Both the position numbers and the translations under genes were made by a program. The notes under the pieces are model-generated. The model searched no databases. It saw only the letters and a program-made list of their open reading frames with translations, and was not told where the DNA came from. Source: Vitis vinifera (lineage: Eukaryota; Streptophyta; Magnoliopsida; Vitales; Vitaceae). From it: 64,000 nt of DNA. The stretch covers positions 6,020,501 through 6,084,500 of the forward strand of contig NC_081823.1 in assembly GCF_030704535.1 (NCBI RefSeq). The letters run 5' to 3'. Each line of letters opens with the position of its first letter. The first letter of the stretch is position 1. Positions 1-64,000 of this stretch are shown in pieces.

Positions 1-490
1 CTTAATGATTAAATTGACTTTAAGTTAAATAGTTTATAAGTCAATGACTTAAATTTTATTACTTATTTTCTTACTTTAAGTATTAAAGTTAGTTGACAAA
101 TTTAACTTATAATTTTAGTCTAAATCATCAAATTGACGTATTTAGCATTATTAATTTTAATTAATATTTATATTTTTACTAATCTTATGCAATAAATTTA
201 TTTGTTACATATTCATACTTAAAATAAAGAATTGTAGATACATAGGATGACTACAAAAATATTTACTCTAAAAGATAAGTTGTGAATGTAGAATCATAGT
301 TATAAAATATACTTTCAATAAATAGGAGTAAATAAAAAAAAATTGAAATTAAGAATAAGTTAACTATTTTAATTTAATACTAAAAATTATTTTTTATTTT
401 ACATTGTAATATTAAGTTATTTTATCAAACATACTTAATTTATTTAATGACTTAAATTAAATTATTAAGTTAATTTACTAAATACCCTCT
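1..490. repeat. AT-rich inverted-repeat element, cut by window edge
   Basis: Very AT-rich DNA made of TTAAGT/ACTTAA-type words. The right edge (about 425-487) reads, on the reverse strand, as a run that begins GGGTATTTAGTAAATTAACT and is clearly related to the sequence starting at 41603. The left part carries similar words in the opposite sense, so this looks like a non-autonomous inverted-repeat transposon whose left end lies outside the window. No coding potential is visible. Confidence 0.45.
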
Positions 491-539
491 TTAAAAAAAT
501 GGTTATGTTATTATTGCTCTTTGGATGAGCACTTGGGTT

Positions 540-1080
540 ACTTCCAAATAGTCACAACATTGGTAAATCACAAAAAAGACCATTTTTGTATGACCAATTG
601 ATACTTACACCTACAAGAGGATGTCTTTCAACTTGTGTAATTAATGTTACCATCCCATTTCAAATGTGCATGTTAAATATCTTTAGTGGTATGGTTGAAA
701 GGACGATAGAGGTTTTCATAGATCGAAGATCTTACAACCTATGGGAAGATTTTTTATGATTGTTTTGTTCAATTTGAAGAATGTCCTAAAAATATGTATT
801 GAGAATGACCTAATGCTTAATTGGAAGAAGTGTCACTTCAAGACAACTTCACGAGACGTACTTGATCTCATCTTCATGTTTTAGATGTGCATGTTAAATA
901 TTAAGAATGATAATAGAGGTTTTCATAAATGATCTTAATGTTAGAAAGACTCGTGATGATTGTTTGTTCAATTTGAAGGAAGTCCTCAAGAGACATGTGG
1001 TGAATGAATCCTCAATTGGAAGAAGTGTCACTTCATGGCAACTTGAGGAATTGTATTCGTCGTATGATCTCCAAATAGGA
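540..1080 (+). mobile_element. Decayed LTR-retrotransposon reverse-transcriptase fragment, part present twice
   Basis: Conceptual translation in shifting frames gives pieces resembling the Ty3/gypsy reverse transcriptase palm: a KKTIF-type stretch, then TYKRMSFNLCN, then FQMCMLNIFSGMVERTIEVF, and further on NWKKCHFMA. Stops and frameshifts are frequent, so nothing can be made from it. The segment from the MCMLNI region to the LNW(K)KCHF region occurs at about 665-842 and again at about 882-1042, in a shorter diverged form. Domain assignment is from remembered family motifs. Confidence 0.55.
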
Positions 1081-2496
1081 ATCTAACAAAAATTGAATAT
1101 TGCAAGGGGAGTTCACTTAGCTCATCCTTTCGAACTTGCAGAGCCCTTCAGACCCTTGGGCCTTACATGGGGCCCTAGGGCCTTACACGGTGGCCCTCAA
1201 CTAAGAAATTCCTCCATTACGCTCAACCCCTTTAAGAGGTTAAGCTACATTCTAGCATCACTTTTCCCGTATAATGTAACACAAAAGGTTAAGAGGGATG
1301 ACCAGCAAAGAGAAAAATGATGAAGAGTTAAAGAAGGAACCCTCCTACCTAAAAGGAATTCTCCTCTCCATTATTCCAATTTGTTCTTGTGTTTGAATGA
1401 GAAAAAATTCTATCTTTTCTAAAAGCTGTCAACCCCACATTAATTTTAGTTCATCATGGGCAGGGACACTATTGCTAACATAGATTATAACATTATAACC
1501 TCTATATAAAATGCCAATATAGATCGAAAAGCAACGGTTTAAATAACATCTACTAATATCATTGAAAACATTGTTAAAATACTTTTACAAATGTGAGCTA
1601 ACATCAGGAAAGCAACAAAAAAATTTTGGTTTCAACAACATAGAAGGAATAGGAAAGGAGCATATAGAACTACTTCAAATTTAAGTCGATCTTTTGGAAT
1701 TATCATCTCTGTGTTGTTTCTAAAGTGAAGTTACTACCTCGCTTTGGTACTGTAAATAACCACAGTTTTCTATGTAAGCAGACCCAATTGCATGTGACCT
1801 TTTCTCATGTTCATTCTGTGTTTCTTTAATTGTCCACAGCCTCTCAGGAGCTAAAACAAGGAGAACGATCGCAATTTGCTTAATTAAATTCAGTGATTAC
1901 AAAGAGTGGATTTCAAAATAGTGAAGGACTTGCTCTTGATCACTTTTTGCCATGGTCAAAAGCGCTAAAGCAGAAAAGTTATCAATGTGCTAAGGGGGAA
2001 ATATTGCAAAATTTCTGGGAATTGAGTGTTATATATGAAATTCTGGGAGAAGAAGATTTGAGCTAATCCGCAGATCAGATCACTAACAAGAACTGCCATG
2101 GAAGATTTGTTTCTTCAAGCAAATTTGAATTCAAACTTCCAGGATTAGATGTCATCAAAGTTACCCGAAGCACAAGATATGAATATGCTTGATGATGATC
2201 AAGTAAAGCATAACCCCACGAAATACGTTAAGAAAAAGATTCAACAGAATAACATGGTTCTGATTAGAAAAGTGTCCATATGCTTTGCACTATAAGCCAA
2301 GAAATCAAAAGAAAGGAGAATAACAAAAAGAAGCAAAAGCTTCACTGCCACAGCTTGCAGAGTTCTTGCTACCTGCCCCTACAAAACCAGGACAAACGAT
2401 GCCATTCATGTCATCCGTTTAGCTTCATCCAAATCTGACACTACTGCTTTCAGCTCAAAAATCCTCCATTCTGACTGCCCATTTGTTCTCTTTCCA
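1081..2496. other. Intergenic, no gene seen
   Basis: Contains a short GC-richer patch (about 1125-1200) and otherwise ordinary AT-rich DNA leading into the next gene. The 75-aa frame at 1093-1320 starts in retroelement-flanking sequence and resembles nothing I recognise. The last few hundred bases presumably hold the promoter and 5' UTR of the early nodulin-like gene, but I see no clear TATA box. Confidence 0.4.
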
Positions 2497-3274
2497 ATGG
2501 CTGATTCCATTCTCACATCAGATCACCTGAAAAAGGCATTACATGTGTTGGGGCTCCTGAGTCTCTTGCTGCTGATGCAGAAAGTTGGTGCGACTGAGTT
2601 CAAAGTTGGAGGCCCAAATGGTTGGTCTGTTCCTGCTGATGCTGCACTCAGCTATAACCAATGGGCGGAAAGGAATCGGTTTCAAAGGGGCGATTCTCTG
2701 CGTAAGTCCTTTCATCATAGTTTGATCAATGATCTAGGCTTTCTGGGAAGTTCATTGTTCACCATACAATGCTCAGATTAATTCCATTTTCTGTTTGATT
2801 ACTGCAGTGTTTGTTTACCCGGCTGGCAACGACTCGGTGCTCTATGTAAACAAGGATGATCATAACAATTGCAACACGGCAACACCCCTGGAACTGCACA
2901 AGGATGGGCACACTACTTTCAAGTTGAATCAGTCTGGTGCTCACTACTTCATAAGTGGGGTAGTAGATAACTGTCTCAAGAATGAAAAACTAGTGGTGGT
3001 TGTTCTTGCAGAGAGGAGCAAGGAATCTTTAACCCCTGCTTCCCCACCATCTGGATCAACAGATATAGTCCCACCATCTGGATCAACAGATATAGTCCCA
3101 TCTCCGGCACCTGCAGGCGAGGAATCTCCTTCTCCACCTGAGGGGTTGGTGCAGATAGCCCCCTCCCCACCTCCTGGAGGTGAGGAGCCTTCTCCAAGTG
3201 GAGCTTCATCGGTATTTATCAGTTTTATCGGTTCCATCGGAGCTCTTGTTGGTTCATCTCTTCTTCTAGCTTGA
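2497..3274 (+). CDS. Early nodulin-like protein (phytocyanin family), GPI-anchor type
   Basis: Two exons, 2497-2701 and 2808-3274, with a 106-bp GT-AG intron placed in the usual phytocyanin position; they join in frame to give 223 aa. Order: hydrophobic signal peptide (about residues 1-32), a plastocyanin-like domain (about 33-135) starting EFKVGGPNGW and holding two conserved cysteines, a Pro/Ser/Glu-rich arabinogalactan-like linker, and a C-terminal hydrophobic tail suited to GPI anchoring. Family knowledge predicts an apoplastic, plasma-membrane-anchored protein. Copper-binding phytocyanins have His-Cys-His-Met/Gln; here the first His position reads NDSV, and the second Cys is followed by LKNEKL with no His, so it should not bind a type-1 copper. 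This places it with the ENODLs rather than stellacyanins or uclacyanins. Poly-T at about 3318-3340 and an AATAAA-like signal near 3519 lie downstream. Confidence 0.93.
3044..3097 (+). repeat. 27-bp in-frame tandem duplication in the ENODL linker
   Basis: Two identical consecutive 27-bp units (3044-3070 and 3071-3097) each encode the nine residues PPSGSTDIV in the proline-rich linker. Perfect identity suggests a recent slippage or duplication event, probably length-polymorphic. Confidence 0.9.
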
Positions 3275-3754
3275 AGGTTTGCAGCAAGAGTTGGATTTCC
3301 ATCTTTGTGTATTGGTTTTTTTTTTTTTTTTTTTTTTCTTTTTTTGGGGTTTTCGTCTATGATTCTTCCCCAACCTTGCTCCCAGTGGATTGAAATGGGA
3401 ATTCAAGAATGGTTTGGTGTTTGGGATATATTTGTTACAATAGAGAAATAAGCTGACGGTGACCATCTACATTGGCTTGATGATTATATTCACTATGTAA
3501 GTACAATGTAAATAAGGAAATAAAATGGGTTTACACTCTGAAAGCACGAATTTTCTTGTTTCTGTCCAAAGGATTTGTGGGCTTGTTTGATTCTGTTATT
3601 GGAAGTGTTTTGCAGGCTGGATCTCGTAAGAACGTAAACTCAAAACATCAATTTAACGCACCATGAGTTCTTTTAAAAAGTAAAAAATTCTCCAAAACAA
3701 GTAACCAGCCTCGATTTGGATACACTTCTTGTTTATGTTTTTAAAACCAAATAA

Positions 3755-4011
3755 TAAGGTCTGTTTGGAAGCTGGTTTTGAGGACAATTTTTTGTTCTCC
3801 ACAACAAAAAAAACAAAAAAAATGTATTTGATAACTAAAAACTATTTTCTAAGACTGTTTTAAGAAATAATTATATAAACATGTGGAATAATTAAAAATA
3901 AAACACTAAATATAAAAATTATTAAAAACATTTTAAGTTTTCAATCACATGATCGTTTTCAAAAACCGTTTTTCAAAATTGTTTTCGAAAATAATTACCT
4001 AACAGACCTTA
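3755..4011. mobile_element. Putative MITE with AAGGTCTGTTTGG-type ends
   Basis: The left end reads AAGGTCTGTTTGGAAGCT and the right end is CTAACAGACCTT, its near inverse. The inside is AT-rich with TTTTCAAAA-type words that can fold back. No clear target-site duplication is visible, so class is uncertain (hAT- or PIF-like MITE). Confidence 0.5.
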
Positions 4012-4045
4012 AACTTTTATATAGACATAAGAATTTCAAGAGATT

Positions 4046-4402
4046 TAGAGTGCGTCTGACAATGACTCTAAAAAACGTTTCTAATTTTTCTAATACTTAA
4101 GGATAAAAAAAATTTAAGTGTTAAAAATATTAGAAGTGTTTCCTAAAATCACTTCCAAACGAGTTCTTAGAGCTCATTTGATAGTGATTTGAAGTGCTTT
4201 TAATATTTCTAATACTTAAAATTTTTATCATTTAAGTGTTAAAAATACTAAAAACGTTTTCTAGAATCACTTCCAAATGCACTCTTAGAACGTGTTTGAT
4301 ATTTATTTAAAAAAATATTTCTACCATTTTTAATACTTAAAAAATAAAAAATTTCAAGTGTTTAAAAAAATAGAAACACTTCTTAAAATCACTACACTCT
4401 TA
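4046..4402. mobile_element. Three tandem copies of a ~120-bp foldback MITE
   Basis: Three consecutive diverged units (about 4046-4168, 4169-4287, 4288-4402). Each begins GAGTGCGT/GAGCTCAT/GAACGTGT followed by TTGAYAATGA-type sequence, contains a central TACTTAA...TTAAGTGTT palindrome, and ends with AAAATCACTTCCAAA...CTCTTA, the inverse of the start. Related single copies lie at 33388-33513 and 63758-63883. Confidence 0.65.
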
Positions 4403-5353
4403 AAATGTGTTTAATAATATTTGCTAGCCATTTTTAGTTAAAGTATTTTTTCTTAAATTGTTTTTAGAAAACTCACCTATAAAGTATTTCCATTAAAATT
4501 ATTACAAGTGATTTTTTAACACAACAATTTATTTTTCAGATCAATTTTAAAAGTGTTTTTCAAACTTTACCAAACTCCCTTTTTTTTTTGTTTTTCTTTT
4601 TTTAAAAAAAATACTTTCTAAACTAAAAACACTTTTTAAAATCATTATCAAACAGAGTAAATGATAATGGTTTTAAAAACTATTTAAAAAAAAAATTTAA
4701 GGTATCAAAAAATTTTATTACCTCAAATTTTAAATTTTCCAAAAATGAGTTTTTAAAAGAATAAAGTAAATCTAAATATTTTTATATGATTTTCCACTTT
4801 TATATAAAAGAATTTTTATTTTAAAAAATATAAATAAATAAATAAAGAGACCCCAGTCCTTCAATTATCCACTCTGATATTTCTTCTTAGCAAAATGGAA
4901 CTTGCATAACAGAATCAGAAATGTTTATTGACTGGTAATGAGAAGGAAATTGGCTTTGCAAATATTAGGGAAACTTGTAGGGAGCCACAATTCAGACTAC
5001 ATCTTTGATTGCTGAGTAAACTGAGAAAAAAGAAGGAAAAGCAATTGTGATCACAATTTCCTGTTTTCAAGGACCAAGACAATGAAAAGTTTGAAGGTTC
5101 ACTCATATTATCTGCTTTCTCAGGAATCGAACATAGCCCAGAAGAGAAAAGAAGGTGATAAAAATAAATCCTTGCATGCATTACCCAAAATCTTTCTTTA
5201 ATCATTTCCTGTATGAGCAACTAGAGTGGCTAATATGTTTATGTTTTCTCATGCATATTCGAGAGGGGCATACACATTGGCACTTCTTTTTACATAGACC
5301 ATGTCACACAGACAAATGGGGTGTGAGAAATATGCCAATAATTCATCTTCCCA
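4403..5353. other. AT-rich intergenic DNA and 3' UTR of the minus-strand PDI-like gene
   Basis: 4403-4850 is low-complexity AT-rich sequence with more TTTTTAAAA-type repeat words. From about 4900 to 5353 the base composition becomes less biased, consistent with the 3' UTR of the minus-strand gene that stops at 5354. The short frames here carry no recognisable domains. Confidence 0.4.
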
Positions 5354-8300
5354 TCAAAAATTTTTCCCTAGTTCAATCTTTTTCATCAGTCTCATTGTGT
5401 TGTGCAGAACTGAGTCCAATATCCCAGCAACCTGAAACAACCCACAAGGAAGAATAATTCAAAAGCTGAATTTGATGGATTATAAAAGGAAAATTTACTA
5501 AAGGAAAACCAACCGTGAAAACACCTCCAATGATGGCACAGACATTTGTAATAAAGTGCCAGAAGGACTTCCTATTTTCTGTCACTAAGACCTGATCAAA
5601 GGAAGAGAGAAAGTTAAGAGAATAGAAAAATGAAATGCAGGTAGAATCCTATTGCACATGAAGAACTGTATGGTTTGCTACAGACCTGCATAGGAGATAG
5701 CTCGAAATGGAATTTTGCAACAGGGATATATAAACTCTGCACCAAACTACTGTGGGCTGTGTACTCATACTCCTCGACCAACTTATGATCACGAGTTGTT
5801 ATCACCTCTGTTTTCACTACTTGAAGATAATGCTCTATCTGCAAATTTGTAATTAGGAAACCACAGTTATGCAGGGGGAAAGACTGGCATATTCTTCATT
5901 TTGAAATATGGTACCATTTATCTAATACCTTATTTGCTTGTAGAGCTATTCAGCACATGCAACATTCACGGTCATGGACAACAATGAGTCTCCTGAAGGC
6001 TAGTTTTCTTTTTTCTTTTTTTTGACAGAGAGTAACCTAGGTATCTAATTAGATTTTATTGACTGTGCCAGGAAGGAAATGACAACTCATGTACAGAGTC
6101 TATGGGCAAAGACTAGTGTTAAGATCTGCCTTGTATCACATGTTCCCTCACAATAATGGTTAATAAAGCCTCACAAATTTTCTGACTCAATGGCACAAGC
6201 CAGCATTCCTGGAAAAATAAAACAAGATGACACCAAAAGAATTATAGAGCAAGGCCAGGGCACTTGAGAAGGGAGAAGCAGTTGTGAATTCATTCAATCA
6301 ACTATTCCCATTTATGCACCTTCCAAGTAATCGGCCAGCATTATCACTTTCACTCTTCAACAAATGTCAAGACTCCTTAAAGCAAGAAACAGTGAACAAA
6401 TCACTAGGCAATTCAATTAGTTGGGCCTTTTGTCCCAGCAAAAGCTCCTAGCATGCAACAGAAAAAATTGTAAACCTAAAAATACTGCCTATGATCCATT
6501 ATTCATTCAACCAGTATGAAGGGAGCTAAATCTTCTATAGCTGTAGGCCCCTTAACTTTGTTTAACTTTGTGGAATGGTTGGGTTCTTGTTAAGGGCCGG
6601 TGAGTGCTTGTGTTTTTGTTGTTTTTTTAGGTGACACTTGTATACTCCCTGTATGCTCTGGGTCGCCTTTCAAGCACCCTTTTTCTAATGTATCTTTGTG
6701 CTTACCTATAAAAAAAAAAAAGGATATTTAGGGAACCTCTATATCCCATATCCTTCTCCTTGAAAATCCTCCAAGTTTATGCATCTTACTCACGCATGTG
6801 GTAGGTAAAAAACAGCAGAATTCTTTTTTGACATTTTAGAGAGAAGAATAGTGAAACAAATAAGGAATTAGAAGATCATCGAGGAACAGAAGCTTACAGT
6901 AACATTTGCATTTGAATCACTAGGATGACTAATATATGACCGGCCATTCAATCTATCATGGCTTCCACCAATATATGGTAGCACTCGTTTCATATCACTC
7001 ATCACCCTTGGTGCAATCTTTCTGCCAAATGAAAGGTGGGAAATAACATGTGACATGTTCATTTGAGAGGGATCAAAGGAATGGGATCCCGAGCGAGCTG
7101 AAATGACAAGGTTGCCTGGAACCTGCACCAGTATGAGGATAACTCGCTTAAATATCAAGCATTTTCTAAAACAAAATTAGAAGTCAAGTAAAAAATTTAG
7201 ATTTGGTTCCAATATAACTACTAGTATGGGAAAAAATATGCCAAAACAAAAAGGAAATTTGTTAATATATCTCACATGTCAATACCACTTGTTATGCAAT
7301 ATGACTGCGGGGAAATGATGGATAACTAGCGGTACAGAAATTGGTTGAGATCAAGCTATTTATCTAATATAAGCTTCTTTTGATCTTTGTTTAAATATGA
7401 ATCTAAAATATGATCCTATAAATTCTATACATCTTGTTGAGATTAAAACATATCTAAAATATGCTCCTATAATTCTATTATCTTTGTTTAAATAACTATA
7501 CCTTCTTAACACGCACAAAACCTTCAATTCTGCATCCACCTGTTCTGGGTGCAGGACGTTTTATATGGTCTGCCGTACTATCAGATTTATTCTCCAAAGC
7601 TAGCCTCTGAGACTCCAGTGGAATTGGAGCAACCAAAGTTTCCATCGTCTACAAGGGATGAGAATGCTAAATCAAGACATGTACCACTCTATACCTAATA
7701 GGCAATAGAATTATAAAGTCCACCAGTCAACTACATCCGTAAGTATTGACCATGTAACAGATAAAAGTAATGCCAATTCTACTTTGAATTTGTTCTTACA
7801 GTAACCAGGGTATCTGTATCTCGATCTCCATAATAGGATTCGTGATCATGGTGTCCGTGATCGTCCCTGTGGAGAAAACTAGTCAGATAACAATGTTGCA
7901 TAATAAAGCTAAGAAGAAAAGCCCATGTAACTAGCAGAACTTTGTGAAGTAGAATATTATAACAGGAGTCATAAGAAATAAATAATGAATCCATAACTAA
8001 AATGCTAGCTGAATCATTTTTAATAATAAACCAGAAAATGTTCATATAAAAAAACTATTAAATTGGAAACTGAAATTTAGTGCCATCTGAATCGTTCTCC
8101 TGTATAACCTATTAGGGACTGTACCAGAAAAACACCAATCACAAATGAGCAGGACTTGGTGCCTCCTTATAAAATTTCCTGCATAAACTGTATGCGGTGA
8201 GTTGGCACATCTTGACCTCATAACTTATAAACTAAGGTTCAATTGGAACAATAGTTTATTCCATTAGGTGCAATATGACTGGTCATGTAGCTGTTAATTG

Positions 8301-8962
8301 GTTTGAGACCTATGTCCACAAGGACATTCGAAGAAATGTTTGAACAAGATAAGAACTAAACAAAGTTTTCTAGTGATATTAGAGGAAAAATAATAAGGGA
8401 TGACAATAAGAAAAAAAAACATTTCATAACTAAAACAGCAATTAATCTTTATTCGAAAATGTTTAAATTTTGAAAATTAGGACTAGACATTTTACGATCA
8501 GCATTCTAACTTTGACGCTTATTGAAGATTATGGCAACAATGATCTTTAAATTAAGCATATACTTAAAATGAAAAAAAAAAAAAAATCATTTACATCTGA
8601 TGAAAAGAACAATAAAGATACATAAGGATACATCTTATTTACCTCACATCACTTCCTTTACGGAAAATACGAATAGACGGATAACCCTGTATGTGATGCC
8701 TGAAGATTCATTGTGTAATACATGTTAACAGCAAAAAAGAAACAAGAAACAAATACAAATACAAAAACAAATAATAATAATAATAATAATGATAGTAATA
8801 ATAATAACTACAATTACAACTACATGTTGTAAATAATTGTTAACAATTAACCAAAATGGAATGGCAATATAACAAAGAAAGAGAGAAAAAGATTATTTGT
8901 ACTTCATGATAATGCTCCAAAAGAAAAATGCAATCATTTAAAATAGGTAATAATATTCTAAA

Positions 8963-8999
<37 letters not shown>

Positions 9000-11900
9000 C
9001 AGAAGATCTTTAACTTGGAAACTCAACATAAAGAAAACTTTAATAGACTGCTGAATTTAGCATGAAATACTAAAGATTACAAATGAAGAAACTAATTATG
9101 AGGCTGAGAATGACTTTCAATTTCAGAAAATTCACCAAATAGCAGTGACATGTTACAAGCTTACTTATAAATAAATAATGGATTAAAAATGAGGGCTCAA
9201 CTGACATGCATTAACATTCTACAAGTTCAGTTGCAAAACAGGAATTCTGCTATAAGTTTTGGTAATGACTAATAAACAAGTAAATCTTAGGATGAGATAG
9301 AATCATAGAAGTAGAGCAGAGAGTGGCTGGGTTCAGCTTAGGACCAAAACTGCTAAAACATCCCAGCAGAAAATGGTGCATTTCTGGCAGTTCACATACT
9401 AGCTGAAACTACCGTTTCTGGTCAGTATCAGAAACACTGTTCATCCATCAATAGACCTAATCCAAATTATAGGACTACGCCAGGACCAAACCTAAACTAA
9501 CCAGTGTTGAATTGAATCTTACCAGTCAGTACTGGGGATTATTACAAATTGTTGAACTTGCTGCTTACCAACACACAATTATATGCAGCAACATGAGTCA
9601 TGGACAGGCTTCTTTGCCTGCTTTAGTTCCCCATCTAAACAACTAGACAGTAAGTGATTTTTAGTGCCTCATGGACTCTTCCTTACCATCTCTGGGAAAA
9701 AGTCACCAACTAACAGCACTAAATCAATTCACTAGGCATTTCTGATGATTCAAGATGGGATATAAAAATTCTGTGATTCTTTAAATTTTTTCAAGTAAGA
9801 GAGAGAAGGAGAAATGGAAATAAAAACAATGAAAATCTATCTTATTCTCGATGAATAGAACATATTATCCAAATCACCCACCACTAAAAATACAAAAAAA
9901 AAAAGAAACATATAATATTAAACTAGAAAATACCTCCTACACAATTCACCTTCTTCAGTGCAGTCAACCTTTGCCATAACAATTCGCCCATCCAATTCTG
10001 GGTCATATCTAAAAGCAAGTATGAATGTGAGACTTTAGATAGCATATTGTCAAAATAATGCTGTTGAATATGTTTAACAAAGGAGATGATAAGGTACACC
10101 ATTGACAAAGTTCATTTGCAAGAAAAAAAAAAAAAACCTATTAGAAGTACCTTTCTCTTATTATTTTGGCCGCCTTCTCCCATGAAGGTTTCTGAGGAAA
10201 TAAATTGGAGTGAGGCAAAAAGAATAATAAAAATACTAGCAACGCTTGTAATGGCATCACTAAATGAAAGAGTTTCTAAATGAACAATTTAATCAAGTCC
10301 AGAATATGTATTACTTGACTAATGAAAAACACAAGCGATGAATTCAAAAGGAGCAAATGGTAGCCATTAGCCATAAATTCCTTTTCTAAGGATGTTGACC
10401 ACTTGGAGGTAATGATCACTAAAGGAATTAAAATAAAAGAAAAATATTTAGAAGTGTATATCAAGGTTGTCGACAAGAATGAGACAAACTCCTAGGAGCA
10501 CATTCCATATGAAGATGTTCTAAGATATAATGGAATCGTATAAAGTTACTCTAACAAGTGTACAAGGATGTCCCATTGAATCCAACAATGATGTATGGAC
10601 ATCCACAATTTAAGCTAGGAGTTTGCTAGCCCTTGAAGCCTACCTCAAGTAGCAAGGGGGATGTGGGAGGTTCCAGGTTCAATTGCCAACTAGGGGAAAA
10701 AGAGTTGCCTCTCCAAAAAATAAAATATAATAATATAATAAAATTAAATTAAAACACGGAGTTTGCTAAATCTCATACTCAGAAAGGATGAACGAGAATG
10801 CTAATTCAAGCAGCATCGAGGAACAACTAGACAATTTTCTTAAAAGCTTGAATATCATATCCAAATAATGCGCTTCCCTTACCACCATTAGTATATTGTA
10901 GAGACACACAATCACATTTTGTAGGTGCTTAAAATCACACATGTTGCATATTCATTTAAGGGTGGGAATTCATGGTCTTTTTAGTCTCATTCGGCCAATC
11001 CACTACATAAACAATAACCCAAATGAATGATTTATTTAGTATTTTAATTCTTTGAACAGTGAAAAGTTTATAAAACTAATTTGAAAAACCATGTTGGAAA
11101 TCAGATGGCTAGACCTCTCTTATTTGGTTGGTTTTGTACACTTAAATTTGGGCTCCCATCAAATGGTGAGCCTTGATATATAAAATAAACGTGCCATGTA
11201 CTGTACTGGATTTGCGCTCATGTGACTGCATGCTCCCTCATAGTAGCATGTGGAATTAAAAAAAAATGGATTTTTCTCAATAAAATAATTCATTCCACAG
11301 GGTTTTTTGGATGGATAAAGTATCTTTATGGTTCATAGGGCTTAAGAATTTTTATGGTTGTATTGGAATTTTTTTCCCTTCAAAAAAAGTTACCAGGCGA
11401 GTACTCCAATAGCACCAAGGAGCAAAGAAATTGACAACCAAAATAGCATGCCTGCAAAAGAAATATTAGCAATAAATCAAACAGAAATATCACTAAATTC
11501 ACTGTGGCTGTATGGCAAGGAAATTCTTCACCATGAAATTGTGGAAACTTGAAAAATCACAGGTTTAAAACTCAGATTCATGACTTACTGATGTGAATAT
11601 TTATAAAAATTCTGAGCTGTTAGTGAAGCAGAACCTTCACTATATTCTTCATCAGTTTCATCTCCATGCTTGATGACTTTCCCAACTGGTCCTGAATGAA
11701 ACTCAGCGCCAGTAGGTCTTAAATCTGGATCTATTGAATACTTACGAATAGTTTTTGTTATGTTCAGCCTGTTCTGCAAATGAGAGAACATAAGTTTAGG
11801 CCAGTTCTTACTGCACTCAGATAAATAATAAGTCACAAAATAGTTCAAAATCGGGGAGTAACAAATCACATACATATGAATAGACACACACATATAATAC

Positions 11901-14575
11901 AATCAGGGGCAAGCCAGGCTGAATATGTTTTCCAAGGAAATAAAAAGCTAAACACAGAACAAACTGTGATCTTAGATTGACTTAAGTGATGAACAAACTT
12001 AGCCAAAATAGATTTGAAATATACAATATAATACACAGTACAACTGTATGAGCACACATGCATTTCTATTTGTGGCATACATGCATGGGCCATGTGGTGA
12101 ATGTGAGTTTAAAAAGAAAAATGCGTATATACATATCACATGGAAATAGAAAATAGTATGTATTAATAAAATCTTCCTTATAAAAGAAAAGCACCAATCA
12201 AAACAAAAAGGATTTTTTTTCAACATTAAAATCCATTGAGGTTTTCAAAGACCTAATGTTTTACTCTTAAACCAATAAAACCTTCAACAATTACATGAAT
12301 TTTTTAAATTCAAAACATTCAAATGTGTTCCTATGTTGATTAATCTCTTAAAATTTTCTAAAATACATGCATAAGAGACTCCCAAGTCCCAACATTCTCC
12401 ACTAATAATAAAAATATAGCATGTTTCTACCAAGGTAGCATACCCTGCAACATTATTTTTTAAGCAAATAATATTTAAGCAGTAATACTGTGTGGTCATT
12501 GTTTCTCAGCATTATCAATGCAAGAGAAAATTTTGTAAGATTACGCAGTACTCCCTCAGATGCTGATAAAAAGGAAACTCTTCTACAGTCAAATACAAAA
12601 TAAAAATTATAAAAAATAAAAAAAGAAGCTTGGGATAATCCATTGAGCACTGATCATTAAAAAATTCTACTACCTTTTTTCAAAAACTAATTAAACGAGT
12701 TATGTTGAGTGATAGAAACTTACTGTTCCCAGCACATCACTCACATCAACTGATGCAAATTCACATGAGAGAGCAGGAAAACTACACAGAAAATTTTAAG
12801 GAAAATGTTAGACAACCCAATCAATAGAATACATAATTTATATTATTAATTAATACCAAATAGATTAATATTGAAAAAGGAGGAGCCAAGCAGTTGACTG
12901 AGAAGGCGCACAAAAGATAATAGCATTAATAGAAATATGATATACAGAACTAAACAGAATAACTTAAATTTTTTAAGGACATTCACATAAATATGCATGA
13001 GAATTTAAGTAAAAAAAACTGCACATCTTGTTTGATCAATCATCCAAAAGGCACTAGGTTCAATCTAAATTCTTTGGGCTTTATTTATTGGCTTAAATCT
13101 AACAGAAGCTCAGAGAATGACTAAAAGCTATGGTTCTGTGAAGAGTAGAGCTGATTCTTGGTTATCTATTTTGGGAAATTTGGAAGGAAAATAACCATAG
13201 GGAATGGAATATTCAATAATCAGGGCTCACTTTGAATATTATTACAAGGAGGTAGCATCTCATACCATAACAAGGCCCCATGTGGCCAAGTAATTTTTTG
13301 GGTTCCATATAGAGATGACCAAAAACCCCATCAGGTCAGTTCGGTTCCCATGGGGATCTGCACCTAATGAGGTCGGAATGGGGCATAATAATTGGAGTTG
13401 GGGTCAAGAATGGGGAAAATTAAACAAAACTGAGCCAAAGACAGCCTGATTATATGTGTATGCATGTGTGTGTGAATATATTAAGAAAGTAACAAAATAA
13501 CAATACTAAATATATTCATTCATAATAATATATATTATGAAATAGGGTTTATTACACTTTACCCCTCAACCTATAGTGTGTTTTGCATATTGCCCCCTCA
13601 AGTTCAAAATCGAGCAATGTACCATTCATCCTTTATAATTGCATGCAATGTGCCTCTTTTTAGAGACGACGTTATTTTTTTGGACGGAAAGGCACGTGTT
13701 TTCCGTGTGACCGAAGGCAAAATGATCATTTTCTTAATAAGTGAGGGCAAAAGGGTCATTCCATTTTAACCTTAATCTACAACTGTCCTCTCCCCCATCG
13801 ATAGTTTCTTCCCTTGTTGCCTGGTGAAGCCCCAAGCCGAAGCCTTCCTCCCCCCAAGGAAGCTAATGCAAGGTTGACAACGAAGAAAAGACGTGGAGTT
13901 CAACGGTAATTTTTTTACTTCCAATTCTTTAATGGGTAGAAGCATGTCGAGAAAGAGGGTTAGGGTTTTGTTTTGATCTTTTAGAAGATTTGGGGAAATT
14001 TTGGGAGAATAAAACTCGGTCAAATTGAGGGTGAAGGTTTCATTTGATGTTTCAGAAGAGTGAGGGAAATTTTGGAGGAAATTTGGGGATTTTAGGGTAA
14101 GAGAAATTATTTGGCGATTTTGCAAATTTCCACTCCACGGACAAGGAGGAACAATGGACAAGGAGAAATTATGTGGGGCTTTTGGCAGCAACTTTGTGGG
14201 ATTGGGATTTTAGGGTTTCAAAGGGAAGAAAAAACGGGGAAGGAGAGCTTCAACTTGGGGATAGGGGAAGAAACAGTCGGTCGACCAAAAAGAGGAAGGC
14301 TACAGATTGAGAAAAAAATTACCATTTTGCCCTTGATCGAGAACACATGCCTTTCCATCCAAAAACATAACATCATCTTTAAAAAAATGCACATTGCATG
14401 CAATTATAAAAGATGGGGGGTAGTACATTGCTCAATTTTGAACTTGATGGGGCAATGTGCAAAACACACTATAGATTGGAAGGGTAAAGTGTAATAAACC
14501 CAATGAAATATATTCATTCATAAATAGTTTTATATTTATAAAATTTAAAAACATTCTATATGCTATTAAATATAT

Positions 14576-14606
<31 letters not shown>

Positions 14607-17600
14607 TAATTTGATTTATTTTGACAAAATAATAAAATATGAATCTTGTCACACCAAAAACTCTTTAAACAAAGTCCTCATTTGACTAAAGATTCATTAA
14701 TTTTTTTCATTATTGTTATTATATTTTCTCTTTTTTAAAGGTAGTTTTAACAGAAATGGTAGTCTGTCCAATTGTGATCTTGTTATTATTTAATAAGAAT
14801 GAACTTATTAAAAAAGAATGATTTACTAATTTAAATCAAATAGTGACTAGGCTCAAAGAATCACCCTTTTTCGTTATTATTCTTATATTTTCTTATTTTT
14901 AATGGATAAAGTCACGTTTTTAATTATTTATACATTGTAATAAGAAGTATCATCAATAAAAAATACAAACTTTATTAATTTTTAAAGATGGTGTCATCAT
15001 TCAAATACAAATGAATCAAATGATACTTATCTTAAGTATTTTGTTTTTTCTTTATTTTAAAAAATAAACAACAAAGAAATTAATATAATCTTATATATTC
15101 TCTTGATCTTGAATATCTTTTTAATTATTATAATATTTAAAAAAATTATTAATATAATTAAAATATTAATTAAAAAATAAATATGTTTCATTTGTCATTT
15201 AAATTAATTATTCTCTTGATCTTGAAGATCTTTCTTAAATATCTTGATTTTTGAAATATTAAAAAGTCATACAATTATTAACTATCAATCTAACTAAAAT
15301 ATTAAATAAATAAAAATTAAATATTTTTCACATGCATGTATTATAGAGTTGTCTTTTCATAAATAAGTTCTTATCCATTGAAAAATTATAATTTAATAAA
15401 AATAAAAACTCAATCAATAATTTGCATTAATAAACCAAAAAATGTGGATTGGGTCATGCATGTTTATTTCTTTTTCTACAATAATACATACATATATACA
15501 TAAATACACACACACACACACACGTGTGTGTATATATATACATTTATAATTAAAAAAAATGTTTTTAAAAACTTATTGTTTTAGAGAGCATGATATAAAT
15601 TATGGGTCCAAATTATACGGTTTAAACTTTTAGGAAATTAGTTGTTCAACATGGTATTAAAGCCTTGTTTGGTAGGAGGTTGAGTGATCGAACTTCACCA
15701 CAACATTTTTATTACCCCAATTTATAAAGTCCACATGTAAGACTGAAAAATGAAGGCTACATGTGAGGATGGTATTAGAGAGCATGATATGTGGGTCAAA
15801 ATCCTACAAGTTTGAACTTTTAGTAAAATTGGTTGTTCAATGTTGATTAAAATAACATGGGAGGGATAAGGGTGAGGATTGGGACGAGGAGCTTATCCCT
15901 CTAGCTTAGGGTGCAACATGGGCAGGTTGGGAATGTTTGATAGTCAACCCAAGAATAAATGACATCTTCTGAAAGCTCAACCCAACCCAATTTGTAACCC
16001 AAGTTGCCCGACCCAAGCTCAACCCAAACATTTTCTCCCAAGCTCGGGGTTAAAATCGTGCTAGGCACCTATATGCATTATACATAAGAATCAAAAAATA
16101 TGAAATCTTAGGTAAGAAAAAAAAATGTATGGGTTAGGCTCAGATTGATTAGTTTATGTAGACTAATCAGGTCAAAACTCGGGCTGGGTCAGGTTGCACC
16201 AAGGAAAAGTAAAAAAAAAAAAAAAAAAAGTGTATGATATAATAGCACACCAAAGAAAGCTTGTCCATGAAGGCTTACATTTCACTATAGATGGAAATAA
16301 ACCATATTTATTAATCTTACCAATATCAAATCCATCAATCTAATGCAACAATTTAGTATAAGATAAACTATTTAATTTTAATAGATAAAAAGTTAATCTA
16401 TCAATTTCTATGTAAGATAAAACTATTTGAGTATTAATTAAATTATTAAAATCAATTAAAGTTCAAATATCACTAGTTAAATAATATAGCATAAAATTGA
16501 ATTATTTATAATACATATATATATATATATATAAGAAAATATAATTATCTAATTAAAATTATTAAATCCTCAATTGGGGTTCGGGTTACCGAATGCCCCA
16601 ACCCAATCCAAGCCCAATTCAAGATGGCTTTTTCTACCTAAGGCCAACCTAAATTGCAAGAGGGGCTACCCCAGCCAACCCAAAATCAAATTGAGTTGTT
16701 GAATCCATCCAAGTTGCACCCCTACCTAGCAAGGAATCCCCGTCCCAACTTGCTTATGGGGTAAGAATGGGGATTAGGGAAGCAGACCCAACCCTACCCC
16801 ACTCCATTTCCATCCCTAGTTCCATATGCTATTTCAACTCATGATTGATCACCTATAGATAGCTTTGATTTTCACATGCTATCTCCATTCGTAATTGACC
16901 TTGAACACAATTTTGTATTTTCTTTTAGAACATGTACATATTTTACATCTTTTCTATACTAATATGTATTTACTTTGTTAAAAGAATTATAAAAATTTAA
17001 TATTATAGTAAGCAAAAAGATAAAAAATAAAAAAATAATAATAAAAAAAATTAAAAAAAATTATTTCATCATAGAGAGAGAGAGTGTGTGTGTTTGTGTG
17101 TGTAATAAGAATGGAGCATTCAATGGACGAAGATGGACCATATATGGCTGTCAAGCAGGATATCCATGCATCAGAAAAAAGGGCAACATTAAGTGAGCAT
17201 GAAACAGGACAAGAAGCATTTTTAATATGCTCCACAACAACATTGTCAAAGCAACACAATAATACCAGACCACCATTATACCAAACACACCTCTAAAACA
17301 GGCTCCAAATCATCAAGCATGGCCATAGCTGAAGATTTCAAACTAGGATCTTAGCGATAAATAGTCAAGTAAAATATGTTTGTGAAAGATCAAACTTAAA
17401 TGCTACAAGAGGAAAAAAAAAAAGGAAAAAGAGAAAAGCAAAGATAGAATATGGCTGACATGAAGAATACACAATAATAAAGCAACCACATATATAAGTA
17501 CAAACACAAGTACAAAAGTTCAAAGAAACTTCATAACCCAGCAAAAAACATGTTATCGAATTAATGCCATGGAATTAATGCCAGAGAATAACACCTGATA

Positions 17601-19742
17601 TTGAATTCAATTCGTAAGAAATCCCCATCAGAACTCTGGTCAACAATAACAGATGTAGAGGTGCTCACTGACAAATAATTACTCAGTTCCTGCAAGATGA
17701 AAATCATGGCTTACTTCTGGATACAAATTAAAGCCATTAGTAGCATAAAAAAGTTCTCAAAATAGCCTGTAAAATAATAAGACATACATAGATGTAATGC
17801 CTCAATATAGGAAGTTGAAATAGTTTCAAAGAAAGAGAAATTAGAGAAAGTGAAAAACATGTGAAAAGAACAAAATTAGAGAGAAATTTATCAGGAACAT
17901 CAATACAAAACTTTTTAGCAAGAACAATGTGATATGCATGTGATAAATTACTATAGAATTTTTTTTGATAGGTAATACATTACTATAGAATTAGGTCTAG
18001 CAATAATCAAGAGCCATGATGAATACTCATATCAAATCCAGTTTCTGCCAACAAAGGAGGTATGAATTTCCTACCATTCCAAATAGAAACATCATGGATA
18101 AGGCTGCTATTACGGATAACCCTGCACCCGATAATGATGCCTCCGTCAAATCCCTAGGAATTTTTCTGCAGCAAAACAGAATAAGTAAATGAATATATTC
18201 CATGAAGTATCATCAAGACTCATGCTAAAGATTCGAGAATACCCAATAAAGATGTAGATAACATACCAAATACTTTTGTTGTCAACACCTGACCAAATGA
18301 AAGAGGGAAAAAAACAAAGAGAAACAACAACTAGAGCACATCATCTCCTCAACCTTATTCACTTCTTCTAACCCATTATTGCTATTATTGTTATTTTTTA
18401 AAAAAAGAGTAAACAATTCCACCTTTCTTTTATATCAGTAATGTACACTCCATTTTAGTTGCTTAATGAGGCACTTGAACACCATGTAGAAATGAAATAA
18501 CTGCACTTTGTTATCACAGCATATTAAAGCCAGAATCCAAGCTTTAGAAAAAACTTATTACCAAATAAACTGGACTCATTATAACTATATGAAATGGATG
18601 ATAAAAAAATGACAGAATATATGCTCCAAAATAAACTTGTTTCAAATTTAACCATGAAATACAATAGACTTATTTCAAATGGATAATCAAAAAATGGAAC
18701 AGAGTATGTGCATGAAACAAACTTGATTCAACAATGGCAAAATAAAATAGATTCATTCCATATGTTTGCAAAACAGATGGAAAAGCATGATTTTTCTATG
18801 GGGACATCCAAGAGCCCCCTGACTGATTAGCATCCACCAAAAGAAACAATATGAGAAATTGGAACCTAAAGGTCAACAACACGTAGCAAATTCTTAGAGC
18901 ACTCTGTGTCACCAAAGGACTCACCAAACGTATGGCATGTGGTTATGGCTTGTAACAGCAATCCACCAAAAAGGTAGTTGGATTCTAAGCCAAATTGTGG
19001 GTAAACATGGTTGAGAAGTTTTGGTTCTTTTCTGCCCTTCCTAGATGAGTTTTGTTGCTTGAGTTTTACTCTTACCTGCTTTCTAGTTCACCTCTTCTCT
19101 TTGTACACCAACTAATTCTGAAGGATCCTTGGTTTTTATCTCTTTTTTCTCCTCTCTCTTTCCTAATAAATTCTTCTTCTTAGAGAAGAAAACCCTCAAG
19201 GCACAAATCCCCACCAGAAAACCAAACACAAGTAACCATTTCCCATACCCATCTCGTCCCTTTCAATTTTCCGGGCTCAAATAATCCCTACTCATCACAT
19301 TGTTTCTCATTTTCAGATTAACCATCTCCATTTTTATGCCCAACTCAAATCAAAATGAGCTAAATAGTCCCTAGTGAAAGTTTTTCACACATTACCCAAA
19401 ACACATCCACTAAGCTATCAGCCAAATGCGACCAAACCCTCATTCCGCCAATGAACGAAAATCCGAACACATTAAACCCGACCAGAAGCATTTCGAAATC
19501 AATATTCTCCAGTCCAAATCAAACCCAAAATGCCAACCCAATTACATCCACAACCAAACACTTCCAAAACCAATAATATCACGCAAAAACATCAAACAAA
19601 AAAACAAACAAGATTTCAAAGAATAATAACAACAATAATCATAAATTGGATCACATGACCGCATTTCGAGATTCGTATATTGAAAAAGAGACGGATCTAA
19701 CCTGTAAAAATCCACAGATTTGATCTTGCTGGTGGAAACCAT
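5354..19742 (-). CDS. PDIL5-3/5-4-type protein disulfide isomerase-like, ERGIC/COPII-vesicle membrane protein
   Basis: Fifteen exons on the minus strand: 19702-19742, 18075-18165, 17595-17689, 12724-12781, 11589-11773, 11394-11451, 10151-10191, 9934-10008, 8643-8699, 7800-7866, 7502-7648, 6898-7122, 5686-5838, 5514-5591, 5354-5431. All junctions are GT-AG and phases join to 482 codons without a stop. Product: short cytosolic N-terminus starting MVSTSKIKSVDFYRK, membrane helix (about 24-46), ERGIC N-domain, a thioredoxin domain with CYWS at residues 170-173, an ERGIC/COPII-vesicle C-domain, a second membrane helix (about 440-465) and a short tail ending KKIELGKNF. Family knowledge places such proteins in the early secretory pathway, cycling between ER and Golgi. 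The second active-site cysteine is replaced by Ser, so classical dithiol exchange is unlikely. Introns total nearly 13 kb and carry several transposons. Length matches the ~480 aa typical of plant members. Confidence 0.95.
6590..6722 (+). mobile_element. 5'-truncated LINE (L1-type) 3' end with poly-A
   Basis: Sequence with TATACTCCCTGTATGCTCTGGG and CTTTGTGCTTACCTATA followed by a 12-A tail resembles the 3' end of plant L1 LINEs, whose tails often read TTACCTATCAAAA. It lies within an intron of the PDI-like gene, on the opposite strand. The left boundary is a guess and I could not find a target-site duplication. Confidence 0.5.
8760..8997. repeat. AAT-rich and (TA)n simple repeats in an intron
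   Basis: An (AAT)n-like run at about 8771-8806 and a (TA)n run of about 27 bases at 8969-8996, both in the PDI-like gene intron between exons 8 and 9 region. Possible microsatellite markers. Confidence 0.8.
10618..10768 (+). mobile_element. SINE with 11-bp target-site duplication
   Basis: A 129-bp insert (10629-10757) lies between two copies of GGAGTTTGCTA (10618-10628 and 10758-10768). It contains GGTTCCAGGTTCAATTGCC, which resembles a Pol III box B, and ends in an A-rich tail with TAATA repeats. Size, tail and duplication fit a tRNA-derived SINE. It sits in the intron between exons 6 and 7 of the PDI-like gene, antisense to it. Confidence 0.75.
12005..12095. repeat. Dispersed repeat also found near 20340-20425
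   Basis: The stretch with ATATAATACACAGTAC, GAGCACACATGCAT and GGCATACATGCATG matches, with small changes, a stretch at 20340-20425 in the same orientation. One copy is in a PDI-like gene intron, the other just upstream of that gene. Nature of the repeat unknown. Confidence 0.6.
13545..14501. mobile_element. Non-autonomous MULE with ~190-bp terminal inverted repeats
   Basis: The ends read GGGTTTATTACACTTTACCC on both sides in inverted orientation, and similarity continues for roughly 190 bp (13545-about 13735 and about 14310-14501). Flanking 9-mers TATGAAATA (13536-13544) and AATGAAATA (14502-14510) differ at one base, fitting the 9-bp duplication of Mutator-like elements. The central ~570 bp is less AT-rich than its surroundings and could be captured host sequence, but I recognise no protein in either direction. 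Confidence 0.8.
14565..14607. repeat. (TTTA)n simple repeat
   Basis: About ten tandem TTTA units just right of the MULE; a microsatellite in the PDI-like gene intron. Confidence 0.85.
15578..15850. repeat. Two copies of an LTR-derived repeat with a primer-binding-site-like end
   Basis: Two related segments (about 15578-15660 and 15772-15845) share GAGAGCATGATAT...GGGTC, ...TTTGAACTTTTAG and TGGTTGTTCAA. The first runs on into ATGGTATTAAAGCC, close to the TGGTATCAGAGC used as initiator-tRNA primer site in plant LTR elements. Related copies lie at 39633-39725 and 40990-41075. Probably LTR ends of decayed copia-type elements. Confidence 0.45.
15907..16724. mobile_element. Possible second hAT-like element nested in the larger one
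   Basis: The left end is TAGGGTGCAAC and the right end is GTTGCACCCCTA, near-perfect inverses; subterminal regions are rich in GGTTGGG/CCCAACC words in opposite orientations. Only a 5-bp flanking repeat (CTAGC) is seen rather than a clean 8 bp, so the call is tentative. It includes a poly-A stretch and a (TA)n run. Confidence 0.5.
17947..17992 (-). mobile_element. Minimal LINE tail insertion (18 bp) with 14-bp duplication
   Basis: ATTACTATAGAATT occurs at 17947-17960 and 17979-17992, separated by 18 bases that on the minus strand read GTATTACCTATCAAAAAA, the L1-type 3' terminus. This is the footprint of target-primed reverse transcription that stopped almost at once. It lies in the PDI-like gene intron between exons 2 and 3. 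Confidence 0.7.
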
Positions 19743-20030
19743 GGTTGCGGAGAAAGGTTCTAGCGAGACAGCCCAGGCAAACAACAGATCTGTGCAGAGA
19801 AAAAGAGAGTGAAATTGGAATTGCCTGGCTTTGAGATAAAACGACACCGTATTCTGCGTTCCGTACGGAACTTGTCCTCCCTGTATGTTGCCTGAGTGAA
19901 GTTTAATTTGGACGGACCGTAGGGCGGATCCAGGAGCAGCGGCTGAGTCCAATTAATGAGAATGCCTTTAATAACGGGGTGTGTCAGGGTCAGGGTCATG
20001 GTCATGGCCCCATGGTCAATGGCTTATAGG
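19743..20030 (-). promoter_or_regulatory. 5' UTR and promoter region of the PDI-like gene
   Basis: Upstream of the start codon (minus strand) lies GC-richer DNA containing AAAACGACACCGT (19838-19850, + strand), a motif type common near plant transcription starts. No TATA box is clear. Confidence 0.4.
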
Positions 20031-20429
20031 CCTCAATTTTTTGTGGTTACGTAAAATTCAGGTTGTGGGTGTTTAATATTTGATCACGTGAGCTTATCAA
20101 AGATTTTGCCATGATGTGGCCTTTCTCACATTCTATTTTAATGTCTATGGACCATTTTTTCCTTTTTTTTGTAAATGTCACTTTCAAATTGACATGTTTA
20201 TGTTTCCTAATTTGGGTATTTTTTAATGTGATATAATTATTACATAGAATTCATTTCTTATATTTTGATAATAATTTTATTCCTTTTCTTCATCCTATTT
20301 GTTTATATTAAGATATTTCTTTAAAAATAATTTTTTTTTTCAAGATATACCATATAATACACAATATACATACGTGTGAGCACACATGCACTTGTATATG
20401 TAGCATACATGCATGTATTATATCGTTTT

Positions 20430-20780
20430 TTTACCTTAGTCATATTTTTCATAATTTGATTATATTTTTTGTATTTTAGTCATAATTTTTTTTTTTTTTT
20501 ACCTTTGTTGCATTTCATACTCTTGTCACATTATTTATGATCATATTTTTCGTACTCAAATCACATTTTCATTATTTTGCTGCATTTTTCATATATTTGT
20601 TACATTTTTCCATGCATTAATCACATTTTTTATATTTTTCATATCTCAATCGCATTTTTCGTACTTCGACCGTAATTTTGTACTTGTACCCTAGTCATGT
20701 TACATTTTTTATATCCCAATCAAATTATTTATATCTTGTCAACATTATTCATATCTTAGTCCTTATCATATTTATGATTG
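20430..20780. repeat. Degenerate short tandem-like repeat
   Basis: A run of loosely repeated units built on CACATTTTTCATA / TTAGTCATATTTTT / TCGCATTTTTCGTA, with periods of roughly 20-28 bases. No gene. Appears to be a decayed minisatellite. Confidence 0.55.
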
Positions 20781-21227
20781 TAGAATTCTCATTGATAGAT
20801 TTGAAACAACCTAGTTGAAGGGTAGGTCCTAGATTATGACCTAGAAGTAACATTTGACAATGATATAAAAACTTCTTATATTTTAATCCAATCATATTAA
20901 TATACTTTGATTTTAATATAAGAAATATTATAACTATATTGCATTATAGTAAAGTAAGCAAGAATAGTAACAATGTCGTCATTTTATGATGTCATCCCCT
21001 CTACGTGATATAAGAGCAATAATATTATTTGATGCCTTATGCTAAAAACAACCTAATTAAATCTATATGATTTTTATAATTATATTCAAATATATTATTT
21101 TTATATGAAATATAATTTATAGATTATGGTTGTTTGGCAAAATAAGATATGATAGCACAAATATATCTTAAAATATTATATTTCATCGAGTAGGATATGC
21201 ATATGATAAGATATTATTTTCTTTATG

Positions 21228-22990
21228 AGCCAACATTGACACTATCTATGGGAAGTGAATATAAAAGCCTAAAACAGAACACGATGGCTAATACGCCTGC
21301 TACAATTCAATCAACCAATAAGAACAAGCAGTTCCAAACTTGGCAAGATAGAATGGAAAGGAAGCAAGAATACTATGAGTGGCGAATGCAATCTCTGCTT
21401 CAACAGACAAAACAACTAAAGTAAGAAATCTAAGGGCTATGGGCTCAGATGGCCATGGGGCACCATTTGAAAAGTCGTCGCAGCCCCAACTAACAAACAA
21501 CTTTGAGACGAGATTGAAGCCAAATAGAGAGAACTTCTCACCAATATGCTAAGTCGTCCCTACAAATGGATGTAGGACTATTTACTAATAGTTTCCCAAC
21601 ATTACCAAAATCGGTGCATTCACCAATCAATTGGACTCAAGTGGAAGATGCAACAAGCTTTATTAGAGAAAAATGGAAAAAAAAATGGTAAGAATGGGGT
21701 TTACGTCTCTCATACGCCATGAAAGCTCGTCTAGGACCTCAAGAGAAAAAGGCACTAGCATCGCCACGCATCTTAGAGGCCCTAAAGGCACGATTGGGCC
21801 AATTGAATGATGAGGCATCACCCAGCCGTCTGCCTCAATGTTCAGTACTAGAACTGCCACCAATAAATAACCCGACGACAAAGGCCCCATTTGGCTCCAT
21901 AAGTCGACAGTTGGATGATATGCTCTTCACGTCGTTTGGTCCCCACATCATCAATTACGAGCTACCTAGGGGGTTTCAAGTGCCTAAGTTCACGATGTAT
22001 GACAGGATAATTGACCATTTTGACTATTTGATCCACTTTCTTGACGTGCCATTATGCAAAGTCTTTATGGTCAACCTCCATGGTCTAACTCTCTCTTGGT
22101 TCCATTAACTCCTGCAAAATTCTATTAATTCTTTTCGAGACGTCTCAAAGGCCTTTGTAGGCTATTCTTTATGTTTTGCTCAATAAAAACAGAATATAAG
22201 CACTCCGCAGAATATTAAGATGCAGGAGAATGAATTGCTGAAGGACTTCATGAAGTGGTTTGAACAAGTAGTGCTCCAGGTGGAGTCCTATAGCATGAAT
22301 GTCATCTTATAGATCTTCAATTAGTCACATGCATCAATGGACAACTTGTTTAAAAAGGCAAACAAATATGTCATGCTCGAAGATGACGTTTAGACAGCCT
22401 CCCAACACATCCTAGTTACGAATCAAGTAACTAAAAATACTAAGGTTAGGAGCTCGAAGCCCTCAAATGGCCAATCCAGACAGGGCAACTAGAGACAAGA
22501 GGGATTGCAATAATGACAACTACCCAAACTTATTCCATTGATCGTCTCCTATGAGAGGATCCTCCCACTGATCCAAGAATTGTCTGAGTTCAAGTGGTTA
22601 GAGCCCATCAAAATTGATTCATCCAGGCGTGATTGAAGAGGATGATGCTCTTGTCAAAAGGAGCACAAGCACACCATAGAAGAGTACAAGAATTTGTACT
22701 ACTTGGTGGAGAAGCTTATCAAAGCTAGATATCTCAAGTAGTATGTCCGCATCTTTAGAGGCCATGAAGACAACACAAGAAGCACCGAAGCAAACTCTTA
22801 CCTCCCCCATAGCACCCAAAGTAATGATTAATTATATTCACAATGGACCAAAGGATGACAAATATCATTCTAGGTGATAAAGGAGGAGAATGCTCCACGC
22901 GACCATAATGAGGGTACAAACGATGAACAAGAAATGCGAAAAGAGTGAAAAGGAAAATCCAAAAAGTAATCCACTATCTAAGGCATACGC
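21228..22990 (+). mobile_element. Decayed Ty3/gypsy retrotransposon, gag region
   Basis: Starts with ACATTGACACTATCTATGGGAA, similar to the junction just inside the 5' LTR of plant gypsy elements. A frame at 21719-22108 contains LPRGFQVPKFTMYDR and VNLHGLTLSWFH, typical of Retrotrans_gag, and following frames recall the QNIKMQENE and HTIEEYKNLYYLVEKLIKA segments. Many stops and frameshifts; no pol domains follow before 23.0 kb, so this is an internal fragment. LTRs were not identified. Confidence 0.75.
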
Positions 22991-23174
22991 GCAAACATCG
23001 GGGCATCTAAAAAGACACGTCACCTAACGAGTCGCCCAAATTGATGTGACTCCTCGAGACGTGTGTGACGGACACGTGTCCCATGGCACAAAAAATTTCA
23101 AACACTTAAGTAACTGAATTCTTCCACCTTGCTGTTTGGTTTCCAACCGGCCACAGTTGCAAGGATTAGGGAGC

Positions 23175-23745
23175 ATTGTGGGACACTCACAACAGTCTCC
23201 TAAAGCTGTTTGGATCATAGCATAATAGCAAAAGGCTAAGTGACCTTGTCTGTTTGGACTCTAGGAATTAGACAGACACAAAACTAACCGAGCATTGAAT
23301 ATGTTGCCTACTAAGCATGAATTGCAGTAAATATTAAGTGTCTTGATTGACACAATTATTATGAGACTAAAATATCAATCTTTAAGACTTATCAAGGCGT
23401 AACAACCATTATGAACCAACAATCATTGACATTAAAAACAATAATGTACGATCAAAGACATTATTAAGGCACATGAGATGTTACATTTAAGCATAGTTAA
23501 ATAGGTGCAACATTTCTTGCTCAAGTCTTCACTCTCTTTGACTTAAGCTACAAAAGGGCGTACTCGGAGAACTCATTTAAATATTCCCTTGTGCAAGTCG
23601 AATTATCTAAGGTTAGCTAGACAAGCCACTTAGCCTTTTGCTATTATGCTATGATCCAGACGACTCTAAGAGACAGGTCTTTTGCTATTATGCTATGATC
23701 CAGATGACTTTAAGAGACAGGTTGCAAGCGTCCCACAACCTGGTT
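23175..23745. mobile_element. Inverted-repeat element with a duplicated right arm
   Basis: GATCATAGCATAATAGCAAA at 23214-23233, continuing to about 23250, is matched in inverted orientation near 23620-23662; outward the similarity goes on to TTGTGGGAC on the left and GTCCCACAA on the right, giving arms of about 75 bp. In the right arm about 45 bp (TTTTGCTATTATGCTATGAT and following) is present twice in tandem (about 23635-23678 and 23680-23722). Family not recognised; no duplication of the target site was found. Confidence 0.6.
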
Positions 23746-23919
23746 TATTTTTTATTTTTTATTTTTTTATTTTTTATGTCAAGTTTAAAATGGATGGTCA
23801 AGATTTCATCTTGGAGAACCATTCGTCCCACGGAATTCTTTGATAGGTATACATCAGAATTCTCCTCAATCATTTGATGCATAGATCCAACTGTCGAATG
23901 GAAAACCTTTGTCGCTCTC

Positions 23920-23933
23920 AAACGACGTCGTTT
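23920..23933. promoter_or_regulatory. Palindromic AAACGACGTCGTTT box upstream of ETFA
   Basis: A perfect 14-bp palindrome with an ACGT core, 93 bp before the ETF alpha start codon. This resembles bZIP-type and common plant core-promoter ACGT motifs; function is inferred from position. Confidence 0.5.
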
Positions 23934-24025
23934 TCCCACTTCTCACCCTTCCGAAACGAAACTCTTCTCATCCGTCCTCGTCATCATCGTTATCGTCTCA
24001 CAGGAGTTGAGGATCCAGAGAAGCA

Positions 24026-27000
24026 ATGGCCGCTCGACTACTGAGGAGGAAGGCTCTCACGAATCTCTCTGCTCCTTCGTCCTCTCCCTTCTCTAAATCA
24101 TCCTTCTCAGTTCAGAGACTCGTAAGTTCTCTCACTATCTCCCCAACGCTTCAAAATCAAGGATTCCTTCAATCAACTAATCCAACTGAAATTTGTTAGG
24201 GTTTCACCGATCAGAATCTCTGTTATTTATATACTTTTAAAAATTGAAATCTCCATGAGAAATTTTTTCGTCTTCTTCCTGTTATTGTTGTTGTTGCTGC
24301 TGCTTATTGTGCTTCACATGCCTAATGCTGAGTTGAAACGCTTACATGTATGAGCGACGTCCATTATGCGAGTCTGTTTCAGTAATCTGAATCTCTGTAA
24401 ATGTTTTTGGTCTTCAAAACTAATATTTTTTTTTTAATTCTCCATGAAAAATCCACGTTTTTAATCAGAAAACGTGTAATTTTTTTTTTTCCTATTTGGT
24501 TCTGTCAAAGTTTTTTCCTGAAAAAAATATGTACATATGTGTTCTACTGTTATAAGTTATCGTTGGCATTCCATTGAATGCTCTTCTTCCAGTTTGGAAG
24601 CCAAATTGAAGAAAAGATGAGGAGTTCTGTTTCCTGGAAAAAAGGAACTGAAGAGCAATTGCTTGATAATAGACACACTAGTTATTGCTTCTGAAAGCAC
24701 AAATTGCTTTTGTTTTTCCTCTGCCACTATATCGTATTTTTGGAAATCAAACATACTTTTCTATGTGGTCGAAAATGTAAAGCAAAATGGGTGCTGCTTT
24801 TCTGGCTTTTTTTAAATTCTGTTGCAAAATCATGTTTTCATGCTGCTGCAGTACCTATTGTTTGAGAAAGCTGAGCCTTTAATACTACAAATGTGGGATG
24901 TTTTTATGTAATTAAACTAGGATCTATAAATTTGTTTTTTTTCCAATTTTTGTCTACTTGCATGTATTTATCTATTTTTCTTTTCATTTCTACCTTCTTT
25001 TCCTCCTGAATAGATTAGCACGTTGGTTTTGGGTGAGCATGAAGGGGGCTCCATCAAGGCCCAATCTTTGAGTGCAGTAGTTGCTGCAAAGTTTTTGGGT
25101 GAGGACAATTCTATTTCTATGCTGCTGGCTGGGTCTGGTCCTTCAGTTCAAGAAGCTGCTATACATGCTGCCTCATGTTATTCTTCAATTTCTCAGGTAG
25201 CTCTCTTCCTCCGAATAAGTTTGTTATTCTAATAGTTGCATCTGGAGTTTTCAGATACTATTTTTGTTCACTTTTTCATATATTTCATATGGCTTATTGC
25301 TAAAAATTTGGATCAGTTGCTCAGGTAATGGATTGTGGATTTTGAACTGGTTTTTGGGTAGTGCAGCATAGTGAGTATGCTATATTACTTTGAGCTGAGT
25401 GCAAAATGGGGTATCATAAATGTTGTTTTGGTCTGATTTTGAAGGGCATGTTTCTTAAAAAATTTTGGTTTAAGAAACCAAAAAAGTTCCTATTTTTCCA
25501 AGAGAAAAGTTATCTGAGAAGCATGAGCTTCTTTCTGGTTAAAGCCCAGGGGAATGTCAATGTGCAAGATATCTGTTTCTTAATTTTCTCATAATCAACA
25601 GGAAGAAATCAAATTATTATACAACTTTTGATAGTAATACATTTTCTTTCATGATGTGTTATGGAAAAAGACATTAATACATGGCCAGATAACACGAAAT
25701 GTTTGATTCTAATATTTGTTTTGATGTAGGTAATTGTAGCTGATTCAGATAAATTTACATATCCTGTAGCAGAACCTTGGGCAAAACTAGTCCAGTTGAT
25801 TCAGCAGAAAGGTGGCTACTCACACATAATGGCTACTTCAGGTTCATTTGGAAAAAACATACTACCACGGGCAGCTGCCCTTTTAGATGTTTCTCCAATT
25901 ACCGATGTCATTGAAATTTCAGGACCTCAGCTATTTGTGAGGTACATTCTTTCCTTTCCCCCATTTATGAAAGACCCTTCAGTGCATAACTGAGATGCTC
26001 TTGCTTCTAATTTAGGTTGTTGTTATTGTGAGGATTTATATTGTTTTTCTTATTCAATGAAGTGCTTGAAATACCTGAATTGCAACCTCTGTCAACTATC
26101 TAATGGATCTAAAGCTCTTAGTTGTCTTTATGTTGGTGCTACATCATTAGTTGCTCACAGACGGACAATGCATTCATTAGTTCTTGAATGGGGTTTCAAT
26201 TCATAACCATCTCAAAGTTCCAACTGTAGCCCATTTGTCTTGTCAAGAGCTTGAGCTTGGATCAAGTAGTAGCCTTTAGATCTTGAGATTCACCTTTCAA
26301 GTAGTGTGCTCATCAAGAAGCTATGTATCTGTGCCTATGGGGAAAGTAGCATTGGCTTGTATGTGTAAGAGGGTTTACTTGAAGGGTGTTGCCAATTTGT
26401 GAAAGTAAGTCAGATCTCCAACTGAACAACAACCAACTCAACTCAACTCAAGAAAGCATTATTCCTGATATCTTGGTGAGCTGCATGATTTGTATAGTCC
26501 ATGTCTTAAACTGCTCTAGGAGAAAAAATCATTACAAAGTAGGCATATCCCTTGATGTAATTGGATTTTCTTTTTTAAATAATGATTTCTATTATTGGTT
26601 GTATCTCATTTTTCCATTTTGACACCAAGTTATATCTTTTTTTTTTTTTTTTTTGATAAGGACACCAAGTTATATCTACTTTGTCAGAAATCGTTATATT
26701 CATTTTAACAAAAACATTTTGACTCTGCATAGCTACTGATCAGAACCTCCCTGCTGCATTTTAGGTTTATTTCTAGCCCTGCTCTTTTGTTTTACACATT
26801 TTGAACATGTAAGACACGTTTCTTTACAAAACCTGTACTATTTTACCGTGGACTGTCCTTACTACTACTTAACATATATATTGCTCATTTCTTCCCTTGA
26901 GCTTAAGAGGCTCTGACTCCATGTCTAAATACTTGTGGCGCGGCGCATATTAGGTGTGCACTATTTTTTAAAGAAACATGCAAAATTTGTTGGGTTGTGT

Positions 27001-29003
27001 GAGTGTTTGTGTAACAAAAGGATACTGAACAAGGGGAAAAAAAAATAGAATTCCAAGCCTTTTACCGAAAATTTATGGCAATTTCAAATGTTGCGATTCA
27101 TGAACTTCCCTAGCACAGGCACAGAGACAAGCAAATCAGTTCCTGCTCCTTGTGCTTAGGCACAACCTGGCTCACTCTTGATAAATGTTTAATTAGTGGT
27201 GGTTTCTTGGTCTCATTGGAAGTAAGGCCTTCTCTTTGTATGCAGGCCAATTTATGCTGGAAATGCTCTTTGCACTGTTCGATACACTGGTTCTGCGCCT
27301 TGTATGTTGACCGTTAGGTCAACATCTTTTCCAGTGCCACTGACATCAGCTAATTCAAAATCTGATGTGGCTCCAATTTCCCAGGTTGACCCCTCAACCT
27401 TTGGTGAAGGTCTGTTTATCTATTTTTCTAAAAAATTTATGTACCGACATTTTCTTGGGGCTATTCATGGTCTTGTAACTTGTAAGCGAGTAAAGCAAAC
27501 AAGAAAAGAAAGAATCTGGTCCTTCCTTTACACTTGATTTATAGTTCTTGCTGGGTGGTAAAGGTGCATTATGATTGACAATGTTTTGTATAATCCTCAA
27601 CTGAGGAAACAAAGGAAGAAAAGAAAACATCTGGTCCTTTCTTTTACAAAATGCTGAATAATTCTCATGTATCAGTGCATTTGATTGGTAACTTGGTTAC
27701 CGGATCTCCTATGAATGATTTAGATACCAAATGTCTAATTTAGAACCTATATCATGTCACAACATATTTTCTAATGACATGATTTTTGTCTTATGATTTG
27801 CAGATATGGTGTGCAAATCAAAATATTTAAGCCATACCTCTCAGGATTCAGAACGTCCAGATCTCGGTAATGCTCGTATTGTGGTCACTGGGGGCCGAGC
27901 GTTGAAAAGTGCTGAAAACTTCAAAATGATTGAGAAGCTTGCAGAAAAACTTGGTGCTGCAGGTTGCATTGGTTTCCTCAAGTTCCATAATTTTATTTTT
28001 AAAATTAGTTCTTTTTTTCTTCAATGATTTTCCTAAATTGCTGATGGAGATTAAGATTTTTCTAATACCTTTAGATCCCTTAAGATGGAATGATTCTACA
28101 CCTTCCATCTTGAAACCCAGAGGCATGTGCCTTTGTTGTCAATATTTCTCTTATTCTTTACAGTGTAACATTTTTGTCATGCGACTTAATTCTTCTCTCT
28201 TGTTTAGTTGGTGCTACTCGTGCTGCTGTTGATGCGGGATTTGTTCCTAATGAACTCCAGGTAATGCCAGTGGTGTTTCTTTCTTAACTCCAAACCCTTC
28301 TTTCTTTTTCTTTTTCCTTCTTTTTTGTTTTGTTTTGTTTTGGGGGGGTGTTTTCCCTACTCTTAGAAGCATATGATATAACTTCTGTAACATTGCATGG
28401 CATGATCAAATGAGTCTTTTCATTCCATAATCCTTTACTCTTTCATGTTCTTGCTCCTCATATTCTATATGGTTTTTAAAAATTTTCAGTTTGAGTAGTT
28501 TAGTATGTCGGAGCTTCTGTGACAGCACATGTAGATGATTAAATTCTTTACTGTTTATATTACCTGCACACACAAGAGTACTGTTGTAATTTGTAACTTG
28601 TGCACTTCCGTGCACATGTTTTAGGAAAAAACAAGTCAGTCGTAAATTAGAAGGTTAGGTGGAGTCCCTAGTGTTGGCATGAAAGTTTACCTTGAATTTG
28701 TATGAGGATTTGAAATGCCTCTGGATGACATTAAAAGGATTCCACTGAGTCACTTAAATTGTTGTAGTTAGTCTGTTGTGTTGATGCTGGGTCTTATAGA
28801 TTATCTTTTTCCTGGTCTTAAATTGTGTCTGGTTCGCTTGTCAGGTTGGTCAAACTGGAAAGATCGTGGCCCCAGAATTGTATTTGGCTTTTGGTGTTTC
28901 AGGAGCCATTCAACATTTAGCAGGCATGAGAGATTCCAAGGTTATTGTTGCTGTGAACAAGGATGCAGATGCACCCATATTTCAGGTGATGACTGAATGC
29001 TTT

Positions 29004-29047
<44 letters not shown>

Positions 29048-29719
29048 GAGATGTGGTTTATTTCAAATGCTAAATTTAGTCATCCTATTTTTTCCTCTAA
29101 ATTTTAAAGTAATGGGTAAAAGGTTTATGAAATTAGCGTAAGATAAATTATGAATAGATTTTTGCCGGAAAATGAAACGGACCAACCTTGGTGTGCATAG
29201 AGCCGAGATAGACATAGTTGATCATCCTGTTTTTATTGGAAAAAAAAAATCCTACTTGCTTTTGAAGCTAGTGAGTAAAGTCCAACTAGGTCTCAATGAG
29301 CATACCATGTGCCTGAGTACCGCAGCTATAATACTTTCCAGGTCATGTCGGAAATAACAAACTACTGCAATGTTGTCTTTTTCCCTCATACATATCTATC
29401 AACATCCAGAAAATTGCAAAACCAAACTTGATGAGTACTTGAGAGATGAACATAGCCCTTGAAAACACAACAGGACAGGGGAAGGCATCCTTGTCTGACA
29501 ACTTCCCGCCTAAAAACTTGGTTCCAAACTTGCTTTGCTTTCTGCATTTTTCAAACCCGACCTCATGTAGGCAGAGAGATTCTTTGAGTTTTTCTTGGAA
29601 ATTATTTTTTTGCCTGTTTTAATAGACCTCTTGAATTACAGGTAGCTGATTATGGACTCGTGGGTGACCTGTTTGAAGTGATACCAGAGTTGTTAGAGAA
29701 GCTTCCTGAGAAAAAATAG
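24026..29719 (+). CDS. ETFA: Electron transfer flavoprotein alpha subunit, mitochondrial
   Basis: Eight exons: 24026-24121, 25014-25196, 25730-25941, 27246-27409, 27804-27962, 28208-28260, 28845-28985, 29642-29719; phases join to 361 aa with no stop. The start gives an Arg/Ser-rich mitochondrial presequence (about residues 1-33) ending before ISTLVLGEH. The N-terminal ETF fold (about 34-215) is followed by the FAD-binding C-domain: [10 protein letters not shown] (about 246-255), [11 protein letters not shown], and the signature [19 protein letters not shown] (about 299-317), then VNKD and [15 protein letters not shown]. Known role: with the beta subunit it carries electrons from matrix dehydrogenases (branched-chain amino acid, lysine and phytol breakdown in plants) to ETF:ubiquinone oxidoreductase. 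Length matches plant ETF alpha (~360 aa). Intron 3 holds a minimal LINE footprint and intron 7 a (CT)n repeat. Confidence 0.97.
26621..26677 (-). mobile_element. Minimal LINE tail insertion (23 bp) with 17-bp duplication
   Basis: GACACCAAGTTATATCT occurs at 26621-26637 and 26661-26677. Between them lie 17 T followed by GATAAG, which on the minus strand is CTTATC plus a poly-A tail, the last bases of an L1-type LINE. An almost completely 5'-truncated insertion in ETFA intron 3. Confidence 0.75.
29005..29044. repeat. (CT)n microsatellite
   Basis: About 19 uninterrupted CT units starting 20 bases after the splice donor of ETFA exon 7; likely length-polymorphic. Confidence 0.9.
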
Positions 29720-30366
29720 ACCTGTGTACAAATGGAGTAAATAAGAGGCCAAGCATATCCTTGAGGAAATCATCATCTTGAATGGGACTTTAGTGTGGCA
29801 AAATAACATTTATCATAAAAGAATTGACTGGGGGGTCATTTGAAATGTAACACTGCTCTGATTTGTCATTCAGATATGATTAAAGATCATATGCTAATTG
29901 GCTAGATTTGATTTATTAATTTTTTTGTGTAGTATTCCTTTACCAAAACTCTTTTATGGAGCCTGCAATCTTGGGCCTTTTTCATGGGCTCTGCTTCCAT
30001 GGTGATGCTGGACGTGGAATCATTGAAAAATGAAATTGAAGAAGAAACAGGGGGTTGGATGGACGGCCTTTTGAGTTATACAGTGAAGGCAATGTCTGAT
30101 CGCACCTCTTTGAGACCCTCTTTTTTGGCGCATGGAAAGGGACCATAAAAATGAAAAATTTGTGGAATTTATATAAATTCAGGATCATCATGGTTAATCC
30201 ATTAATCTGGCTGTGGCCCACAAGTTCCAAGTCCCACTGGTGCTGAATATTTGTGGTCTTGATCGGTGAGGCAAGACCCCAACCCAGAGTCTCATCCAGC
30301 GGCTTTAAACTTTTGGAGGCGCTTGTTTATCAACAAATATTCTTTACAAAGACACAGCCTCATCCA
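29720..30366. other. ETFA 3' UTR and intergenic DNA
   Basis: The ETFA 3' UTR probably runs to about 29.9 kb. CTCATCCAGCG occurs at 30291-30301 and again at 30359-30369, the second copy overlapping the first three bases of the tRNA gene. Nothing else coding is seen. Confidence 0.4.
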
Positions 30367-30437
30367 GCGCATCTAGTGTAGTGGTATCATAGTACCCTCC
30401 CACGGTACTGACCGGGGTTCGATTCCCCGGATGCGCA
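30367..30437 (+). tRNA. tRNA-Gly (CCC)
   Basis: Complete cloverleaf of 71 nt. The acceptor stem GCGCATC pairs with GATGCGC, with discriminator A. The D-arm is TAGTGTAGTGGTATCATA. The anticodon stem GTACC/GGTAC encloses loop CTCCCAC, anticodon CCC. The T-arm is CGGGG-TTCGATT-CCCCG. Internal box B GGTTCGATTCC is perfect. No intron. A strong T-run terminator is not seen directly after the gene; short T-runs occur about 5 and 45 bases downstream. Confidence 0.95.
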
Positions 30438-31430
30438 CAATTTTACCTCTAAACTGCCTCTTGATTCCCTTTTGTAGGAATCAAATTTTTATATATACAA
30501 CTTCCTTCAAACCTCTTGAGAGTCTTCAAGAGCCATGTCCTCATCAGTTGAGCTGGCTTTGATTGCAATGAATTATATATATGGTGGACAACAACTTGAC
30601 CATTCGTTATTTCATGATCCATCACAGTGTGGAGTAGAACTTAACCTTACCCTTCTTAATACATGTCTAAAGCCTGGGGGTGTGTCTCACCTATAATACA
30701 TAATCTACTCGTTATTGTAAATATCATTGCCCAACACCCTCTAATCTATATGGTTAATTACTAGGCTTAATTCACTGAGTTGGGTAGATCAAGCCTCCAC
30801 AAGGTGGTTGGGTGCCAGACCCTGTAGCAGGGGCACCCAGCAGAGGATGATGCCAGTCATGTGATAGGTTTTATAGTTCCAGGAGTCTTGACTTCTGGTT
30901 AAAAGAAACAAAATCTATCAGGATGATGCAAAAGGCTACAGTTTCTATGTATGGAGCTGAGTCATCTATGGCGTCACCATGTTCATGAACCTTGTGAGCT
31001 TTCGGCCTACTGGTGGAAAGCTTGAATGATCAAGGGCTGCGTGATATATTATATTTATTCTATGTTCTAACCCTCCACCTCAACTTGGGGAATATCCTAG
31101 AAGTATACCTAAATTATTAACAAACTGTACAATATTTTGGTTTTTTGTAGGGTAGTTAACTATACAGACACAGAATGTCAACCTCTTCTCCCAGAAGCCT
31201 TTGCCCAGCTAGCTAGTCTGAATATTCTTCACCCAATTAATGAAATTAAAATGGTGTTACTAATTTAAAAGAGCATATTTATTCATTTGTGAAAGAAGAT
31301 GGTTGTTCATGAGATATGTACTTGCTTGATCAGTTGCTGCAGAAGGATGGGTGCAATTCTGCAAGTGAGAAAGGAGATTTGGAGATGCATTCATGACAAA
31401 AATGAAGGAAAAAAAGGAAGAAAAATGAAC
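30438..31430. other. Intergenic, nothing recognised
   Basis: Mixed-composition DNA without a convincing reading frame or repeat end. The last part is probably 3' UTR of the minus-strand VUP-like gene. Confidence 0.35.
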
Positions 31431-32235
31431 TTAACCAAGATAGTCCACTATCATGGACAAAGGAACTAAGCAAAGGCCCCTTTTCTTCAGTTCTGTACAG
31501 TCACTATCCCTCCCAATAAAACCCACTTCATCACCTCTCTCATTTGTTTGCCTATATGAACTCCCTTTCTCCTACACAAAGCAGATTCCAAAACCATTCA
31601 CCACCGACTCCAACATCATGTTAAAACAATAAAGAATTCAAACCCATCAAAAGAAAAAGGGGAAAAGAATAGAAAATGACCCTTTACCTTAGAAATGTCT
31701 ATAGCTTTCTCTTTTGGGTTCATATCCAACTGCCTCAAATCAAAAACCTATTGCAAAATTTATTTTAAGAAAGAAAGAAAAAAAAAAATCACATAGAATC
31801 AATTACCCACTAAGGTACTAGAGATTGATAAAAATGGAAAAAAAAGGGAAGAAAATCAAGGAAAACTCATCTAACCACCTTGGGACTGGTAACAGGAGAA
31901 CTGGCAGTGTCCTCCAAAGCATCATCAACCACAGCTCCTTTGGTTTTTCTCTTCTTAAAACTCAATTTCTTGCACCTTTTCTCCAAGGACAGCACTGCAA
32001 CATGGTCATTATCTACGAGCTTCTTCCCGGCTGAAGAAGCAGCATCAGAGACCAAAGAAGAGCTTCCATAACCATAACTAGCACGACCATAATTACCAGC
32101 TGAAGGGGAAGAGCTATGCTCCTTGTTTGCTAAGAAATCTTCAAAGTACATAGTCCAGCCGCTCTCCTCCGGAGACTCATTTGTTCTAGCTTGAGAAGAG
32201 AGAGCTTTGCTCATTGAATCCATATGCTCCTCCAT
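31431..32235 (-). CDS. Vascular-related unknown protein (VUP)-like
   Basis: Three minus-strand exons, 31879-32235, 31688-31747 and 31431-31571, with GT-AG introns and phase-0 joins, giving 185 aa. The motif SGWTMYFEDF is at 25-34, followed by a Ser/Tyr/Gly-rich stretch, a lysine-rich patch KRCKKLSFKKRKTKG (86-100) that could be a nuclear signal, the conserved-looking EDTASSPVTSPK, and the C-terminal block CTELKKRGLCLVPLS (about 164-178). These fit the plant VUP family as I remember it; the molecular function is not known. The start at 32235 was chosen because a TATATAT box lies about 90 bases upstream, inside the longer open frame that extends to 32400. Taking only the single open frame would miss exons 2 and 3. 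I recall ETFA and a VUP gene also being neighbours in Arabidopsis. Confidence 0.85.
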
Positions 32236-32322
32236 GTCCAAAGCAAGAAAAAGAAGAAGAGGAGGGAGAAGAAGAATATTGAGTTTGTTGGCCAGTTTTT
32301 GGAAGCGGCCTGGTCTGGAGAC

Positions 32323-32329
32323 ATATATA
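32323..32329 (-). promoter_or_regulatory. TATA box of the VUP-like gene
   Basis: TATATAT on the minus strand, about 88 bases upstream of the start codon, implying transcription start near 32295 and a short 5' leader. Confidence 0.6.
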
Positions 32330-32450
32330 GTAGATAAAGGAAGCTTTAGAGGGAAATAATGAGAAAAATGATACTGATGATGAGGTAATGACTTCGGCAT
32401 CGAGGTGTAGCCTTGTAGGCCATAGGGAGTTGGGGAAGTTAAAGTAGCTC

Positions 32451-32620
32451 AGAAAGAAAGAAAGAGAGGAGAGAGAGAGAGAGAGGAGAGAGAATTTGAC
32501 CTTTGCGTGGTTCAAGATTAGATTCCCACCAACAGAGATTTGCCAAAATTTCTTCTTTCGTTTTCCTAGGGGCGGACTTAACCTTTTCCACTTTTTCCAC
32601 TTTTTCCACTTTTCCACTAT
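32451..32620. repeat. GA-rich tract and 9-10-bp minisatellite upstream of the VUP-like gene
   Basis: 32451-32494 is a (GA)n-rich tract on the plus strand, seen as CT-rich from the gene's side. At 32583-32618 TTTTTCCAC-type units are repeated about four times. GA/CT tracts of this kind are common in plant promoters. Confidence 0.75.
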
Positions 32621-32699
32621 GGAGATGTTGAATGAGTCCCTTAGTCACCCACGAGATTTGGACCAGTTGTTTACTGTTTTTGTCATCTCATGAGAATTT

Positions 32700-33387
32700 C
32701 TTCTCCCTAGTTCAGGCTTACAAACTTTTGATAAAAGTAATTTTTTTAAAGAATTTATTTTAAAAATAAGTTATTTTTTACAATAAATTTTAGATGTTTT
32801 TTCATTATTTCTAGTGAAACCATCAAAGTAATTATTGAAAATAGGAATGACACTAAATTTTTTTTCTATTATACCTAACCCTATATTACTTTTAGGAAAA
32901 ATAAATAGAAAAACGGATTTTTCATATTTGAATTCTGAATTTAATTCCTAAGTATGAAAACTTTTTAACAATTATTCTTAAAAACCATTTTAAAAAATAT
33001 TCCAAACAAATCTTTAAGACTTGTTTGGTAATTGTTTTGGAAAATAATTCTAAAAAGTAATTTTTGAGAATAGTTTTTAAAATTTATTTTCTTATTTTTA
33101 TAGGGTAAAAGTCTGTTAAAAAACCTAAAATATTTTTTAAAAATAATTTTTATATTTAGTATTTTATTTTTAATTATTTTACATATTTATATAATTATTT
33201 CTTAAAACAATTCTAAACAAAAGTGAAAATAAAATAAAACAACTAAAAGATATTATTCTAAAACATCCTATTTTTTATTTTTGAAAATAAAAGATAAAAA
33301 ATAGTTTTTCATTATCGAACTTGTTTTCTATATTTTTTTTGTTTTTTTTTTAAGGAACATAAAACTCTTTTAAAAAATAATTCCCAT
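32700..33387. other. AT-rich intergenic repeat filler
   Basis: Low-complexity AT-rich sequence with GACTTGTTTGGTAATTGTTT (33019-33038) resembling the ends of other MITE-like elements in the window, but no matching inverse end was found. No gene. Confidence 0.4.
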
Positions 33388-33513
33388 TAAGAGTGCGTTT
33401 AGCAATGATTTTATGAAGTGTTTTTAAATTTTATAATACTTGAAAATTTTCATTATTCAAGTATTATAAAACCTAAAAACATTTTATATAATCATTGTCA
33501 AACACACTTTAAA
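33388..33513. mobile_element. Foldback MITE, single copy
   Basis: Begins AAGAGTGCGTTTAGCAATGA, has a central CTTGAAAATTTTCATTATTC palindrome and ends TCATTGTCAAACACACTTT, the inverse of the start. Same family as the tandem copies at 4046-4402. Confidence 0.65.
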
Positions 33514-33523
33514 TCACTTAGAA

Positions 33524-34214
33524 CTTGTTTGGTTGTTGTTTTTGAAAATAGTTTTGAAAAACAGTTTTTGAGAATGGTTTTTTGTGTTTTCAGAAAAAAA
33601 AAATTGCATTTAGGAATTGCATTTAGGAACTGAATTCTGGAAAACAGTTTTTGTTCTAAAAAAAAAACATATTTGGTTGAGTTAATAAAAAAGATTTTTA
33701 GAATAAGTAAAACAAAAAACACATTTGAAAGTTATTTTTTTAATTAATAAAATGTTTTCTTCCATTTACTTGATATTATAAATATATAAATAATTTTTAT
33801 ATGTACAATTCATTTAAATTAAAAAAAATTATTCAATTTTGAAATTTTTACATCAGTTATAAATTTATAATTTTCTTAAAAAAATGATGATTTTATCACC
33901 ATATGTAAGTATATTAATTTTAATAATTTAAGAAAGAAGAAAGGATTTGCCGGTGGGGGTGTGGTAGTTGGGTGGAACTCACCTTTGTGAAAACATAAAA
34001 AATAGCTAAGAAAATACAAAAAAAAAAAAGAGAAAACACGAAAAACAATCTATTCTTTGAACAGTGAAAAACAATAAAAACATCTTTTTATTATTATAAA
34101 AAAAATGGTTTTTGAGGACACAAAAAATATAAAAAATGAAAACACACCTCCTTCCCCAAACAAACTTTTTGTTTCCAATAACAAAAACAATTCTTGAAAA
34201 CAGTAACCAAACGC
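33524..34214. mobile_element. MITE-like element with GTTTGGTT ends
   Basis: The left end is CTTGTTTGGTTGTTGTTTTT and the right end is AACAGTAACCAAACGCAA; the first ~35 bases are inverses with mismatches. The interior is AT-rich with a few non-repetitive bases near 33940-33990. Boundaries are approximate. Confidence 0.5.
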
Positions 34215-37200
34215 AATAATCAAAACCCTGGCTTTAGGTTGCTAACATTATCAATTTATCATCTCGCCAATAGATTGCGATAAACAGAGAAACACTTTCG
34301 GTTAGCAAATTAAGATATATGAATGATAGGCTTCGTTTCATGGTCATCCATTGAAAACAAAACAAAGACATACCCACAACTTCCCATCATTGGATGGAAA
34401 TAGGGAATGATGCACTGACTTCTCTCACAAACAAACATAAAATACAAGTTGAGGGGAAAAAACAATTGCTTTTAAAATTCCCAAACACAACCCAACCTAT
34501 GACTTTATGTGTTGCAATTCATTTTTTTTTTTTCCTATTTTTAAAAAATCAATTTGTTTGGTATTGTGTGACGTCTGGTTTGTTATTTTATTTGTTTTAG
34601 AGGCAGCAACATTCTCCCCATAGGAGATCAACATGGCTGGTCTTTTATTAACTTTACACCTCATTGGATGTTAACGAACCCCACTTGAATCAATGAAAAA
34701 TAAAGTCATTTTGATGAGAAAAAAGATTTGGGTTTGATTAATGCAAACCCAATTATTGATTTTTGTACATTTTAATTCAAAGTTGATTTTTTTTTAATAT
34801 TTTGAAAATTGATTGATCACCGGTACATAGTATTTAGGTGACGGTTGATTTTTTTAATATGAGATTATATTTGTACTGTATTTGAGATGAACCTCGTCGA
34901 TCAGTCATACGACGATAAATTCGTTCTTGGCCCTTGTACATACCGTCGATTCAAATGGATTTATGGGTTTAAATTTCTTGGAATTTCAATAAAAATCATT
35001 AGAAAAATTTAAAATATCATTTAAACCTTTAATATAAAATAAAAGTTAAAATTTTGAATTTTAAAATATGATTTAATTTTTTTTAAAATAAAGGGCATAT
35101 TAAGATCAAAAAAACAAAAATGACATTATTGTATCTAGATCTCATAATGAATTATTGATTTGTGTCCATTTGAAATCAAGTGTTGCAATTTTTATTTTTA
35201 TTTTGTAAGTTTTTTCATATGTCTAATATGCTTTAGGAACTTTAGGAGGTTGAGATGGGAAATTTTGTATGTATTTATATTTTTTGTGGTTCATATAATG
35301 CTAAGTGTCACAGTTGAACCCAATCCACTAGGCTGCCACTAAAAAAATAAACACCATCATATGCATCTGCCCTCATTGTTGATAACATTATATTCTAAAA
35401 TGTATACATGGACTCCAAATTTGTCTCTTGCATTTGAATGAAAATTCTAAGAACTTTGTGAAAAAGGGTAATGACATTGATCCCATTCCAACCTCACAAT
35501 TCTTTCCCTGGTTTTGTTTTCCAAGGAAACAGACCATGAAAAAACAAAATCCACAAGGCCAGTAATGATAGTTAGGCAATTCTAATGACCCATGATTTGA
35601 ACCAAGCCCTAATATTTTACATGCATGGCACATCCCCACCAAGGGCAAGAAACACCAAGAAAAGGGTTTTAAGTATTCCACAAAAATATTGTCTCCATCA
35701 GTAATTGTCTCCATTGTAGGAGTCCTTTTGGTGTTGGGCACTCAGTGAAGGGTCATGTCCATCCACCACCGGCCTGATCACCTTTGCCCTGTTCTGTGCA
35801 AACATCTTAACTGTCAATTTTTGTAATCTTCCAATTCAGAAACCCATGTTCCTTAGCCATTTTCATTCAAGCTCTCACAAACCCTAAACACCCTTTTGAA
35901 ATCACAGTCCAAAATTGAAAAAAAAAAATGGGACTTGTTTATCATTATTGACTTTGCATCCTCTTCATGACATTCCCATATGGAAGGTTATTTAAAATAA
36001 GATCTAAACCTACTCCCTTTCTCTCATTTTCTTTGTTGGGTGTTTGATCAAGTCACCAAATGTTGGTGGCCTAATCTTTATTAGGTCACTAGAAAATTCC
36101 CAACTTCAGATATTAAGATATTAATATACATGTTCAAAAAAACTAAAAGGTGGGTGGCTTATATAGGTCCCCTAAGGGTGAGGCATTAAGTTTCCCTGTT
36201 TGTTTAATGGGAAATTGAAGAAGGAAAATTTAGGGTGGTGATGGGTCTCATTTTTAATATTAACATGGATGAATTGAGGCCACTACTTGGTAGTGGGGTC
36301 CCAAACTAACATGATTCTTCATGAACTTGTCCCAAACTTAGGCCAGCTTCACTCTATTTTCCTTTTCAAAGATGTGTTTTCCAATTTGGATTGTGGACAT
36401 GGTTAGAGGAATGTAGCTTTCAAACTTGAACCATCATCTATCAAAATTTAGAGCTGAGAATGAAATCTCATGGTATTGGTGCACGTGTGCTTGATTCATC
36501 TACCGCACATGCCAGCACATGTAAAGTTGAACAACTTGACAAATGTGTCATGTCTTATCATTAATTCGAAAAAGAAAAAAAAATCATTAACTTTAGTACA
36601 TGGAGAAAAAATATAAAAGAAAATATAAAATAAATTTAAATCGTCATCTAATGCTTATTTAATTTATTTTATATAAAAATTAAATAATTTGAAAATATAT
36701 AAATTTTAAAATAATTTTGTTTACATTTTTTTCTTAATCACATACCTTTTAAAAACAAAACATACCCTACTTCTTACGCTTTCAATCTCAATCAACTAGA
36801 CAAAACCGGAGAATGAAATAAAATAAATTATTTATTTGGCATTGGACTCATTGGTCATGGATTTAAGAATTTGACCAAGAAAATATTGAGAATTCAAGAG
36901 TGAAGCAAGCCTTGAATGGTGGAAAAAAAAGGGTGGAGTTGTGAGTTGTTGAGGCTCAAATGTGCTGATGAAGATGAGAGTTTGTGTATCTATTTTCTTT
37001 TCATGCTAAAAAGTTTCTCAAGAAACAAACAAAGCCCTAAATGCAGGGCAAGATAGGTCACTTTCTGTGTAAGAAAAATATGGACTCACACAAGAAGCAT
37101 GGAAATTTTCATTTTTATGGAAAGCAAATGAAACCAACCATTTGGCTACCATGTTAAAATGACAATACATAGAAAATGTAAGCATACATACCTTGAGACT

Positions 37201-37939
37201 TTGGATGATTGTCATGACCTTCATCACATGTACACTACATTTGCAGGTGCCAAAACAGATCTGCCCTTGTATGCAAGTCCAAAGAAGGTATGACAGAGTA
37301 ATTTCTCGATAACAGCAGCGACACGTCGCTATTGTACAAACATAATGCACATGCATGCTCACAAACTTATGGCAGTGAAGGGTTTATCAGATGGATCCCA
37401 GTTCATAATAATGCTACCTGTCATATTTTACAAAAATCAGTGGCAGAATGACATCTGAATGTAAAACAAAATATAGTCTGCATTATGAAAGTATCGACAT
37501 AATGAATCAAGGGCTGCATTATTTGGTACTTGTGAGCATCATATAGGAAGAGTGTAAACATTTCGCTTTCAGAGTGCTCCCAAGGCGAGATCTGGTTGTT
37601 GAATCTTGGAGATAGACCACTAGTACCGTAGTGCACCGAATTCATTTTCAAGGAGAGTAGATCTATTTCAAGGACAGTGCTTGTCATGCCTTAATCGATA
37701 AGTTTTTCATTTTATTCATTCTGTTCTTTGTTTGTGTTTTTTGAATTAGTTTTTTGTTTTCATACCCTTAAATTCCAACACATCCAAGAGATGAAATGTG
37801 GGAAAAGTTAATTAATTATGTGGCAACATGAAGAAAATGGGATGGACAAGACAATCTGCTAAATCAAAAACATCCCAGATGAACGCTAGGAAAGAAATGT
37901 ATCAACAAATGTTTTAACATTTTCTGTTGTGTGAATGTT
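34215..37939. other. Intergenic, nothing convincing
   Basis: 3.7 kb without a supported gene. Frames such as 35388-35741 (-) and 37018-37362 (-) lack recognisable domains, splice-compatible neighbours or a credible start. The part close to 37.9 kb may be 3' UTR of the minus-strand hypothetical gene. Confidence 0.35.
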
Positions 37940-38879
37940 TCAACAACCAAAATTTTCGCTGCCTTTCATGTAGTGAAAGAAATGTCCAACGAGGGATTCA
38001 TCGTCAAGACCTTTGATCTTCATGACCTCTTCATACAACTTGTCTACGCTCGGATTGTCACATCTCTCGGCCACAGCCTTGGCTATCTTACCAGCGTTTG
38101 CCACCATAGAACTAATCGTCTCAGCGATTCTATTGATGGGACAGGGCTTGTTTACGTACAATTTGGAGTGTGCTGATGAAGCTGACTGCTTGGATGAAGC
38201 ATCCATGCCTTTGGTTATGTTATCAAGTTTGGTATCTTCATCCATAGCCATAATCAGCTCATCAGTCTCCAAAACCTCAGCATGCTCAAAATACCATAAA
38301 ACCAGGCTTAAAATTTCTGCTGCAGAAGCAGCAAGAACAGCTATGATCTCGTTTCTTTCTGGAATAATTCCTTGATTATTCATCTAGAATGCATAAACAA
38401 AGCAGCAAAGAAAATGATTAACAAAAAGTTAAGTGTATATTTATGCAATGATAGAAGTAAAATGTGTCCTCAGCCTATATAGTCCATTGGTGCCAGCTGT
38501 GGTATTTGACTGCCCTTCCTCCCTCACTCTTCACAGTATTAAGAGCTAAATTTTCTTCAACAAGTGACGGAGAAAACTTGACTCTACAAACCTCTATTCA
38601 AATCGTGGAAAACTACATGAATGCTCTTCCCCCACTCAACACTACATTAAGCCATACCCACTGTTAAGTCCTTGGCCATCATTTTCATACATGGTCACCA
38701 ACTCATGAACATATGTATTGCATATCACTATGAGATTTTAGTTTTCTCCTAGAGCACAATGCAACTTTATCAACAACATTAAATAAGGAGTGGACATTAA
38801 CCATGATACCTGGAAAAGCCGAGTGCGTGGCCACAAGTGAAAGGGCAACCAAAGCAGAAATCAACAGTGGAGACTCCAT
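37940..38879 (-). CDS. Hypothetical protein, possibly with signal peptide; function unknown
   Basis: A 147-aa frame (37940-38383) begins directly after a splice-acceptor-like TTCTAG, so it may be a second exon. A candidate first exon (38802-38879) starts MESPLLISALVALSLVATHS, a good signal peptide, and joins in phase only if the weaker donor ATG|GTTAAT is used; the better-looking CAG|GTATC donor gives a stop. The joined product would be 173 aa. The body is Ala/Asp/Glu-rich and mostly helical, with KLYEEVMKIKGLDDESL near the C-terminus, which faintly recalls the C-terminal part of plant Myb/SANT-like proteins; that resemblance is weak. It could instead be a gene fragment. No neighbour suggests a role. 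Confidence 0.4.
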
Positions 38880-39632
38880 GCAAAACTAATATTAATACTA
38901 TCAGGGCAAGATTTCCAACAAGTTCAAATATTGGAAACAACGGGGTGAGGATTTGTTGGTTCACATGATAAAGTCAACTGGAAATAGAACAAGACAAGTT
39001 TAATCTGTATTCAATCAACCGCAATTTATGCTGATAAAAATGCCAAGGTGGCACAGTCAACAACAACTAAATAAAAGAACCCCACTTCAAGTCAAAATCA
39101 GCCAAACCCACCAGCGATGGGAAGAAGGACACCAAGATGCATCCCTGCTATCCTATTCAAATAAGCAAGTGAAGAATAATTTCATTGTGGATGGTGGGAG
39201 CAGGGTAGGAGTAGATTTTTTTTATGGCTGGTGCCCACCAAGTACAAAATATTCTAACTAGAAAATTATTTGGTTGGTGATTTAAGGCACAATATCTACT
39301 GTATTGCACCGTCAAATAAATAGTCCGGAATGTTTTGATATACAGCCCACTCTTTTGGTTGGAACGATAGCAACTTTCCCCCAAAAGTTTATTATATATC
39401 AAAGAGGGCTAGAACTCATTATGTGAGCCTTGGCAGACACCCTTCATTAAGATGATTACTTATTCATGGCAAATCTGATGGTCATAAAGATAAGCAAGGG
39501 CTTGATTCACCAATAAAACTCCAAAAAACAAGGAGACCTCCCTCTTTCCCTTGGAAAGGAATACATAATCACCTTTGCACTTGTAGCAAAAGAGGCATAA
39601 TATAATCACCGTACAAAGTTAAGAGATGAGAT

Positions 39633-39725
39633 TGTTAACGAGCATGATATGGATATTGAATCAAAATACTACAAGCTTAAGTTTTTAAGAAAATTGATAA
39701 TTCAATATGATATCAGAACTTGATT
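39633..39725. repeat. LTR-derived dispersed repeat copy
   Basis: GAGCATGATATGGATATTGA, CTACAAGCTTAAGTTTTTAAG and TTCAATATGATATCAGAACTT match the copies at 15578-15850 and 40990-41075. The end resembles the TGGTATCAGA primer-binding site of copia-type elements. Confidence 0.45.
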
Positions 39726-39825
39726 TGACGAATGTTATGCGTTTGAGTCGCCTTTCCTCAATTTACATGTTTATTTCCCTATTTCCATGTTTGGCAGTTC
39801 AAAAAGGACTATTTGCACTTGTTTG

Positions 39826-40908
39826 TAGGGATGACAATGTGACGGGTTTTTTCGGGTACCCGCCTCGCCCCTAATGGGACGGGGTTTAAATTTAATAAAC
39901 AGGTTTGGGACGGGTATGCGATTTTTTTTTTAAACCCGGGGCGGGTTCGAGTATTGCCCCATCCCACCCCGCTCCGTTTACATATAAAATTAATTTTAAA
40001 ATTAAATTTAATTTAAAATTTAAAATTAATTTAATTTAAAATTTTATTTTACTATTTTTAATATATGGATAATAATAAAATTTTTTAATAAAATAATTTA
40101 TAAAAAATATAATAATTTATTATTTATAAAATATATTTATTTTAATGTAATTAAAAAATTTAAAAGTAATTTAAAAAAGAAAAAATAAAAAATAAAAAAG
40201 CTAAACGGGGCGGGGCAAGGCGGGTATGAGAAATTCCCATACTTGTCCCATCTAGGGATGGCAACGGGGCGGGTTCGGGGCGGGGCGCCCCCCTCCCAAC
40301 CCCGCCCCGTTTATTTAAACTAATTCCCATCCCCGTCCCATTTAAAAAATTAAACGGGGCGGGGCGGGCGGGTATGCTACATTCCCATACCCGCCCCGTT
40401 TAACTTTTTATTTAATTTTAATTTTAATTTTTTTAAAAAATTACTTTTAAATTTTTTTAATTATATTAAAATAAATATATTTTATAAATAATTAAATAAT
40501 TATATTTTTTATAACTTATTTTATTAAAAATAATTTATTATTATCTATATATTAAAAATAATAAAATAAAAATTAAATTAAATTAATTTTAAATTTTAAA
40601 TTAAATTTAATTTTAATTTTAATTTTATATATAATCGGGGCGGGGCGGGACAGGGTGGGGCAATACCCGAACCCGCCCCGGGTTTAAAAAAAAATCCCAA
40701 ACCCGTCCCATACCAGTTTAGAAAAATAATATCCCACCCCATTAGGGGCGGGTACCCGAAATGACCCGCCCCATTGCCATCCCTAGTCCCATCCCGCCCC
40801 GCCCCATTTAATTTTTTAAACGGGACGGAGATGAGAATTGTTTTTAATAAATGGGGCGGGATTGGGATGGGGGCGATCCATCTTGAACCCGCCCTGTCGC
40901 CATTCCTA
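39826..40908. mobile_element. hAT non-autonomous element (outer), split by a family member
   Basis: Starts TAGGGATGACAATG and ends GTCGCCATTCCTA, flanked by a perfect 8-bp duplication CTTGTTTG (39818-39825 and 40909-40916). Rich in GGGGCGGG and CCCGCCCC words near both ends. Removing the inner insertion (40253-40785) and one 8-bp duplication leaves about 542 bp. No transposase; mobilised in trans if at all. Confidence 0.85.
40253..40785. mobile_element. hAT non-autonomous element (inner), inserted in the outer copy
   Basis: Starts TAGGGATGGCAACGGGGCGGG and ends CCCATTGCCATCCCTA with an 8-bp duplication GTCCCATC on both sides (40245-40252, 40786-40793). Its 533 bp is nearly the same length as the reconstructed outer copy, with the same GC-rich ends and AT-rich core, so it is the same family. 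Confidence 0.85.
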
Positions 40909-40989
40909 CTTGTTTGTGCACGTGTGGTATAAGATTGCATGTGAGAGAGGGAGTTAAGGAGCTACACGTGTGAGAAAGAGGGTGCTAAA

Positions 40990-41075
40990 AAGTATGATAT
41001 GCATATGTATTGAATTCAAACCCCGTGAACTTAAAGTTTTAGAAAAAATGGTATTCAAATTGGTAGTTGAGTAGA
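40990..41075. repeat. LTR-derived dispersed repeat copy
   Basis: AAGTATGATATGCATATG, CGTGAACTTAAAGTTTTAG and ATGGTATTCAAATTGGTAG match the copies at 15578-15850 and 39633-39725. Confidence 0.4.
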
Positions 41076-41602
41076 GATAAAGGTTAATGGAAAAAACTAT
41101 GAAAACCATAATGAATGCTATGGGGAAAAATATGCAGAGAGAGAATTTTCTCCCTGACACCAAAATCATATCTTGACTTATGACACCTACTAAACGTGAT
41201 AAGTGATCCAAAGTAGAGAAATAAATTCTGATGCTTCTACAAGACATCCAAAGTATCCTTTCATTATTCAAAGTGCATGACCTCAACCATACAAGGTTTC
41301 TTAGTTAAATAATCAATCTTTTATATATATATATATATATTCTAAGAGCTTCTAACCTTCAAACTTCCTTGGAAGCTAATAAGTTCCTTATCAGGATTTC
41401 CCCAGACAGAACTATATCAAGATCCATGATGTTTGAATGAGTTCCAGGTTATCTATCAATCAAATGCAACCTTACCCATTAACCAAACTTCGTGAGAGTC
41501 CACAATCTAACTCTAATGGACGGGCATCCCAAAGGGTAGAAATGCACACTAACACAGCAAGCTTTGACGGCATTGAGCAATATCAAGAAATTAGTCCGTG
41601 GG

Positions 41603-43400
41603 TGTTTGATAAATTAACTTAATAACTTAAAGTGATTTAATAGCTTAATTTAAATCATTAAAAAATTAAATATATTTGGTAAAATTACTTAATAGTGTGA
41701 CTTAAAGTAAGAAACAACTTTAAGTAATAAGTAAAGATAATTAACTTATTATCAAGTTTATATTTTCATTTTACTTTTTTATATTACTTCCATTTGTCTT
41801 AATTATCTCTACAATTTCCTTTCCTATTTTATGACCTCGACTATTAATTGATTTGCTTTACCCTAGTTAAACTTATGAGGATAAAAATGTCAATTTGATG
41901 ATTTAAAATAAATTTTAAATTAATTTTATTAAACAATCTTAATATTCAAAATAAAAATTAAGTAATAAATACTAAGTTTTATTATTAGATAACTTTATAC
42001 TATGCATTTTTTAAATCATTTTTTTATCATAGTTTCTTCATTTAAAGAAATTAAAATTCTAAAAAAAAAACCTTTTTTAGTTGATATCTAAATGAAACTC
42101 TATTATTAATTGATTCATATTAAAATTGAACTTCTTTTAAAATATCTTTTTTTATTTTTGTTTATTTATTATAATAAAATTAGAATTTCAAATAAATTCT
42201 ACTTAATTTACTTATAAGAACTATTTTGTTTTTTTACTAAAATGTTAATAAAAAACTGAAAATCATAATTACATTATAAAAAATAAAAATGATAATGACA
42301 TTAATTAAGTATTAAATTGTTTTTATTTACTAGAAACTATTTATGATATATAATATTTTTTTTTCAATTTTATTATAATTTTTACTCTATAATTTATTTT
42401 TATTGGTTTTATTATTATGTATTACTTTAAAAAAGAAAAACTACATTTAGTTGTCAAAAAATTTTAAAAAAATTAGAAAGAAAAAGAAAAGAAAATGATG
42501 AATAAATTATTTTTAGTTCCTTATCCATAAAATTTTTGAGAAAAATATATTTAAATTATTAACAAATAGACTTTCTCAAAATTTTCTTATTTTTTTTAAA
42601 GGAAAATATTATAAAATTTTTAATAGCATTTTTTTTTTTGTTTTGTTTAGATTTTTTTTTAATTTAGTTTTTTTTTTTTAATTTCTCTATCTCATTTTCC
42701 TTGAGAAGAATGATTTTCCTTAAAATTTTATTTTATTTTAAACTTTTCCATAATATATTTTTATTTTCATGAGATATTGTCTACAATATTTAAAATTTTA
42801 AAGATGTCATATAATAACTATAAAGTTAAATTAAAAAAATTAATCATTTTGAGATGTCAGATATTTTCATTGTCAAACGATTGATTATATTCAATATTTA
42901 AATTTAAGATAATATCAAACACTTTTCACTTTTATTAATTCAATAATTCTAATTTCAGTACTTCTAATTTAGCACCAACTTTAGCAATTAATTTTCAATT
43001 TTGTTAAACTTCATCTTTGTCTCTTTATTTGAAATAAAATATGTTTTAATCTTTTTGAATTGAAAAATGAGAAGATAATTATTAAATTTTAAATAATTTT
43101 ATCATAGATTTAATAACTTTAAAACATTAATGAAAACAACTTAACATTTAATACCATTTAAATATTAATAAAAAATAAATAGTGTATACACTTGATTGAT
43201 TCACCACCTTCTAAGTCCATCTAACTTAAACTAGATTGATTCACTAGAGTTTAATGCTCAAAATCAAACCAACACTACACAACCAATTTTCTTTTTAGAT
43301 TTGATTAGTTTTGTTCTCAATGCGTCTAATTCAACTAAATTGATTTGATTATATTTTAGTGCTCAAAATCAAACCGATCGTTCAAATCATGCACACCCTT
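41603..43400. repeat. AT-rich repeat element, left end related to window start
   Basis: Begins GGGTGTTTGATAAATTAACT followed by TTAATAACTTAAAGTG and related words; this matches the reverse complement of the right edge of the element at 1-490. The right end is not clear; an inverse-like ATCAAACACTTTTCACTTTT is seen near 42910. All 1.8 kb is AT-rich, with no gene. Confidence 0.4.
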
Positions 43401-43779
43401 AATTAGCTATAAGCTAAAAACCCTTTTATTTTAAATGGGCCCTAATTTAATTTAATTCAACTAAACCAAGTTATGATTGTTAGCCTATAAACTACGGTAA
43501 TTTAATTTGTGCTAGCTTGTGGTGTGTTAAGAAGTCCCATTACAATGTAGTTAGGGTACTCTAATGGATGAGTTTATTCTATTATGTTCAAAATTCAACG
43601 AACAAACCCTTATCGATAATCCAATTGGATTCAAAATTGGAACAACCTCTTAATGGAAAAGGATCCATGACATGATTAAAAATTCATAGTTGAGTGTGAT
43701 TTAAAATATAAAACTAATAAATTTATCCATTTAGATATATATTCATATATTTAAATTCAAACTAAATTGATAATGGAAT

Positions 43780-44507
43780 ATCCAGATGCAATCAAATAAT
43801 TAAACCATAAAAATCCATTTAGATATTCTGAATTCAATCAAATAATTTCTCATCCACCACAGCAATTCACCGGCTCATTGCTTGTGGCTCAAATTCACTC
43901 CATTTTTTTCACAAAAATTCATGCCCCCTTGTTATATATTATCATCCTTATACGACAGCAGCCCCCATTCTTAACGTAAGAACCAGTGAGTGATTCTCTC
44001 TGAACTAGTAACACTGTGATATTTTGTATGGATATTAACGTAGCAGAAGCCAACCACAGTGAGACAATTAGGAGTGTCAGATTGCTACGTAGGCTTCGAG
44101 AACACCGTTCACCTGGCAGCTGCTTCTCTCTTCCACCTGCCCGTTATATATGTAGTGTCACTGCACTCACGTTTTCCATTTCCCATTTCCCAAACACGAT
44201 CCTTCTCGATAAAACCGAAGCCGCAAGGGCAAGAGAAGAAAGAGTGTGATTTTCCCTATAATTTGTTCTACTAATTGATCACTAGTTATCATACATGTAA
44301 GTGCAGATTTCAACGTTTATATATGTTCTCATTTCTTTGATTGATCTTGTGTATTTCCCATTTGCCGTTCCATTTTTCTTTTAATTTTTTTTGGGTTTTG
44401 ATCAAACCAACAATTTGTGTTTTCTCCAAGCTGGTTCTCTGCAATTGGAGTATGGATTTGAAGGACATTGTGATCTAACATGAGTTAATGATGTAATGCA
44501 GTTCAAA
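43780..44507 (+). promoter_or_regulatory. Promoter and 5' leader of START gene copy 1
   Basis: Blocks here (for example GTAAGAACCAGTGAGT at 43976-43991 and TTGCTACGTAGGC near 44091) recur in the same order upstream of copy 2 (58400-59122). A TATATAT box is at 44145-44151. A donor-like CAT|GTAAGTG at 44297 and the acceptor TGCAG at 44497-44501 suggest a 5'-UTR intron, as in HD-Zip IV genes. Confidence 0.55.
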
Positions 44508-47500
44508 ATGGAAGGTGGGCTTGAGGCAAGTGGAAGCAATGGCGAGGAGAACAATAGAGATGATGACTTGAACATGACAATAAGGGAGATCTTGGAAACG
44601 AAGGAGAAGGGTAGTGATGATGACTTGAACATGACCATAAGGGAGATCTTGGAAATGAACTCAAGTCTTCGGTATGAAGAGATTGATCGTGAACTCAAGG
44701 AGATGAAAAAGTAGGGTTTTTGAATCTAATAATGGACATGCATTTTGTTTATTTATTTAGTTAATTAATTTTTTTGGGGTGTTTTGATCATACATTTTGA
44801 TTCTAAAGGTGTTAGGGCTTTTATTTGTTTTGTCAGTTTTGTTGAAGATGTTCCCACTAAGAGGGTGGAGCCTGAAGGAGATTTAGGGTTTCAGGCAAGA
44901 GAGGTAAATAGGGTTACTGATGTAAACAGCATTATATATGGGTTGTTTGTAAAATTGTGACAAATAAGCATTTGGATGGGTATCTCATACAAGATCCATG
45001 TCCAATGGAAGAATAGTGGAACTTGATAGAAAAATCCTAGAAACCTGCCAGCCAATTTGAAGAAGTACAAAGAAATTTGATAAAACTCAGCTCATTTCTT
45101 ATCAAGGTTTTCATAAAGCTCTAGTTAACCACATTCATTATTAACCAAGTGTACATCTTTTATGCTTTCTCTTAATGATTTTGCATTCTTGAAAATTATT
45201 TTCTTTTAGTACTTTTTGATTAAGATGGGGATGGAATTTTCTTTTGAGAAGTAATGTTGATTTTTTGATTTTGGTTATAATTGTGATTTTATTTTTATCT
45301 TCCCAAGTGCAGATTGACAGTTTCTCAGGAAGTGGTAGAGATGAAGAAGACCCTATGTCCTCTTCTCCTCCACTTCCTCCCCAAATAGTCCAACATTCAA
45401 TATTAGATACTGAGATTGAGGATTTTGGGTCGCTTTCAGGAGCTAGAATGGAGTTAGACCGAGCGAGTGATCTCCTTGTGTCGGTTTCTGTTGGAACTGA
45501 GGAAAACAAGCAAAAAATTGTAGACCTCAGTTCTGCAGCATTGAAAGAACTACTAAAAATGGCCAAGGAGAAACAGCCTCTATGGCGAGACTGTATAGAT
45601 GGGGAAGTTCTAAATCATATAGAATACACAAAGCAATTTGGGGAGATTGATAAAACTGCGGAGAAAATAATGAGAAAGACCGAAGAAACTCTATTGTCTC
45701 CAAACTTGGGCAGCCCAAGACACATTTCAGCATTGCCTGAAGAATCAAGGATAACTCTTTATACTGAAGCTTCAAGACATACTCAGTTTCTCCCTGTGGA
45801 TCCAGTCCACATAGTTGAACTGCTCATGGATATGGTCAGTTTTTCTCTCTCAATTAATAATCGAAGATTTTATTGTTATGCTGTCTGGCATTGAGGAATA
45901 ATGTTTGCTTTCCTTGTTTTCAATATCAGAATCAGTACTCAACTGTATTTTCTAGTATTGTCTCAAGAGCCACAATACTGGGCAACCTGTCAACAGATAC
46001 CCCAGGGAACTATGATGGAGCTCTGCAAGTGGTAATCGAAATTAAATCTAAACTTCCTCTCATTTTATATTTGTTTTGAGTGTATATATTGAAGTGTTAG
46101 TTTAATCACAACCAACCCAGGCATGACTAAAAATTGGGGCTTGTGTTTAAATCATGTTCATTAGTAATTATTTTTGGTCTATCAATTTGTATGTCTCATA
46201 TTCCTTAACTTGGCATGATTTTGATTGGCACTAACTGAAGCATGAGAAGCTTGTAAATATTACTATAACACTACTGATTATTGACCTTTTCTTCATCATC
46301 ATATGACACAGTTCATTAGTTTTCAGATGCATAACTCTTATATGAATTCTTAAAGTTTCTCTATTGCATTGTGTTTATGAACAGTATCATACAGCTGATT
46401 ACTTCAAATCAGCTGTATGCCCTGGAATCCCTTTTTCTTTCTTTAACTTTCTTGATCATTCATGCATTGAATTTTGATTCCCTTGTTCATATCAATGCAA
46501 TCACTGTTACAAGGATTGGTTCCTAAAAATATTCTCATCTTAAATGATTTTCTAGATGGCGGTAGAATTTAACGCCCCTTCACCACTCCTTCCAACGAGA
46601 GAGTGTCATCTTGCAAGACACAGTAAGCAGCTGGCCACTGGGATATGGGGGGTGGTAGATGTTTCCTTGGAAAGTTTATTTCCTAATCCGCTAATAAGGT
46701 ATCGACGAAGGTCATCAGGCTGCCTCGCTCAACAATTGCCAAATGGAGTCACCAAGGTCAGTGGATATGTGACAAATTAAACATGAACGCCCTTTCAGTT
46801 CACCTCAATCATATGTTTCTGAGTCTTCTGTATCCTCAGATCATCTGGGTTGAGCACTCGGAAGCAGATGATAGTTCAGTTCCCGAAATGTTTCAGGCCC
46901 TGGTTACCTCCGGCCATGCATATGGTGCAAAGCATTGGCTTGGAAATTTAGTTAGACAGTGTGAACGCCTTGGACATATAATGGCTAGGAGTGATCCAAA
47001 ACCTGGTGGTAGGCTTATCATATCATAAATCTGAAACCTAAATATCCTGCATTGATATATAGTCTTACTTTCAAATTGATTAACTACTGTGTTGGTTACG
47101 TATTCGACCTTTATTTCTTCACAGAAATGGTTTCTCCTGGAAGAGAGAATGTGTTGTGCCTTGCTGAGCGAATGATGAGAAAATTTTGGGCTAATCTCAG
47201 TGATTCATCAGAAAACACATGGAGGCCAGTACCACTAAAGGGAGCTGAAAATGTTCGGGCCATGATCAGAAGTGGTGAAGATGAAGAAGGACGACCTCCT
47301 GGTACAGCGATAGTTATTGCAACATCTGTGTGGGTTCCTGCATCACCAAGGAGGGTTTTTGATTTCCTCCATGATGTGCATACACGAAATAGGGTAAGTT
47401 TTGATGTGATAGCGTTTTCCGTTATTGATTCATGGGATCCTAGCTAGCCTCCATATTTCTTTTATTGTCAATATTAGGGACAGGAAGGTGCTAAACCAGG

Positions 47501-50500
47501 TAAGCACTATATAGATCAATACACACTGGCTGTGATAACTAGAGTTCCAAGTGTGGAATGATGTATTTACATACAAGTATTGATAATGAAAGGATTAATT
47601 GCCAGCATAGAGAAGGAAACAATATTGATTACCATTCTATTGTTAGTATTAGGAATATCTCTTAAGCACTGTTAGTAATCTTGTAAATAACATGCATACA
47701 TTTTCAGCAAGGATAATTTTCCTTTGATGCTAAAGAGGTAAATGAATGAATGATCAAAAGTATTGTTGTTGGTATACATTACAACCATTAAATATACACA
47801 CAACTTTCCAAAAGATAAACTGTACAAGGTATGCGCATATTACTCCTAAACTTAAGAATTGACCATCGAGTGCTCTTGATTTGTAGTTGAGATTGGCTCT
47901 CTCCTAATATGCCCCTGCAAATGGTGCTTCCATTAGAGGCATCAATCTTGGGCCGAATTAAAGAATGTAAAATGAGACCTAGGAAGGGGTTTGGTGAGTA
48001 TATTAGCAAATTGATTGTGGGTTGACACATGAGCAACTTGAAGGGAGCCTGTAGCTACCTTTTCCTGCATAGAATGGTATTTAAGAACAATATGCTTCAT
48101 TTTTGAATGGAGGACAGTATTTGCACATAGAGATGTAGCACCAATGTTGTTGCAAAGTAAATGGGGTGGCTTGGGAATGAGAATTCATAACTCAAGAAGA
48201 AGATTAGTGACGCAATCTATTTCAACCATTGCCGAGGTTATAGAGCGATATTTAACTTTAGTAAATGAGCGGGAAACTATAATTTGTTGCTTTTTAGAGC
48301 ACTAAGAGATTGGGTTTTCTCCTAGAAAGAGTACATACACTGAGATGAAAGTGTAGTCATCCCGATTGCCTGCCCAATCGACATCCTAGTAGGCAATTAA
48401 TTGTAATGAATTTGAGTGACGGAGTAGGAGACCATAGTCTAAGGTATGTTTGAGGTACCGCAAGAGACATTTGGAGGCAATACAGTGAGTTTGAGTTGGT
48501 ACATGCATGTATTGAGCCAATTTATTTATAGCATAATGTCACGAGCCTAGAGTTCCAACATAGTAGCACGACCCGTGCAACGATCCCATGGGCAAATATC
48601 AAAGGGGCTCAACTTGCATGTCATGCATTTCAATGCCATTATGCTGATTGGTTTCATCCTGCTATGGACTCATCAAGGGAACGAATCTAGCTCCCGACCA
48701 GTTTGTGTAGAGGATGGCCAAGCTCCTCTTCATTGTCAAGTCCTTGACTAGCGACAAGCTCCCCAAACTTAACTAGGTCGGCCTGCTTGAAATATGAAGA
48801 AACATTCCAACATCACATACACGCCTTTTCCCTGGAGCAATTCTCATTACATTAAGCTCAAACCAATCAACTTACTATTCTTGATCAACACTTTCGCTAC
48901 GGTCACAAACATCAAACAAATAGTTTGTGACATTCTCCCCCACCTAATCTCTTGCACGCCTCATGCAAGGCTTCATGTCTTACCCAAATTGATGCCCTCG
49001 AATGCTGCCGCCCTCCACAAGCCATTAATCACCAAAGGTCCACTATTGAAACCCACTGGGCCAAAGGGGACGTCCACACCTTGGACCCGACATCACTTGT
49101 CGTGTTTACCCGGTAACACCTTGGAAGTGTGCACCTAGACACCAATTTTCACCTTTAGTAGGCGACACCCACGCGTATTACTAGACAGTTAGGGACACCT
49201 CACGATTTGGAGGCACCCATACTCCCTTACGAGTCCTCATAAGTGCAACTTTAATTCACGCCACAGTACCCACCCTCGCACCGTTGTAACGTTAGGCTTC
49301 ATAGACTACTAGTATTGCCATCAGGATAGATAACTCATCGGCCACATATTGTTAGAAGGGAACACCACCATGCTCAACCTCCTGCCTTGCTCTGACACCA
49401 CTTTTCACGGGCTTAGAGTTCCAATGTAGCGACATAGCTCGTGCGGCAACCCCATGGGCAAAAATCAAAGGGGCTCAACCTGCATGCCATGCATTTCAAT
49501 GCCACTTTGGTGATTGGTTTCGTCCTACCATGGACTCATTAGGGAAATGACTCCACCTCTTGACTAGTTTGTGTAGGAGATGACCAAGCTCCTTTTCATT
49601 GTCAAGTCCTTGACTAGCGACAAGCTCCCCAAACTTAACCAAGTCGGCCTGCTTGAACTCTGAAGAAGTATTCCAATATCACACACACACCTTTTTCCTG
49701 GAGCAATTCCCATTACATTCAACTCACACTAGTCAACATAATACCATTCTTGATTAGCACCTTCACTACGGTCACGGACACCAAACAAACAATTTGTGAC
49801 AATAAGCCATATTAGGTTTGGATATGGAAAGGTATTGCATATTACCAATGAGATTGTGATATTGGGAGACATCAACTGGTGGAGATCCATCATTTTAAAT
49901 AAGTCGAGTAATACAACTGAGTAGTGTGATAATACCCTCCATATGAAATCTTGCAAAGAGCTTGTGAACATGTTTTTATTGAGAGAAGAAAAATCCATTT
50001 GGTGATGGAATAACCTCCTTACTCAGGAAAAAATGAAAAAAAAATCCAAGGCCTTCAATGGAGAATCGATTAGAGAGAGCTGTAATGACATGGCGAATGA
50101 ATGATAGAGAGTTCTTTATAATTAGCAAGTCATTCACATAGACTAAAAAATAAATAAGGATAAAGTTGTGAGAATGAATAAACAGAGAAGAATTAGAGCG
50201 AGAGGCTTGAAAGCTTGAAAGCCTAAAGATAGAATAAAAGTCTTAAGCTCAGTGAACCAAGCTCGGCTTGCTTCAAGCTGTAGATAGATTTGTGCAAATG
50301 ACAGACATGATGGGGTTAAGATTGATCAATGAATCCTAGTGGCTGGGACATAAAAACTTCTTCATGGAGATGCTTGTGGAGGAATGCATTGTTGACATCT
50401 AATTGATGCATTTTCCATTCATAAGAGAGAGAGTAAGAGAGAACAGTTTGAATAGTTGTTTGTTTGAACACAAAACTCAATATCTCATGATAGTCGAGGT

Positions 50501-53500
50501 TGCATAACTAGTGAAATCCCTTAGCTATGAGGTGAGCCTTGTATTGAGCTATGCTGCTATTAGGATTATGCTTGATCCAGAAGACCTACTTGTAGCCAAC
50601 TAATTTTGTTGAGGTTCGCAAGGAACCAACTCCCACGTAGCACTTGAGGCAAGCACTTGAAGTTCTTCATTCATAGAATCTCTCCATTCTTTTTGTGTTA
50701 AGGCTTGGATTATGATAGTGGGTTCAAAACCTAAAGGCATGGGATACTTGGTGGTGCTAAGGGGTTTTTTTTTTTTTTTTTTTTTTTTTGTGGTTTGAGG
50801 ATGTTATTTTTGGATCAAGTTTGCATGGGATGGTAGGGAATGGGGTTGGTGATGGAGTTTGGGAGTGCTTCATTGGTATTCGATGTGAAAGAGAGGTCAA
50901 CCACAAAAAAGAGACATGAGGAACATGATGTGTGATAAAGAGAGGAGGATTGGTGGAGTTTCCTTATTGAAGATGGAGCTTGGTAATGTGCTATGAGTGG
51001 GCAGTTTCAAAGAGAGTTCAACCACAAGGGGAATAACTTGCTGTATGGAGGCACAAAGGACTTGAGACGTGAATGGAAGGTGGAGCGAGGAGTGCAAGGT
51101 TTGCGGTGAGGATTGGAGAGTTTCATGGAATAAAAATATGGGGTGGATAGGTTGATGTGGTAAAGTAAGGATGGGGTAGATTGATGGACAAAATGGAAAG
51201 GGTGGTAGTTCGATAATGATCATGTGAAGTATGGGAGGCAAACACGACTCAAGGGGTAGGACAACTCATGGAAGGGGCTGTTTGTTGAGATAAATTAGGA
51301 ATGGAGGTTGTAGTCTCCTTGATGCGAGGAATAAGGGAGATAGACACAATTGGAGGGGTGGGACAACTAATTGAAGAGGCTGGTTGTTGAGATAAATTAG
51401 GAATCGAGGTTGTAGTTTCCATAGTAGGCAACAAAGACCAAAGGGATAAGAGCAAGGATGCTCGATAGAAGAAAGTGAGTCCAGTTTCAACAATATGTAT
51501 GTGACAACGTTCAATAGAGGTGATATGTTGAGATGTGTGTAGGGGGAAGATAAGATGTTGAATCTCATGATTTGAGAACACAGATGTTAAGCCTTTCTTT
51601 ACCACCATAAGAGTAAAGGGTACTAATAGAAGATTTAAAAAAAATTTCAACAATTTTCTTGAACTTTGGAAATAGTGAAAAATTTTCAAATTTATGCAAT
51701 AAGGGGAAGAACCATGAATATTTGGTGACATGATGAACAAAAAGGACATAATAAGAAAATCCATCAATAGAGTGAATAGGGGAAGGTCCTCATACATCTA
51801 TGAAGATCAAATGAAAAATGACTCTACAAATTAGATTCGTCAAAGGGTAATTTATGACTTTTATTATAGTAACAAGAATCATGAGATGACTGAGACAAAA
51901 TGGAGGAAATTGAAAGATTATTTTGAGAGACAATTTGGTGTAAAATTTTAGAAGATGGGTGACCAAGTCTATCATGCCAGTTGTTAAGAAAGGCTTTAAC
52001 ACCCATGCAAGCTCGTTTTATTCCAATAGTGGAAGCATCTCTAGTTGACCACTCATAAACATTATTCTTGCTCCATCCTCGAGCAATGAGTGCCCTTGTG
52101 ACTAGATCCTTCACACAAAAGACGAGGGGTTAAACTCAATGGAAGCATTATTTGATTGGCAAAATTGTGAGATAGAAATTAGGTTTTGTTTCATGGTTGG
52201 GACACACAAAACAATGGAGAAAGAATGAGTAAGATGGATTTGAGAGAGTTATCTTTCTAATATGAGTGATATTCAAACCTCTATCATCACTAATGACGAT
52301 GCCATCCAGGCCTTTGAATGGTTGTCCAGTATCCAAGAGCCAATTAGTTGAGGAATTGTTGGTGGTGATAGCTGGATTGGTAATAGGCGTGAATGAAAGA
52401 AACAATTTCTTAGCAGTGTAACACTAGCAAACAGTATGACCTTTTCTCTCACAAATTTGGCATATCACAGTGGTGTTCTTGCTAAGGTGTTGATTCCTGA
52501 AATGAGAAGGGCGTTGGCCTTGTTGTCCTTCCTATTGGGGAAATATTTTTTGCTAGGGTTTTTTTTCACTATTAGAAGATGAAAATTGAGCATTGTTAAC
52601 AGTAATGATACCAAGATTTCCAGTGGAACAGAGCTCTTCCCGCTTGAGGAAGGCTTCATATTCCACTAATTTGTCATGCAACTCATCAAAGGTAATCATA
52701 GTATCCCATGCTTGTACAACAACGACGATTTCTTTGAATTCAGGATCAACACCATTGAGTGTGTGAGTGATGAGGTATTGGTTTGGAATGGGTACCCCAA
52801 GAAGATTTGGTTCATCAACAATGTCACGGATTGTGGCAAGATAATCGATTACTGGTTGAGAGCCACGGTTGAGAAGAGTGAGTTGCTTTGCTAAGCCTAT
52901 GGTTCTGGATGATGAGGGATTGGCATAGAGCTTTGCAAGACGATGCCATGCTTTAACGGAGGTTTTGCATGAGTGAACCACAGGGACAACTTTGTGGCTA
53001 AGGGAACCGATGATTCTTAGAAGAAGAAGTTTGTCTTGTCTTGTCCAAAAAATATAGTCCAAATTTGAGATTTGTTTGCCATTGATTATGATTTTTGAGG
53101 ATGGACATGGCTTGGTTCCGTCAATGTAGCCAAGTAAGTCATATCCAAAGAGCAGTGCGTCAAACTAGGTTTTCCATGAATAATAGTTAGTGGGAGTAAG
53201 CTTGAGTGGAGGTTGGCTAACTGCGTTGATGGCAATGAGAGTGTTGGTAGATAGGGGGAGGTGGGATGGTATGGTTGAGCTTGCATCAACCATGGTGAAA
53301 CGTAGGATGAAAGAGAAGAAAAAAAGAAACTTGTGGGAGCTAGAATGGTTCTGATACCATAAAGAGGTAAATGAATGAATGGTCAAAAGTATCATTGTTG
53401 GTATACATTAATTACAACCTTCAAATATACACATGACTTTCCAAAAGATACATGAACTATACAAGGTATACTTATATTATTCTTAAACTTAAGAATTGAC

Positions 53501-54710
53501 CATTGAGTGCTCTTGATTTCTGGTTGACATTGGCCGGCTCTCTCCTAATAAATCCTTTAACATGTTGCTGGTAAATATTTATTCATGAGAGAGAACTGAT
53601 TGGTTACTTTCATCTGGCTGACACATTCGTCATTTTTCCTACTTCTTACTCATTCTGACTTATGCATGCATCTTAGTTAATACGTTATTATGAATGATAG
53701 TATGCAATCTGGGAAGTCATTCTAATTAAGAGCATGACATCCTTATTTTTCAGTTCTGTTTACTTTAATCAATCCTTTTTTTTTTCTTTTCTTTTTGAGA
53801 ATTTCAATTTCACCAACATCTATATATATATTTTTAGAACTCAGTTTCACTTGCATATAGTGTTGTAGCTTAGCATGTGATTCAAAGGGCAGGGACTAAA
53901 CTTTGCTTCCCTTTGGTTTTTTATTTTACTAGTTGACTTACATTCTTATCTAAAAGAATGTCCCGAACTTTAACAAGATTTGTAGAGTTCATTCACATTC
54001 TTACAAATGTAGAACTGATAGCTTTGAGCGGCTTGAACTTGTACTTTAGACTTGTTTTAATTACCATAGCATATATAGCGGCTTTTCTCTTATATATGAA
54101 TTGAATGTATATAGCATGTTTTCAAAGAGATCTTGTCACTGATCATAGCAAGTATATTGATCTACAGTGGGATATTCTTACTTGTGGACATGTTGTTAAA
54201 GAAACTGGACACATTGATAATGGTTGTGATCATGGAAACCGAGTTTCTATATTGGAAGTGAAGGTGAGTTGCAGTGCCTTCTCTTCATTCATTTTGAAAT
54301 CTGATGTCTATCCCCATCTGTCTAATAGCTAGCTTAATAACTGCCTGATCCATTTCCAGTCTCCAGAGGACCAGATCGTTGTAATACTTCTTCAAGAGAG
54401 CTATACTACTTTTACAAGCTCTTATGTAACTTTTGCACCTGTTGAAGCTTGTACCCTGGATATGATCCTAAATGGAGGCAGCCCGGATCATGTGCCCATC
54501 TTGCCCTCGGGGTTTTCTATTCTTCCTGATGGGCCAACGAGGGATGGAGGGAGCGGAAGTCTTGTGACAATGGCATTTCAGATCTTGGATAATTCCTCGT
54601 CTGCTACATATATCCCTCCTGAATCAGTAGCGACTATTTTTAAACTCGTAACAGAGACTGCTGAGTGCATCAAGGCCGCAATGTTTAGTCCATCAAACTT
54701 GGGAACATGA
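44508..54710 (+). CDS. START-domain protein derived from HD-Zip IV, no homeodomain (copy 1)
   Basis: Nine coding exons: 44508-44710, 44837-44903, 45313-45834, 45930-46031, 46556-46756, 46840-47008, 47125-47393, 54168-54263, 54360-54710; phases join to 659 aa without stops. Residues about 165-410 form the START domain (AALKELLKMA, PLW at 179-181, NYDGALQV, TRECHLARH, IIWVEHSEADD), followed by the HD-START-associated region (LAERMMRKFW, WDILTCGHVV, GNRVSILEVK, LPSGFSILPDG, VTMAFQIL). All are landmarks of class IV HD-Zip factors, which act in epidermal development. The N-terminal homeodomain of that class is absent; instead there is an acidic segment with NMTIREILE twice in a 19-residue tandem repeat. 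The start ATG follows an acceptor-like TGCAG. The intron after 47393 is 6.8 kb because of a copia insertion. Without a homeodomain, direct DNA binding is not expected; lipid or partner binding is possible. Confidence 0.88.
44559..44657 (+). repeat. 57-bp in-frame tandem duplication near the N-terminus of copy 1
   Basis: The 42 bases from 44559 recur almost unchanged from 44616, an offset of 57 bp, repeating DDDLNMTIREILE. Copy 2 has a single equivalent (DMTIIEIIE), so the duplication arose after the paralogs split or was lost in copy 2. Confidence 0.85.
47731..53550 (-). mobile_element. Decayed Ty1/copia retrotransposon in an intron of START copy 1
   Basis: Similar direct repeats of about 180-190 bp (47731-47909 and 53360-53550) are the LTRs. 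On the minus strand a primer site TGGTATCAGAACC lies next to the right LTR (53347-53359), and a purine tract next to the left one (about 47910-47920). In order on the minus strand: gag from 53293 with an in-frame stop at 53165; a zinc knuckle CQICERKGHTVC near 52430-52470; a protease-like WLLDTG near 52350; GAG-pre-integrase with WHDRLGHPSS near 51950; integrase pieces to about 51.4 kb; reverse transcriptase from about 50640 (WI..NPNSSIAQYKA) with YVND in place of YVDD near 50130; and RNase H near 48.0-48.5 kb. Frameshifts and stops show it is dead. A poly-T run lies at 50767-50789. Confidence 0.9.
48533..49805 (-). mobile_element. TRIM-like small LTR element nested in the copia element
   Basis: Direct repeats of about 396-399 bp (48537-48932 and 49403-49801) flank a 470-bp non-coding centre. 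On the minus strand a primer site TGGTGTCAGAGC (49389-49400) lies just inside the right LTR, and a purine tract GGTGGGGGAGAA (about 48933-48944) just outside the left LTR's inner edge. ATAA flanks both sides (48533-48536, 49802-49805). Removing the element and one ATAA restores the copia reading frame PNMAYAINKL. No coding capacity, so it must have moved in trans. Confidence 0.85.
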
Positions 54711-57700
54711 TATGAGGAGATCAATTTTAGAAGTCGCTGTTGTATGACTAACTTTGGTAAGTTCTATTCAAATGTTTCTCCCTTATGGGTTATAAGTCGT
54801 GAAATGTATAGAAAATTTCTGGTTTTGTTTAAGGTTTCCAGGTTAAGGTTTGATGCAACATGGACTGCAAGTCTTAGTTTCTGGTTTTTTTTTTCTTTCC
54901 AAACCACAGTCCTGAATCAGAGAATAAGATAGCGGAAAACATTAGTTATTTTCTAACCGTATTAACATGCATTAAAGTTGAAAATCATCAAATCTTCCAT
55001 GACAACTGACTGAAGAATCGTTCTGATTTTTTCTTTTAGATGTAGCAGTAAGAAGGAAAAGGCGATAGGAAAGAATATCAGTGGAGAAAATTTGTGGAAA
55101 CACCTCAATTCTAGTACCTTTGTATTAATATCCTTTGTCATGCTTTATTTGTATCTTCTTGTTGTAGAACTATTTGATGCTAATTTTAAATAAAATTCTA
55201 TACATTAAGTTAGCATAAAAAACTTACCTCCAGCCATGGTTAGGACCAGAGACAAATAGAGGGCATACTTCAACAACTCAATTTTCAAAAGGAAGTTTCT
55301 TCTTGCCTTTACAAGTTTACAACATATATAACCAATGAAAAACTTGCCTCACATTCACAAAACAATATTCCCCTATGTAAAAATGGTTTAGACTCTATAT
55401 GAACTAACTTTTGAGAAACAGGAAACCCTTCTTTAAGCTCAATAAAACCATAATTTGTCTGATAATTGTCTTAAAAATCTTTTGACCTAAAAAGAACTTA
55501 GATAGAAGTCTAGAAAATATTATACTTCTCATATAAACCATTATTTTATGCTTATAATGTCAATATTATCCCTTCAAAATGATGATTTTTTACTTTAGTT
55601 AACTTCTACTTCTAACCGAAGCTAAAAGCAAAACACTATCAAAAATAGACTCTTCAAATTGGTTTCCAATATCCGCTTCCATTATTCAAAAGGTTATTTT
55701 GAAATAGCCTTAGATATAACCTTAATTATGTCATACATTATTATTTTCAAGGCTTTATTTCCTAAATATAAAGAAAGACTAGAAGTATTAATCATGTTTC
55801 TCACCATGCTTATTAGACTTTGATACCTTTTTTGACAACATTATTTTGTTTTAGAGTGTCAAATGTTGTACATGTTTAACCATACTTCTTGTTCAAGGAC
55901 TTTGCAAATGGAATTGGTATGTATCATTTTTTGTGTTCCTTCTGTAGCCTGTTCACCTTTGTTTTATCTTACGATCTCCATTTTTTTGCCGTTTCATTTC
56001 TCTACATCCAATTATATAAGACTTGAAACTATTTGATGTTCAGCCTTATCAAATGTGGAGACGTTTAAACCTTGTATGATTATCAATAAATGAGATAAAA
56101 ATGTGTTTGATTATTTAGGCAAGGAGTACAAGTTCTTGGCGCCTTTAGGGACTTGTTGGTTTGCTTAATTACCATTGATATGATCTATAAACATCCTACT
56201 ACTACTAAAACTAAGTTTTTAAACTTTACCATTTACTAACCTTTTGATTCTCTCTATGGAGATATGTCTTAGTCCTTTATGTCATAATAAAGAGTTCTCA
56301 CTGATGAGAGCTCCTATGACAATATAACCATGCCTAATGTACAAGGAAAAAAAAAAAATTCCAATGAAACTTTTGATTTGGTGGCAAAAAAATAAAATAA
56401 AAAACTTGTTGACAAATAGTTTTGGTCACTATTTTTTCTGTCATAGATATGTTTTCTTGGCTAATATAATTTAATGTCTAAAAAAAATATAAGGGGACAC
56501 AATTATAGATCAGACAATTATAAGATGAAAGTTTTTGCTAGGAAAGTCTTCTTTTGCCACAAAAACATTATTTTTGGATCTGTCCCTAATAATATACTTT
56601 GTTTTAAAGTAGTCATTAAAAACTCAATATTCAACAAAATTGTATAAAACAAAAGCTTAACAATAGCTACAATAAAATAGAATCAAGATCAATGAGTTTA
56701 GCACATCACAAAATTACTAAAATGAACATAACATTAGAAAACCTCCCAAGCTAGTAGCCCTAAGGCTCTCCTCTAAGAAGCCTTTTCATCATTTGCATAA
56801 TGGCTTTATATTGGTGCTCCTATGTTACCTTAAATGGTATACCAACAAGGCCGGAGATCCGATGATCAAGAGCTTGGAAAAAAAAATGGTGAGCTTGTTC
56901 TATTTGGAGTTCCAACGTACATGAAATGACAACAAGGGGGGAGGGGGTGAGGGGGTGAGAAATGACATTAAGGAATAAGGTGGTGCCCTCATAGCTCCAT
57001 TTTTAGCTATGTCTAGCTCATCTTCAACCTAGAATGGCAATACGACATGGGAAAATCATTTTTGGAAGAATGCTACATTGGCTCTTTCAACACTTTTTTT
57101 TTTTTTTTTTTCATCAATCTTTCCCAAACTTTTCGGCTAAGCAAAAAATGTCCAAATCTTTTGAAAATTAGTAAGATTGATCTTTAATGAATGTAGAATT
57201 TAAAAAAAAAAAAAATTGTTTGAGCTCACTTGGAAATCTTTAAACCCTAAAATCAACCTTAAACTCCGAATCAGTCAGAATATACAAGCCTATGCCACTA
57301 GCTTTCGCGCAACTTTGCTTCTTTAGTTCCTTTCATATTTCATTCTTACCTCTAAGGAATATGTCACAATGGGTTCCCAAGACATTCTTATTATTCACCA
57401 AAATGGTTATAAACTTCAAGGACTAAAGTGAAATGTGAGAAAACCAAACATAACTAAGGCGACTTTCAATTAACTAGTTAGGAAAACCATTGCATACCTT
57501 ACACCTTCCTAACTTTCAAGATGTAATAAGTGTATAGGAGAAACTTTAATTATTCCAGATTACAAAACTATACTTCTCATATCACATTCTAATGAGAAAA
57601 CAATTTACTATACTTCAACTAAAACTTCTTTTGTAATGTTTTTATGTGCTATGTTTTCTTTCACTCATTCAGAAATATCAATCTTGGCTCTAATACCATT

Positions 57701-58162
57701 TGTTGTATAAAGTGAAGCTTTTGTGCCAATGTGCTAATATAATTAAGAACATAAATATAAAATAATCCATACACAAAAGTACACAATATTTTAAATGTGA
57801 TTTGATCAACCATACATAAATCCATGGATGAAAAAAATCATTCTATATACTAAAGAAAATATTATAGAGGGGATAAAAACATGATATAAATATTGAGTCC
57901 TAAAATAACTTTGTTTTCTCATTTATTCTATCTACACCCCAAATTACGAGTTCTCACTCCATTGAGTGTTTATTGTTCTCCCGCCCTCAGATCTTTATCT
58001 ATCATATATAGTCTTCAAAAGCATATATCTATTTCATAACATTTTTTTTATGATCTAAAATATTTATAAAGATGTTTCTAATAACTTTCTTTATTTTGTA
58101 AGAAAATTTAATATTACAATACACATCAATATAGAAAATATTATATTAAATATTCTTAATTT

Positions 58163-58213
<51 letters not shown>

Positions 58214-58399
58214 CAATTAAGAATTTGAGTTTTTTTAATGGTTTTGAATAAGAAAAATAGAAATTTTCAATAATTGTAGACAAACTAATTATGGATGGTG
58301 TCTTTTAAGACAATAAACCATAATAATTAAATTCCATTTCATTATTTTAAAATTTAGACAAATAAATAATTCAACATTTAGTCAACACACTAGGTGGTG
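54711..58399. other. Intergenic between the two START genes
   Basis: Begins with the 3' UTR of copy 1 (AATAAA-like signal near 55189). The rest is AT-rich without a supported gene. AATGGTATTAGAGCCAAG on the minus strand at 57684-57701 resembles an LTR-element primer-binding site, hinting at an old copia remnant, but I found no matching LTR pair or convincing protein pieces. Confidence 0.4.
58166..58209. repeat. (TA)n microsatellite
   Basis: About 22 TA units, upstream of START copy 2. Confidence 0.9.
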
Positions 58400-59122
58400 A
58401 ATTATCATAAAAGATTAAATTATAGAAGTCCATTTAGATAGTTTCAATTCCACCAAATAATTTCTCATCAAATAGCACATTTTTACCCATTCTCATAAGA
58501 ACAATTCAACAATTCTTCATCACTTGTGGCTCGGATTCGCTTCAATTTCACAAAAATTCCATTCCACCTTGGCTAATATTATCACCCTTATACTACAGCC
58601 CCTCTCTGAAGGTAAGAACCAGTGAGTCATGAGCAGGTCTCCTTCAAGTAATAACACAGTGATATCGCAGAGATATGTCGAGGTAACAGAGGCCAATCAT
58701 GGTGAGACAAGTGGAACAGTCAGGTTGCTACGTAGGCCCCAAGTCTACTCTTCACCTGGCAACTATACTTATCAACTTTTCCACCTGCCCATTACATAAA
58801 ATGCCACTGCACTCATTTCCCATCTTGCGAATACAATCCCTGTCGATACAAGCAAAGCTGCAAAGAGAGAAGAAAGGAAGAGAGTGATCAGAGAGATAGG
58901 ATTTGTTCTACTCATTGTTAGCCATCATACATGTCTGTTCAGATTTCGACATTTACATTTCTTTGATCCATCTTTGTGTATTTCCCATTTTGTATTCCGT
59001 TTTTCGATTTTCGGTTTTAATCATATCATTAATTTTCATTTCTCCAAGTTCATTTCTATAATTTTAGTGCAGAAGTGAAAACAATTGTGATCTAACATGA
59101 GTTGATGGGGGTGCAGTTCAAA
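58400..59122 (+). promoter_or_regulatory. Promoter and 5' leader of START gene copy 2
   Basis: Homologous to the region before copy 1: AATAATTTCTCATC, CTTGTGGCTC, GTAAGAACCAGTGAGT (58612-58627) and GGTTGCTACGTAGGC (58722-58736) come in the same order. A weaker TACATAAAA at 58793-58801 stands where copy 1 has TATATAT. The acceptor TGCAG at 59112-59116 precedes the start codon. Confidence 0.55.
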
Positions 59123-62100
59123 ATGGTAGGTGGGCTTGAACCTAGTGGAAGTAATGCTAAGGAGAAAGACGGTAATGATGAGTATCGGGACATGACCATA
59201 ATTGAAATCATAGAAAACTCCAGAAATGATCGGCATGAAGAGATTCAACGTGAACTCGAAGAGATGAAAAAGTGGGGTTTTTAGTCTGATCAGGGACACG
59301 GATTTTATTTTTAAAATTTTTTTAGTTGTTTTTGATAGTATATTTTGTTTCTAAATGTTTTAGGGTTTTTCGTTTGTTTTTTCAGTTTCATTGAAGAATT
59401 TCCCACTCGCAGGGAGGAGTTTGGGGGAGGTTTAGGAGTTCAGCCAGATGTGCAAAGAGAGGTAAAAAGGGCTACTGGGTAGATAGTAGCATAATAGATG
59501 GGTTGCTTGTTAACTAAGCATTGCTTGATTCTTAAGCAAAAATCCCTCTTCAATGTAAGGATCCATGAGACTGAGGTCTGATCATGACACTCAGGATATA
59601 TAAACCCTAGAACCAGCAAACTCATTTGAAGATGTATAAAAGAAATCTTGTAAAACTCACTCAAACAGTACAAAAATTTTGCTCATTTTCTTGTTAGGGT
59701 TTCCAAGAGACTTTACAAACATGTATGTTTTGAAATTGTTGATTGGGATGAGATGGAGTTTTCTTACTCCTTTTGAGAAGTTGTGAATGCCAATTGATTC
59801 TTTCATTTTGATTACAATTATAACTTTATTTATATATCTTCCCTACTGCAGATTGACAATCCCTCGGATAGTGGTAGGGATGAAGGAAACCCTATGGCCT
59901 CTTCCTCTTCACTTACTGATCTCCAAACTTCTCAACCTCCACAAGAAACTGAGATTAAACATTTTTGGTCTCGGACGGGAGTGGGAATGGACTCTGAGAG
60001 GGAAAGAAACCTCCTTATCTCAGTTTCAGTTGGTATTGAGGCATACAAGCTCAAAATCTTGGGCCTTGCCATTGAAGCAATGAAGGAATTAACAAAAATG
60101 GCGACCGAGAAACAGCCCTTATGGCAGGCCAGCATAGATGGTAAAGTTCTAAGCCATATGGAGTACACAAAACAATTTGGACAGGTTGATGCAACACTTG
60201 AGATGGTAATAAGAAAGATTGGGATGCAACAACCTGTACAGCCACCAAACTTGAGCTGCCCTACACATATTCCAGCTTTACCTAATGTTGAAATACATAC
60301 ACAGCCCCTTCAGACCGAAGCTTCCCGAGAAACTAGGTTTCTTCTTGCAGATCCAGTCCACATTGTTGAATTGCTGATGAATAATGTAGGCTTTCCCCTC
60401 TCAATCAACAATAGAAGATTTCATCATTTGCTTATATTGAGGTTAACAAAGTCTTGTTTTCCTTGTTTTATATATCAGGATCAATACTCTCCTGTGTTCT
60501 CCAACATTGTCTCAAAATCCAAGGTACTTGGAGTTCTATCAACACAAGCACAGGGGGACTACAATGGAGCTTTGCAAGTGGTAATACAAATGTCATCTGA
60601 ACTTCATCCCATTTTATATGAAGTACTTGATTAGTGTGTATATCAAAATGGTAGTTTAACCAAAACCCACCCAGGCAGTGTTGCATACTTTCTACTAGGC
60701 GAGGGATGCATTCATGTCTCGCATTCCCAAACTTCAGTATAGTTTTTATTAGCATTGATTGAAACATAAGTTCTTATTGACATAAGAAGTTTGTGAGGAT
60801 TGGATTTAGTAATACTCATTAAGCTCGACCGCATCTACCTTTGTTTATCATATTATGAGACAATTCATGAGTTTTCACATGCATAATTGTTATCATGATT
60901 TTGTAGAGTTTTTATAAGGCATCATATGCATGTGGTTATATAGATTGTATCATGTTTATGACGAATACTAAATATAATCTTTTGGAATGACTCTTGAACC
61001 GCATTGGTGAACATTGATCTTTCTCAGTCACTCATGCATTGAATTTTGATTGCTTTGTATGTTCCATTTGACATCTGTTATAATAAGAATTTCTCAATTT
61101 AATAACTTTCCAGATGGCAGTAGAATTTCATGCTCCTTCACCTCTTGTTCCAAATAGAGAATGCTATTTGGCAAGATACAGTAGATGCTTAAGCAATAAC
61201 GTATGGGGAGTAGTCGATGTTTCCTTAGAAAGTTTGTTTCCTAATCCACTAATCAGATATCAAAGAAGGCCATCAGGCTGCCTGATCGAACAATTTCAAA
61301 GTCGACTCTGCAAGGTGAATAGATATGTGACCTAAATTAAACATGAAATCTTAACTATCTGTGCTTTTTGCTTCATCACAATAACATAGGCTGTAATATA
61401 TATAATTGTTATCTGTATCCTTAGGTGATATGGGTCGAGCATTCAGAAGTGGACAATAGTTCAGTTCCAGAAGTTTGCCAACACTTTGTGACATCAGGAC
61501 ACGCATACGGTGCTAAACAATGGCTTAGCACTTTAGTTAGGCAACATGAACGCCTAACATATATAATGGTTAGGAATGATCGTAGGCCGCAACGTAAGCA
61601 CATTACATATTTTTGGTTGCAGTACTAAATTTGTAAATCTGAAACCTAATCTCCTGCATCAAATATTAATCCTCTAATTTTCAATTGATCGATTGTTAAT
61701 TAACTGTTCAAGCTGTTTCTTCACAGAATTAGTCCCTACTGGGGAAGAGAACCTGTTGACCCTTGCTGACAGAATGATGAGAAGCTTTTGGAGAAATCTG
61801 AGTGCCTCAAGAAAGAACCAATGGATGACAGTACCATTGAGTGGTGCTGAAAACATTGAGGCCATAATAAGGTTTGTAAAAGACAAAGAAGGAAGGCGTC
61901 CTGGTCCGGCATTAGTCATGGCTACAACCATCCGGATTCCTGCCTCATCAAGGAGGATTTTTGATTTCCTTCAGGATGAGAATAGTAGAAACAAGGTATG
62001 TAAGGTTTGATGGACAAGCTTTCAAAGTTCCTTTTATCAATATTGAGAACAAGGAAGGTGTTATAGCTGGTAGACTCTATATAGATCAGTGTCATGGATG

Positions 62101-63411
62101 TGAAAACTCAAGTTCCTAGTATGGAATGACTTATTGACATTTCGGTAAGAATGAACCGATCAATCACATCTAATGTACAGAAGAAAATGTATGGAACTTT
62201 TTGCGAGGATATTTATGTTTTAATGCTTTAACATGTTTATAGCAAAAACATTCACCCAATAGAACCGATCGATAACCTTTTAAGCTTGGAATTAAATAGT
62301 GGTTTGCTCTCAAGACAACACAACACATATTTTCATTTTGTTTGCAGAAACTGACTAGTTTTAGGCTTTTAGCTTTTGTTAATTTTGATATATGCACCTT
62401 GGTCTATATCCATATCTCAACTCTTCATGAATGATGATATGCTAATGTAGGATGCTATCCTTGATATTTACGATTTTATAACTTTCACCTTTCTTTACAA
62501 AATCAATTTCACTGCTTATAGAGTTGGCTGGTTTGGCATGTGATACCAAAAGGCAGGAAGACAATTATTTCCTTGTGGTTTTCTAGTTTAAGAGTTGATT
62601 ACATTCTCATCTGAAAAGAAAAAACAAAAAACCAACTTAAACAAGATGTGTAGATGTGATTGAATGTCTACCATATATATATACACACAGACACTGTTGG
62701 ATTTGAGTGGCTTGAATACTTTAAATTTGTTTTAATTACCACAGCATATATTGATGTTTTTTCCTTTACATATGTTTGAAAAATGGCACGTTTTCCATGA
62801 GATATTGTTACTTATCATAACCAGCTTCTTGATTTACAGTGGGACATTCTTACACATGGGCATATTGTCCAACAAACGAGATCCATCTCAAATGGTTGTG
62901 TTCCAGGAAATCGTGTGTCTGTCCTGGAAGTGAAGGTGAGTTGCAGATATATATGCTTTTGCTTACTCATTTTAAAATCTGGAGTTTCTTTCCTTTCTCT
63001 CTTTCTTTTCCATTGTCTCACAGTTTAACAAAATTCATGGCTTGATGGATAAATATGCAGTCTGCAGAAGATCCAGATAGGACTATTAAGACCCTTCTTC
63101 AAGAGAGCTTCACAACTTCTGATAGCTCTTATGTAACATTTACCCCTGTTGAAGCTTCTTCCTTCAGTATGACCTTAAATGGAGGAGACCCGGACAATGT
63201 GCCTGTCATGCCCTCAGGGTTTTCTATCTCGCCTGATGGGCCAACTGGAGATGAAGGAAGTCTGGTGACGATAGTGTTTCAAATCTTGGATGGTACAGCA
63301 TCGCCTATGCATTTCCCTTCACATTCAGTGGGTACCATGTATAAGCTCATCACAGAGACTGCCAAATCTATCACAGCTGGGACTGTTGATCCAGATAACA
63401 TGGGCAGATGA
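59123..63411 (+). CDS. START-domain protein derived from HD-Zip IV, no homeodomain (copy 2)
   Basis: Nine coding exons: 59123-59271, 59386-59461, 59852-60385, 60479-60580, 61114-61314, 61425-61593, 61727-61995, 62840-62935, 63061-63411; all phases equal those of copy 1 and join to 648 aa without stops. N-terminal acidic segment with DMTIIEIIE and a charged helix QRELEEMKK, then the START domain from about residue 150 (AIEAMKELTKMA, KQPLWQ, DYNGALQV, VIWVEHSEVDN) and HD-START-associated region (LADRMMRSFW, WDILTHGHIV, MPSGFSISPDG, VTIVFQIL). No homeodomain is seen between the leader exon and START. Last four exons from START onward are the same size as in copy 1 (169, 269, 96, 351 bp). Compact introns show the state before the copia insertion. 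Probably nuclear or cytosolic; DNA binding not expected. The function is inferred from family only. Confidence 0.88.
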
Positions 63412-63757
63412 TATGGGAGATTGAGTTTAGAAAGTTAAATTTGTAAGTCCTCACTAAACTTCTTTTAACATTTATAAGTAATATGGCTTGCAATATATGG
63501 GGATCATCTAAAGTTCTTTAGGGCTTTTAGGTTAGGGCTGCTAGGGTTTTGTTGAAAATATTTTGCTTTAGTTTCTCAAATTTCCAACCTATTCAGTTTG
63601 TTTGTAGAGAATGCACATAGATCTTGGGCACTTCAAGCATAGAATGTCAGAAAATTTTCAGTACAAACTAGGGTTCTAGTTGAACAGAAAAATATTGTTG
63701 AGTTTGTTAAATGTTTAATCAAGTATTTGAAATGACTCAGTTTTATTATGGGAAATT

Positions 63758-63883
63758 AAGAGCTCGTTTGGTAGTGATTTTAGAAAGCGTTTTTAATATT
63801 TTTAATACTTAAAAATTTTTTATCATTCAAATGTTAGAAATGTTAAAAACGCTTTCTAAAATCACTCCCAAACATACTCTAAG
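63758..63883. mobile_element. Foldback MITE, single copy
   Basis: Begins AAGAGCTCGTTTGGTAGTGA and ends ATCACTCCCAAACATACTCT, inverses of each other, with GCGTTTTTAATATTTTTAAT / ATGTTAAAAACGC arms. Best-preserved member of the family also at 4046-4402 and 33388-33513. Confidence 0.7.
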
Positions 63884-64000
63884 TTCTGTTGCTATTCTCG
63901 ACTTCTTCATGTTCTTAAGGGCCAAGTGATTTTCTATCTTCTACTTATAGTATAGAGATACACTACACAATAGTATAGATGTTTTCTTAACTATAGTTCA

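Follow-up and report, generated by a model that had tools for sequence, protein, structure and literature searches.

HD-Zip IV transcription factors are proposed readers of a lipid signal that marks a cell as surface-located. Arabidopsis At5g07260 and At4g26920 are HD-Zip IV-like START proteins without a homeodomain, and the LITTLE ZIPPER (ZPR) proteins, which keep a zipper, interact with HD-Zip III factors. For PDF2 and ATML1, excerpts of PMC10126025 describe the zipper as the dimerisation motif, predict that a tryptophan in helix 4 of the START domain is necessary for ligand interaction, and report that the W471L substitution in ATML1 weakens ceramide interaction.

The window considered here, the whole 64-kb stretch of DNA that was analysed, holds two tandem genes, A and B, that descend from a plant-skin regulator, without its DNA-binding and pairing parts and with a putative lipid-binding remainder kept by selection. 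We give a probability of about 0.62 to the reading that they are an ML1/PDF2-derived tandem pair minus the homeodomain and zipper exons, encoding a lipid-binding START-PDF2_C protein that may modulate signaling at the level of the ligand.

A tandem pair of START-PDF2_C genes

Both genes lie on the forward strand, A at 45313-54710 and B at 59852-63411. The first-pass annotation described two tandem copies with open frames, and this stands: each has seven core exons flanked by GT/AG sites and no internal stop in the joined core frame. Exons 2-7 are equal in length between the copies (102, 201, 169, 269, 96 and 351 nt), while exon 1 differs by 12 nt (522 in A, 534 in B). The protein lengths first given, 659 and 648 aa, give way to joined core frames of 569 (A) and 573 (B) codons, or 555 and 559 aa counted from the first in-frame Met.

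43799-44507, + strand: upstream/leader region of A, homologous to B 58414-59122 (blastn block; 74-77% identity in global alignment)
44508-44710, + strand: open frame with MTI motif, A (exon 1 of the first-pass annotation); probably leader or intron, coding putative
45313-45834, + strand: core exon 1, A; first in-frame ATG at 45355
45930-46031, + strand: core exon 2 (START), A
46556-46756, + strand: core exon 3 (START), A; DNA profile match E 2.8e-25
46840-47008, + strand: core exon 4 (START), A; carries the conserved AYGAKHW tryptophan
47125-47393, + strand: core exon 5 (PDF2_C/HSAD), A
47394-54167, no strand assigned: enlarged intron of A with copia-like element, whose open frames are on the minus strand
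54168-54263, + strand: core exon 6, A
54360-54710, + strand: core exon 7 including stop, A
58414-59122, + strand: upstream/leader region of B, homologous to A 43799-44507
59123-59271, + strand: open frame with DMTIIEIIE motif, B; probably leader or intron, coding putative
59852-60385, + strand: core exon 1 (START exon), B; first in-frame ATG at 59894
60479-60580, + strand: core exon 2 (START), B
61114-61314, + strand: core exon 3 (START), B; DNA profile match E 8.2e-21
61425-61593, + strand: core exon 4 (START), B; carries the conserved AYGAKQW tryptophan
61727-61995, + strand: core exon 5 (PDF2_C/HSAD), B
62840-62935, + strand: core exon 6, B
63061-63411, + strand: core exon 7 including stop, B

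The retroelement-bearing intron of A spans 6.8 kb and its counterpart in B 844 nt. The element is probably copia-like, to judge from its frames, and the intron contains a pair of 83-nt repeats (at 47815 and 53452) that are 87% identical. A conserved upstream ATG may lower translation.

The START and HD-START-associated regions had been called intact, and Pfam finds both in each copy: START at E 2e-25 (A) and 1.5e-31 (B), with the match entering the 207-position profile at 40-41, and PDF2_C (the HD-START-associated region, HSAD) at E 4.2e-65 and 5.7e-55. MEKHLA, the HD-Zip III C-terminal domain, has no match up to E 1 in either protein. The proposed HD-Zip IV descent is likewise confirmed. In an unrooted tree, A and B together with their closest paralogues in the same genome, L010 (C12) and L012 (C10), split from five other genes with support of 99.4/100. 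L010 and L012, which we take to be MERISTEM L1/PDF2-type (ATML1/PDF2-type) HD-Zip IV genes, share exon boundaries and phases with A and B from the START exon onward, and core exon 1 of A is the homologue of their START exon beginning I-D-R. L016 (C4) has a model that stops early and for that reason was left out of the tree and the codon tests.

A tryptophan-synthase gene neighbours both the A/B locus (C19) and the L012 locus (C10), a hint that the A/B locus arose by genome triplication. This anchor was identified starting from C10, and the relative orientation differs: both genes are on the + strand on C10, and START is + and the synthase - on C19. When open frames of the window were searched against 200 kb of C10 (341,001-541,000), none of the window's neighbours upstream of A had a demonstrated counterpart there. 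That search returned one strong non-START match, at window 21692-22874, which was dropped as a synteny anchor as its frames read as a Gypsy-type gag; three further matches were short (window 16553, 33409 and 57693; E 1e-5 to 7e-5). No L1-box (TAAATGYA) was found upstream of A or B; none was found upstream of L010 or L012 in the stretch scanned either, so its absence at A and B is uninformative.

Homeodomain, zipper and the upstream open frame

That the homeodomain is absent, as first noted, is upheld: neither protein matches a Pfam homeodomain model up to E 1, and tblastn finds no credible remnant of homeodomain or zipper in the window. With DNA profiles (nhmmer) run over the same 64 kb, the first homeodomain exon has no match, and the best matches to the second homeodomain exon (E 0.69) and the zipper exon (E 2.9) are not near A or B. 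Control profiles built from six paralogues, without L010 and L012, recover the exons of the left-out L012 at E 2e-12, 6.3e-29 and 3.8e-39. The zipper, formerly thought to be retained, would thus be lost too. The picture of a short N-terminus brought next to the zipper by deletion of the homeodomain is not supported, as homeodomain and zipper are both undetectable and the N-terminal motif is likelier leader or intron. Competition through a zipper would then not be open to the A and B proteins, which removes the suggested sequestering of partners by that route; sequestering of START ligands is possible. Most simply, the homeodomain and zipper exons were lost before the tandem duplication.

It is scarcely conceivable that a homeodomain exon lying upstream or missed by the searches still allows a full HD-Zip IV protein to be produced. 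A genome-wide homeodomain scan gave at least 58 matches, and among those listed none lies at 6.02-6.08 Mb, this contig's only two being at 2.30 and 25.90 Mb with none between; nor is there a homeodomain remnant within the 64 kb.

The first-pass annotation had joined the MTI frame to the rest of each gene. The phase-2 end of this frame does not fit the phase-0 start of the START exon, and in-phase readback runs into stops in both copies, so the join is not supported; leader or intron is a likelier identity for the frame than joined coding sequence. It would be the true N-terminus, joined in frame via a weak downstream acceptor, only in an improbable case. The frame is open in both copies with a single gap, a 54-nt in-frame duplication (a multiple of 3) present in A and absent from B; the two copies both have in-phase acceptors downstream, at 20 and 26 nt; and A-B identity is 75% in the frame vs 66% in the downstream intron. 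That identity nevertheless equals the 74-77% of the upstream flank, and mismatches by codon position (13/50, 10/50 and 14/49) are without bias. The downstream acceptors score 3.3/-0.7 (A) and 0.5/1.6 (B) vs 7.9 and 9.0 for the canonical ones, and A's frame has a stronger donor at 44514. Similarity to canonical N-terminal plus first homeodomain exons, which would also favor a true N-terminus, reached P <0.05 in four of 24 protein comparisons: A-L013 (0.023), shortened A-L013 (0.037), shortened A-L015 (0.037) and B-L013 (0/300 shuffles as high, z 5.3). The L013 N-terminus is glycine-rich, and the ML1-type N-termini of L010 and L012 show no similarity (P 0.22-0.95). At the DNA level the best of 16 comparisons had P 0.015 (A-L011).

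The MTI motif was said to resemble the segment after the homeodomain, a likeness that at the protein level does not exceed that of shuffled sequence. As a remnant zipper, which was rejected, it reached at best P 0.067 among 24 protein comparisons with zipper exons, and A's segment against ENIAIREALK of L013 gave P 0.27 by shuffling; in DNA, two of 16 comparisons gave P 0.035 (A-L011 and B-L014), uncorrected for their number. A degenerate N-terminus plus first homeodomain exon was not adopted, the DNA profile having found nothing; if true, the loss of the 118-nt and 189-nt exons would explain the frame break. The MTI frame and the first homeodomain exon share a phase-2 ending, which fits such a degenerate N-terminus.

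Selection and a putative lipid-binding role

Branch omega is 0.061 in the background, about 0.25 in A and 0.38-0.39 in B. The copies thus exceed the background four- to sixfold and are less constrained than the paralogues. On the stem common to A and B it is 0.67-1.09 (0.83 in one fit), and omega = 1 is not rejected there. For each copy it is rejected, with 2dlnL of about 14.7 (A) and 7.7 (B), or 17.7-18.1 and 10.9-11.3 over three topologies of 5 taxa and 520 codons. Codon models show relaxed selection on the common stem and purifying selection in each copy, and dN/dS between the copies is not near 1 (NG86 omega 0.29).

It is quite unlikely that A and B are dying genes without function, with frames that have stayed open by chance or decay slowly. 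The stem omega, the weakened constraint, the break between the MTI and START exons and the broken relatives elsewhere on the same contig would suit decay; yet at dS 0.83-0.91 (NG86 0.91) neither core frame has a stop, six of seven exons are equal in length and the remaining one is 12 nt apart, and omega = 1 is rejected in each copy. Neutral simulation yields about 16 stops per copy on average and 0/2000 stop-free frames for either. The earlier view that these are not simple pseudogenes gains by this. Having lost its defining domain, their ancestor looks to have drifted near-neutrally before constraint returned.

Seven full-length paralogues share 103 invariant positions; 71 of these are kept in A, 70 in B and 63 in both, with about 31% altered per copy. 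Each copy also has an insertion of ~30 aa that separates two conserved stretches of START. A and B keep the tryptophan of the FGAKRW helix; from its position and excerpts of PMC10126025 it would correspond to PDF2 W463, a ceramide-contact residue. From this one kept residue and family membership we infer lipid binding by A and B. A PDB sequence search gave a single chance match (E 0.46).

Under the preferred derivation, an ML1/PDF2-type HD-Zip IV gene would have lost its homeodomain and zipper exons, and tandem duplication would then have produced A and B. Translation would begin in the START exon and yield a START-PDF2_C protein, about 555 aa long, with neither homeodomain DNA binding nor zipper dimerisation. 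The protein would bind lipid, perhaps the very-long-chain ceramides bound by PDF2/ATML1, and either serve as a soluble lipid-binding protein or modulate full-length epidermal factors at the level of the ligand. Because the lipid-binding part is preserved and the DNA-binding and pairing parts are lost, a role in handling the lipid signal rather than in direct gene switching is possible.

Unlikely, by comparison, is a dominant-negative protein that pairs with full-length HD-Zip IV factors through START/PDF2_C and blocks them. Purifying selection in both copies would suit it, and a 2022 study by Mukherjee, going by its title, reports dimerisation through the GL2 START domain that does not depend on DNA binding by the homeodomain. 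Excerpts of PMC10126025 leave a direct START effect on dimerisation open, but they also allow that lower protein accumulation may explain the effect on dimer level, and a zipper is undetectable in A and B. Rather doubtful, too, is the more specific idea of a third hexaploidy copy of an ML1/PDF2 regulator, stripped to a ceramide-binding START-PDF2_C protein that titrates the ligand stabilising ATML1/PDF2; if true, a transcription factor's ligand domain would have been turned into its own buffer. A natural, selectively kept lipid-reading half would allow a direct test of whether ligand supply limits epidermal identity.

Comparison with known systems

With L010 and L012, of the ATML1/PDF2 type, A and B share START, PDF2_C, the START tryptophan and, beginning with the START exon, the positions and phases of the exon boundaries; they differ in having no homeodomain or zipper exons, in the ~30-aa START insertion and in faster protein evolution. 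At5g07260 and At4g26920 represent domain loss of the same kind. The ZPR proteins, too, are small proteins naturally related to an HD-Zip class, whereas A and B have a lipid domain and no zipper. The rice START-MEKHLA proteins, as described in excerpts of PMC8455945, likewise have START without an HD-Zip region and still cluster with an HD-Zip class; that class is HD-Zip III, whereas A and B, with no MEKHLA match, carry PDF2_C and derive from HD-Zip IV.

Gene models of the tandem START pair

The window covers C19:6,020,501-6,084,500. A tandem pair of START genes had been proposed for it from the sequence alone, and homology-based exon models bear this out: two plus-strand copies, A and B, of seven core exons each, with GT/AG splice sites throughout, identical lengths for the final six core exons and joined frames free of internal stops.

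Core exons of copies A and B (window positions, + strand)
Core exon 1: A 45313-45834; B 59852-60385
Core exon 2: A 45930-46031; B 60479-60580
Core exon 3: A 46556-46756; B 61114-61314
Core exon 4: A 46840-47008; B 61425-61593
Core exon 5: A 47125-47393; B 61727-61995
Core exon 6: A 54168-54263; B 62840-62935
Core exon 7: A 54360-54710; B 63061-63411

The frames comprise 569 codons in A and 573 in B, or 555 and 559 when counted from the first methionine in frame, and the 659 and 648 residues given by the first-pass annotation were not reproduced. Both copies match START and PDF2_C in Pfam, in keeping with the claimed retention of the START and HD-START-associated regions, and neither has a Pfam homeodomain match up to an E value of 1, as predicted. 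A copia-like element with open frames on the minus strand lies within an intron of copy A (47394-54167); close to its ends are two copies of an 83-nt repeat, 87% identical to each other. Elsewhere the window holds a plastocyanin-like (PF02298) exon at 2738-3271, a gag-like fragment with stops at 21692-22874 that resembles a Gypsy-type element on contig C10 (~418-424 kb), and an electron-transfer-flavoprotein alpha (PF00766) exon at 28800-29138.

Loss of the homeodomain and zipper

Eight HD-Zip IV paralogues were modelled from the same genome (495.6 Mb, 21 contigs) by pairing a homeodomain match to a START match. In all eight, the exon encoding the N-terminus and the first part of the homeodomain ends in phase 2 and is followed by a 118-nt second homeodomain exon. 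Six have a separate zipper exon (189 nt in L010, L012, L013 and L015, 195 nt in L009 and 192 nt in L016), and in L011 and L014 a single exon carries both zipper and START. The START exon opens with ATT GAT (I-D-R) in L010 and L012 and with ATT GAC in A and B, and its DNA profile detects both copies. In the window, a profile of the last 50 nt of the first homeodomain exon gave no hit, and the best matches to the second homeodomain exon (E 0.69) and the zipper exon (E 2.9) are not credible; controls in which L010 and L012 were withheld from the profiles recovered the L012 exons (E 2e-12, 6.3e-29 and 3.8e-39). The homeodomain and zipper are therefore both gone from the locus, and the earlier proposal of a homeodomain lost in front of a kept zipper stands only in its first half. 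Since the stretch from the upstream open frame to the START exon (602 nt in A, 580 nt in B) aligns between copies at 66% identity, the loss would most simply predate the tandem duplication. One HD-Zip IV model, L016 on C4, stops mid-START within 9 kb; as a further C-terminal-type match lies on the same contig (C4:11188048), the gene may be broken or may contain a long intron.

The upstream frame, which carries an MTI motif and is open in both copies, had been taken as the true N-terminus, joined to the START exon.

44508-44710, +, MTI open frame of copy A
59123-59271, +, MTI open frame of copy B

It ends in phase 2 ahead of a phase-0 exon, and in-phase readback meets stops in both copies. Its 75% identity between copies matches the 74-77% of the upstream flank, yet exceeds the 66% of the following intron, a comparison that raised the odds of such a join slightly, from one in ten to a shade more. 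Mismatches are spread over the codon positions (13/50, 10/50, 14/49), although the sole gap, 54 nt, is a multiple of three. A splice-site matrix derived from 64 introns of the paralogues (training range -2.3 to 12.1) gives the AAAAA/GT donors 4.5 and 3.2, still inside that range but below sites at 44514 (8.9), 59125 (9.2) and 59129 (6.4). Against N-terminal exons, four of 24 comparisons gave P < 0.05, one exceeding all 300 shuffles; against zipper exons, two of 16 DNA comparisons reached P 0.035, and the best of 24 protein comparisons was P 0.067. A coding N-terminus here is thus improbable, and we read the frame as a putative leader, or partly intron. On our reading, its ATG would act as an upstream start codon in a different frame from the main protein; the exception is the B donor at 59125, use of which would join the two in frame. 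Copy A only carries a 54-nt in-frame duplication in 44508-44710, encoding DDDLNMTIREILE twice.

Descent and selection

In an unrooted protein tree of nine genes (482 columns, L016 left out), A, B, L010 (C12) and L012 (C10) lie on one side of a branch with 99.4/100 support and the remaining five genes on the other; a branch with 100/100 support sets A plus B apart from the rest. The A-B pair, L010 and L012 are ordered differently by the two trees: L010 and L012 group at 71.8/73 in the protein tree, and a codon tree gives another order with support of 56. L010 and L012, which we take to be ML1/PDF2-type, share 48 and 47% protein identity with A and 43 and 43% with B (next best paralogue, 38 and 33%); summed dS is ~1.3 for L010-L012 and ~1.6 for A-L010. 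A tryptophan synthase beta gene lies 11 kb from L012, and its sole strong paralogue in the genome is at C19:6,146,994-6,148,370, ~63 kb past B, two other non-self matches being weak. This is the one anchor of C10-C19 synteny; the synthase and START genes are oriented differently with respect to each other on the two contigs, and in the 200 kb of C10 compared no counterpart was shown for a window neighbour upstream of A. Contigs 10, 12 and 19 are presumably a set of hexaploidy partners, and an origin of A and B in the genome triplication is plausible.

Eight of 53 matches to copy B fall at C19:21.69-21.92 Mb (21694454-21919672). Five of these contain stops, and some stretches cross an intron; 21919409-21919672, inside one exon's span, has four stops. 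Within a 5-kb stretch of this region are two partial copies with ~70% DNA identity to B, introns included, the first with two stops within an exon and truncated by the edge of that stretch, the second without part of an exon. Thus A and B belong, as far as the searches show, to a larger group in which these two have retained intact frames.

GY94-type branch models gave an omega of 0.061 for the background, 0.83 for the common stem of A and B (2dlnL against 1, 0.12), 0.25 for A (14.7) and 0.39 for B (7.7). When the models were repeated on five genes (520 codons) under each of three topologies, stem omega ranged from 0.67 to 1.09 and omega = 1 was never rejected; for A (0.23-0.24) and B (0.365-0.370) it was rejected on all topologies. 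The NG86 comparison of the copies, a check suggested by the first-pass annotation, gave dS 0.91 and dN 0.27. Neutral simulation at tip dS produced ~16 stops per copy and no stop-free run in 2000 for either; with the distance cut to a quarter, stop-free runs made up 0.45% and 0.15%.

Possible role and related proteins

Seven full-length paralogues share 103 invariant positions, of which 71 are retained in A and 70 in B. The tryptophan of AFGAKRW in L010 persists as AYGAKHW and AYGAKQW in the two copies, and is the putative equivalent of PDF2 W463/ATML1 W471. Passages of PMC10126025 describe the latter as a START helix-4 residue with predicted ligand contact, report that W471L weakens interaction with very-long-chain ceramides, and name the zipper as the dimerisation motif. 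A START protein without homeodomain and zipper could bind ligand but lacks the known route to DNA and dimers, so we favour lipid binding or ligand-level modulation over zipper-type competition. We infer every step of this mechanism past the intact frame.

Homeodomain-based surveys of grape list 8 class IV genes (PMC5609062) and 73 homeobox-like genes (PMC5626728); as both begin from the homeodomain, they probably omit A and B, which may be included among the 23 genes of a grape STARD survey (Lu 2022, as cited in PMC12295190). Among titles and abstracts in a literature search, none was found to describe homeodomain-less HD-Zip IV proteins. A class III parallel to A and B is presented in passages of PMC8455945: rice START-MEKHLA proteins without HD-Zip.
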